A DNA stretch of 44,668 nt from an uncultured Bacteroidota bacterium (GCA_903872185.1 CAIQJL010000165.1:1-44668), one strand, 5' to 3'. Positions 1 to 44,668 are shown, counted from the stretch's first letter. Translations and numbers: made by a program. Notes: a model not told the origin generated them from the sequence alone.

Positions 1-1
1 A

Positions 2-229
2 AATGTTGTAACAATGTTGCGTGAAAAAAAACTGGATTTAGTAATTAATATTCCAAAAAACCTTTCAAAAGATGAACTTAACAACGATTACGAAATTCGT
101 CGATCGGCTGTTGATTTTAATATTCCACTCCTTACAAATGCAAGATTAGCAAGTGCTTTTATATATTCTTTCTGCAAAAGAAATGTTGAAGAAATGGCAA
201 TAAAATCGTGGGATGAATATGGGGAATAG
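2..229 (+). CDS. carB: Carbamoyl-phosphate synthase large subunit, C-terminal (MGS-like) end; partial, 5' end outside window
   Basis: Frame is open to the window edge (NVVTMLREKKLDLVINIPKNLSKDEL..NDYEIRRSAVDFNIPLLTNARLASAFI), matching the CarB C-terminal MGS-like domain. Confidence 0.85.
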   Translation, partial: NVVTMLREKKLDLVINIPKNLSKDELNNDYEIRRSAVDFNIPLLTNARLASAFIYSFCKRNVEEMAIKSWDEYGE

Positions 230-235
230 AACAGT

Positions 236-261
236 TTAAGTAAGCGTAGACGCTTACTTAA
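236..261. repeat. Palindromic hairpin TTAAGTAAGCG-TAGA-CGCTTACTTAA
   Basis: Perfect 11-bp inverted repeat with 4-nt loop, in the convergent carB/pseC intergenic gap. Confidence 0.85.
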
Positions 262-296
262 TAAGGTATGGCAGCATTTTTATAAAGTGTTTTTGT

Positions 297-312
297 AAAG
301 CGTCCTCGCTTT
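297..312. repeat. Palindromic hairpin AAAGCG-TCCT-CGCTTT (same AGCG-N4-CGCT family)
   Basis: Perfect 6-bp inverted repeat with TCCT loop; core recurs at 34713-34829. Confidence 0.75.
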
Positions 313-330
313 CTGCGACTAATATTAATG

Positions 331-1497
331 TTATTGGTAGAATTCTAAAATTTTCTCAATAACAAAATCCTGTTCTTCATCTGTAAGAGCGGGGAAAATA
401 GGCAAACTCATGCAATGTTCATAATAGTTTTCAGCTATTGGTAAATCGCCATTTTTCCAGCCAAGGTTTTTATAATAAGGCATAATATGAACAGGGATAT
501 AGTGCACCTGAACATATATTTGTAGGTTTCGAAGAAAATCATACAATCCTATTCTGTTATTAACACGAACTATGTACAGATGATATGCGTGAGAAGTATT
601 TTTGCCATCAATAATCTTTGGTGTTATAATATTTGGGTTATTGGCAAATATCCTATCGTATTTTTCTGCAATTTCTCTTCTTCTTATTAATCCGGCATCT
701 GCTCTTTTAAGCTGGCTTATACCTAATGCTGCCTGAATGTCTGTTAGACGATAATTATATCCAAGTTCCTGCATTTCGTAATACCAGCTTCCGTGGTTTT
801 CAATAAGTAAATCAGGGTTCTTTGTTATTCCATGTGTGCGAAGCATGATAAGTCTATCGTATATTTCTTTGCTATTTGTTGTGATCATTCCACCTTCACC
901 TGTAGCAATATGTTTAACCGGGTGAAAAGAAAAAATAGCAGCATCGCAGTATTGTCCATCGCCGCATTTAATTTTTTTGCCTTTTGAATCAATAAAATAT
1001 CCTCCTGGGGCATGGCATGCATCTTCTAAAATCCACAAATTATATTCATCTGCAAGTTTTCGGAATTCTTCAGTATTTACTGGATAACCAGCTAGGTCAA
1101 CAGGAATAATTCCAGAAAAAGTTCCTTTTGGATGAGAGTCTAATAATTGACGGACTTTTTTAATGTCGATAGTAAAAGTTTCAGGATCAATATCTACAAA
1201 AAAGATTTCTCCTCCAGCATATAAAACACAATTTGCACTGGCGGCAAATGTTATGGATGTTGTTATAACTTTTGATCCTGGTTTTACATTTAAGGCTAAC
1301 GCTGCAAGGTGAAGCGCAGCAGTTCCATTGGAAACAGCAACTGCATATTTAACTCCAATATATTTTGCAAAGTCATTTTCGAATTCGTCTATTTTAGGAC
1401 CTTGAGTTATAAATTGAGAAGTAAGAGCATCAGTTACAGCTTTTATATCTTCAGCTGTAATAGTTTGTTTTCCATATGGTATGGGATGTAAAATCAT
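331..1497 (-). CDS. pseC: UDP-4-amino-4,6-dideoxy-N-acetyl-beta-L-altrosamine transaminase (PseC-like, DegT family)
   Basis: DegT/DnrJ aminotransferase motifs (AVSNGTAALHLAALAL, EDACHAPGG, FSFHPVKHIATGEGGM); overlaps pseB by 4 nt. Confidence 0.9.
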   Translation of the reverse strand: MILHPIPYGKQTITAEDIKAVTDALTSQFITQGPKIDEFENDFAKYIGVKYAVAVSNGTAALHLAALALNVKPGSKVITTSITFAASANCVLYAGGEIFFVDIDPETFTIDIKKVRQLLDSHPKGTFSGIIPVDLAGYPVNTEEFRKLADEYNLWILEDACHAPGGYFIDSKGKKIKCGDGQYCDAAIFSFHPVKHIATGEGGMITTNSKEIYDRLIMLRTHGITKNPDLLIENHGSWYYEMQELGYNYRLTDIQAALGISQLKRADAGLIRRREIAEKYDRIFANNPNIITPKIIDGKNTSHAYHLYIVRVNNRIGLYDFLRNLQIYVQVHYIPVHIMPYYKNLGWKNGDLPIAENYYEHCMSLPIFPALTDEEQDFVIEKILEFYQ

Positions 1498-2519
1498 ATT
1501 GAAAAATCTTTGTCTACAAATTGTTTTGTTAAGCTTCTAATATCATCTACAGAAAGCCATTCAGTATTAGTACCGCTGTTATATTTGAATCCTTCAGGAA
1601 CATGTTTAGCAGAAAAATGGCTTTCATATTTTTTCAAAACCTCTTCAGGAAGTATAGGTAAAATTATATAGAAATCTTTTGCATCAAGAGTGTTATAGCT
1701 GTCATGTTCGGTTATCATTTCTTCATGAATCTTTTCGCCAGGGCGAACACCAATTATTTCCTGTTTACAATTTGGTCCTATTGCTGTTGCTACATCAGTA
1801 ATTTTATAAGAAGGAATTTTAGGAACAAAGATTTCTCCACCAAGAGCTCTTTCAAGAGCCATTAAAACAAGTTCAACTCCATCTTCAAGTGTAATGTTAA
1901 ATCTTGTCATTTCGGGATGGGTAATTGGTAAAATACCCTCTTTACGTTTATTCATAAAGAATGGAATTACTGAGCCACGGCTTCCCATTACATTACCGTA
2001 ACGAACCACAGAGAAACTAATATCACGTTTTCCTTTTATATTATTTGCAGTGGTAAAAAGTTTATCTGAACATAATTTAGTTGCGCCATATAAATTAATT
2101 GGAGAAGCAGCTTTATCAGTTGATAATGCAACAACTTTTTTAACACCACAATCTAATGCAGCATTAACAACATTCTCAGCTCCAATAATATTTGTTTTAA
2201 TAAATTCCATTGGATTGTATTCAGCTGTTGGAACTTGCTTTAATGCAGCAGCATGAATAATTATCTCAATTCCTTCGCAAGCACGGCGAAATCTTTCAGC
2301 ATCTCTTATATCTCCAATAAAATAGCGAATGCCATTATATTTTGATTGTGGAAATTGCTGAGCCATTTCAAATTGTTTAAGCTCATCGCGGGAATATATT
2401 ACCAAGCGTTTAACCTGTGGCCAACGGGTTAAAATAGTTTCAACAAATTTTTTTCCAAAAGATCCAGTACCACCGGTAATCAATATGGGTTTACCATTAA
2501 GATCGAGGTTTGATGTCAT
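1494..2519 (-). CDS. pseB: UDP-N-acetylglucosamine 4,6-dehydratase (inverting), PseB
   Basis: ITGGTGSFGKKFV Rossmann motif; HAAALKQVPTAEYNPMEFIKTN; YGNVMGSRGSVIPFF; RPGEKIHEEMI. Confidence 0.92.
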   Translation of the reverse strand: MTSNLDLNGKPILITGGTGSFGKKFVETILTRWPQVKRLVIYSRDELKQFEMAQQFPQSKYNGIRYFIGDIRDAERFRRACEGIEIIIHAAALKQVPTAEYNPMEFIKTNIIGAENVVNAALDCGVKKVVALSTDKAASPINLYGATKLCSDKLFTTANNIKGKRDISFSVVRYGNVMGSRGSVIPFFMNKRKEGILPITHPEMTRFNITLEDGVELVLMALERALGGEIFVPKIPSYKITDVATAIGPNCKQEIIGVRPGEKIHEEMITEHDSYNTLDAKDFYIILPILPEEVLKKYESHFSAKHVPEGFKYNSGTNTEWLSVDDIRSLTKQFVDKDFSI

Positions 2520-2639
2520 TTATTTAAGAATTAATCAACAAACATAATAATTTACATATTGTAAATAATGCACAAAAATAATCTATTCAAAATATAATTT
2601 GAGTAAAAAATTAATAATTTATGTATGTTGAATATATAC

Positions 2640-2663
2640 AGCACTTTACGCCAGTGCTTTTTT
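2640..2663 (+). terminator. Hairpin plus T-tract (AGCACT-TTACGCC-AGTGCT-TTTTT)
   Basis: Perfect 6-bp stem followed by a T run, in the divergent pseB / 2786 gap with no upstream + strand gene. Confidence 0.5.
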
Positions 2664-2785
2664 GTCTTGATTATTTAAAGATTTATTTTCTGGATTAATT
2701 TGAAAAATGAAGTAATTAAAAAATATTATAAAACTAAAATCTTTATTAGATTTGAAAATCAAATTAAAAAGGCAGGGAGATAGTT

Positions 2786-3685
2786 ATGGAAAAGATTAAA
2801 TTACTAAAAAAAATTGAAGAATTATATAGAAATAAAGTAAATATTATTGAATATTTAAAGAGTTTAAATGCTGAAAAAGCTAATGATTTAGAATCTATAC
2901 TTATTAGTTATGATTTTCAGGCCGGTAGTTATACTAAAAATGCTGAAATAAATAGTGAATATATTAATCAGTATACAGGTTCTTTAGCTAATGTTATAAA
3001 TAATTTGGGCGATTTTAATTCTATTATGGAAGTAGGGGTTGGTGAAGCAACCACATTAGGCAATTTGCTTAAAAAGCTTTCAAAGAAAGTAAATGCATAT
3101 GGTTTCGATATTTCATGGTCAAGGCTTTATTATGCAACTCAATATTTAAAAAAACTTCAAATTTCTGATTGTAATCTTTTTATTGGAGATCTTTTTAATT
3201 GTCCAGTTTTAGATAATTCTATTGATATTGTTTATACAAGTCATTCAATTGAGCCTAATGGTGGAAAAGAAAAAGAAGCTCTTGTTGAACTTTATAGAAT
3301 TAGCTCAAAATATTTAGTCTTACTTGAGCCAGCTTATGATTTTGCTTCAGAAGAAGGTAAAGCAAGAATGAATAAAAACGGATATATTACTAAACTATAC
3401 GAAACAGCTAAAGAATTAAATTTTAATATTATTGAACATAGGTTATTTAATGTTTGTTCAAACCCATTAAATCCTACTGGATTAACAATCATTAAAAAAG
3501 AAGAAACAGAAATAAGTTCAAAAGAAAATGTATTTGCATGTCCTGTAACAAAAACTCCGCTTTTAAAACACGAAGATTCATATTATTCTAAAGAAAGCTT
3601 ACTCGCTTATCCAATAATTAAAGAGATTCCTTGTTTGTTATCACAAAATGCAATAATAGCAACGCATTTTATGGATAAGTTTTAG
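2786..3685 (+). CDS. Class I SAM-dependent methyltransferase with C-terminal Trm112-like zinc-ribbon-type segment
   Basis: MEVGVGEATTLGNLL motif I and YGFDISWSRLYYA; C-terminal FACPVTKTPLLKHEDSYYSKESLLAYPIIKEIPCLL. Confidence 0.75.
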   Translation: MEKIKLLKKIEELYRNKVNIIEYLKSLNAEKANDLESILISYDFQAGSYTKNAEINSEYINQYTGSLANVINNLGDFNSIMEVGVGEATTLGNLLKKLSKKVNAYGFDISWSRLYYATQYLKKLQISDCNLFIGDLFNCPVLDNSIDIVYTSHSIEPNGGKEKEALVELYRISSKYLVLLEPAYDFASEEGKARMNKNGYITKLYETAKELNFNIIEHRLFNVCSNPLNPTGLTIIKKEETEISSKENVFACPVTKTPLLKHEDSYYSKESLLAYPIIKEIPCLLSQNAIIATHFMDKF

Positions 3686-4551
3686 ACTTTTAATCTATTA
3701 AAAGCATCAATAAATGAATCTGGAGTACAGTTCCAGATTTTATTTCCTGTTGTTTCAGAAAATTCACGAATAAAGAAATAGCCTTCAAAAGTATAAACAA
3801 ATTTGTATAGCATTTCGTGAAGCTTTCTGTCTTCATTAACATTTTTCTGCATTGTTAATGGTTTTGCTATTCCTTTGGTATAGAAATGCTGGTGTGTTAA
3901 ATATGCTTTATTTTCGTCGTCTACAAAAATTGTTTGAAGCCATGAATGATCAGCACCCCATAAATAAATATTTTTATAATTCATTTTAATTGACATCATG
4001 ATAGATGGAATTAAAATATTGTGCGGACGAGGCATTCCTATGTTTTTTCTATAACAGAAATTCCTAAACCATTTAAAACCATAAATGGGAGTGAGGTTAT
4101 AATATTTAATTTTTATAAAAGAATTTTGCTCAGTTAGTTTTTGCCATAAATGAAATTTATTTGCTTGAGCAGGCAAATAAAAAACAATATTCCAATTAAC
4201 TTCAAGTAATTTGTTATATAATTCATTTCTCATCGCATCCATTTCTGGTCTAACATGTTCGAGCCAATAATCAGGTGCCGAAACAATAAGATAAAGTGGT
4301 TTTAGTTTTACAAAAAAATCGCTTGAGGGAAATGAGTTAACACACATTAAATCTTTTTTGTTTAAAAAATCAATGTTCTCAGTCACCATTTTGTTTAATG
4401 AAGGACCATTTGCCAAAACAACAATATCTTTAAAATCTGAGTAAAGAGTTCTGTTAAATTTTTTAATATGCTTCGTAAAAACTATTATTCTGAAAAGAGA
4501 AATAATAGTTTGATTAAAAAAACTAACAAAATTCTTTATTAAAAGAAGCAT
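3682..4551 (-). CDS. DUF115/MAF-like (6-hydroxymethylpterin diphosphokinase MptE-like) protein, probably glycan related
   Basis: VVLANGPSLNKM...LMCVNSFPSSDFFVKLKPLYLIVSAPDYW; YKNIYLWGADHSW. Confidence 0.6.
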   Translation of the reverse strand: MLLLIKNFVSFFNQTIISLFRIIVFTKHIKKFNRTLYSDFKDIVVLANGPSLNKMVTENIDFLNKKDLMCVNSFPSSDFFVKLKPLYLIVSAPDYWLEHVRPEMDAMRNELYNKLLEVNWNIVFYLPAQANKFHLWQKLTEQNSFIKIKYYNLTPIYGFKWFRNFCYRKNIGMPRPHNILIPSIMMSIKMNYKNIYLWGADHSWLQTIFVDDENKAYLTHQHFYTKGIAKPLTMQKNVNEDRKLHEMLYKFVYTFEGYFFIREFSETTGNKIWNCTPDSFIDAFNRLKV

Positions 4552-4552
4552 A

Positions 4553-6091
4553 TTAATTATGTGATAACAAATTTTTTATATGAAGTTTTTCCAAAACCAA
4601 ATTAGAAATTTGCGAAACAGGAATTCTTTCTTGTTTCATGCTATCTCTTTCGCGTATTGTTACAGTATTGTCTTCGAAGGTTTGCTGGTCTATTGTTATA
4701 CAATAGGGAGTTCCAATTGCATCTTGTCTACGGTAACGTCGACCAACTGTGTCTTTTTCGTCATACTGACACATGAAATCGAGTTTTAAAACATCCATTA
4801 TTTCGTGTGCTTTTTCTGGCATTCCATCACGTTTTACTAATGGTAATACTGCAACTTTAATAGGCGATAAAACAGGCGGAATTCTTAATACCATTCTTTC
4901 TGATCCGTCTTCAAGTTTTTCTTCGCTATATGCATAACTGAGTATTGCAAGGAATGTGCGGTCCAGCCCAATTGATGTTTCTACAACATAAGGCACGTAA
5001 CTTTCATTGGTTTCCGAATCGAAGTATTGTAATTTTTTACCGCTGAATTTCTGATGTTGATTTAAGTCGAAATCAGTGCGTGAGTGAATTCCTTCAAGTT
5101 CTTTAAAACCAAACGGGAATTCGAATTCTATATCAGTTGCAGCATTTGCGTAATGTGCTAATTTTTCGTGATCATGAAAACGATATTTGCTTTCAGGAAT
5201 ACCTAAAGATAAATGCCATTTTTTGCGGGTAGCTTTCCAATACTCAAACCATTTCATTTCTTCGCCTGGTTTTACAAAAAATTGCATTTCCATTTGTTCG
5301 AATTCACGCATACGGAAAATAAACTGACGGGCAACAATCTCATTTCTAAAAGCTTTTCCTGTTTGGGCAATTCCAAAAGGAATTTTCATTCTACCTGTTT
5401 TATAAACATTTAAAAAGTTTACAAAAATTCCCTGGGCTGTTTCTGGACGAAGAAAAATTGTTCCAGCATCATCTGTAACTGAACCCATTTGTGTAGAAAA
5501 CATAAGGTTAAATTGACGAACATCTGTCCAGTTGCGTGTACCGGAAACAGGACAAGCTATGCCTTCTTCCTCAATAATAGTTTTTACATCAGCCAGATTG
5601 TTTTCGTTTAAAGCTTTTGCAAATCTGGTTTTAATTGACTCTAATTTGTTTTTATACTCAACAACTCTAGGGTTAGTTGAAATAAACATTGCACTGTCAA
5701 AGGTCTCACCAAATCTTTTTGCAGCTTTTTCAACTTCTTTATTAATTTTATCTTCAATTTTTGCTAAATGCTCTTCAATCAAAACATCTGCGCGGTATCT
5801 CTTTTTAGAATCTTTGTTATCAATTAATGGATCGTTAAATGCATCAACATGGCCTGATGCTTTCCAGATAGAAGGATGCATAAAAATGGCAGAATCAATG
5901 CCAACAATATTTTCATGTAGCTGAACCATACTTTTCCACCAGTATTCGCGTATATTGTTTTTGAGAAGTGATCCCAATTGTCCATAATCATATACTGCTG
6001 CTAATCCGTCATATACCTCACTAGATGGAAAAATAAATCCGTATTCTTTTGCGTGGCTTATAATTTTTTTAAAAAGTTCTTCTTGGTTCAT
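4553..6091 (-). CDS. glyS: Glycine--tRNA ligase (homodimeric type)
   Basis: SHAKEYGFIFPSSEVYDGLAAVYDYGQLGSLLKNNI; IAQTGKAFRNEI; FLRPETAQGIFVNF; VVETSIGLDRTFLAIL. Confidence 0.95.
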   Translation of the reverse strand: MNQEELFKKIISHAKEYGFIFPSSEVYDGLAAVYDYGQLGSLLKNNIREYWWKSMVQLHENIVGIDSAIFMHPSIWKASGHVDAFNDPLIDNKDSKKRYRADVLIEEHLAKIEDKINKEVEKAAKRFGETFDSAMFISTNPRVVEYKNKLESIKTRFAKALNENNLADVKTIIEEEGIACPVSGTRNWTDVRQFNLMFSTQMGSVTDDAGTIFLRPETAQGIFVNFLNVYKTGRMKIPFGIAQTGKAFRNEIVARQFIFRMREFEQMEMQFFVKPGEEMKWFEYWKATRKKWHLSLGIPESKYRFHDHEKLAHYANAATDIEFEFPFGFKELEGIHSRTDFDLNQHQKFSGKKLQYFDSETNESYVPYVVETSIGLDRTFLAILSYAYSEEKLEDGSERMVLRIPPVLSPIKVAVLPLVKRDGMPEKAHEIMDVLKLDFMCQYDEKDTVGRRYRRQDAIGTPYCITIDQQTFEDNTVTIRERDSMKQERIPVSQISNLVLEKLHIKNLLSHN

Positions 6092-6238
6092 ATCTATTTG
6101 TTTTTTCAGTTGCCAAAGATAATGAATGAGATGAAGAAATTATTTGTAAAATGAAAATTTTACGTTTATAAAATCTACTAGTATTATTTTGTAAAATAAA
6201 TTATTCTAAAATAATGGGTGATTATAATCAAGAACTGA

Positions 6239-7363
6239 TTATAAATTATTTTTAATGGGGTTTGCGTATAGTTTTAAAAACAATTGACGAATGTCATCTG
6301 TATTGCCTTCAATGCACTTTAAGCTTTTTTCTAGATATGTAATAAAATCAGCTTTTTCTATTTCTGTATATTTGTCATTGTAAGTATGATTCTCTTCTAG
6401 CAAGTCATAAGCAATGTAATTATTTGGCCAAAGCCTGTAGTTTGCAACAACTTCTTTGTCAATAAACTGACCCATGTCTTTAAAAAAATCTGCATTAGAC
6501 TCTTTTGAGAAATCAGCAATAATTTTTGGAGTTAAAGGTTTTCCAAATGCAAGATGAATTCGGCCTTTATTTTGTTTCACTCCTTTAATTACGCTAGTAG
6601 TATCTTCACCAGGTCTTTTTTCGTATTTTTCGTTTTGCGAATAATATAATTCTTTCACCTTTTCTACGTCACAGGTTTCAAACTCATATGACATCGAGAT
6701 TGGCACAACATTTAATTCTTCAACATTTTCAGAAACTTGTTTATCGCCACTTAAATTCAGCATTTTAAGTAAAGCAATCTCAGTTTTATCGCTACCATCT
6801 TTTGTGCGTCCATTGCGTTGGGCAATCCAAACAGATATTTTCTTTTCCAAAAGGGCGTATCTTATGTAAGATGAAAGTACTGTGGAATTTTTTAATATAT
6901 CTCTGGGATTTCCTCCACGTTTAACAATAAACATTTTATTTGCTCTTCCTATTTCTGAAATCAAAGGAACATCCATTAAATTACTGCCAAAAGCAATTTC
7001 AGATGTAGGGAAATTATTTTCATGCAGTATCTTTTGTAAAATAGCTGAATCAAGAATAATATCACGATGATTAGAAATAAATAAATAAGGAACCGAAGGC
7101 GAAAGATTTTCAATGCCACTAGATGAGAGCCCATTTGAAGTGGAATCTAAAATAACCTTTATCATTTTAAGCATAAAGGAAGTTTGAAAATCAAAAGATG
7201 AATGAGTATTACTCAGTAATTTAATTATATCCTGATGGCTATTTGGAGGAAAATATAAATGTAAAACCTGTGAGAAAAAGGGATTTTTTGCTAAACCATT
7301 AAGTACAGCATTTATCTCACTGTCATGAAATGGTCTTATTTCTTCAAAATCCTCTTGATACAT
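6239..7363 (-). CDS. PlsC-like 1-acyl-sn-glycerol-3-phosphate acyltransferase family protein
   Basis: FISNHRDIILDSAIL (HX4D-type acyltransferase motif) and FGKPLTPKI. Confidence 0.7.
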   Translation of the reverse strand: MYQEDFEEIRPFHDSEINAVLNGLAKNPFFSQVLHLYFPPNSHQDIIKLLSNTHSSFDFQTSFMLKMIKVILDSTSNGLSSSGIENLSPSVPYLFISNHRDIILDSAILQKILHENNFPTSEIAFGSNLMDVPLISEIGRANKMFIVKRGGNPRDILKNSTVLSSYIRYALLEKKISVWIAQRNGRTKDGSDKTEIALLKMLNLSGDKQVSENVEELNVVPISMSYEFETCDVEKVKELYYSQNEKYEKRPGEDTTSVIKGVKQNKGRIHLAFGKPLTPKIIADFSKESNADFFKDMGQFIDKEVVANYRLWPNNYIAYDLLEENHTYNDKYTEIEKADFITYLEKSLKCIEGNTDDIRQLFLKLYANPIKNNL

Positions 7364-7569
7364 ATTAAACTATAATATTATAAGAACGCAAAGATAGAAA
7401 ATAGAATGATAATTTTTTAAATACTGATGATTGAAAAGTTAAGTGGCTTAAAAACAGTAAAGTATATTTAAAAATGAATGTAATAATCTGAATTTTTAGT
7501 GTTTGGGATTTATCATGTTTTCTATTAATTTTACATCTTCAAATTTCCTCTTACCAAAAAGGATGTTTG

Positions 7570-7670
7570 AATTATAAAGAAGAGGCAAGAGATCAGGCTC
7601 GTTGAACCTCTGGCAACCGTCCCGAAAAGGAAAAGGTGCCAAAACCTGCCCTTTGGGAATAATAATTTAA
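7570..7670 (+). promoter_or_regulatory. S-box / SAM-I riboswitch in metH leader
   Basis: P2 AGAGG/CCUCU; loop CAGG pairs with CCUG in J3/4 (pseudoknot); P3 GGCAACC...GGUGCC; AAAACCUGC J3/4; mini P4 CCC-UUU-GGG; AT-rich P1 (AAUUAU/AUAAUU) ends about 10 nt before the metH ATG. Confidence 0.88.
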
Positions 7671-7681
7671 ACTGTTAAAAA

Positions 7682-10600
7682 ATGAAAAAAAACGTGCAAG
7701 AAATTATTAAAGAACGAATACTCGTGCTTGATGGAGCTATGGGTACAATGATTCAGCGTTATAAACTGACTGAAGAAGATTATCGTGGAACAAGATTTTT
7801 AAATCATTTATCTTCATTAAAGGGAAATAATGATTTATTGGTTCTTACTAAACCTGAAGTAATTCAGGAAATTCATGAAAAATATTTAGAAGCCGGTGCA
7901 GATATTATTGAGACAAATACTTTTAATGCTCAACGTGTGTCGCTTTCTGATTATAACATGGAAAGTCTTGCTTATGAAATGAATTTTGAAGCTGCTAAGA
8001 TTGCAAAAAAAGCTACAAGTAAATTTAATAGTCCTGAAAAACCTCGTTTTGTAGCTGGTTCAATAGGTCCGACAAATAAAACTGCTTCGCTTTCACCAGA
8101 TGTAAATAATCCAGCTGCCCGAAATGTAACATATGATGAATTAGTAATTGCATATTCTGAACAAATTAAAGGACTTATTGATGGCGGTGTTGATGCAATT
8201 TTAATTGAAACTATTTTCGATACGCTTAATGCAAAAGCTGCGTTATATGCCGTTGAAGATGTTTTTAATGAAAAAAATATTCGTTTGCCAATAATGATTT
8301 CTGTAACAATTACAGATAATGCAGGGCGAACACTTTCTGGTCAGACACTTGAGGCTTTTTTGATTTCAATTTCTCATGCAAATTTGTTTTCTGTTGGTTT
8401 GAATTGTGCTTTTGGTGCAAAACAAATAGAACCTTATTTGGAAGAACTTTCAAGAAAAGCATCATTTTATGTAAGTGTGTATCCTAATGCTGGCTTGCCT
8501 AACCAATTTGGAGCATACGATGAAGGCGCAGAAGAAATGGCGAAAACTGTTTCAACTTTTGCAAAGAAAGGAATTGTAAATATTGTTGGAGGTTGTTGCG
8601 GAACAACTCCTCAGCATATTAATGCGATTGCAAATGCAGTTAAAGCATATTCTCCTCGTTTAGTTCCGGTTTTTGAACCTTTAACAAAGTTAAGTGGGTT
8701 AGAACCATTAATTATTCGTGAAGATTCAAATTTTATTAATATTGGCGAACGCACAAATGTTTCTGGTTCAATGAAATTTGCTAAGTTAATACGCGAAAAC
8801 AAATACGAAGAGGCACTTTTAGTTGCACGACAACAAATTGAAAATGGTGCACAGGTGTTTGATGTTAGTTTAGACGATGGGATGATTGATGCAGAAACCG
8901 AAATGCCTTTATTTTTGCGTTGGGTGAGTTCAGATCCAGATGTAGCAAAGGCTCCCATAATGATTGATTCTTCAAAATGGTCGGTGTTGGAAAATAGTTT
9001 GAAGTCTGTGCAGGGAAAGGTTATTGTAAATTCAATTAGTTTAAAGGAAGGCGAGGAACAATTTCTAGAACGAGCCAAAAAGATTCGTCAATATGGTGCT
9101 GCTGCTATAATTATGGCATTTGATGAAGAGGGTCAGGCAACAACGTGCCAAAGAAAAATAGATGTTTGTAAAAAAGCCTATGATTTACTTACTCAAAAAA
9201 TAAATTTTCCACCCGAAGATATAATCTTTGATGCTAATATTCTAACAATAGGTACAGGATTAGCAGAACATAATAATTTTGCAATTGAGTTTCTTGATGC
9301 AATTAAATGGATTAAGGAGAATTTGCCTTATGCAAAAACCAGCGGAGGAATAAGTAATTTATCTTTTGCTTTCAGAGGAAATGAAGCCATAAGGCAAGTT
9401 CTTCATTCTGTGTTTTTATATCATGCTATTAAAGCAGGATTGGATATGGGGATTGTAAATGCTGGTGCATTACCTGTATATGATCAGATTGATGAAAAAA
9501 TTAAAACTTTAGCCGAAGATCTTATTTTTAACAAAAGGCACGATGCTACAGAAAGAATATTGGAAGCTGCTTTAAATTTAAAAAGTGAACTTATTTCCGA
9601 TTCTAGTATTAATGAATGGCGAACTCTTTCAGTTGAGGAAAGGCTTGGCCATGCCCTTATAAAAGGTATTGCAGATTTTATTGATGAAGATATTGCAGAA
9701 ATGTTAAACGTTCTTCCTCAACCTATAGATATTATTGAAGGTCCGTTAATGGCTGGTATGAGCAAAGTGGGTGAACTTTTTGGTTCGGGACAAATGTTTT
9801 TGCCTCAGGTAATGAAATCTGCCAGAGTAATGAAAAAAGCCGTTGCATTATTGCAACCGTTGTTAGAGCAACAGAGTTTATCTGCAAATAGTTCAAAAGC
9901 AGGAAAAATTTTAATAGCAACTGTTAAGGGAGATGTTCACGATATTGGAAAAAATATTGCTGGAATTATTCTCGCTTGTAATAATTACGAAATAATAGAT
10001 TTGGGAATTATGGTTCCCCGCGAAACGATACTAAATGAAGCAGAGAGATTAAATGTTGATATGGTTGGACTCAGCGGATTAATTACCCCATCGCTTGACG
10101 AGATGATTTATGTTGCAAAAGGGATGGAAGAAAGAGGAATGAAAATTCCATTATTAATTGGAGGTGCAACAACGTCCAAAATTCACACTGCAGTCAAAAT
10201 TGCACAAGCGTATTCAGGTGCTGTGGTGCATGTAAAAGATGCATCTTTGAGTGCGGGAATAGTCTCTGATTTGCTTAATCCGGAACGAAAAGAAGGATAT
10301 ATTAAAAAATTATATTCTGAATACGAAGAGTTAAAAACAAATCATCTTAAAAGAGTTGAAAATAAAAAAGAAATTTCTGAACAAGATGCTTTTTTAAATA
10401 GATTTAGGTTTGATGTTACAAGGGCAGATATTGTTAAACCCGCTGTTTTAGGCGTTAAAGTCATTAAAAATATTCCAATTAAAGATCTTATTCCGCTTAT
10501 AAGCTGGGCATATTTCTTTCACCAGTGGCAGTTTAAAGGAGCTTATCCAGCCTTGTTAAATGATACTGAAAAGGGAAAAGAAGCAAAGCAACTTTTACTT

Positions 10601-11239
10601 GATGCAAAAAAGTTATTAAATAGAATAGCTGATGAAAAGTTATTAAGCGCAGATGCTGTTATTGGCATATTTCCAGCATACTCTGAGAAAAATAAGGTGT
10701 ATTTTAATTCAAATGAAAATTCAATCAAAGAAATTGAATTTCCTCGTAATCGTGAACCAAAAGATGATAGCCAGCCTAATCTATGTTTGTCTGATTTTAT
10801 TGCTCCAAAAGAATTGAATTTTACTGATTACATTGGAATGTTTGTAACAACTGCAGGAATGGGAGCTGAAAAAATTGAAAAACAATTTAAAGATGCCGGT
10901 GATGAGTATTCTGCACTTATGGTTAGAATTCTTGCTGACCGTTTAGCAGAGGCACTTGCAGAGTATCTGCATGAGAAAATAAGAAAAGAAATTTGGGCAT
11001 ATTCTCCAAACGAAAATGTTAATGTTGAGGAAATGCTTAAAGAAAAATATCGTGGAATAAGGCCAGCGCCTGGTTATCCAAGTTGTCCGGAACATAAATT
11101 AAAAGAAATAATTTTTAATGAGCTAAATGTTACGAAAAATATTGGAGCCTCATTAACTGAAAGCTATTCGATGATGCCTGCTGCTACTGTTTCTGGATTT
11201 TATTTTGCACATCCCGAATCAAGGTATTTTGGAACATAG
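7682..11239 (+). CDS. metH: Cobalamin-dependent methionine synthase
   Basis: [70 protein letters not shown] (B12 binding); [14 protein letters not shown] activation domain. Confidence 0.97.
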   Translation: [1185 protein letters not shown]

Positions 11240-11318
11240 AAATCAAGTTCGTAGAATTGTAATTTATAAGATATGGGTAATAAAAGTTGTTTTTATTATA
11301 CTAAATTGAAATAATTCA

Positions 11319-11430
11319 TAGTCCAATTATAAGATTACAACACTCGGTTATCCTGAGGCACTCGAAGGATATGCACAGAGCCTACCACACATGTTTCGAG
11401 AACCTCAACATGACCCCATTTATTGGACTA
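11319..11430. repeat. MITE-like palindromic element with terminal inverted repeats TAGTCCAAT...ATTGGACTA
   Basis: 9-bp terminal inverted repeats at 11319 and 11430; internal inverted arms GGTTATCCTGAGGCACTCGAAGGAT (11346-11370) and ATGTTTCGAGAACCTCAACATGACC (11391-11415). Confidence 0.7.
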
Positions 11431-11482
11431 GCAGATAAATCAGTTTGGTATTATTTTGTATCTTTGATTAAAATATTCTAAA

Positions 11483-12022
11483 ATGAGCGAGCAGTCTTCA
11501 ACTCCAGATTTGGATAAAATAAGAGAAACTCTTAAGAAACTTGCAGTACTTGCAGAGAGAGGTGAAGAAAACGAAAGGCAAACTGCGTTAGGCTTATTGC
11601 AACGTCTTTTACAAAAGTATAATTTAAATGTTCCCGATTTAATAAATGCTGATTTAAAAGAACGGGAGTTTGGTTATTCTTCACGAGATAATCTAACTAT
11701 ACTTTCTCAATGTATTTGGTCTATTAGCCCAGAGGCTCAGGTTTCATTCGATTCGGGTAAAAATAAAGTATATGTAAAATTAAAGAGCTCTGATTATATT
11801 GAAGTAGTTGAAAAATTTCTATATTATTATCCTTTATATGAAAAAGAAAAAATGAAGTTAATGTTAGCATTTATTTGTAAACATGGATTAACAACTACTA
11901 CTTCATCATGTGGTAATAACGAAAATATGAGCGAACAGGAAGTGCGACAAGTTGTTGTTATGATGCAAGGAATGGATAAAGGTTCGTTTATAACAAATAA
12001 AAAAATGATCGAAAAAAAATAG
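11483..12022 (+). CDS. DUF2786-like domain protein
   Basis: N-terminal KIRETLKKLAVLAERGEENERQTALGLLQRLLQKYNL resembles DUF2786 (KI..LLALA.....NE...A...A..L..KYGL). Confidence 0.5.
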   Translation: MSEQSSTPDLDKIRETLKKLAVLAERGEENERQTALGLLQRLLQKYNLNVPDLINADLKEREFGYSSRDNLTILSQCIWSISPEAQVSFDSGKNKVYVKLKSSDYIEVVEKFLYYYPLYEKEKMKLMLAFICKHGLTTTTSSCGNNENMSEQEVRQVVVMMQGMDKGSFITNKKMIEKK

Positions 12023-12034
12023 GTTAATACTAGT

Positions 12035-13168
12035 ATGAATCCAATTCCATTTAATAAACCTTTTTTTAGCGGTAATGAGTTAAAATACATTACAGAAGCG
12101 ATTAATTATGGAAAAATATCTGGCAATGGTGTTTTCACAAATAAATGTCATGCTTTTTTCGAAAATAAATATGGATTTGGCAAATGTCTTTTGACTTCCA
12201 GTTGTACCGATGCTCTAGAAATGGCGGCATTACTTATAGATATTAAGCCAGGTGATGAAGTTATTGTACCGTCATATTCTTTTGTGTCAACAGCAAATGC
12301 ATTTGCATTGCGAGGTGCCAGTTTGAAGTTTGCTGATTCAACAAATGTTTCGCCACATATTTCTCCCGAATCAATTGAGGAAGCTATAACATCAAGTACA
12401 AAAGCAGTTGTAATAGTACATTATGGAGGCGTAGCTTGTGATATGGAAAAAATTCTGGCTATAGTAAATAAGTATAATCTTTTTTTAGTTGAAGATTGTG
12501 CTCATTCCATTGATAGTTTTTGGAATGGTAAGCCTTTAGGCTCTTTAGGTAGTTTCGGAACTTTTTCTTTTCATGAAACAAAAAACATTATTTCTGGCGA
12601 AGGTGGACTATTAACAATAAACAGAATAGAAAACAGAAATCGCTCTGAAATTATTTGGGAAAAGGGCACGAATCGTGCAGCATTTTCAAGGGGCGAAGTA
12701 GAGAAATACAGTTGGATTGATTTAGGTTCTTCATATTTACCATCAGAGGTTACAGCAGCATTTTTATTTGCACAACTTGAATCATTAAATATTATACAGG
12801 AAAAGAGAATTAAAATTTGGAATCAATATTATTGTGGATTAAAATCATTGGAAGAACAAGGATATTTGGAATTGCCATTAATTCCTGATTATGCAACAAA
12901 TAATGGCCATCTTTTTTATTTGTTAGCTGATTCACTTGAAACAAGAAATAACCTTATTCAATTTCTTGCAAAGAGTAATATTAATGCTGTATTTCATTAT
13001 CTGCCCTTGCATCAATCACCTTTTATTCAAAAAGCAGGTAGTTCAAATGAATTAACTAATGTTTTTAAATATAGTAATCAACTTATACGCTTGCCATTAT
13101 TTTTTGAAATTACAGATGGACAAGTAGAATATATAATTCAAAAAATTACAGATTTTTATAAAAAATAA
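12035..13168 (+). CDS. dTDP-4-amino-4,6-dideoxy-sugar transaminase, RffA/WecE-like
   Basis: NKPFFSGNELKYI; LLTSSCTDALEMAALLIDIKPGDEVIVPSYSFVSTANAF; VEDCAHSIDS; FSFHETKNIISGEGG. Confidence 0.88.
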   Translation: MNPIPFNKPFFSGNELKYITEAINYGKISGNGVFTNKCHAFFENKYGFGKCLLTSSCTDALEMAALLIDIKPGDEVIVPSYSFVSTANAFALRGASLKFADSTNVSPHISPESIEEAITSSTKAVVIVHYGGVACDMEKILAIVNKYNLFLVEDCAHSIDSFWNGKPLGSLGSFGTFSFHETKNIISGEGGLLTINRIENRNRSEIIWEKGTNRAAFSRGEVEKYSWIDLGSSYLPSEVTAAFLFAQLESLNIIQEKRIKIWNQYYCGLKSLEEQGYLELPLIPDYATNNGHLFYLLADSLETRNNLIQFLAKSNINAVFHYLPLHQSPFIQKAGSSNELTNVFKYSNQLIRLPLFFEITDGQVEYIIQKITDFYKK

Positions 13169-13193
13169 AGGCTACCCTTTTGAGATAGCCTTT
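13167..13193. terminator. Bidirectional terminator hairpin AAAGGCTA-cccttttgaga-TAGCCTTT
   Basis: Perfect inverted repeat between convergent genes (12035+ and 13215-). Confidence 0.75.
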
Positions 13194-13214
13194 GTTATTT
13201 TACAATTAAACTTC

Positions 13215-14081
13215 TTATCTGTTGATTAAAAGTTTTAAACTGTATTTATGTGAATTATTTTCAGCATTTACATAATAAATTCCAATTGGTAAACTATTTG
13301 TTTCAATTGAAGTAACTGCGCTATTAGTTTTGGATGAAAGTACAGTTTGTCCAATCATGTTTATAACAGTTATATCATATTCTTCACCGTCTAAATTGAT
13401 GAACACATTCTCGTTTGCAGGATTTGGCCACATTGAAGGCATAAAGGTATTGTCTTCTGCAACTTCGGTAGCAGTTGTAAATGCTAAATCATCAATTAGT
13501 AAAATAGTTCCTAAAACAGCTGAAGTAGCTTGTGAAGATCTAAATGTAATATTAAATGTATCAGGAATAATTGTAGTTGGGCTATAAGTTAAAGGAATTG
13601 AGAATAAAGTGTATGTTGATACATTTTGACCTGCAACACTTAAAAATGTTTGATTCGCAAGCGTTAATCTGATTGAACCTGTCCATTTAGTCATAGTAAC
13701 CGTTACTGTCATTCTTTCAGCGCCGTTTCCTGCTGTATATTTGTAATATCCGTGGAATTCGGTTGGTTTACTAGAAATAGGAATACCACCTGAAACTGAT
13801 TGCGTAGTTAAATTTACATTTCCTAATGTAAGTATTCCAGAAATATTACCCGCAGAACCGCTCATATCAGCAGCAGAAGAAACAATTTGTGCCGCATAGT
13901 TTCCACTTCGTTTATCTGTTGATTGACGAATGTAATTAACAGAGTTATTATTGCTTTTCCAACTGCTAATAGTGGTAACGTTTGTCCAGCTTTCAAAGCC
14001 GCTATTAGGAACAGTTTGTGCTGATAAATAACATAGTCCTGTCATTAAAAACAAAGCAAAAAAAGTAGATAATTTTTTCAT
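13215..14081 (-). CDS. T9SS type A sorting-domain secreted protein (paralogue of 28678-29547)
   Basis: Signal peptide; VPNSGFESWTN; C-terminal MWPNPANENVFINLDGEEYDITVINMIGQTV...LPIGIYYVNAENNSHKYSLKLLINR. Confidence 0.8.
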   Translation of the reverse strand: MKKLSTFFALFLMTGLCYLSAQTVPNSGFESWTNVTTISSWKSNNNSVNYIRQSTDKRSGNYAAQIVSSAADMSGSAGNISGILTLGNVNLTTQSVSGGIPISSKPTEFHGYYKYTAGNGAERMTVTVTMTKWTGSIRLTLANQTFLSVAGQNVSTYTLFSIPLTYSPTTIIPDTFNITFRSSQATSAVLGTILLIDDLAFTTATEVAEDNTFMPSMWPNPANENVFINLDGEEYDITVINMIGQTVLSSKTNSAVTSIETNSLPIGIYYVNAENNSHKYSLKLLINR

Positions 14082-14180
14082 AGTTTTGTGAGATTAGATT
14101 TATTCACAATGCAAATATAAAAAAGTATTTCAAAATAATTAATTTTTAGACTAAACTTTTTAGAAAAAATTGAAAAAAAT

Positions 14181-14191
14181 GGTGCCAGCCC
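14181..14191 (+). promoter_or_regulatory. GGTGCCAGCCC motif upstream of sulfotransferase operon (candidate)
   Basis: GC-rich 11-mer in an AT-rich leader; near-identical to GGTGCTAGCCC on the minus strand at 24766-24776. Confidence 0.3.
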
Positions 14192-14286
14192 CCTATTCAT
14201 TGGAGTATAATTCTAAAAAAAAATTATTTTGGTAATAAAAAAATTATTTTTATTGTTTTTTTAGACCAATAAGCGTCAAAATATCC

Positions 14287-15318
14287 ATGATTAAAAGTCC
14301 AGAAATTATTTTTATTATTGGAAGGTCCCGATCGGGAACTACATTGTTAAGGACAATGCTTGATATGCATTCACTTATCTCAATTCCGAATGAATGTACT
14401 TTTATTTTACAACTTTCAGAAAAATATAAAAAAGTTAAATCCTGGACCCCAGAAAAAATTGAAAATTTTATTAGAGATCTTAAAAAAACATGGTTATTTG
14501 AAAATTTAAAACTTGATATTGATTTTTTAAAAATAAATCTATTGAATCTTGGTAAAGAGACTAATTTTCAGGAAATATGTAAACAAGTTATTCTGAATTC
14601 TCCATTAGCTGGTTCAAAACCCGATTTGAAATATGTTGGAGATAAAAACCCTTCATCTTCTTTAAACTTAAAAACAATTTATTCAATATTTGGAAAAAAT
14701 TGTAAATACATATACATTAACCGTGATTACAGAGATCAGTATTTATCTCAGATAAATGCCCGAATTGAAATACCAAATATTGTAGTTTCTGCTAAGCGTT
14801 GGGTAAAAGCATTCACTGATTTTTTAAAAGTATCAGAAAATAAAGATTCAATGTTTTATAATTTAAGATATGAAGATCTGGTAACCGAACCAGAGAAAAA
14901 ATTAATAGAAATCTGTGGTTTTTTAAATATTTCATATGATAATAAGATGCTTGAGTTTTATAATATAGAAAATATAAATAAATCATTTTCGGAAATTTCA
15001 CTTCAAGGTATTCATAGTAGTATTAAAAATCCAGTATCGAAAAATAGTATTGGTTTGTGGAAAAATAATTTGGCAGAAAGACAAATAAAAATTTTAGATA
15101 AAATTTGTGGGAAATATAAAGAACAATCAAGCTATAATGCAAATACAAAAATTAATTCTTTTGGGTTTTTTATAATAACATTACCGGGTTACCTGTTATA
15201 TCATTTTACAGTTTTATCTTCGTGTTTTATTAAATGGTTACCTTTTAATATATATATTAAACTTTCCGAGGGAGCTTTTCTAGGTAGTCTTTGGAATAGG
15301 TTACTTAGAAAAAAATAA
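14287..15318 (+). CDS. PAPS-dependent sulfotransferase family protein
   Basis: 5'-PSB motif IIGRSRSGTTLLRTMLD; 3'-PB region YINRDYRDQYLSQINAR. Confidence 0.85.
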   Translation: MIKSPEIIFIIGRSRSGTTLLRTMLDMHSLISIPNECTFILQLSEKYKKVKSWTPEKIENFIRDLKKTWLFENLKLDIDFLKINLLNLGKETNFQEICKQVILNSPLAGSKPDLKYVGDKNPSSSLNLKTIYSIFGKNCKYIYINRDYRDQYLSQINARIEIPNIVVSAKRWVKAFTDFLKVSENKDSMFYNLRYEDLVTEPEKKLIEICGFLNISYDNKMLEFYNIENINKSFSEISLQGIHSSIKNPVSKNSIGLWKNNLAERQIKILDKICGKYKEQSSYNANTKINSFGFFIITLPGYLLYHFTVLSSCFIKWLPFNIYIKLSEGAFLGSLWNRLLRKK

Positions 15319-15320
15319 AC

Positions 15321-16622
15321 ATGCAGAAAAAAATTAGCAACGATATCCTTAAATTTCTTTTAAGTAATATTTTTACTTTAGTTTTATTAGCTGTATCTGG
15401 AATTATTCTTGTCAGAATTCTTGGCCCATCACAAACAGGACGGTTTATTTCAATTTATATAATTCCAAGTATGTTAATTCGATTAACAATGCTAGGGTCA
15501 AGAAAAACAGCAATTACTCATTTTGGTGAAAAAACTTATTCCGATAATGAGATAGTAACGTCTCTTCTTTTTATCTGGATTTTTAGCAGTTTAATGGCAG
15601 TAATTATTTGCACAGCAAATTTTGCTGTCATGCAACATGCAGATATGAATACGCTTACGCACATATTTGTTCTTTCAACTATACCTCTTCGTTTATTTAT
15701 TTTTTATTCAATAAGTGTATTTGTTGGCAAAACAAAATATAACTTTTCAAATATATTTAAACTTCTTCCCGACCTGCTTAACTTCATTATTCTTCTTGTT
15801 TTTATTGCTTATGGTACAATAAATATAAAAGGTGCAATAGTTGCATATTTTTTCTCGAGTCTTGTAGTTGCTGTAATTTGTTTTTTTATGTTAATAAAAC
15901 ATTTTAAAATTAAATTTGAATTTAATAAAAAGATAATTAAATCATTGTCAACCGTTGGTTTTATAAACGCATTGACTCTTTTTGTTATGCAACTTAACTA
16001 TAGATTTGATATTGTTTTATTATATAAATATTCTACAAATTATCAGGTAGGAATTTTTGCATTAGGCACAGCATTAGCTATTGTTATTTGGATTATTCCA
16101 GATACTATTGGGCTAATTGTTAGGAAAAGAATCTTAAAAGCCATAAATCCTATTCTTATAAAACATGAAATTGCCGGTTTTTTAAGGGTTTCATTACTTC
16201 TGAGTATTTTGGTTTCTTTTATAATGTATTTTCTTGCCTCATTTATTTTTACTTTAGTTTTTGGAGAGAGTTTTAAAGAAAGTACAGTTATCTTTAGAAC
16301 AATACTTCCGGGTGTCTTTTTATTTATTATTTTCAGATCATTAAGTGGAGTTCTCCATTTGCTTTGTAATCCAGGAATTATTATTAAAATATTTGTTCCA
16401 GTTTTAATTGTAAATGTAATTCTTAATCTTCTGTGGATACCTTTGTATGGTGGAGTAGGAGCAGCGTGGGCTTCAAATGTAAGTTATGCATTAGGAGCAA
16501 TTACAACATTAATTGTGTTTTCTCAAAAAATGAAAATATCTTTGATTGATATTTTTAAATTTAGCTTTAACGATTTCAGTTTTATTAAAAAACTTTCAAA
16601 AATTGGAAGCCGAAAAAATTAA
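15321..16622 (+). CDS. Polysaccharide flippase (Wzx/MATE-like oligosaccharide translocase)
   Basis: Multi-TM protein; LAVSGIILVRILGPSQTGRFISIYIIPSM N-terminus; PLYGGVGAAWASNVSYALGA. Confidence 0.85.
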   Translation: MQKKISNDILKFLLSNIFTLVLLAVSGIILVRILGPSQTGRFISIYIIPSMLIRLTMLGSRKTAITHFGEKTYSDNEIVTSLLFIWIFSSLMAVIICTANFAVMQHADMNTLTHIFVLSTIPLRLFIFYSISVFVGKTKYNFSNIFKLLPDLLNFIILLVFIAYGTINIKGAIVAYFFSSLVVAVICFFMLIKHFKIKFEFNKKIIKSLSTVGFINALTLFVMQLNYRFDIVLLYKYSTNYQVGIFALGTALAIVIWIIPDTIGLIVRKRILKAINPILIKHEIAGFLRVSLLLSILVSFIMYFLASFIFTLVFGESFKESTVIFRTILPGVFLFIIFRSLSGVLHLLCNPGIIIKIFVPVLIVNVILNLLWIPLYGGVGAAWASNVSYALGAITTLIVFSQKMKISLIDIFKFSFNDFSFIKKLSKIGSRKN

Positions 16623-17661
16623 AAATCTACCCTTCTTTTTTATAATAGGAAGACCAAGAACCGGTACTACTCTTCTTCAGCTTTTTTTTGATGCCCATCC
16701 AAATGTTCAGATACCTTCTGAATGCATGCATGTTGGACAACTGTTTATTCATTATTCAAGCATTAAAAAATGGGACAATCAAATAATAGATAATTTTATT
16801 CAAGACTTTTGCAAAACCTGGCTATTTACTTTTGATAAATTTAATGTACCGCAAATCAAAGTAGATTTAACTGAAAATAAAGATGTACTGAATTATAGTA
16901 TGGTTTGTAAGATAATTGCAAAAAACTATAACACTGTTTACAAGAAAGAAGAGTTGCTATTATGCGGAGATAAAAACCCATTTTACTCGCAGGTTTTTGG
17001 TAGTATTTTTCGAGTTGTTGATAATTCTAAATTTATTCATTTAGTGAGAGATCCCCGAGATACTCATATATCACTTTTTAACACAAGATTTGTATCACCA
17101 TCAATAACATATAACACTAAGCGATGGGTTAATTCAGTTAAAACTCTTGATGCATATTCAAAACATTTTCCAAATTTAATTTATACTCTCAGATATGAAG
17201 ATTTAGTAGTTGAACCTGAAAAATATTTAAAAGAGATCTGTGCTTTTTTAAACATACCGTTTTCTTCTGAAATGCTAAATTACCTTGACGAAAAAGAGAA
17301 TCTAACTAAGGTTGCTTTTGTAAATGATGGGTATAAACAAAAATATCATTTAAGTGTTTGCGAAAAAGTAAATACCAAAAAAATTGGCCAATGGAAAACC
17401 CGGCTTAGTGCTGGTAAAATAAAGAAAGCCGAAAAAGTAGCAGGTACTTGGTTAGAAAAATATGGATATGAGAGGAAATATAAATCATCTGGATTGTGGT
17501 CATATTTTTCTACTTTGCCAGGGTTATTTTTATATCATTTTATAGAATGGGAAAGAAGACAATTAGTACATTTACCAAAAAAATGGCAACTAAAAATTGC
17601 TCTAAAATCACATATACCATTTTTATTCTGGTGGAAATTTTATGGTAATAAAAAATTATAG
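16546..17661 (+). CDS. Sulfotransferase family protein; true start probably later (e.g. TTG at 16603)
   Basis: FFIIGRPRTGTTLLQLFFDAHPNVQIPSECM; HLVRDPRDTHISLFNTRF. The ATG at 16546 overlaps the flippase by 77 nt. Confidence 0.85.
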   Translation: MIFLNLALTISVLLKNFQKLEAEKIKNLPFFFIIGRPRTGTTLLQLFFDAHPNVQIPSECMHVGQLFIHYSSIKKWDNQIIDNFIQDFCKTWLFTFDKFNVPQIKVDLTENKDVLNYSMVCKIIAKNYNTVYKKEELLLCGDKNPFYSQVFGSIFRVVDNSKFIHLVRDPRDTHISLFNTRFVSPSITYNTKRWVNSVKTLDAYSKHFPNLIYTLRYEDLVVEPEKYLKEICAFLNIPFSSEMLNYLDEKENLTKVAFVNDGYKQKYHLSVCEKVNTKKIGQWKTRLSAGKIKKAEKVAGTWLEKYGYERKYKSSGLWSYFSTLPGLFLYHFIEWERRQLVHLPKKWQLKIALKSHIPFLFWWKFYGNKKL

Positions 17662-17677
17662 AAATAGCTGATTAAAT

Positions 17678-18754
17678 ATGAGTAATTCTGAATCAGAAAA
17701 TATAAAATCAATTCCTTTCTTTTATATTATCGGACGTCCCCGATCAGGAACTACTTTGCTCCAATTATTTTTTGATGCCCATCCGAATGTGCAGATTCCT
17801 TCTGAATGCATGTATATTGCTCATTTGTTAGGTCATTATAGAACAGTGAAATTCTGGACCAGAATTGAGATTGAATCATTTGTTCATGATTTAAGTAATT
17901 TATGGCTTTTTAGTCTTGAAAAATTTAATATTAATAAAATTGAAGAAGAGTTAATTGCGAATTCAAGTAGCTTAACTATTGATATTGTTTTTAAAATTGT
18001 TGCAAAAAATTATAACAGTATATACGAAAAAAAAGAATTATTACTTTTAGGAGATAAAAATCCATTTTATTCTCAGGTTTTTGGAGCAATATTTAATGCA
18101 ATTCCAAATGCTAAATTCATTCTTTTAATTAGAGATCCTAGAGACAATCATATTTCTCTTTTCAACTCCCGTTTCACCGCTCCATCAATAACATATGATA
18201 CGATGTATTGGAAAAAAGCAATTCGTTCAGTTGAGCGTTTTCAACAATATTATCCAGAAAGATTTTACATTTTAAAATACGAAGATTTAGTTAAAGAAAC
18301 AGAAAAATATGTAAAAGAAATGTGTGAATTTTTGGGGATCCCTTTTTTGCCAGAAATGCTTAAATATCGAGAACGAAAAACAGATGACTTTACAAAAGTA
18401 GTTTTCACAAATGAAGCTTTTTTTAAAGCAAATCATACAAGTATTTTAGAACCAGTAAATACATCGAAAATTGATGGGTGGAAAACAAAATTAACAAAAT
18501 GTTCAATTAAAAAAGCTGAACGAGCTTCAGGTATCTATTTAGACAAATATTCTTATGTGAGATTAGACAAAACGCCTGGAATTTGGTCATATTTGTCAAC
18601 TATTCCGGGAAAGTTTTTATTTCATTTTATGGAATGGGTAAGTAGAAATGTTGTTATTTTGCCCAAAAGTTTGCAAATTAAAATTGTTCGCAATAATCAT
18701 AGAGTATTTGCTTTGTTATGGAAGGTATTTGTTCGAAAGAATAAAAAGTTGTGA
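17678..18754 (+). CDS. Sulfotransferase family protein (tandem paralogue of the previous gene)
   Basis: FFYIIGRPRSGTTLLQLFFDAHPNVQIPSECM; LLIRDPRDNHISLFNSRF. Confidence 0.88.
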   Translation: MSNSESENIKSIPFFYIIGRPRSGTTLLQLFFDAHPNVQIPSECMYIAHLLGHYRTVKFWTRIEIESFVHDLSNLWLFSLEKFNINKIEEELIANSSSLTIDIVFKIVAKNYNSIYEKKELLLLGDKNPFYSQVFGAIFNAIPNAKFILLIRDPRDNHISLFNSRFTAPSITYDTMYWKKAIRSVERFQQYYPERFYILKYEDLVKETEKYVKEMCEFLGIPFLPEMLKYRERKTDDFTKVVFTNEAFFKANHTSILEPVNTSKIDGWKTKLTKCSIKKAERASGIYLDKYSYVRLDKTPGIWSYLSTIPGKFLFHFMEWVSRNVVILPKSLQIKIVRNNHRVFALLWKVFVRKNKKL

Positions 18755-18784
18755 TTAATGTTTTGATGAATACTAATATCAATA

Positions 18785-20119
18785 CTACTTTATATTATTT
18801 TTAATTTGCATGTTCTTTAAGTGTTGTACATATGCATTCTGATAGCTCTTTAGAAATTTCATGTTTGTATGATGGGCTAATTTTGTAATTCTAATACTTC
18901 TTGTTTGTATCAACGTGTAAAATGTTCTAAGAAATATATTCTTTTTGGTATATATAGAGACAATAATTTCATAAAAGAGTTTATTTAGCTCCCCGGCTGT
19001 TAGGTTCTTGGGCTTATAAACGACATTAGCAAAATTATACTTATTCCAATCTGTAGGATAATTGTTATTTACAATTCTATCTTGTTTCTCGAGTTCTTTA
19101 TAGCTTACTGTTCCTGGCAATGGAGTTAAATAAGCTAAACCTACAGTATTAATTTTATTTTTTAAAATGAATTTTTTTCTTCTTAAAATGGTTTCTTTAG
19201 TATCTGTGTCAAACCCAATAATAAAGCCACCCATTACATATATCTTATACTTGTTAATTCTTTTTACAGCTTTAATATAACTGTTTGCACCTGCTTTAAT
19301 GTTTAAATTTTTATTCATTTCTACAAGTTGCTCTTCTTCTTCGGCTTCAAAACCTATAAAAATCATGTAACATCCACTATCTGCGGCTGCTTTTAAAATT
19401 TCTGGTTTGTCGGCAAAATTTATTGAAGCAAATGAAAACCATGCTTTATTAAGGTTAGCTTCTTTTATTTTCACAAATAATTCCAATGCCCTTTCTTCAT
19501 TCTTTTTTCCAACACCTAATATATTATCATCAAGAATAAAGATTGTTTTTGCTTTGATTGTTTTTAGCTCTTCAATAACTTCATCAACAGGCCTATGGCG
19601 ATATTGATTTCCATTAAATAATGAAACAGAACAAAAGTCACAATTAAACGGGCACCCACGCGAAGTTTGAATTACACCAACAGTATAGCGAGGATGAAGC
19701 AAATCATGACGTGGAATAGGCCAATTTTGATATGGTAAATGTTCGGCTTCATATTTTTTTTTAAGTTCGCCTTTTTCAAAATCTTCTATTACTTTATTCC
19801 ATATACCTTCTGCTTCGCCAATTACCACACTATCTACATAATTTAATGCTTCGTCAGGTAAAATGGAAGCGTGAATGCCACCCATTATAACTTTTACGTT
19901 ATTGTCGCGATATAATTTCGCAAACTCGTATGCTTTGTTAGCAGTGCAGGTAAAAGATGTTATTCCAACTAAATCGGCAGGCTTAAATGTTACCTTATCA
20001 AAATTATTATCTAAAATTTCAACTTCCCAATTTTTAGGTGTAAGAGAAGCAATAATAGCCAAACTTAGTGGTGGGTATTTTTGAAAAGCATTATTGGGGT
20101 TGATTAATAGAAGTTTCAT
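18785..20119 (-). CDS. B12-binding domain radical SAM protein
   Basis: N-terminal cobalamin-binding-like domain (LLLINPNN...YPPLSLAIIASL...GGIHASILPDEAL) and RGCPFNCDFCS 4Fe-4S CX3CX2C motif. Confidence 0.9.
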   Translation of the reverse strand: MKLLLINPNNAFQKYPPLSLAIIASLTPKNWEVEILDNNFDKVTFKPADLVGITSFTCTANKAYEFAKLYRDNNVKVIMGGIHASILPDEALNYVDSVVIGEAEGIWNKVIEDFEKGELKKKYEAEHLPYQNWPIPRHDLLHPRYTVGVIQTSRGCPFNCDFCSVSLFNGNQYRHRPVDEVIEELKTIKAKTIFILDDNILGVGKKNEERALELFVKIKEANLNKAWFSFASINFADKPEILKAAADSGCYMIFIGFEAEEEEQLVEMNKNLNIKAGANSYIKAVKRINKYKIYVMGGFIIGFDTDTKETILRRKKFILKNKINTVGLAYLTPLPGTVSYKELEKQDRIVNNNYPTDWNKYNFANVVYKPKNLTAGELNKLFYEIIVSIYTKKNIFLRTFYTLIQTRSIRITKLAHHTNMKFLKSYQNAYVQHLKNMQIKNNIK

Positions 20120-20123
20120 GGAT

Positions 20124-20927
20124 TTATTTTTTCTTTTTTAGAACGTAAAATAAATATTTTATAGTTCCATTTGTAAGTCCATCATACAATGGTGTTCCGG
20201 GAAGCGCAACCATATCACTTAATTTTTTATTGGGCGATATTTTTCCTTTTACATAATGTTTACGAATACTAGCTTGTAATTCAATCGACCTCATTATGGG
20301 TTTTGTGTTATCTGTCTTTTTTTCGATATAAAAACCAAGCTCGTCAAATTGTTTTTCCATTGCTGCTGTTTGGTCATCGTGCCAGAATAAATCGGAATAT
20401 AAAAATGTTCCATCGTCTTTAAGAATGGCAAAAACGTTTTTATAGAAATTCATCTTTGACGCATAACAGTGCGATGATTCAAGATTTAAAACAACATCAA
20501 AACTTTTATTCGGAAAAATCTGTTTTTCTGCATCACCACGAATAAATTCAACAGCATTACCCTTGTTTAGTTTTTTTCCGTATCTTATGTTAGCATCAGA
20601 AATGTCTACTCCAACTGCTTTTGCAGGTTTGTAATGATTCATTAATAATTCTAGTCCTGCACCTCTACCGCAACCAATTTCAAGATAATTTTTACCATCT
20701 ATAGTTGCTTCCCTCATTAAGTGTAAGTATAAGTTTTGTGAAAGTTTTCTAAATAATAATGGATTATATGCATCTAATTCAATAGTTTCACCATCTTCAA
20801 TAATGCCATGATTTAAAAAGCGGGCTTTTCTAAGTATTCCTATTGTACCAATATAATTATAGAATACTCTCCAGAAAAGTTTTTTATAATGTTTTTTTAA
20901 CGGTTTGGGTACGTATTTATAAATCAT
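20124..20927 (-). CDS. Class I SAM-dependent methyltransferase
   Basis: NYLEIGCGRGAGLELL motif I; VGVDIS; FDVVLNLESSHCY. Confidence 0.85.
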   Translation of the reverse strand: MIYKYVPKPLKKHYKKLFWRVFYNYIGTIGILRKARFLNHGIIEDGETIELDAYNPLLFRKLSQNLYLHLMREATIDGKNYLEIGCGRGAGLELLMNHYKPAKAVGVDISDANIRYGKKLNKGNAVEFIRGDAEKQIFPNKSFDVVLNLESSHCYASKMNFYKNVFAILKDDGTFLYSDLFWHDDQTAAMEKQFDELGFYIEKKTDNTKPIMRSIELQASIRKHYVKGKISPNKKLSDMVALPGTPLYDGLTNGTIKYLFYVLKKKK

Positions 20928-20929
20928 AG

Positions 20930-21622
20930 TTAAATAATTAATTTTCCTGAGTAAATTTTACTTCCGTTTATTTCTTTGCATTGAATAGATGGATCTTCTT
21001 GCATTAGTGGTAAAACATAAAGATTTTCCATCATTTGAGCTAAACCGGTTTCATAATCATGCTTTTCTAATTCCAATGAAATCTCACCGTTTGAGTTTGT
21101 GTTTACCATAATGGTTCTTCTTAGCTTTTCTGTTCGATTTCTGAAGTTTTCTTTAGTGAGTTTTATTTTAATTTGTTTGCTTTTTGGTTTATTCTCAATA
21201 ACATCATATCCAATTATGGTATTGTATTCAATAGCTCTGGTATTTTTTTTAAGTACTTTTGCAAATGAGTCGCCACCTTTCATAATGTAAAAACCTATTT
21301 CGCAGAGTAAAACCGAAGCAAGTAAAGGAGCAAAGTCATATGTGTCGTTCCAAATAAATATTCCAGCTTCAGAAGAACTGTCTTTGGTTTCAATGTTTTT
21401 ATTATTTATAAGACCTATTTTTTCGTTTTTATAAATAATAAGATAATACGAATTCTGATTGTTGTTAATTGAATGAAACCATTTTATTTGTTGTTCGGGA
21501 GTAATGTGATCGCGGTAAATCATATGGCAGCTTACTATAGGATCATTTCGCCATTGCCTTATAAGCTCAATGTCGTCTATAGTAATCCTACTAAGTGTTA
21601 TGCCGTATCGATTCCACTTCAT
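20930..21622 (-). CDS. GNAT-family N-acyltransferase (PseH-like N-terminal region)
   Basis: LSRITIDDIELIRQWRNDPIVSCHMIYRDHITPEQQIKWFHSI...YYLIIYKNEKIGLINNKNIE. Confidence 0.65.
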   Translation of the reverse strand: MKWNRYGITLSRITIDDIELIRQWRNDPIVSCHMIYRDHITPEQQIKWFHSINNNQNSYYLIIYKNEKIGLINNKNIETKDSSSEAGIFIWNDTYDFAPLLASVLLCEIGFYIMKGGDSFAKVLKKNTRAIEYNTIIGYDVIENKPKSKQIKIKLTKENFRNRTEKLRRTIMVNTNSNGEISLELEKHDYETGLAQMMENLYVLPLMQEDPSIQCKEINGSKIYSGKLII

Positions 21623-21623
21623 T

Positions 21624-22538
21624 TTATATTTTCTCTTTTACAAGGTAAGCCGGACGTTTATTTTGCATTTTGTATACTTTATGAAGGTATTGTCCGATAA
21701 TTCCTAAACTCAAAATGATTATACTGGTTGAAAAAAGAATTGTAACAATAATTGAGGTATATCCCGGAGGAACTTTATAAAATATTTTACGGAAAATATA
21801 ATAAATTCCAAATAAAAAGGTAAGTATTGATGAAATAAAACCACCGTAAACCATAATTTTTAAAGGGATATCGGTGCTAACAACGAGTAATTTAAAGGCT
21901 AGTCTAAATAAATTAAAAGTAGAATACTGTGTTGTGTTAAAAATTCTTTTTTTATGTTCAACTTCAACAAAGCTAATTGATGTTGTATACCATAATAACA
22001 AATCATCAATATAAACAAATTCCTGACTGTGTTGTAAAAGACAATCAACGATTTCTCTTTTAATTAGTCGGAAAGACGAACCTTCACCTGGCGTTTTATA
22101 AATAACTTTCGACGATTTTTTAATTACATTACTGCCAAAATTTCTAATAGCAGAATGATTTTTCTTTGAAAAATAACCATAAACCAAATCTGGTTGCTGC
22201 TCATTGTAACAGGCTATAAGTTTCTTAATGTCTTCGGGTTGAAGCTGTAAGTCATCGTCAATTGTAATGATGTATTTTCCTTGTACGTTAGCAAATCCAC
22301 ACAAAACAGCATTATGCTGACCAAAATTTCTTGATAATTTTATTCCTTTAACTTTTTCTGGATTCTTATTTTTAATTTTTTTTATTACTTCCCAGCTTTC
22401 ATCCCAACCTCCATCTTCAACAAAAATAATTTCGTATTCTTTGTTAAGTTCCGAAAAAACTTTATCGGTTCTATCGAAAAGCTCTTCTAAAGAATCTTTG
22501 CTGTTATAAACCGGGACTACAACTGAATATTCTATCAT
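21624..22538 (-). CDS. Family 2 glycosyltransferase with C-terminal TM helices (DPM1/GtrB-like)
   Basis: YSVVVPVYNSKDSLEEL; FVEDGGWDESWEVI; GKYIITIDDDLQLQPEDI; two C-terminal TM segments. Confidence 0.92.
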   Translation of the reverse strand: MIEYSVVVPVYNSKDSLEELFDRTDKVFSELNKEYEIIFVEDGGWDESWEVIKKIKNKNPEKVKGIKLSRNFGQHNAVLCGFANVQGKYIITIDDDLQLQPEDIKKLIACYNEQQPDLVYGYFSKKNHSAIRNFGSNVIKKSSKVIYKTPGEGSSFRLIKREIVDCLLQHSQEFVYIDDLLLWYTTSISFVEVEHKKRIFNTTQYSTFNLFRLAFKLLVVSTDIPLKIMVYGGFISSILTFLFGIYYIFRKIFYKVPPGYTSIIVTILFSTSIIILSLGIIGQYLHKVYKMQNKRPAYLVKEKI

Positions 22539-22550
22539 AGTGATTTATTT

Positions 22551-23285
22551 TCAAAAACCTCCCATTAAAATATTGGCGCCTGTTATCCACTTTGAAGCAT
22601 CGGATAATAAAAATAAAACTGTATTTGCAACATCATCAGGTGTGCCAAAGCCTAAAGGGTGAACAGATTTCATTACAGTCATTGATTCAGGCGAAAGTGT
22701 TTTGGTTACTTTTTCGAGCATTGGAGTTTGGACCATAGCTGGCGAAATACAATTTGCTCTTATTTTACGTGAAGCCAGTTCTAAAGCAAGTGTTGTGCAA
22801 TAACCTTCAAGAGCTTTTTTAGAACTGGTATACAGTGCTCCACCATAATAAGGATGAAGAGTTGCTATAGTCGATAAAAAAACCAAAGAAGCTCCATCTG
22901 CAAGCTTTTTTTGTGAAATCAGAAAACGATTAAGTAAAACAGGAGCTTCAAAATTTATTTTAAAAACTTCATCAATTTGTTTTTTTCCAATAAGCTGAGC
23001 TGGTATATGACTTGTTATTCCAGCAGAGTGTACAACACCGTGCACTGTTCCAAGTGAAGAAACACCTTCTTTTACAATTTTTTCGTCTGTAATATCAGCA
23101 ACAAAGCTAATATGTCCTTCACCGGATAATTGCGAAAAAGTTTCAGAAAGTCTTTCTTTATTTCTTCCAACTATAATCACTTTTGCACCTTCGTATGAAA
23201 GGCGAATTGCTACCCGTTGTCCAATTCCGGATGATGCTCCTGTTATAAGGATACATTTATCTTTCAAAGAAAACGGATTTTCCAT
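22551..23285 (-). CDS. SDR-family oxidoreductase (FabG-like ketoacyl reductase)
   Basis: ITGASSGIGQRVA; catalytic LSTIA...YTSSKKALEGY (Ser/Tyr/Lys). Confidence 0.9.
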   Translation of the reverse strand: MENPFSLKDKCILITGASSGIGQRVAIRLSYEGAKVIIVGRNKERLSETFSQLSGEGHISFVADITDEKIVKEGVSSLGTVHGVVHSAGITSHIPAQLIGKKQIDEVFKINFEAPVLLNRFLISQKKLADGASLVFLSTIATLHPYYGGALYTSSKKALEGYCTTLALELASRKIRANCISPAMVQTPMLEKVTKTLSPESMTVMKSVHPLGFGTPDDVANTVLFLLSDASKWITGANILMGGF

Positions 23286-23291
23286 TATGTT

Positions 23292-24395
23292 TTATGTGTT
23301 ATCAGTGATTTTAAATAATGGTATTTTGTCTCCAAGATTAGGATATTCAATTACTTCAGGGCAAACAATTTTATCTGTTTTAATTGCCACACTACCCCAC
23401 GATAAGCCAACACCGAATCCTGAAAGAATTAGCGAAAGATTTTTTTCTTGCAGTTCATTTCTAATTTCCGAAACCATTGTTAATGGAATAGAAGCACAGC
23501 TTGTGTTTCCGTATTTTTGTAATGTGTAAGGGACTTTTTCGGGAGCTAATTTTAATTTTTTTCTGATAGTTTCATTCATCAGCTTATTTGCCTGATGGAA
23601 AAGGTAAAAATCAAAATCGTTGGCGTCTTTTGAAATATTTGCTAAAAGTACTTTTATGTTAGGTGCCACTTCACGGAGGGAAAAATTAAAAACATCTATT
23701 CCACTTAAATGAAGTTGAAAACGGTTGCGTTTAATGCCAGGCATTACTTCTTTTAAAATAAAAGAATCTTCTTTAGGAAAATTTCGTGTGCCTCCTTCGG
23801 GGATACTTATAGCTTCCCAGCCAGAACCGTCCGATTGAAGATTAAAAAATATTTGTTCAGCATTTGGATCGTATTCAAGCACAGTAGCAGTTCCGGAATC
23901 ACCAAAAAGTGGAAAAGTACTTGGGTCTAAATAAGAAGTACTCATAGTACTAATATCTCCAACTAATAAAAGTCCTTTTTTAAGTTGACCTTTTTGAATC
24001 ATACTTCCCATAATGTACAATCCATAAACATAACCCGAACATCCAAGAGGAATATCAAAGGCAAGGGAAGTCATGGGAATACCCATTTTATTTTGAAGAA
24101 CTATTGCTGTGCAGGGTAAAATATAATCGCGTGATTGACTTACAAAAATCACTAAATCAATTTCTGATGGGCTAATATTCATTTCTGAAAACAGTTTTTC
24201 GGCTGCTTTCTGGCACATGTCAGAAGTTGTAATTTTTGATCCTGCCATTCTTCTTTTCTCAACACCAATAGTGTTAATTAAAAGTGTTCTTTCAGCAGGT
24301 GGAATTAAATCGTAATCGTTGTTATTGTACTCGAACTGAGGCACGCATGCTGCAAGTCCAGTAATTTTAACCTTTTCAATATTAACTATAGCCAT
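23292..24395 (-). CDS. 3-oxoacyl-ACP synthase III family (KASIII); start reassigned to MAIVNIEK
   Basis: Cys (DIPLGCSGYVYGL), His (FYLFHQANKLM) and Asn (KYGNTSCASIP) triad. The ORF-track start 24434 would overlap the ACP gene. Confidence 0.9.
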   Translation of the reverse strand: MAIVNIEKVKITGLAACVPQFEYNNNDYDLIPPAERTLLINTIGVEKRRMAGSKITTSDMCQKAAEKLFSEMNISPSEIDLVIFVSQSRDYILPCTAIVLQNKMGIPMTSLAFDIPLGCSGYVYGLYIMGSMIQKGQLKKGLLLVGDISTMSTSYLDPSTFPLFGDSGTATVLEYDPNAEQIFFNLQSDGSGWEAISIPEGGTRNFPKEDSFILKEVMPGIKRNRFQLHLSGIDVFNFSLREVAPNIKVLLANISKDANDFDFYLFHQANKLMNETIRKKLKLAPEKVPYTLQKYGNTSCASIPLTMVSEIRNELQEKNLSLILSGFGVGLSWGSVAIKTDKIVCPEVIEYPNLGDKIPLFKITDNT

Positions 24396-24396
24396 A

Positions 24397-24630
24397 TTAT
24401 GAAATTCTGGATTGTACCAGAGTAAATAAATCATTAATTGTTGATGAAGCTCTTAAATCATCTGCTGTTAAAATAACATCGTATTCTGTATCAACTAAAG
24501 CAATAAGGATAAGTGCATTTATTGAATTCCAGTTCATCACTTCCCTGAAAACAGATTCAGAATGTAATATTCCTTGTTCCATATCAGAAAATTCTGCTTC
24601 TATCTTTTGAATAAATTCTTCAATAATCAT
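24397..24630 (-). CDS. Acyl carrier protein (variant NSI phosphopantetheine site)
   Basis: 77 aa, acidic; VMNWNSINALILIALVDTEYDVILTADDL resembles the ACP helix II region with DSL replaced by NSI. Confidence 0.8.
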   Translation of the reverse strand: MIIEEFIQKIEAEFSDMEQGILHSESVFREVMNWNSINALILIALVDTEYDVILTADDLRASSTINDLFTLVQSRIS

Positions 24631-24758
24631 TTTAATAATATTTTATAAAAACTATAATAATCATCAAAAATAATAAAAACCCTTTAAAAATGCATAAGAA
24701 AATCAAGTTAAGATAAAATTCATCTTAAACTAGTTGAATTATAAGTAATTTAATCTTT

Positions 24759-24784
24759 ATAATTAGGGCTAGCACCCTAATTAT
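24759..24784. repeat. Inverted repeat ATAATTAGGG-CTAGCA-CCCTAATTAT upstream of ACP operon
   Basis: Perfect 10-bp stem in the 195-bp KASIII/ACP gap. Confidence 0.7.
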
Positions 24785-24825
24785 TTTAAGTGTAAAACCG
24801 TTAAATTAAGTGTTAAAATAATCTT

Positions 24826-25845
24826 TTATTCAACAGTTAGAACTGTAGCTCCCCATGAATAACCGACTCCAAAAGCAGCAATTAGGATCTTGTTACCTTT
24901 TTTAATTTGTTCTTTATTGCTAATATTAGCCAAAACTATTGGAACCGAAGAAGAAACAGTATTACCTGTAGTTTCTAAATCAATAATTAATTTTTCTTCA
25001 GGTATACAAAGCTTTTTTCTAATTGTTTCTAAAATAATTTTATTTGCCTGGTGCAATACAAAAAAATCAATGTCAGCAATATTCAGGTTAGATTTTTCGA
25101 GAGTTTGCTTAATTAACTTAGGTGCCATATTAATTGAAAACAGAAAAACAGCATTGCCATTCATGTAAAAATTTGAGGAAGTTCTGATGTTTCCGTATTC
25201 GTCTTTAATTTCATCAGATGCTGCTTCAGAAAGTGCATGTCTGGCGCCGCCATATTTTATAATAATATTTTGAAAACCTTTTCCGTCTGTTCCTAAAACA
25301 AATTTTCCTATTTCAAGACCAAGCTTACCTGGTATATTTGAAATTAATGCAGCCGTTGAACCATCGCCAAATAAAAAACGCGAGCTTTTATCTTTTTTAT
25401 TAATGTATCGCGAACTTGTTTCTGCAGTTAAGAGCAGTATGTTATTTGCTGTTCCCGCTTTTATTAACCCATCTGCAACAGACAGTCCGTAAAGGAAACC
25501 AGTGCACCCCTGATTGATATCAATGGCCCCAGCAGATGTAGGGATATTTAATTTATGTTGTAAAATACAGGCTGTAGTAGGTGTAATGTAATCGTTACTT
25601 TGTGTGCAGAATAAAATAAAATCAATAGTATTTCGATCTAGATTATTTTCTGATAATAATTTTTCTGAAGCGTTAAATGCAAGATCTGATGGTGTTTCAT
25701 CAGGCTTTGCAATATGCCTGGAAAAAACTCCGGTTGATTGGTACATTTCTGTAACATTCCATTCGGGAAATGAATTTTTTAATTCGTCATTTGTAAGAAG
25801 AGTTTCAGGTAAATGATAACACAAATGTGAAATATAACTCTTCAT
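24826..25845 (-). CDS. 3-oxoacyl-ACP synthase III family (KASIII), second copy
   Basis: Cys (DINQGCTGFLYGL), His (FFVLHQANKII) and Asn (TTGNTVSSSVP) triad. Confidence 0.9.
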   Translation of the reverse strand: MKSYISHLCYHLPETLLTNDELKNSFPEWNVTEMYQSTGVFSRHIAKPDETPSDLAFNASEKLLSENNLDRNTIDFILFCTQSNDYITPTTACILQHKLNIPTSAGAIDINQGCTGFLYGLSVADGLIKAGTANNILLLTAETSSRYINKKDKSSRFLFGDGSTAALISNIPGKLGLEIGKFVLGTDGKGFQNIIIKYGGARHALSEAASDEIKDEYGNIRTSSNFYMNGNAVFLFSINMAPKLIKQTLEKSNLNIADIDFFVLHQANKIILETIRKKLCIPEEKLIIDLETTGNTVSSSVPIVLANISNKEQIKKGNKILIAAFGVGYSWGATVLTVE

Positions 25846-25851
25846 TATGTT

Positions 25852-27852
25852 TTATTTATTTACGAATGTTATTACAGGTATATTGGCCAGAACTCGGTAT
25901 TTTTCAGCTTTTACTTTATCTTTATTTTTAAAGTAATAATATAATAATTCTGAAATAACTTTATTTGATGGAACTTTCATGCTTGCTGCTTCAAAAGATT
26001 TCATTGCATTTACCGAGTCGGATCTCATAAGATAATATGTTCCAATATTTACATAAGGAATATCTGATGAAGGATCAATTTTCATTAAAGTTTGGTTTAG
26101 TGTAATAGCAGAGTCAATATTATTTAAATAATCGTTATAAATATTTGCCATATTACTCCATGCTTTTATATATTTAGAGTCAAGTACTGTTGCTTTATTA
26201 TAATATTTTACAGCTTGTTTGTAATTACCAAGTTTTTCAAAAGTAAACCCTAAATTATATATTGCATCAAAATATAAGGGTTTTAATTTTATTGATTCTT
26301 TAAAATACCATATTGCTTTTGAATATATTTCACGTTGTTTGGAACTGTCATTTTCAAAAGGGGCAAGCATTGTAATGTAAATTGTACCTATATTGTTATA
26401 GCTTGAATAATATGATGGAAGTACTTTTATTGAATTGTTGTAAAAAAGTATAATCGAATCTGCTTTTTCTTTAAGGTTATTTGGAACTATACCGCTGTTT
26501 AAGGTAGTATTTACATCCTGCATCATTTGGCTGGCGATTAATGCATTTGATTTTCCTGACTTGCTTAAATATTTAATGTCGTTTAGGTATAGCGACATAT
26601 GAGTATTCCAATCAGGGTTTCGGGATATGGTTTTTGCAGAACATGGGATGAGAATTATAAATAGAGGGATTAAAATTTTTATCCAATCTTTTTTTAGTAT
26701 GTTATTTTGTATGGTTTCAATCTTTAAAAGCTTAAGCAGAAGAAAAGCAATTGCAAGACAGAAGCCTAATGAAGAAGCATATACATAACGCTCAGCAACA
26801 ATTCCCATTGCAGGTTTAAAAATATTTGAGAATAAAGAAATAGTAATAAAAAAATATAAAATTGAAAATGATAAAACGTGTCTTTTTTTAATTCCAAATA
26901 ATGAATAAATAAAAAGTGCTAAAAGTGTAATTGCTGTAACAATGACCACTGGATTGTACAGACTAACCATAGGTATCATATTATATCCATAATAAAAAAC
27001 CAGAGGATGAGGGTAAATTAAAATCTTTAAATAAAAAAGAAGTGATAAGATTCCCATTGGAATTTTATAAGTTAAAGATGGGTAAAAGAAAAGAGGATTC
27101 TCAAAAAAGAAAACATCACGACTAGGTGCAGGTAATAGTGCTTTAGGTATGAATCGAGCTGCAATCATAGCAATTAAAATTATTATAAATGCCAGCACTA
27201 TTTTTTTCATAGAAGTTTTCCCATAGAAGTATAGAACTAAAGGAAATATAGCTACAAAAACTATTGCACTAGATTTAGAAAAATATGCTAGAATATAACT
27301 AATGAAAGCATAAATAAGATATTTTAATTTAGAGTAATCGGCATATTTTAAAAGAAACCAAAGTGAAATAATACATCCCAGAAAACTCAGTAATTCGTCG
27401 CGATTTTTTAAGGAGGCCACTACTTCTGTATGAACTGGGTGTGCTACAAATAAAATTATAGCCGCAAATGATAATAATGGCGAGTATGAGGCAAAAAGTT
27501 TTCTTAGAATTTTAAATAAAAGCAATGCTGTTAATGCATATAGTAGAATATTTATAAAGTGGCTTACATGTGGGTTTTGACCAAAAAATTGATGTTCAAT
27601 AGCAAAGGTAGTTTTTACAACAGGCCTATATTCATATTTAAGTTTTCCTTCAGAATAAAAGGTTGACCAAATTGCAGGAATTGCTTTTATTCCACCAGCA
27701 ATTCGTTTGTTGTTATATGAAACTAATTCATCATCTAATGAATAATGATTTGGAATGGTGTTCCCGTATAAAATAAAACACAGCGCAAAAATAATTACGT
27801 TGAGAAGACCAGTCTTAAACTCAGAAACTTTAACGAATGAAGAATTAACCAT
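25852..27852 (-). CDS. Polytopic membrane protein with C-terminal TPRs (TMTC/PMT-like putative O-glycosyltransferase)
   Basis: NHYSLDDELVSYNNKRI N-terminal acidic motif, many TM helices, then TPR units (FDAIYNLGFTFEKLGNYKQAVKYYNKATVLDSKYIKAWSNMANIY). Confidence 0.75.
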   Translation of the reverse strand: MVNSSFVKVSEFKTGLLNVIIFALCFILYGNTIPNHYSLDDELVSYNNKRIAGGIKAIPAIWSTFYSEGKLKYEYRPVVKTTFAIEHQFFGQNPHVSHFINILLYALTALLLFKILRKLFASYSPLLSFAAIILFVAHPVHTEVVASLKNRDELLSFLGCIISLWFLLKYADYSKLKYLIYAFISYILAYFSKSSAIVFVAIFPLVLYFYGKTSMKKIVLAFIIILIAMIAARFIPKALLPAPSRDVFFFENPLFFYPSLTYKIPMGILSLLFYLKILIYPHPLVFYYGYNMIPMVSLYNPVVIVTAITLLALFIYSLFGIKKRHVLSFSILYFFITISLFSNIFKPAMGIVAERYVYASSLGFCLAIAFLLLKLLKIETIQNNILKKDWIKILIPLFIILIPCSAKTISRNPDWNTHMSLYLNDIKYLSKSGKSNALIASQMMQDVNTTLNSGIVPNNLKEKADSIILFYNNSIKVLPSYYSSYNNIGTIYITMLAPFENDSSKQREIYSKAIWYFKESIKLKPLYFDAIYNLGFTFEKLGNYKQAVKYYNKATVLDSKYIKAWSNMANIYNDYLNNIDSAITLNQTLMKIDPSSDIPYVNIGTYYLMRSDSVNAMKSFEAASMKVPSNKVISELLYYYFKNKDKVKAEKYRVLANIPVITFVNK

Positions 27853-28042
27853 CTTTAATGGTTTGTAAGGTTAATATTTTGCTAAGATAAACAGAATTTT
27901 GTTTTATGAAATAAAATTATTAGAAATGATGAGGACTTCTCTTAAGCTGTAAAAGTTATGATTGTTTAAAAGCCCTTTACCTCAATGAGTCAAGAATTAT
28001 TAAAAAGAAACAGACATGAAACAATCAAGTTAATACATGTAA

Positions 28043-28074
28043 TTTTGTAGCTATATATAATTCTACTATCTTCG
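28043..28074 (+). promoter_or_regulatory. Candidate Bacteroidota housekeeping promoter TTTTG-N19-TATCTTCG
   Basis: Close to the TTTG / 19 nt / TAnnTTTG consensus; 26 nt upstream of the ATG at 28101. Confidence 0.4.
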
Positions 28075-28100
28075 AATATAATTAACTAAATAATAATTTT

Positions 28101-28631
28101 ATGAAAAACCTATTAAAATCAATTTTCGCTTCTGGTTTAATAGCTTTATTTTTTATTGCAATATCCTGTGGTGGTAGTAAAAATGAAGTAAAAGGTGGTG
28201 ATGTTGTTCTAACTGAAAAAGGAAAATTAATTTCATCTATTGCATGGAAGCTTGATCCTAATGCCACTTTAAAAGGAACAACAGATGTTATAAAAGACAC
28301 AACAAGTATTATAGCAAATATTGAGTTAAAGGGTGATGTTAAAAAAATTGCTGATTTTATGTCAGAAACAGTTGTTTTTGGTATTGATAAATCTGATAAA
28401 ACTAAATTATCTTATTCAAGAACTATTGGTGAAGGATTTTTGTCTTCATCTGTTCTTGGTTATTGGAATTTTAATGAAGGTGAAACAGCAATAATCATGA
28501 GAGAATGGGACAATCAACTTGGAAAAGAAAAAGAGCCTGTTACTTATAATATTGTTGAACTAACAGCAGAAAAATTAGTTATTCAAAAAGAAGGTGATGC
28601 TTCACCAAATATATATTTTCCAAAAAAATAA
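28101..28631 (+). CDS. Hypothetical lipoprotein
   Basis: Signal peptide with lipobox FFIAISCGG. Confidence 0.6.
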   Translation: MKNLLKSIFASGLIALFFIAISCGGSKNEVKGGDVVLTEKGKLISSIAWKLDPNATLKGTTDVIKDTTSIIANIELKGDVKKIADFMSETVVFGIDKSDKTKLSYSRTIGEGFLSSSVLGYWNFNEGETAIIMREWDNQLGKEKEPVTYNIVELTAEKLVIQKEGDASPNIYFPKK

Positions 28632-28633
28632 AT

Positions 28634-28657
28634 AAAGCTCCTTGTAACAGGAGCTTT
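28634..28657. terminator. Bidirectional terminator AAAGCTCC-ttgtaaca-GGAGCTTT
   Basis: Perfect 8-bp stem between convergent genes. Confidence 0.8.
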
Positions 28658-28677
28658 ACTAGTATAACATAAAAATA

Positions 28678-29547
28678 TTATTGGATACTAATTTTTTGAG
28701 TTGAATTTATTTTTTCATTTGTTACGCGAACCAAGTATAAACCTTTAGCTATATTTGAGACATTAATGTTTTTATTTAATTCATTTTTTTGTAAAGTCTC
28801 AGTTTGCAAAATTTGGCCATTTAAATTACAAATTTCAACAGTTGTATTTTGAATAGAGTTTTCTGAAAGATTAATAAAAAGATAGTCGCTTGCAATTGTA
28901 GGGTATACTTTTACTGTATTTGAAATTGTGTTGTTGTTAATTCCAGTTGTACTGCCTTCTGTAGCAATTGCATCAACAGTTAGCATACTGCCTGGTTTTG
29001 CTGCGCCTGAAGTTTTAGTTGAAGAATAGAATGTAATTATTATTTTATCAGGGTTACTTGCTGAAGTATATGTAAGTGGGACTTCAAATTTAGTCCAAAC
29101 AGAAACGTTACCTGTACTAATAAAAGAGCCAGTAGCAATATTAGATCCAGCTAATTGAAGACTAACTTCAAAAACAGCATCATCTGTTATTGAATCAGTA
29201 TGATATTTAAAATATCCTACTACTTTTAAAGGTCTTTCAGTAAAATTTGCGCCACCAGTTATTGTTGATCCGGTTGTTCCGGTTGTAAGAACGCCAGGAA
29301 ATCCAACTGTTGTTGGTCCAAGAGTGAATGATTTTGAAATAATATTAGCACAGGAAGAAAGATCATAAGGTGTGTTTGTTTCTTGCATAACCGAACCAGC
29401 CATATTTGGAATAGTTTGGGCATTTAATGATTTCCAACCATCAGGATTTCCGCCTGTCCAAGTTTCAAAACTAGGGTTTGGAATTTGAGCATAAATGGCA
29501 TTTATTGCCATGCATAACAAAAATGATAAAATGTAGTTTTTTGTCAT
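28678..29547 (-). CDS. T9SS type A sorting-domain secreted protein (paralogue of 13215-14081)
   Basis: Signal peptide; IPNPSFETWTGG; C-terminal VKVYPTIASDYLFINLSENS...NVSNIAKGLYLVRVTNEKINSTQKISIQ. Confidence 0.8.
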   Translation of the reverse strand: MTKNYILSFLLCMAINAIYAQIPNPSFETWTGGNPDGWKSLNAQTIPNMAGSVMQETNTPYDLSSCANIISKSFTLGPTTVGFPGVLTTGTTGSTITGGANFTERPLKVVGYFKYHTDSITDDAVFEVSLQLAGSNIATGSFISTGNVSVWTKFEVPLTYTSASNPDKIIITFYSSTKTSGAAKPGSMLTVDAIATEGSTTGINNNTISNTVKVYPTIASDYLFINLSENSIQNTTVEICNLNGQILQTETLQKNELNKNINVSNIAKGLYLVRVTNEKINSTQKISIQ

Positions 29548-29666
29548 AAAATCAGTTTAAAAAATTAATAATAATTCAGACTTAAACAAAAATACAAAAT
29601 TTAAACGCAATTAATTTATAGATATAATTTTTGTTGTTCACCTTTATAAATCAGAATAAGTATTCT

Positions 29667-30440
29667 TTATTTATTAATGGCAAAATTATTTTTCAGATTC
29701 TGGTATTCAATTAAATCGCATTTAAGATTACCAACCAAGAGATCAAATTGTATTCTTACAGGTAAAAAGTTTTTGTCATTAGAAATCCATATAGTAACAT
29801 CATTTTCAGAATCGAAAATTCTTCCGGGCTCTACAACAGGAGAAAATTTCAAACAATTTATTTTACCCATTTTTGTTTTAATGGTTTCAATCCCTTTATA
29901 TCTAATTTCTAGAGTAAAAATGTCATCATCAAAATATGTGTCTATTTTTAATACATCTCCTTTTTTAAGGTCGCTAAACAGTGTACGACGGGCATAATAA
30001 AATGCAGAAAGAATATCAACTGTATTTTCAGGAACCTTTACTTTCCCTTTTCTTTTTGTAATAACAAAATTTTCTTTGCGGTTATAAAGTACCTCGTCGT
30101 AATATTTATATGTATCTTCTGTTATATCTCTGATGGCTTTTACAGGAAGTCCGTTATTTGCATCAATAAATGTTTCATAAACATCACGAACTTTAAAAAG
30201 TTTATCGGTTACGCCCACTGATTTCCCAATTGCTTTTGCGTGATGAATCTTTTTTCCGCTTACTTCAAGTTCTTCCATTACAAGACTAGCAACTCCACCG
30301 TCAATAAATCCAAAATGTACTAAATATTTTAATTGTTCACCTGATTTATAGGCCGTATTAGGTATTTCTTCGTTTTTTATTTGAGCAATGAGAAGAAATG
30401 GGAGTGAAAGAAATAAAATTACTATTAGTCTTTTAAACAT
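29667..30440 (-). CDS. DUF3108 domain-containing protein
   Basis: YKSGEQLKYLVHFGFIDGGVASLVMEE...GLPVKAIRDITEDTYKYYDEVLYNRKENF. Confidence 0.8.
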   Translation of the reverse strand: MFKRLIVILFLSLPFLLIAQIKNEEIPNTAYKSGEQLKYLVHFGFIDGGVASLVMEELEVSGKKIHHAKAIGKSVGVTDKLFKVRDVYETFIDANNGLPVKAIRDITEDTYKYYDEVLYNRKENFVITKRKGKVKVPENTVDILSAFYYARRTLFSDLKKGDVLKIDTYFDDDIFTLEIRYKGIETIKTKMGKINCLKFSPVVEPGRIFDSENDVTIWISNDKNFLPVRIQFDLLVGNLKCDLIEYQNLKNNFAINK

Positions 30441-30550
30441 GTCAACAATTTTTAGCGGTTAAATTTTCAAATCGCATGCCGTAAATATACCAAAGATTAT
30501 TTAAATTAGGAATTAGGATTTAAAATTTGAAAATTAATGCTTTATACTTT

Positions 30551-31252
30551 TTAGAAAAACTTTTTAGTAGATTTAATCGCGATAAAATCTTTGAGATAAA
30601 ATGGTTCAAAGTAGGCTGTATCGGCAAACTGTTTATTATTATATAGCTCTAGTGCTAAAATAGCAACTCCTATTGCAGAAGGTTCTATTTCATCAATAAA
30701 TAATGCATTTGGAGATGATATTATATTTTTACATTTTTCTGCTCCTGAGCCAAAGAAAATAATTTGTTTCTTATTTAATAAATCCTGAAAACTTGTTTCG
30801 TTAACTATTATAGCTGAGACAGGAATTATTTCTTCAAGATTTGTGGTATAAAGAGATGTGTATACTTCCATGCGCTTTGCATCTAACATAGGGCAAAGAA
30901 GTAGTTCTTTTTGTTTTATTATTTCAGGATTCTTATATAAATATTGCTGAGTTAAAGCTTTTAATGTGTCAACTGTTATAACAGGAATTGAAAGTCCAAA
31001 ACAAAGTCCTTTTGTCACAGAAACTCCAATCCTTAACCCGGTGTATGATCCAGGCCCAATACTTACTGCTACTGCATCTAATGATTTTATGTCAAAATTA
31101 TTTTCTGTAAAAAGATCGTTTATCATTACAGTTAATAAACGAGAGTGTGCATTATGTTCGCAAGTATCTTTTTGTGCAATAATTTTATTTTCTGACCACA
31201 ATACAATTGAGCAGATTGCTGTGGAGGTTTCTATTGCTAAAATATTGGGCAT
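30551..31252 (-). CDS. tsaB: tRNA threonylcarbamoyladenosine biosynthesis protein TsaB
   Basis: MPNILAIETSTAICSIVLW; DAVAVSIGPGSYTGLRIGVSVTKGLCF. Confidence 0.93.
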   Translation of the reverse strand: MPNILAIETSTAICSIVLWSENKIIAQKDTCEHNAHSRLLTVMINDLFTENNFDIKSLDAVAVSIGPGSYTGLRIGVSVTKGLCFGLSIPVITVDTLKALTQQYLYKNPEIIKQKELLLCPMLDAKRMEVYTSLYTTNLEEIIPVSAIIVNETSFQDLLNKKQIIFFGSGAEKCKNIISSPNALFIDEIEPSAIGVAILALELYNNKQFADTAYFEPFYLKDFIAIKSTKKFF

Positions 31253-31288
31253 ATTACAACTCAAATCTTTTTTCGGATTTGATACTAA

Positions 31289-32659
31289 TTATTTATCTCC
31301 TGAAAAAAGCATTTCAGCAGCTACTTTCTTAACTTTATCTTTGTCTTTAAGTTTTTTACTTATAATACTATAAGGAGCTGAAACTACTTCATCGTTTTCT
31401 TTAATGCCTGATAATATCTGAATAAAATTATTATCCTGAATTCCAGTTTTAATCTGAACCATTTCTACAGTTCCGGTTTTACTGTTATAACGAAATACAT
31501 ATTCCTTAAACTCTGCATCATCTTTTTTATCAGTATTTTCTTCGTTTTGTTTTTTAGGTTTAAAACTCATTTTATTTAAACTAGAGTCGATACGGGTTGT
31601 AACTGATTGTATTGGAACAGAAAGAGTATTTCGTTCAATTTGGGTTTGTATATCAACAGTGGCCGACATACCTGGACGAAATGGGTAGAATTTAGGATTA
31701 TCTTTTGGAATCAGGTTTAAATAAGATTCGGGTAATATTCTTATTTTTACTTCAAAATTAGTTACCTGGTCAGTTGTTACAGCACCAACACCCCCGGTTG
31801 AATTTGAAGAGTTTGCAATAGAAGTAACAATTCCTTTAAATTTTTGATCGGGATATGCATCAATTTCAATAGCTGAAGTATCAAACATACTAACGTGCAC
31901 AATATCGTTTTCATTTACATTTACCTTAACTTCCATAACACTTAAGTTTGCAATGCGCAGTAGCTCTGTTCCTGTCATTTGCATTGTTCCAACAACTCGT
32001 TCACCATATTCAACACTTAATTTTGAAATAGTGCCTGACATAGGTGCGTAAATACTTGTTTTTGTTAAATTTTCATTAGCTTCTTTTAATGAAGCATCTC
32101 CGCTTTTCACATTAAAATCAGCACCAACAACAGTTTGTTTTGCTGCTTCAACATCAGCTTTTCCCATATTATATGCTGAAAGTGCATTGTCATAATCTGC
32201 CTGAGAAATAGCACCTTGATCAAAGAGCTTTTTGTTACGGTTATAAGTTAATTCAGTTTGAGAAAGCTGAGCCTCTGTTTGAGCAAGTCTAGCTTTGCTG
32301 TTAGCTAAATTTGCTTTTGCAGCATTTAATGCAGCTTCCATTCTTTCAAGACTAGAAATATAAGTATCAGGTTTAATCTTTAGAAGCAAATCTCCTTTTT
32401 TAACTTCATCACCTTCTTTAATATTCAACTCTACAATTTCACCAGACACGTCGGAGCTAATCTTAACCTCTGTTTCAGGTTGAATTTTCCCATTTGCTGT
32501 GATAATTTCAACTATACTTCGTTTTGTTGCTTTGTCGGTTGTTATTTCATATTCTATACTATTACCAAACCAACCAAGCCGTTTACCTACAAAGGCTAAA
32601 ATAATTAGTAGAATTACTGCTATAAGTAGGATTCGGAAAGTTTTTTTCCGGTTAATCAT
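31289..32659 (-). CDS. Efflux periplasmic adaptor subunit (MFP/HlyD, MacA-like)
   Basis: SSDVSGEIVELNIKEGDEVKKGDLLLKI lipoyl motif; coiled-coil hairpin; IYAPMSGTISKLSVEYGERV. Confidence 0.9.
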   Translation of the reverse strand: MINRKKTFRILLIAVILLIILAFVGKRLGWFGNSIEYEITTDKATKRSIVEIITANGKIQPETEVKISSDVSGEIVELNIKEGDEVKKGDLLLKIKPDTYISSLERMEAALNAAKANLANSKARLAQTEAQLSQTELTYNRNKKLFDQGAISQADYDNALSAYNMGKADVEAAKQTVVGADFNVKSGDASLKEANENLTKTSIYAPMSGTISKLSVEYGERVVGTMQMTGTELLRIANLSVMEVKVNVNENDIVHVSMFDTSAIEIDAYPDQKFKGIVTSIANSSNSTGGVGAVTTDQVTNFEVKIRILPESYLNLIPKDNPKFYPFRPGMSATVDIQTQIERNTLSVPIQSVTTRIDSSLNKMSFKPKKQNEENTDKKDDAEFKEYVFRYNSKTGTVEMVQIKTGIQDNNFIQILSGIKENDEVVSAPYSIISKKLKDKDKVKKVAAEMLFSGDK

Positions 32660-32670
32660 AATAATTTTAT

Positions 32671-34134
32671 TTAAAGTTTTATTGGAACACCACGATAAAA
32701 ATCAAGAATTTTAATCCTAAAAACATATTCATATTTTGCTTTAATAAGCTCTGAACGTGATTTAGCAAGATTATTTTTTGCAAGGTTAAAATCAACAGAG
32801 TTAATCATTCCAACATCAAATTTTTGTTGAATGTAACGAAATGATTCTTCTGAAGCTGAAACAGATTTTTTAGCTGCTATGTATTTTTTAATAGAAGCTG
32901 TTGCGTCAGCATATGCTTGTTGAATCTCTTTTTGTAATTGCTTTTCGGCAAGATCGTAAGAGTATTTTGAGTTTAGAGTACCTATCTTTGCTGAACTAAT
33001 AGAATAATTTGATTGCCAGTTGTTAAATATTGGAATGTTTAAACCAAATGAAATACTTTTACTGACATTATCTTTTAATTGATTATTAAAGGAAGGTGTA
33101 TTGTAATTATAGTTGAAAGATGGAGAATAGACTTCATATAGTGGATTCCCTGTGGCATCAACAGCCCATCCAGAGAAAATCTGTGTGGGTACCATGTCGG
33201 TAATTGATTGCCGTTGTGACGAATACCCTGAAGAATAAACTCCACTCAAAGTTAATCGTGGGCTTCTATAACCTCTGGCAATTGCAAGTCCCTTTTCTGC
33301 GCTTTTCATTTTTAATTCTGCACTTTTCATTTGAGGAAGTTTTTGAAGAGCCTCTTGAAAAATTTCTTCGGGAGTGGTAAATGCAAAACTAGTTTCAGGT
33401 TCTGGAATTAAAGGTTTTTCAATATTAAAACTATCAGTAAAACCAAGTTCCAATAGTTGATTTAATGTTAAATATGACATCGATAGTTGATTCTCGGCAG
33501 ATACAAGTTGCATTTCATCAGAGGCTAATTGCGATTGCATTTCAAGGTAGTTTCCTTGAGCAATGCTTCCGGCTTCAAATAATTTTTTATTCCTATCGGC
33601 CTGAGTCTTTGATAACTCTACTTGATTTTGTGCAATATAAACAAGTTCGTCACTAAAAAGAATTTGTAAAAAAGCAGATGCTATATTTAAAGAGATATCA
33701 TTTCGCGCTTTTTGTAAATCTTCTAACCCTGCCTGAAAATTAAGTGAACTTTGTTGCAAGGTGTTAATATTTTGAAACCCATTAAAAAGTGTAATTGAGC
33801 TTGAAAGTGAAAAGTTGTTTGAGCTTACATTACTTTCTGCAAATTGATTGGTTAGTGGATCTATAGAGCGACCCAGAGAGTAATTCTGACTTGCCGAACC
33901 ATTTAAATTTGGAAGAAAAGACATTTTACTCCTAAGATAAGCAGCATTTGCGTTTTTAGTTGTTAACTCTTGAATTTTAACCTGAATATTATTTTCAATA
34001 GCATAGTTGATACATTTTTCTAGCGACCATTTTTCCTGAGCACTTGCATCAAAGTAGCAAATAATTACCAATAAAAAAACTAATTGCCTGATAATGTACA
34101 TATAGCGAAATTTGTAATTCATAAAGATAAACAC
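32671..34134 (-). CDS. TolC-family outer-membrane efflux protein
   Basis: WSLEKCINYAIENNIQVKIQELTTKNA; coiled-coil repeats; QQKFDVGMINSVDFNLAKNNLAKS. Confidence 0.92.
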   Translation of the reverse strand: MFIFMNYKFRYMYIIRQLVFLLVIICYFDASAQEKWSLEKCINYAIENNIQVKIQELTTKNANAAYLRSKMSFLPNLNGSASQNYSLGRSIDPLTNQFAESNVSSNNFSLSSSITLFNGFQNINTLQQSSLNFQAGLEDLQKARNDISLNIASAFLQILFSDELVYIAQNQVELSKTQADRNKKLFEAGSIAQGNYLEMQSQLASDEMQLVSAENQLSMSYLTLNQLLELGFTDSFNIEKPLIPEPETSFAFTTPEEIFQEALQKLPQMKSAELKMKSAEKGLAIARGYRSPRLTLSGVYSSGYSSQRQSITDMVPTQIFSGWAVDATGNPLYEVYSPSFNYNYNTPSFNNQLKDNVSKSISFGLNIPIFNNWQSNYSISSAKIGTLNSKYSYDLAEKQLQKEIQQAYADATASIKKYIAAKKSVSASEESFRYIQQKFDVGMINSVDFNLAKNNLAKSRSELIKAKYEYVFRIKILDFYRGVPIKL

Positions 34135-34263
34135 AATAGTTTTAAAAATAATTTAAAGTCGTTTAGAAAAGTTTTTTTAACAAATGGACACATATAATAT
34201 TTTGAATTTATAAATCCTCAATAATATTATTTTAATAATTTTGCTCTATAAAATTTATAAATT

Positions 34264-34710
34264 ATGAAATCTAAAATTTTGGCTTTATTTATTTGTTGCA
34301 TAATGCTTGCTTGTCAATCGCCAACTGCTGTAACTGTTGATGTTCAAAAGTGCAAAGCAGAAATTCTTCAGACAGAAAAGGATTTTGAGAAAATGGCTTC
34401 CGAAAAAGGAATTAAAGAAGCATTTCTTTTTTATGCCTCTGATTCTGTCGCAATGAACAGATTTAATTTGATTTATAAAGGTAAAAAGCAAGTGAATTTA
34501 TATTTCGATTATGTGAAAATGAATGATGCTCAATTAAAGTGGACTCCTACTTTTGTTGATGTAGCTTCATCGGGCGATATGGGTTATACATATGGTAAAT
34601 ATACTTATATTCATAAAGATTCAATAGGAAAAACAGTCGAAAATAAAGGCGTATTCCATACAGTATGGAAGAAACAAGCTGATGGGAACTGGAAATTTGT
34701 TTGGGATTAG
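34264..34710 (+). CDS. SnoaL/DUF4440-like lipoprotein
   Basis: Lipobox IMLACQS; KDFEKMASEKGIKEAFLFYASDSVAM...GDMGYTYGKYTYI...FHTVWKKQADGNWKFVWD. Confidence 0.7.
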   Translation: MKSKILALFICCIMLACQSPTAVTVDVQKCKAEILQTEKDFEKMASEKGIKEAFLFYASDSVAMNRFNLIYKGKKQVNLYFDYVKMNDAQLKWTPTFVDVASSGDMGYTYGKYTYIHKDSIGKTVENKGVFHTVWKKQADGNWKFVWD

Positions 34711-34712
34711 TG

Positions 34713-34740
34713 ATTAATTAAGCGAGGACGCTTAATTAAT
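34713..34740. repeat. Palindromic hairpin ATTAATTAAGCG-AGGA-CGCTTAATTAAT
   Basis: Perfect 12-bp inverted repeat with 4-nt loop. Confidence 0.9.
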
Positions 34741-34753
34741 TTTATGTCTAACT

Positions 34754-34777
34754 GTGCAAAGCGTCCACGCTTTGCAC
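34754..34777. repeat. Palindromic hairpin GTGCAAAGCG-TCCA-CGCTTTGCAC
   Basis: Perfect 10-bp inverted repeat with 4-nt loop. Confidence 0.9.
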
Positions 34778-34805
34778 TTAATTTTCAGACAAGTTAACTC
34801 TAAAT

Positions 34806-34829
34806 GTGTAAAGCGTCCTCGCTTTTCAC
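34806..34829. repeat. Palindromic hairpin GTGTAAAGCG-TCCT-CGCTTTTCAC
   Basis: Inverted repeat with one T:T mismatch; same core as the preceding elements. Confidence 0.85.
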
Positions 34830-34878
34830 TAAAATTTTACAAGTTGACTGTTACACAAAGATCACAATTCCGTATCCT

Positions 34879-34899
34879 TGGTCTGTGACGCACAGACCA
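34879..34899. repeat. Palindromic hairpin TGGTCTGTG-ACG-CACAGACCA
   Basis: Perfect 9-bp inverted repeat with 3-nt loop, just downstream of gltX. Confidence 0.85.
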
Positions 34900-34903
34900 T
34901 AAT

Positions 34904-36424
34904 TTAATTTATTTTTTTAACTGCATTTTCAATTCTACTTATAATTTCCTCTTTGCCTAACAACTCCACTATTTCAAACATTCCAGGACCTGAAGTTGTT
35001 CCCACAACTGCTATTCTGAAAGGTGTCATTACCTGACCTAAACCAATATTTTTTGCTTCAAAATAAGTTTTTACTTTGTCTTCAAGTTGATGAGGTTCTA
35101 AAGAGTCGGCAGTTGAAATAATTTCTTTTAGTTCATTTAGTATTGCAGGTGTTTCTGGTTTCCAGCGTTTTTTTACTGCTTCATTATCATAACTTTCGGG
35201 AGCTATAAAAAGGAATAGGCTTTCTTTTAAAATATCTGTTACAAAAGTTGCACGCTCTTTAAGCAATTCGCAAATTTTTTCAATTAATGAAACGTCTGCA
35301 TTAATACCTTCTTTTTCAAGTTCTGGTTTAAGCATTAAGGCTAATTCATTATTGCTTTTTACTCTTAAATATTGATGGTTAAACCATTTTGTTTTTTCTG
35401 GATCGAAACGAGAACCTGATTTTCCAACTCTTTCCAAAACAAAAATTTCACATAATTGTTCAAGTGAAAAAATTTCTTGTTCAGTACCAGGATTCCAGCC
35501 TAAAAGTGATAACATATTTACAAATGCTTCTGGAAAATATCCGCATTCGCGATACCCCGAATAAATTTCTCCTTCGGCTGTTTTCCAATCTGTAGGAAAA
35601 ACCGGGAATCCAAGTTTGTCACCATCTCTTTTACTTAGTTTGCCTTTTCCGTCTGGCTTTAAAATTAGTGGTAAATGTGCAAATTCTGGCATAGTGTTAT
35701 CCCATCCAAATGCACGATATAACAATACATGCAATGGTAATGAAGGAAGCCATTCTTCGCCACGAATTACATGAGAAATTTCCATTAAATGATCATCTAC
35801 AATATTTGCTAAATGATAAGTTGGCATTCCATCTGACTTAAATAATACTTTATCATCAAGAGTATTTGTGTTTACTTCAACTTTGCCACGAATAATATCA
35901 TTCATATGAACAATTTCGTTTTCGGGCATTTTAAAACGTATAACATAATGCACGCCAGTTGCTAAAAGTTCTTTCACTTCACTCTCTTGAAGTGTTAAGC
36001 TGTTTCGCATATTTTTACGCGTAAAAACATCATATTGAAACTGCTGTTTTAGTGATTCTTTTTCTTTTCTGATATTATCGAGTTCTTCGGGGGTGTCAAA
36101 AGCGTAATAAGCACTTCCGCAATTTATTAAAGTATCTGCATATTGGTGATAAACTTCTTTTCGGTCTGATTGACGGTATGGTCCGTATTCACCACCTTTT
36201 ACAACATCTTCATCGAAATTTATACCGCACCACTTTAACGATTCAATTATATATTCTTCGGCTCCGGCAACATATCTTGTTTGGTCTGTATCTTCAATAC
36301 GAAGTATTAGTTTACCATTATTTTTTTTTGCAAAAAGATAATTGAATAATGCTGTACGAACACCACCAACATGCAATGGGCCTGTTGGACTAGGAGCAAA
36401 ACGAACACGAACTGGACGACTCAT
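34904..36424 (-). CDS. gltX: Glutamate--tRNA ligase
   Basis: VRVRFAPSPTGPLHVGGVRTALFNYLFAKK; LRIEDTDQTR; KLSKRDGDKLGFPVFP. Confidence 0.96.
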   Translation of the reverse strand: MSRPVRVRFAPSPTGPLHVGGVRTALFNYLFAKKNNGKLILRIEDTDQTRYVAGAEEYIIESLKWCGINFDEDVVKGGEYGPYRQSDRKEVYHQYADTLINCGSAYYAFDTPEELDNIRKEKESLKQQFQYDVFTRKNMRNSLTLQESEVKELLATGVHYVIRFKMPENEIVHMNDIIRGKVEVNTNTLDDKVLFKSDGMPTYHLANIVDDHLMEISHVIRGEEWLPSLPLHVLLYRAFGWDNTMPEFAHLPLILKPDGKGKLSKRDGDKLGFPVFPTDWKTAEGEIYSGYRECGYFPEAFVNMLSLLGWNPGTEQEIFSLEQLCEIFVLERVGKSGSRFDPEKTKWFNHQYLRVKSNNELALMLKPELEKEGINADVSLIEKICELLKERATFVTDILKESLFLFIAPESYDNEAVKKRWKPETPAILNELKEIISTADSLEPHQLEDKVKTYFEAKNIGLGQVMTPFRIAVVGTTSGPGMFEIVELLGKEEIISRIENAVKKIN

Positions 36425-36489
36425 AAAAAATTATTTTTTGCAAAAATAGGGATTGTTTTGCAAACTGTGTTTAAAATTATCTTTTTAAT

Positions 36490-39117
36490 CTAATTTTTTA
36501 TAAATTTTGCAAAATAGACTTTATTTTTTTTGTTTATTTTAATAGTATAAATGCCTTTAGTATAATCTTGAATATTAATTTCTAATAGCTCATTTTGGGG
36601 AATAATAGTTTTTATGAATTTTCCTTCGATTGAGAAAATTTCAATACTTCTGGTAAACTCAGGTAGATTAATCCAAATCAGATTATTTGCAGGATTTGGA
36701 AAAGTTAATATTCTTTGAATTTGTATAATGTTTAGGAATGATAATGTAGAAACAAAAGTGTTATGTGTAGAATTTGTTACGATTGCAGGGTTGTAATCAA
36801 AAAAGATGTATGCTTTATTTTCAACTACCGTAGAATCAGCCAAGCCAAGTTTGGGCTTAATACTAAACTTAACAAAACCCTGACTTCCAAAATTGTTTAC
36901 ATTACTATCTGGAAGCAATATGTTATAAAAAGTAAAAACTATTTCTCTATTGTTATTAATTTGATAAGTAACAGGGTGACTGCTGGTTAAAATCTGAAAT
37001 GTTTCGATATTAAAATTTGTATTAATAGTGTCACGAATTACAACTTTAAAGGCAGTATCAGTACCTGTATTTTGAAAGCGAATGGTGTAAGTCAATTTTG
37101 TGTTATGTAATACCAGTCCTTCTTGCCCAATTCCTAATGGCGACACTACTTTATCATTTGGATCATAAGAACCTGTTACTACTTGATAAAGGGTATCATG
37201 GTTATTTATTATATTAGTATCAGGCAATAACGGTGTTACCCAAGCATGAGAAAATAATGAGTCGCCTAAGTGAATCGTATCAGCTTGCATATGAAAATTT
37301 GCTCTAATTATATGACTTGTTCCAGGTCCCAATAAAATATTATTCCATGTTAGAGTATTTCCAACTTGTATCGTGGGAGTTTCGGAACTATTGTTAAACG
37401 AAATTAAAGAATCATAGGCAAAATTTAAGTCAACATTTTCGGTTACAGTTCCCCAGTTTTTAACTGTTAACCAATAGTCAGTCTCAAAACCTGGCCTTAT
37501 AGGTGAACCGCTTATATAAACAGCTTTATCATGAGTATTTAGTTTTGATTTAACTGCAAAATTTAGTGAATCTATATTTTGTGATAAACTGTCAAATGAA
37601 ATTTGATAGTTATACACATTGTTAGTAGAATACCAGTATGGTTGCGGGAGATATGAAATAGAATAATTTCCGGTATCGGCGGATGCAAAATAATAAGTTC
37701 CATCATTATTTGAAATCGCATATTCTGGACCTGGTAATAACCTAACCATTTGACCACTGATTCCTTGCTCGTTATTATCACAAATTCCATTATTGTTTAG
37801 GTCGTTAAATACCTTTCCTGAAATAGTAGGAAAAACTAATTTTATAACCCAAATATCACGATTTCCATGGTTAGAATATACATCGCCATCAAAAGAATCA
37901 GATAAACCAGCCAATACCATTTCCTTTTCAGAAATAAAAACAGGTAAGGAGAAGCCATCGGTTAAACTACCTCCAAAGCATTTCTGCCATTTCAGGTTTA
38001 ATAAAGAATCTGTTTTTAAAATCCAAAGATCATAATTTCCACCATGAAATCCTGTAACATCTCCATCGATAGAGTTAGTTCCACCTGTTGCAAAAAATCC
38101 ATTATCCTGGGTGCTATTTATAGACACACAAAAATCAGCATTAAATCCACCAAAACATTTTTGATTAATAATATTACCTATAGAATCCGTTAAAAAAATT
38201 GTCATATCAAAATCTCCATGGTTACCTATGATGTCGCCATTAGTAGAGTTTGTGGATAATCCAACCATGTATTTTTTATTTGATAATTCTTTTACATATA
38301 GACCTCTATCATCATTAGTTCCACCAATGCATTTCTGCCATTGAAGATTTCCTGTTGAATCCGTTTTTACCAGCCAACTATCGTAAAAACCATGAAACTG
38401 CGTAACCTGGCCATCATTTGAACTAGTCCATCCGGAAATAATATAGCCTTTGTCGCTTGTTTGTTGAACTTCAGTTGCTCCATCAGAAAAACTTCCTCCA
38501 AAACATTTCTGCCATTGAATATTTCCTGTAATATCTAATTTAACCATCCATAAATCTTCATCGCCATGATTTCCTGAAATATCTCCATTATTTAACTCAG
38601 CATTTCCAACAAAAACATATCCACCATCAGCTAATTGAATAATATCATGCGCTTGATCATTTCCTATACCTCCAAAACATTTCTGCCATTGAATATTGCC
38701 TATAGAATCTAATTTTACTATCCAGCAATCTGAATTCATACTGTGGTTTCCTGAAACATCTCCATCATTTGAATTAGTATAACCTGCAATAATAAATCCA
38801 TGATCTTTTGTTACAAATATTGAACCTGGATAATCATAGCTACTGCCACCAAAACTTTTTTCCCACTCTAAATTACCTGATGAATTTAATTTAATAACCC
38901 AAATATCATATAAACCCTTATTAGTTGATATATCTCCATTTGTAGAGTTAGTGCTGCCAATAATTGCAAAACCACCATCCCAACATTTTTTAATAGCATA
39001 AGGCTCCTCTGTTGAACTTCCTCCGAACGAATTTTGCCATTGAATAACAGGCTGAGAAAAGAGATTGTTAAAAACAAATAGAATAACGATAGTAAGAAAG
39101 CTATATCTTAGTTTCAT
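36490..39117 (-). CDS. T9SS-secreted protein: seven ~58-aa WQKCFGG repeats (propeller-like), SdrD-B-like domain, DUF11/DUF7619-like region, type A sorting domain
   Basis: Seven repeats of W-Q-K-C-F-G-G...DGG...G.T.SNDGDVSGNHG..D.W.VKLDS.GN; VFNDLNNNGICDNNEQGISGQMVRLLPG; C-terminal FPNPANNLIWINLPE...YTKGIYTIKINKKNKVYFAKFIKN. Confidence 0.85.
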   Translation of the reverse strand: MKLRYSFLTIVILFVFNNLFSQPVIQWQNSFGGSSTEEPYAIKKCWDGGFAIIGSTNSTNGDISTNKGLYDIWVIKLNSSGNLEWEKSFGGSSYDYPGSIFVTKDHGFIIAGYTNSNDGDVSGNHSMNSDCWIVKLDSIGNIQWQKCFGGIGNDQAHDIIQLADGGYVFVGNAELNNGDISGNHGDEDLWMVKLDITGNIQWQKCFGGSFSDGATEVQQTSDKGYIISGWTSSNDGQVTQFHGFYDSWLVKTDSTGNLQWQKCIGGTNDDRGLYVKELSNKKYMVGLSTNSTNGDIIGNHGDFDMTIFLTDSIGNIINQKCFGGFNADFCVSINSTQDNGFFATGGTNSIDGDVTGFHGGNYDLWILKTDSLLNLKWQKCFGGSLTDGFSLPVFISEKEMVLAGLSDSFDGDVYSNHGNRDIWVIKLVFPTISGKVFNDLNNNGICDNNEQGISGQMVRLLPGPEYAISNNDGTYYFASADTGNYSISYLPQPYWYSTNNVYNYQISFDSLSQNIDSLNFAVKSKLNTHDKAVYISGSPIRPGFETDYWLTVKNWGTVTENVDLNFAYDSLISFNNSSETPTIQVGNTLTWNNILLGPGTSHIIRANFHMQADTIHLGDSLFSHAWVTPLLPDTNIINNHDTLYQVVTGSYDPNDKVVSPLGIGQEGLVLHNTKLTYTIRFQNTGTDTAFKVVIRDTINTNFNIETFQILTSSHPVTYQINNNREIVFTFYNILLPDSNVNNFGSQGFVKFSIKPKLGLADSTVVENKAYIFFDYNPAIVTNSTHNTFVSTLSFLNIIQIQRILTFPNPANNLIWINLPEFTRSIEIFSIEGKFIKTIIPQNELLEINIQDYTKGIYTIKINKKNKVYFAKFIKN
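37820..39045 (-). repeat. Region encoding seven tandem ~58-aa repeats
   Basis: DNA-level motif ccaaarcatttctgccattgaat recurs near 37975, 38490 and 38670; protein repeats listed in the CDS entry. Confidence 0.8.
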
Positions 39118-39268
39118 AGATAATATTATTTATACAAAGTTATCAAATGTTTGATGCTTTCAAGTAAAATACGGTTAAGTTTTTGGACAAAAGTAAATTC
39201 TAAATAAAAATAACTTAAAACTCCACTTCTCCATAATTTTGTATATTTGTTTAACTTAATGTATTGCC

Positions 39269-39302
39269 ATGCTTCGGTTCGCCGCGGCGGACTGAAGCAT
39301 GA
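39269..39302. repeat. GC-rich near-perfect palindrome CATGCTTCGGTTCGCCG|CGGCGGACTGAAGCATG
   Basis: 17-bp arms with two mismatches (G-U compatible), strikingly GC-rich for the locus, upstream of the sigma gene. Confidence 0.75.
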
Positions 39303-39341
39303 TTGTAAGTGGGTTTTTTATAAAAATCGTTATAATTTTGA

Positions 39342-39370
39342 GGCAACCTTTTACAAATATTGTGTTCTTA
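39342..39370 (+). promoter_or_regulatory. Candidate ECF-sigma autoregulatory promoter GGCAACC-TTTTAC-AAATA-TTGTGTTCTTA
   Basis: Shares GGCAACC-N6-AAATA-N-TGTGT at identical spacing with 43665; 18 nt before the predicted ATG at 39388. Confidence 0.6.
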
Positions 39371-39387
39371 TATTGAAAATTAATAGA

Positions 39388-39966
39388 ATGCTTCCTGAGG
39401 AACTGCTAATTGAACAGTGTAGAAAAGGAAAGCAAGCTGCGCAAGAAGAACTTTACGACCGTTTTTCTGCAGCTATGCTCAGCGTTTGCACGCGTTATTG
39501 CGGAAATAGAACAGAAGCAGAAGATTTGTTGCAAGAAGGTTTTATTAAAATTTTCAGAAATATTTATGATTTTAAAGCAAAAAATGAAGGTTCGTTGGCC
39601 GCATGGATTAAAAGAATAATGGTAAACACTGCTTTAAGTTATTTGAGAGATAAAAAGCGTTTTTCGTTCATTGAAGATATTGATAAAGTCCCAATTAAAG
39701 ATCAGGAGGATATTTTATTTGATGAAAATGAAATAGTCTCGCCAAGCAGTCAGGATCTAATGAATATGATTTCGGAATTACCTGAGGGTTATAAGTTGGT
39801 TTTTAATCTTTATGTGATAGAAGATTATGGCCATAAAGAAATTGCGAGTATGCTAGGAATATCTGAGGGAACTTCAAAATCGCAACTTTCAAAAGCAAGA
39901 GCATTTTTGCAAAAGAAAATTGTTGAATGGGAAACACGAAAAAAAAAACTTTTAGTAGCGGTATAA
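39388..39966 (+). CDS. RNA polymerase ECF-type sigma-70 factor (start reassigned from 39247 to 39388)
   Basis: MLPEELLIEQCRKGKQAAQEELYDRFSAAMLSVCTRYCGNRTEAEDLLQEGFIKIF; GHKEIASMLGISEGTSKSQLSKARAFLQKKI. The longer ORF start spans the palindrome and candidate promoter. Confidence 0.92.
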   Translation: MLPEELLIEQCRKGKQAAQEELYDRFSAAMLSVCTRYCGNRTEAEDLLQEGFIKIFRNIYDFKAKNEGSLAAWIKRIMVNTALSYLRDKKRFSFIEDIDKVPIKDQEDILFDENEIVSPSSQDLMNMISELPEGYKLVFNLYVIEDYGHKEIASMLGISEGTSKSQLSKARAFLQKKIVEWETRKKKLLVAV

Positions 39967-39981
39967 AATAGAAAATAAGAT

Positions 39982-41742
39982 ATGGAAGAGAATAAACATC
40001 CCGTAGATAGCCTTTTTTCTAAAGGAATTGAGGGTTTCCAAATGGAACCTTCGCCGGACATTAAGAAAAAAGTCTTTGCTTCACCAGCAGCAATTACACC
40101 TGTGAAGCCTTGGTATATTGGTTTTAATTGGATGCTAATTACAACTTCAGTTATTGCAACTGCTTCTCTAATATTTTATTTCGGTTTTTATAACAATGAT
40201 CAATCAAATAAAATTGCTGATTTAAATAACAACGTTACAATAAATACTGTTTTACAAAATGATAGTAAGCAAAATACAATTACTCATATAGCGAATGAAA
40301 ATACAATAATTCAAGATAACAAAAAAGTAGTGCCCCTTTCAGAATCCATAACTAATGGTTCGACTCCGCTCACCATGACTGATGGAGGTCATAACAATAT
40401 GACAAATATTGAGAACAAAAAGAATACAATACAAGTTAATAAAGAAGCAGAAGTCACCCTGAGCGAAGTCGAAGGGGAGATTAAAAAAAATATTGGAAAG
40501 TCTGTAAATGATAATAAAACTAATAATAAAATTCAAAATGCAGTCGTTTTAAATACATCTACAGATGAGGGTAACGCAAAAAAAACGCAACAGAATAGTA
40601 ATGTCAATAATGAAAAGCAGAATACTATTTCAAAGCAAGAAACTGGCATTGAAAATATAATCACTTCTAATTTGTTAGCAGAGACAACAAGTATAAAAAA
40701 AGCTGTTTCTGAAAACTTAGAATCAAGTGTTTCTAATAATACGCTTAACACTAATCAAAATATGATTGTTAGTTTAAGTTCTGGCAATAATTTAAATACA
40801 GAGCTTGATAAATCATTAATCTTGTTTTTGATGGATAAAAGAACGATTAAATTTTCTTCAGAACAATATGCTGAAAACATGCTATTATTTATTGAAAAAC
40901 CTGCTCATTATATTTCTGGTTTTTGGTTTGCTGAAATTAAAGTTGGGCCATTCTCCAGTAAATATAATGTAACAGAAGCAAATAGTGAATGGCAACCAGC
41001 ACAAAGGGCAAAACAGGAAATGTTAAAACCTTCAATGGGTTATGAGTTTGGCGCAAATGCTGTGTATCAAAGAAAAAAACTAATCTTTAAAGCAGGATTA
41101 AACTATATTAATTATGGTGAGAAATTATCAGGAAACTTACTTTTAACAAATCCTTATAACAGTGAGCAAATAAATTTTGTAAATAATCATTACGAAACAA
41201 TAATTAACGGTAATTATTATGATATTGATACTTTAGGAAGCTATACTCATTATACTTATACACAAACCGATCATATTTATATTAGTGATTCAATAACAGC
41301 ATATAATACCCAAAATATTTTAGTTGATATGTATGATACAACAAATGTTACGAAATTTGATACTTTACCAAAAACTACAGTTAATAATAGTATAAGATAT
41401 TTTGAAATTCCTTTATCTGTTGGTTACGTTTTTCCCATGGGAAGATTTAATCTTGCTTTAAATGCAAATATTTCTCCGGGTTATTTGTTAGCTGTTAAAG
41501 GTTCACAAATGAATGCTGAAAATTATCCTGCACTTGAACCTTATCAAAAAAGCACTTTAAGAAAATTTACACTATCTGCAGGAGTATCTTTTGAATTGGG
41601 TTATATGTTAAATGAAAGTATAACATTAATTGCAGAACCTTATTATAAAAGATCACTTTTACCTATGTCTTCAACTAAAAACAATATAAATCAATCTAAT
41701 CAAAACTTTGGTTTTAGAATAGGAATTAGAAAACTTTTATAA
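39982..41742 (+). CDS. Putative trans-envelope anti-sigma / outer-membrane beta-barrel protein
   Basis: N-terminal cytoplasmic segment VDSLFSKGIEGFQMEPSPDIKKKV, one TM (WMLITTSVIATASLIFYFGF), long Asn-rich linker, C-terminal barrel-like strands ending NFGFRIGIRKLL; 15 nt after the sigma gene. Confidence 0.65.
   Translation: MEENKHPVDSLFSKGIEGFQMEPSPDIKKKVFASPAAITPVKPWYIGFNWMLITTSVIATASLIFYFGFYNNDQSNKIADLNNNVTINTVLQNDSKQNTITHIANENTIIQDNKKVVPLSESITNGSTPLTMTDGGHNNMTNIENKKNTIQVNKEAEVTLSEVEGEIKKNIGKSVNDNKTNNKIQNAVVLNTSTDEGNAKKTQQNSNVNNEKQNTISKQETGIENIITSNLLAETTSIKKAVSENLESSVSNNTLNTNQNMIVSLSSGNNLNTELDKSLILFLMDKRTIKFSSEQYAENMLLFIEKPAHYISGFWFAEIKVGPFSSKYNVTEANSEWQPAQRAKQEMLKPSMGYEFGANAVYQRKKLIFKAGLNYINYGEKLSGNLLLTNPYNSEQINFVNNHYETIINGNYYDIDTLGSYTHYTYTQTDHIYISDSITAYNTQNILVDMYDTTNVTKFDTLPKTTVNNSIRYFEIPLSVGYVFPMGRFNLALNANISPGYLLAVKGSQMNAENYPALEPYQKSTLRKFTLSAGVSFELGYMLNESITLIAEPYYKRSLLPMSSTKNNINQSNQNFGFRIGIRKLL
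40357..40476. repeat. Dispersed palindromic-repeat arm pair inside a coding region
   Basis: GGTTCGACTCCGCTCACCATGAC (40357-40379) and GTCACCCTGAGCGAAGTCGAAGGG (40453-40476) are inverted relatives sharing TGAGCGRAGTCGAA; translated in frame as GSTPLTMT and VTLSEVEG. Confidence 0.8.
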
Positions 41743-41754
41743 AATAAATGTAAT

Positions 41755-43386
41755 ATGAAAAACATATATATAATAATTTTAATCGTATGTGCAAATATAG
41801 TTGCACAGGCACAATGTAGTGTTGGTTTTCAATACATGGCCAGCCCATCTGGGAATGTAAATTATTCTGCAAATTCAAATGTGACAGATAGCCTTGCTTA
41901 TCCAATAAATTATACTTGGAGCTTTGGTGATGGATCATCAGGTACTGGTGTAAATCCTGCACATATTTATATTAATACTAATTTATCATATCAGACTTGT
42001 GTAACAATACTTACAGCAAACGGATGTACGAGTACTTTCTGCGATTCTGTGGTTTTTTCTGTGCCTTGTATGGCAATTTATAGCTATACTTTAGACTCAA
42101 TGAATATGCTTAATAATACATATAATTTTACAAGTAATTCCGTTCCAGATAATGCTGCAACAATAGTCAGTTATAGTTGGGATTTTGGCGATAGCACTGT
42201 AATATCAGTTCTTCAAAATCCTTCACATACTTATACTAGTTCTGGAAATTATTGGGTTTGTTTAAACATTGTTACATCCAGTGGTTGTGTTAATTCAAGT
42301 TGTGGATATGTGAATGTAAATTCAGTAACTCAATGTTCTGCAGGTTTCTATCATTACCTTGATACCATAACAGTTCCGCCTGTGACACCTTATGTGTTTG
42401 TTGATCAATCTATAGCTGGTAACTCTAGTGTTATAACAAATTGGAACTGGACATTTTCAGGAGGAACTCCCGCTACATCAAATCTTCAAAATCCTTCAGT
42501 TGTATTTGCAGGTCAAGGATATCATTTAATTTGTTTATCAATATCAACTTCAGCTGGTTGCGTAAGTACATTATGCGATTCAATTTTTATTGCAAATATT
42601 CCCTGTCAGATTACAGCAGGTTTTAATACCCAAAGCCCAACAACAATAGGAGGGTACGATGGCTTTATTGAGACATCTGTTATGGGAGGAACACCACCAT
42701 TTGTTTATTCCTGGAATACTGGCCAAACAACAGCAAATATTTATAATTTAACAAGTGGTTCATATTTACTAAATCTAATAGATGCAAATAATTGTAACTT
42801 CACTTATACTACTCAATTATATGAACCCTATGACACTACTGGTGGTCCTATTGTTGACACATTAACAACTGGCATTATTGATACTTGTTTAGGATTTGTA
42901 CCTGATAATTTTTATATTTCAAACATTGTTACTGATTCATTGAATAATACAGTAATGATTACATGGATTTTTACTGGAGGTGGCTCTACTGCCTCAATAA
43001 CTGTTCAATATAGTTATTATAATTCCGGAAATAATGCTGTAATACTTACTTTAAACTGTGGCACAAAAACACTTGTAACCTACATGAGTTATATTAATAT
43101 AACGTCTTCTGTTGGTATTTCAGATAGTTATTCTGATATGTTTGAAATACTAGTATATCCTGTTCCATTCAATGACAGATTAAATATTGTATTTAATTCC
43201 AAAAAGTCTGGAAATATTAATTTAAACATGATTGATGTTACTGGAAGAAGTTTAATGATGAAACAAACTTCGGTAAGTATAGGAAATAATACAATTGAAC
43301 TAAATACTTCAGATTTTCATTCTGGCATTTACATTTTAAATATTGAAAGTGATGGAAAAGTATTCCATAAACAATTAATAAAATAA
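41755..43386 (+). CDS. PKD-domain T9SS type A sorting protein
   Basis: Signal peptide; PKD motifs YTWSFGDGSSGTGVNPAHIY and YSWDFGDSTVISVLQNPSHTYTSSGNYWVCL; C-terminal ILVYPVPFNDRLNIVFN...FHSGIYILNIESDGKVFHKQLIK. Confidence 0.9.
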   Translation: MKNIYIIILIVCANIVAQAQCSVGFQYMASPSGNVNYSANSNVTDSLAYPINYTWSFGDGSSGTGVNPAHIYINTNLSYQTCVTILTANGCTSTFCDSVVFSVPCMAIYSYTLDSMNMLNNTYNFTSNSVPDNAATIVSYSWDFGDSTVISVLQNPSHTYTSSGNYWVCLNIVTSSGCVNSSCGYVNVNSVTQCSAGFYHYLDTITVPPVTPYVFVDQSIAGNSSVITNWNWTFSGGTPATSNLQNPSVVFAGQGYHLICLSISTSAGCVSTLCDSIFIANIPCQITAGFNTQSPTTIGGYDGFIETSVMGGTPPFVYSWNTGQTTANIYNLTSGSYLLNLIDANNCNFTYTTQLYEPYDTTGGPIVDTLTTGIIDTCLGFVPDNFYISNIVTDSLNNTVMITWIFTGGGSTASITVQYSYYNSGNNAVILTLNCGTKTLVTYMSYINITSSVGISDSYSDMFEILVYPVPFNDRLNIVFNSKKSGNINLNMIDVTGRSLMMKQTSVSIGNNTIELNTSDFHSGIYILNIESDGKVFHKQLIK

Positions 43387-43403
43387 CCCAATTCTATATA
43401 TGA

Positions 43404-43438
43404 TAAAAACCCGGAGGCAAATGCTTTCGGGTTTTTTG
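43404..43438 (+). terminator. Rho-independent terminator AAAACCCG-gaggcaaatgcttt-CGGGTTTTTT
   Basis: 8-bp stem followed by T-tract directly after the PKD gene. Confidence 0.85.
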
Positions 43439-43443
43439 TTCTT

Positions 43444-43521
43444 GTCATTCTGAGCATGCGAAGAATCTATTCTAGAACGTAAGAATTACGAACCAGATCC
43501 TTCGCTTTGCTCAGGATGACA
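43444..43521. repeat. Dispersed palindromic element TGTCATTCTGAGCATGCGAAGAATCT...AGATCCTTCGCTTTGCTCAGGATGACA
   Basis: About 26-bp imperfect inverted arms; same TCMTTCTGAG...CGAAG family as 11346-11415 and 40357-40476. Confidence 0.85.
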
Positions 43522-43535
43522 AGAAGGAATTTGGA

Positions 43536-43553
43536 TGTCATTCCTGGATGACA
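43536..43553. repeat. Short palindrome TGTCATTCCTGGATGACA
   Basis: Near-perfect inverted repeat adjacent to the previous element, likely a further half-unit. Confidence 0.6.
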
Positions 43554-43664
43554 AAAGAGAATGTTTATGATTTTTAGTGTTATGCCAAAAGCATAAATAA
43601 AAGTAAAATTTGTATTGAATATTAGTATTTTATACTATATTTACTAAATATTATTATATTTTTA

Positions 43665-43692
43665 GGCAACCATTTTTAAATAGTGTGTCTTT
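43665..43692 (+). promoter_or_regulatory. Candidate ECF-sigma dependent promoter GGCAACC-ATTTTT-AAATA-GTGTGTCTTTA
   Basis: Same motif and spacing as 39342; located 52 nt upstream of the ATG at 43724. Confidence 0.6.
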
Positions 43693-43723
43693 AAGTCATA
43701 AATAACCATTAAAAACAAATATT

Positions 43724-44668
43724 ATGAAAAAGCTTTTTACAATTATTCTAATTGCAATTGCAAGTCTAGCTGCAAGCGCACAATGCAGTGTTGGTTTCCA
43801 GTCAATGGCAAGTCCAGCTGGCAGTGTAGATTTTGTTGCATATACTAATGTAAATGATAGTGCTGCTTATCCTATCACCTATGTATGGTCATTCGGTGAT
43901 GGAAGTTCAGGAACAAGTGTAAACCAAAACATTTCTCATCAGTATAGCCAAACAACAGGTTATGCTTTAGCATGTGTAACAATTCAAACAGCAAACGGGT
44001 GTTCGAGTACTTATTGCGATACAGTAAGTTTATCTGCACAGTCAGGTTGCTATGCAGCTTATATTGCAATAGCTGATTCTGTAAATACTTCAAATTATAC
44101 AATTTCATTTTTAGATAACTCAACACCTGATGCAGGAGCAACAATAGTTAGTTATACCTGGGATTTTGGCGATAGCTCTGCAACATCAACTCTTCAAAAT
44201 CCTACTCATACATATACTGTTGCTGGAAATTATTGGGTGTGTCTATATACAGCAACTTCAAGTGGTTGTGTAAGCACTTCATGTGGTCAAGTTATTGTTG
44301 GTAATCCATGTCAGTTATATGTTAATTTAAATTCTTTTAGCCCTTCAACAGTTGGTGGAAATGATGGCTATATTGAATCAAATATTTATGGTGGCACTCC
44401 TCCTTATGCTTACAATTGGAGCACTGGGAATACAACAGCTAATATTTATTATTTAACAAGTGGATTATATTCACTTAATGTGGTGGATGCAAATGGTTGT
44501 GTTAATTCAATGACTGCTTCACTTTATGAACCTTATGATACACTTGGTGGAACTATAGTTGATACTTTAACTACTGGAATTCTTGATACTTGTTTAAATT
44601 TTGTTCCAACAAGTTATTATATTTCCTCAGTAATTGTTGATTCTATGAGTAATACTGTAACCGTTATT
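43724..44668 (+). CDS. PKD-domain protein, paralogue of 41755-43386; partial, runs off window end
   Basis: Translation MKKLFTIILIAIASLAASAQCSVGFQSMASPAGSVDFVAYTNVNDSAAYPITYVWSFGDGSSG... stays open for 315 codons to the last base. Absent from the ORF track because no stop codon lies within the window. Confidence 0.92.
   Translation, partial: MKKLFTIILIAIASLAASAQCSVGFQSMASPAGSVDFVAYTNVNDSAAYPITYVWSFGDGSSGTSVNQNISHQYSQTTGYALACVTIQTANGCSSTYCDTVSLSAQSGCYAAYIAIADSVNTSNYTISFLDNSTPDAGATIVSYTWDFGDSSATSTLQNPTHTYTVAGNYWVCLYTATSSGCVSTSCGQVIVGNPCQLYVNLNSFSPSTVGGNDGYIESNIYGGTPPYAYNWSTGNTTANIYYLTSGLYSLNVVDANGCVNSMTASLYEPYDTLGGTIVDTLTTGILDTCLNFVPTSYYISSVIVDSMSNTVTVI

Follow-up and report, generated by a model that had tools for sequence, protein, structure and literature searches.

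Gene organization and conservation

The window, an uncultured Bacteroidota sequence analyzed over its whole length of 44,668 nucleotides, carries a block of nine minus-strand genes at positions 18785-27852. Read from its high-coordinate end, the block encodes a TMTC-like GT-C membrane glycosyltransferase (PMT_2 with TPRs), a KASIII enzyme (KAS1), an acyl carrier protein (ACP), a second KASIII (KAS2), an SDR, a GT2 glycosyltransferase, a GNAT, a class I SAM methyltransferase and a B12-binding radical SAM enzyme. These genes, located and assigned to the same families by the first-pass annotation, are real and intact and form part of a larger conserved system. The description of the block as tightly spaced does not hold throughout: a 195-bp gap separates KAS1 from the ACP. 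The boundaries first given were also too narrow, as the plus-strand operon of sulfotransferase and flippase genes at 14287-18754, convergent with the block, and the plus-strand aminotransferase gene at 12035-13168 belong with it; in relatives, the former usually accompanies the acyl and glycosyltransferase cassette and the latter sometimes does.

Neighbourhood conservation across Bacteroidota, proposed at the outset as a check, was assessed in 295 genomes of the window's taxonomic order, a large environmental Bacteroidota order. The set TMTC-KASIII(1)-ACP-KASIII(2)-SDR-GT2-GNAT, whole or partial, is kept in 35 of these genomes (about 12%), spread over 20 families. At the 33 loci for which linkage was counted, KAS2-SDR-GT2 are adjacent in 21 and GT2-GNAT in 23, and the ACP-KAS2-SDR-GT2-GNAT linkage is kept across many families. 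A strong TMTC homologue occurs in all 35 genomes with the GT2 (35/35, p = 8e-39; p = 4e-19 at family level), and the GT2 and flippase occur together in 27 genomes compared to 3.7 expected (p = 5e-27; p = 2e-14 at family level); the three co-occur far above chance even when sited on different contigs. The nine-gene block of a sister species (G004) is 92-99% identical to that of the window. Together, the nine genes, the sulfotransferase/flippase operon and the aminotransferase look like a conserved pathway in which a short, custom-built fatty group is placed on a rare amino sugar and this sugar is attached to a cell-surface component.

The acyl-building module

KAS1 (24826-25845, minus strand; NF006829, 284 bits against a cut-off of 249) is the proposed starter-unit condensing enzyme, and KAS2 (23292-24395, minus strand; PF08541/PF08545) is proposed to perform an extension step. 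The KAS2 reading frame was called as 23292-24434; an ATG at 24395, immediately downstream of the ACP stop codon, gives a protein of 367 residues free of overlap and is the more likely start, an arrangement predicted equally in a relative (L027). In a phylogenetic tree, KAS1 and KAS2 form separate old clades, both outside the housekeeping FabH clade, with KAS1 in a clade of its own (support 99/91); KAS1 adjoins the TMTC gene in 11 genomes. The intact Cys-His-Asn triad reported earlier (C132/H280/N310 in the numbering of the window's KAS2) is retained in all KAS1 and KAS2 members, including 30/30 KAS2 sequences. Both enzymes lack the CoA-gating W32/R36 of FabH, and an acetyl-CoA primer is therefore not assured.

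The ACP (24397-24630, minus strand) matches PF00550 with E = 0.014, below the Pfam gathering cut-off, yet this model is matched by 17 of the 18 family members (best 2.6e-6) and Ser36 is invariant across the family, as expected of a private ACP. The SDR (22551-23285, minus strand; PF13561, E = 4.6e-43) is a FabG-like 3-oxoacyl-ACP reductase with conserved Y152/K156, as first noted, and a specificity that the models describe as generic. The operon contains no dehydratase, enoyl reductase or thioesterase, in agreement with the first-pass annotation, and no dehydratase occurs across the window.

A role for the KASIII pair in flexirubin or aryl-polyene synthesis or in housekeeping fatty acid synthesis had been named at the outset as grounds for abandoning the idea of a dedicated module, and both models and clades speak against it. 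The housekeeping FabH sits elsewhere in the genome (G000:C238), beside a PlsX-like reading frame, and the cassette enzymes fall outside its clade; housekeeping FAS II was therefore rejected. Flexirubin/dialkylresorcinol and aryl-polyene synthases were likewise rejected on DarB scores of 55 and 20 bits against a cut-off of 550, together with the lack of a dehydratase. The earlier suggestion of a dedicated, non-housekeeping acyl module that depends on an ACP and is coupled to glycosyl transfer and an amino-sugar N-acyltransferase is supported, with a neighbourhood conserved over many families.

The slot beside the TMTC gene holds either KAS1 or a stand-alone fatty acyl-AMP ligase (FAAL), never both in one genome (16 and 13 of the 35 genomes, respectively). 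Only the stand-alone FAAL of ~570 residues excludes KAS1. A larger type of ~690 residues, in one member of which Pfam confirms a fused ACP domain, adjoins KAS1 in G055, and so the notion that KAS1 excludes any FAAL at the locus was rejected; KAS1 and the larger FAAL are also both present in G209, G111 and G210. The FAAL of one further locus (L030) was recognized by profiles. The alternation between KAS1 and the stand-alone FAAL is as expected of alternative starter modules. FAAL-bearing loci retain KAS2 and the SDR after a ready-made acid would have been loaded, which argues for KAS2 as the extension enzyme.

Predicted sugar supply and N-acyl transfer

The GNAT (20930-21622, minus strand) is the proposed acyl-ACP:dTDP-amino-sugar N-acyltransferase. 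Its description as PseH-like stands as to the GNAT family only: it scores 53 bits against the PseH model TIGR03585, below the cut-off of 93.1, and by profile its best solved relative is FdhC (5KTA; 4.6e-11, about 46 bits), a 3-hydroxybutanoyl-transferase for dTDP-Fuc3N (PMC4869667). The aminotransferase (12035-13168) passes the WecE equivalog cut-offs (PRK11706, 523.7 bits against 375; TIGR02379, 483.6 against 434.85) and is therefore predicted to be a transaminase for dTDP-4-amino-4,6-dideoxygalactose (Fuc4N). Its homologues adjoin cluster genes in several families, with linkage in only some loci, and RmlB is present in the window's genome, so the dTDP-4-keto sugar can be made. The first-pass annotation had not included this gene, the flippase or the pairing of GT2 with TMTC. 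An FdhC/PseH-related GNAT and a WecE-type transaminase provide the combination of amino-sugar N-acyltransferase and 4-aminotransferase expected of N-acyl R-group cassettes of the wfp/vio type.

Predicted polyprenyl-phosphate transfer and flipping, and the TMTC-like enzyme

The GT2 (21624-22538, minus strand) is matched over its full length, C-terminal membrane part included, by GtrB (5EKP; 1.7e-43, residues 2-301) and ArnC (9HWJ; 1.1e-40, residues 4-302). Its 168.6 bits against the ArnC model NF007986 do not reach the cut-off of 529, making it ArnC-like rather than ArnC. Use of a dTDP-sugar donor is predicted, the choice between dTDP- and UDP-sugars not being readable from sequence. The flippase reading frame (15321-16622, plus strand) has no Pfam match; its family profile aligns with 9G95 (E = 1.1e-8, positions 16-406 of 433), indicating a WzxE-like member of the MOP family. 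9G95 is the lipid III flippase of the enterobacterial common antigen (ECA) pathway, whose glycan contains Fuc4NAc. Characterized ArnC/GtrB systems are not known to use a MOP flippase, and the substrate of this one may therefore be a larger glycan on a lipid carrier.

The TMTC-like protein (25852-27852, minus strand; PF13231, 33.2 bits against a cut-off of 26.1) combines a PMT_2-type membrane domain and C-terminal TPRs with an acidic motif in the first external loop (D40-D41; DD in 6/6 full-length N-termini). Its use of a polyprenyl-linked sugar is putative, and with the GT2 it would constitute a polyprenyl-phosphate/GT-C pair.

Putative tailoring enzymes

The methyltransferase (20124-20927, minus strand; Methyltransf_11) has a Mtf2/phthiotriol-type NCBIfam model as its best match, below cut-offs, and is found among relatives only at L027 and L028. 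It is present as first annotated, but its confinement to the window's genus marks it as a local tailoring step and not as part of the core. The radical SAM enzyme (18785-20119, minus strand; PF04055 and PF02310) retains C156/C160/C163 across the family; homologues occur at 14 of the 33 loci, in one to three copies in relatives. PAPS-type sulfotransferases are encoded on the plus strand at 14287-15318, 16546-17661 and 17678-18754 (PF13469; E = 2.9e-21, 1.6e-29 and 3.7e-31, respectively), the second with conserved 5'-PSB and 3'-PB residues, and such enzymes are found at 19/33 loci. APS kinase is present in the window's own genome, and PAPS can therefore be made.

Comparison with characterized systems

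The closest precedent is the R1-group of the Flavobacterium psychrophilum O-antigen, where wfpC-wfpD-wfpE-wfpF-wfpG, with the gene order KAS-ACP-KAS-KR, produce a 3,5-dihydroxyhexanoyl group on Qui2NAc4N (PMC6519341). Since wfpC-F already place two KASIIIs, an ACP and a reductase in a Bacteroidota O-antigen locus, the earlier impression of novelty in this phylum was wrong for the cassette itself. Both systems add an N-acyltransferase for a 4-amino-6-deoxy sugar, but that of wfp is a PglD-like left-handed β-helix enzyme acting on a UDP-bacillosamine-type sugar in a Wzx/Wzy O-antigen pathway (PMC6519341), whereas the window has a GNAT, a WecE-type dTDP-sugar, a GtrB/ArnC-type GT2, a TMTC GT-C enzyme, sulfotransferases and a radical SAM enzyme. 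The viosamine island of Pseudomonas syringae (vioA/B/S/R/acp/M/T), which yields an N-hydroxyacyl, methylated dTDP-4-amino-6-deoxy sugar, shares KASIII, ACP, reductase, aminotransferase, acyltransferase and methyltransferase with the window but has one KASIII, a soluble VioT and flagellin as target, and lacks a polyprenyl step, flippase and GT-C enzyme (PMC3927599). FdhC and QdhC of Fuc3N/Qui3N O-antigens transfer acyl groups to dTDP-amino-dideoxy sugars (PMC4869667), the kind of reaction predicted for the GNAT. They differ in that the similarity is only about 46 bits, the sugars are 3-amino sugars and no private ACP/KASIII set is involved. Their acyl donor is CoA.

The ArnB-ArnA-ArnC-ArnT (L-Ara4N) and GtrA/GtrB/GtrC systems share with the predicted pathway an aminotransferase, an N-acylated amino sugar, ArnC/GtrB-type polyprenyl-phosphate transfer and an outside GT-C enzyme; they employ formyl instead of an ACP-built acyl group and GtrA/ArnEF instead of a MOP flippase, while the window lacks ArnD and its GT-C enzyme bears TPRs. 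ECA has a WecE-type transaminase, and among solved proteins its WzxE comes nearest to the flippase, but the window has no ECA polymerization genes, and the GNAT and private ACP system replace the acetyltransferase WecD. In rhizobia, the Nod factor genes nodF/E/G/A/H and noeE decorate a sugar by means of a private ACP, ketosynthase, SDR, N-acyltransferase and sulfotransferase; the window differs in having no chitin synthase, another acyltransferase fold, and a membrane GT-C enzyme and flippase. A literature search turned up neither this gene combination nor a bacterial TMTC, weak evidence given its thin coverage of subscription journals. The full assembly seems undescribed: what is new here is the gene combination, its co-inheritance and the starter swap.

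Proposed pathway and alternatives

KAS1 would equip the private ACP with a 3-oxoacyl starter, which the SDR would reduce; addition of a further malonyl unit by KAS2 and another reduction by the SDR would then yield a short (di)hydroxyacyl-ACP. Either the acyl group or the sugar may be tailored by the radical SAM enzyme, joined in this genus by the methyltransferase. The WecE-type transaminase would make dTDP-Fuc4N, to whose 4-amino group the GNAT would move the acyl chain from the ACP. The GT2 would then place the sugar on polyprenyl-phosphate, the sulfotransferases may modify hydroxyls of the sugar or acyl group ahead of flipping by the WzxE-like protein, and the TMTC-like enzyme would carry out an extracytoplasmic transfer of the sugar, with a secreted protein or glycan as acceptor. 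This scheme, a polyprenyl-phosphate-dependent decoration pathway for an N-acylated 4-amino-6-deoxy sugar with ACP-built acyl, dTDP-Fuc4N, flipping and GT-C transfer, is considered reasonably probable.

The first-pass annotation favoured a single condensation, in which one KASIII, or both redundantly, and the SDR would supply a 3-hydroxybutyryl-type group, as vioS/acp/vioR/vioB do with one KASIII in making N-(3-hydroxybutyryl) viosamine (PMC3927599). Although the resemblance of the GNAT to FdhC agrees with this, the two KASIIIs belong to different clades with intact triads kept over many families, KAS2 and the SDR persist where a FAAL supplies the acid, and the solved Bacteroidota two-KASIII case gives a doubly condensed acyl (PMC6519341); a double condensation is no less likely, and the single-condensation reading as a whole appears rather unlikely. 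Less probable still is a pseudaminic-type sugar as the acceptor with the GNAT as a PseH variant: PseB and PseC at the left edge of the window (331-2519) pass their NCBIfam cut-offs (516 against 407.75; 464 against 423.5) and the GNAT weakly matches PseH, but it scores nearer to FdhC, and the pair is not found adjoining the cluster in other families. PseB/PseC were rejected as the sugar source as they are missing from the syntenic place in G004, where the WecE-type gene stays.

Clusters for lipids and natural products typically hold sets of FAAL, B12-radical SAM, ACP and sulfotransferase genes, with KASIII likewise common, and the product might be a sulfated N-acyl lipid or natural product with GT2 and TMTC incidental. 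This is improbable in view of the co-inheritance of GT2, flippase and TMTC with the cassette even when unlinked, the nucleotide-amino-sugar types of the GNAT and aminotransferase, and the addition at several loci of an MBOAT and an SGNH-like partner, a pairing typically seen where glycans are O-acylated outside the cytoplasm. A conventional O-antigen or capsule locus, in which the Wzx-like protein would flip a multi-sugar repeat and the TMTC-like protein would add a side group, would suit the flippase and the wfp-type cassettes that also occur in O-antigen loci of this order (L089); it too is judged unlikely, as the conserved set has a single glycosyltransferase and no Wzy or initiating phosphoglycosyltransferase, and the GT2 is of the polyprenyl-monophosphate type.

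Beyond the decoration pathway preferred here, a more specific reading is advanced tentatively, as a possibility: an undescribed, co-inherited Bacteroidota glyco-lipidation in which the TPR-bearing TMTC-like transferase would decorate secreted proteins or glycans with sulfated Fuc4N supplied on polyprenyl-phosphate and bearing an ACP-built, B12-radical-SAM-tailored acyl chain, whose length an exchangeable starter module (KASIII or FAAL) would determine.

The system connects the making of a dedicated acyl group with a TMTC-like GT-C enzyme. No donor or acceptor is, to our knowledge, known for the bacterial members of that class, and a concrete donor is predicted here, polyprenyl-phosphate-N-acyl-Fuc4N, possibly sulfated. 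Species with KAS1 would be expected to carry short hydroxyacyl groups, and those with the FAAL preformed fatty acids, on the same sugar.

The nine-gene block and its enzymes

All nine minus-strand ORFs at 18785-27852 were found and belong to the families named in the first-pass annotation, which had also described the Cys/His/Asn residues of the two KASIII proteins (KAS1, 24826-25845; KAS2, 23292-24395) and the SDR Tyr/Lys as retained; these residues are kept across relatives, as are the DxD of the GT2 glycosyltransferase and the CxxxCxxC positions of the B12-binding radical SAM enzyme. The probable KAS2 start codon is the ATG at 24395, which directly follows the end of the ACP gene; the sister species has this arrangement too. 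The window ACP alone falls short of the Pfam cut-off (E=0.014); PF00550 is matched by 17 of 18 ACP relatives, and Ser36 does not vary among them. A Bacteroidetes MAG carries two ACPs in tandem between KAS1 and KAS2 (L006:3421-3899). The KAS1-ACP spacer (24631-24825; 195 bp), AT-rich in an operon that is elsewhere tight and of similar length in two relatives' loci (L027, L028), may hold an internal promoter or regulatory RNA.

Assignment of the KASIII pair to housekeeping fatty acid synthesis, a possibility raised at first reading, is not borne out: KAS1 and KAS2 form two distinct clades, neither grouping with FabH, and the housekeeping FabH is a third KASIII gene, adjoining a PlsX-like ORF on a different contig. 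Both have lost FabH W32 and R36, numbered on what we take to be the E. coli sequence; both residues of this reference are also present in the FabH of the organism itself. The GT2 aligns over its full length with the polyprenyl-phosphate transferases GtrB (1.7e-43) and ArnC (1.1e-40) and does not pass the ArnC model (168.6 vs 529). Among solved relatives, the GNAT profile matches FdhC best (4.6e-11), with PseH behind (1.3e-8); FdhC uses a 3-hydroxybutanoyl group to yield Fuc3N(R3Hb) (PMC4869667). The TMTC protein (25852-27852) bears PMT_2 over cut-off and TPRs, with a first-loop DD pair in 6/6 complete N-termini.

Flanking genes

Convergent to this block, a plus-strand operon (14287-18754) encodes three PAPS-type sulfotransferases and a 433-aa protein (15321-16622) without a Pfam match; a profile built from 15 members of its family aligns over positions 16-406 with the solved lipid III flippase 9G95 (E=1.1e-8). 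The aminotransferase at 12035-13168 exceeds both WecE-type cut-offs (523.7 vs 375; 483.6 vs 434.85), and the genome encodes RmlB, over cut-off, and APS kinase. The sister species (G004) retains the WecE gene at 89% and the whole block; G003, with a 77% identical KAS1, retains both convergent operons. Minus-strand PseC and PseB homologues over NCBIfam cut-offs occupy the contig edge (331-2519) and were not found at the syntenic place in G004, which would reflect recent insertion or loss. Two related minus-strand PCMD proteins with T9SS sorting tails, one each side of the cluster (13215-14081 and 28678-29547), are possible candidates for the sugar acceptor; the left one adjoins the cluster in G003 and G004 too.

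Conservation across the order

With GT2 as query against 295 genomes of the order, close homologues were found in 35, spanning 20 families. Neighbourhoods were annotated by profile in 33 loci outside the window genus, where the counts are lower bounds, contig ends cutting some loci: GNAT 27, KAS2 24, SDR 23, ACP 23, sulfotransferase 19, radical SAM 14 and flippase 12. The neighbourhood is conserved, KAS2-SDR-GT2 lying side by side in 21/33 loci and GT2-GNAT in 23/33. The gene families and their co-inheritance are directly observed, and the linkage of GT2 to TMTC and flippase holds independently of proximity. Strong TMTC homologues occur in 35/35 GT2 genomes vs 42/295 overall (p=8e-39, or 4e-19 when counted by family) and the flippase in 27/35, with 3.7 expected, vs 31/295 overall (p=5e-27, or 2e-14 by family), at E-value cut-offs (1e-180 and 1e-100, respectively) chosen by eye once the lists were known; kinship among families makes such p-values overstate independence, with the direction clear. 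Among other genomes sampled from the class, only one has the flippase, accompanied by sulfotransferase, GNAT and GT2.

Putative alternative starters

KAS1 is present in 16 of the 35 GT2 genomes and a stand-alone fatty acyl-AMP ligase (FAAL; ~570 aa) in 13, never together (0/35, 5.9 expected, p=2e-5); TMTC neighbours KAS1 in 11 genomes and the ligase in six. FAALs of a larger type (~690 aa; the member scanned carries an ACP domain at its C-terminus) do occur with KAS1. We infer that KAS1 synthesises a starter de novo and that the ligase loads a ready-made acid, with KAS2 and SDR extending and reducing either, so that two condensations are likely in the window organism, rather than the single one first proposed.

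Proposed pathway and known parallels

We infer substrates and step order as follows. An acyl-ACP would be assembled by KAS1, SDR, KAS2 and SDR; the GNAT would place the acyl group on dTDP-Fuc4N, and the GT2 would hand the sugar to polyprenyl-phosphate, before passage by the WzxE-like flippase and transfer by TMTC. Tailoring would fall to the radical SAM enzyme, methyltransferase and sulfotransferases. Two loci (L062, L071) have three B12-binding radical SAM genes in tandem, divergent from ACP, which points to tailoring of the acyl chain in successive steps. Additional genes in other species' loci, an MBOAT and DUF1574/SGNH-like pair accompanying the FAAL version (L070, L073, L077, L078, L079, L081, L110), suggest extra O-acylation outside the cytoplasm.

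The acyl cassette, initially thought new in Bacteroidota, has a same-phylum counterpart in wfpC-F of Flavobacterium psychrophilum, where the chemistry of the 3,5-dihydroxyhexanoyl group is solved and the gene assignment itself predicted (PMC6519341). The closest parallel to it within the order is a wfp-like O-antigen R-group locus (L089; G011:C11:28000-47000) with PglF-like, LegC-type transaminase, KAS-ACP-KAS-SDR and NeuD/PglD-type acyltransferase genes; the locus totals three KASIIIs, two ACPs and two SDRs. The analogue with one KASIII is the viosamine gene set of Pseudomonas (PMC3927599). A literature search of limited coverage found no description of the KAS1/FAAL swap, or of such a cassette coupled to a GtrB/ArnC-type GT2, flippase, TMTC GT-C, sulfotransferases and B12-radical SAM enzyme. 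The cassette itself is therefore already known, and what appears new is this coupling, together with the exchange of KAS1 for FAAL.
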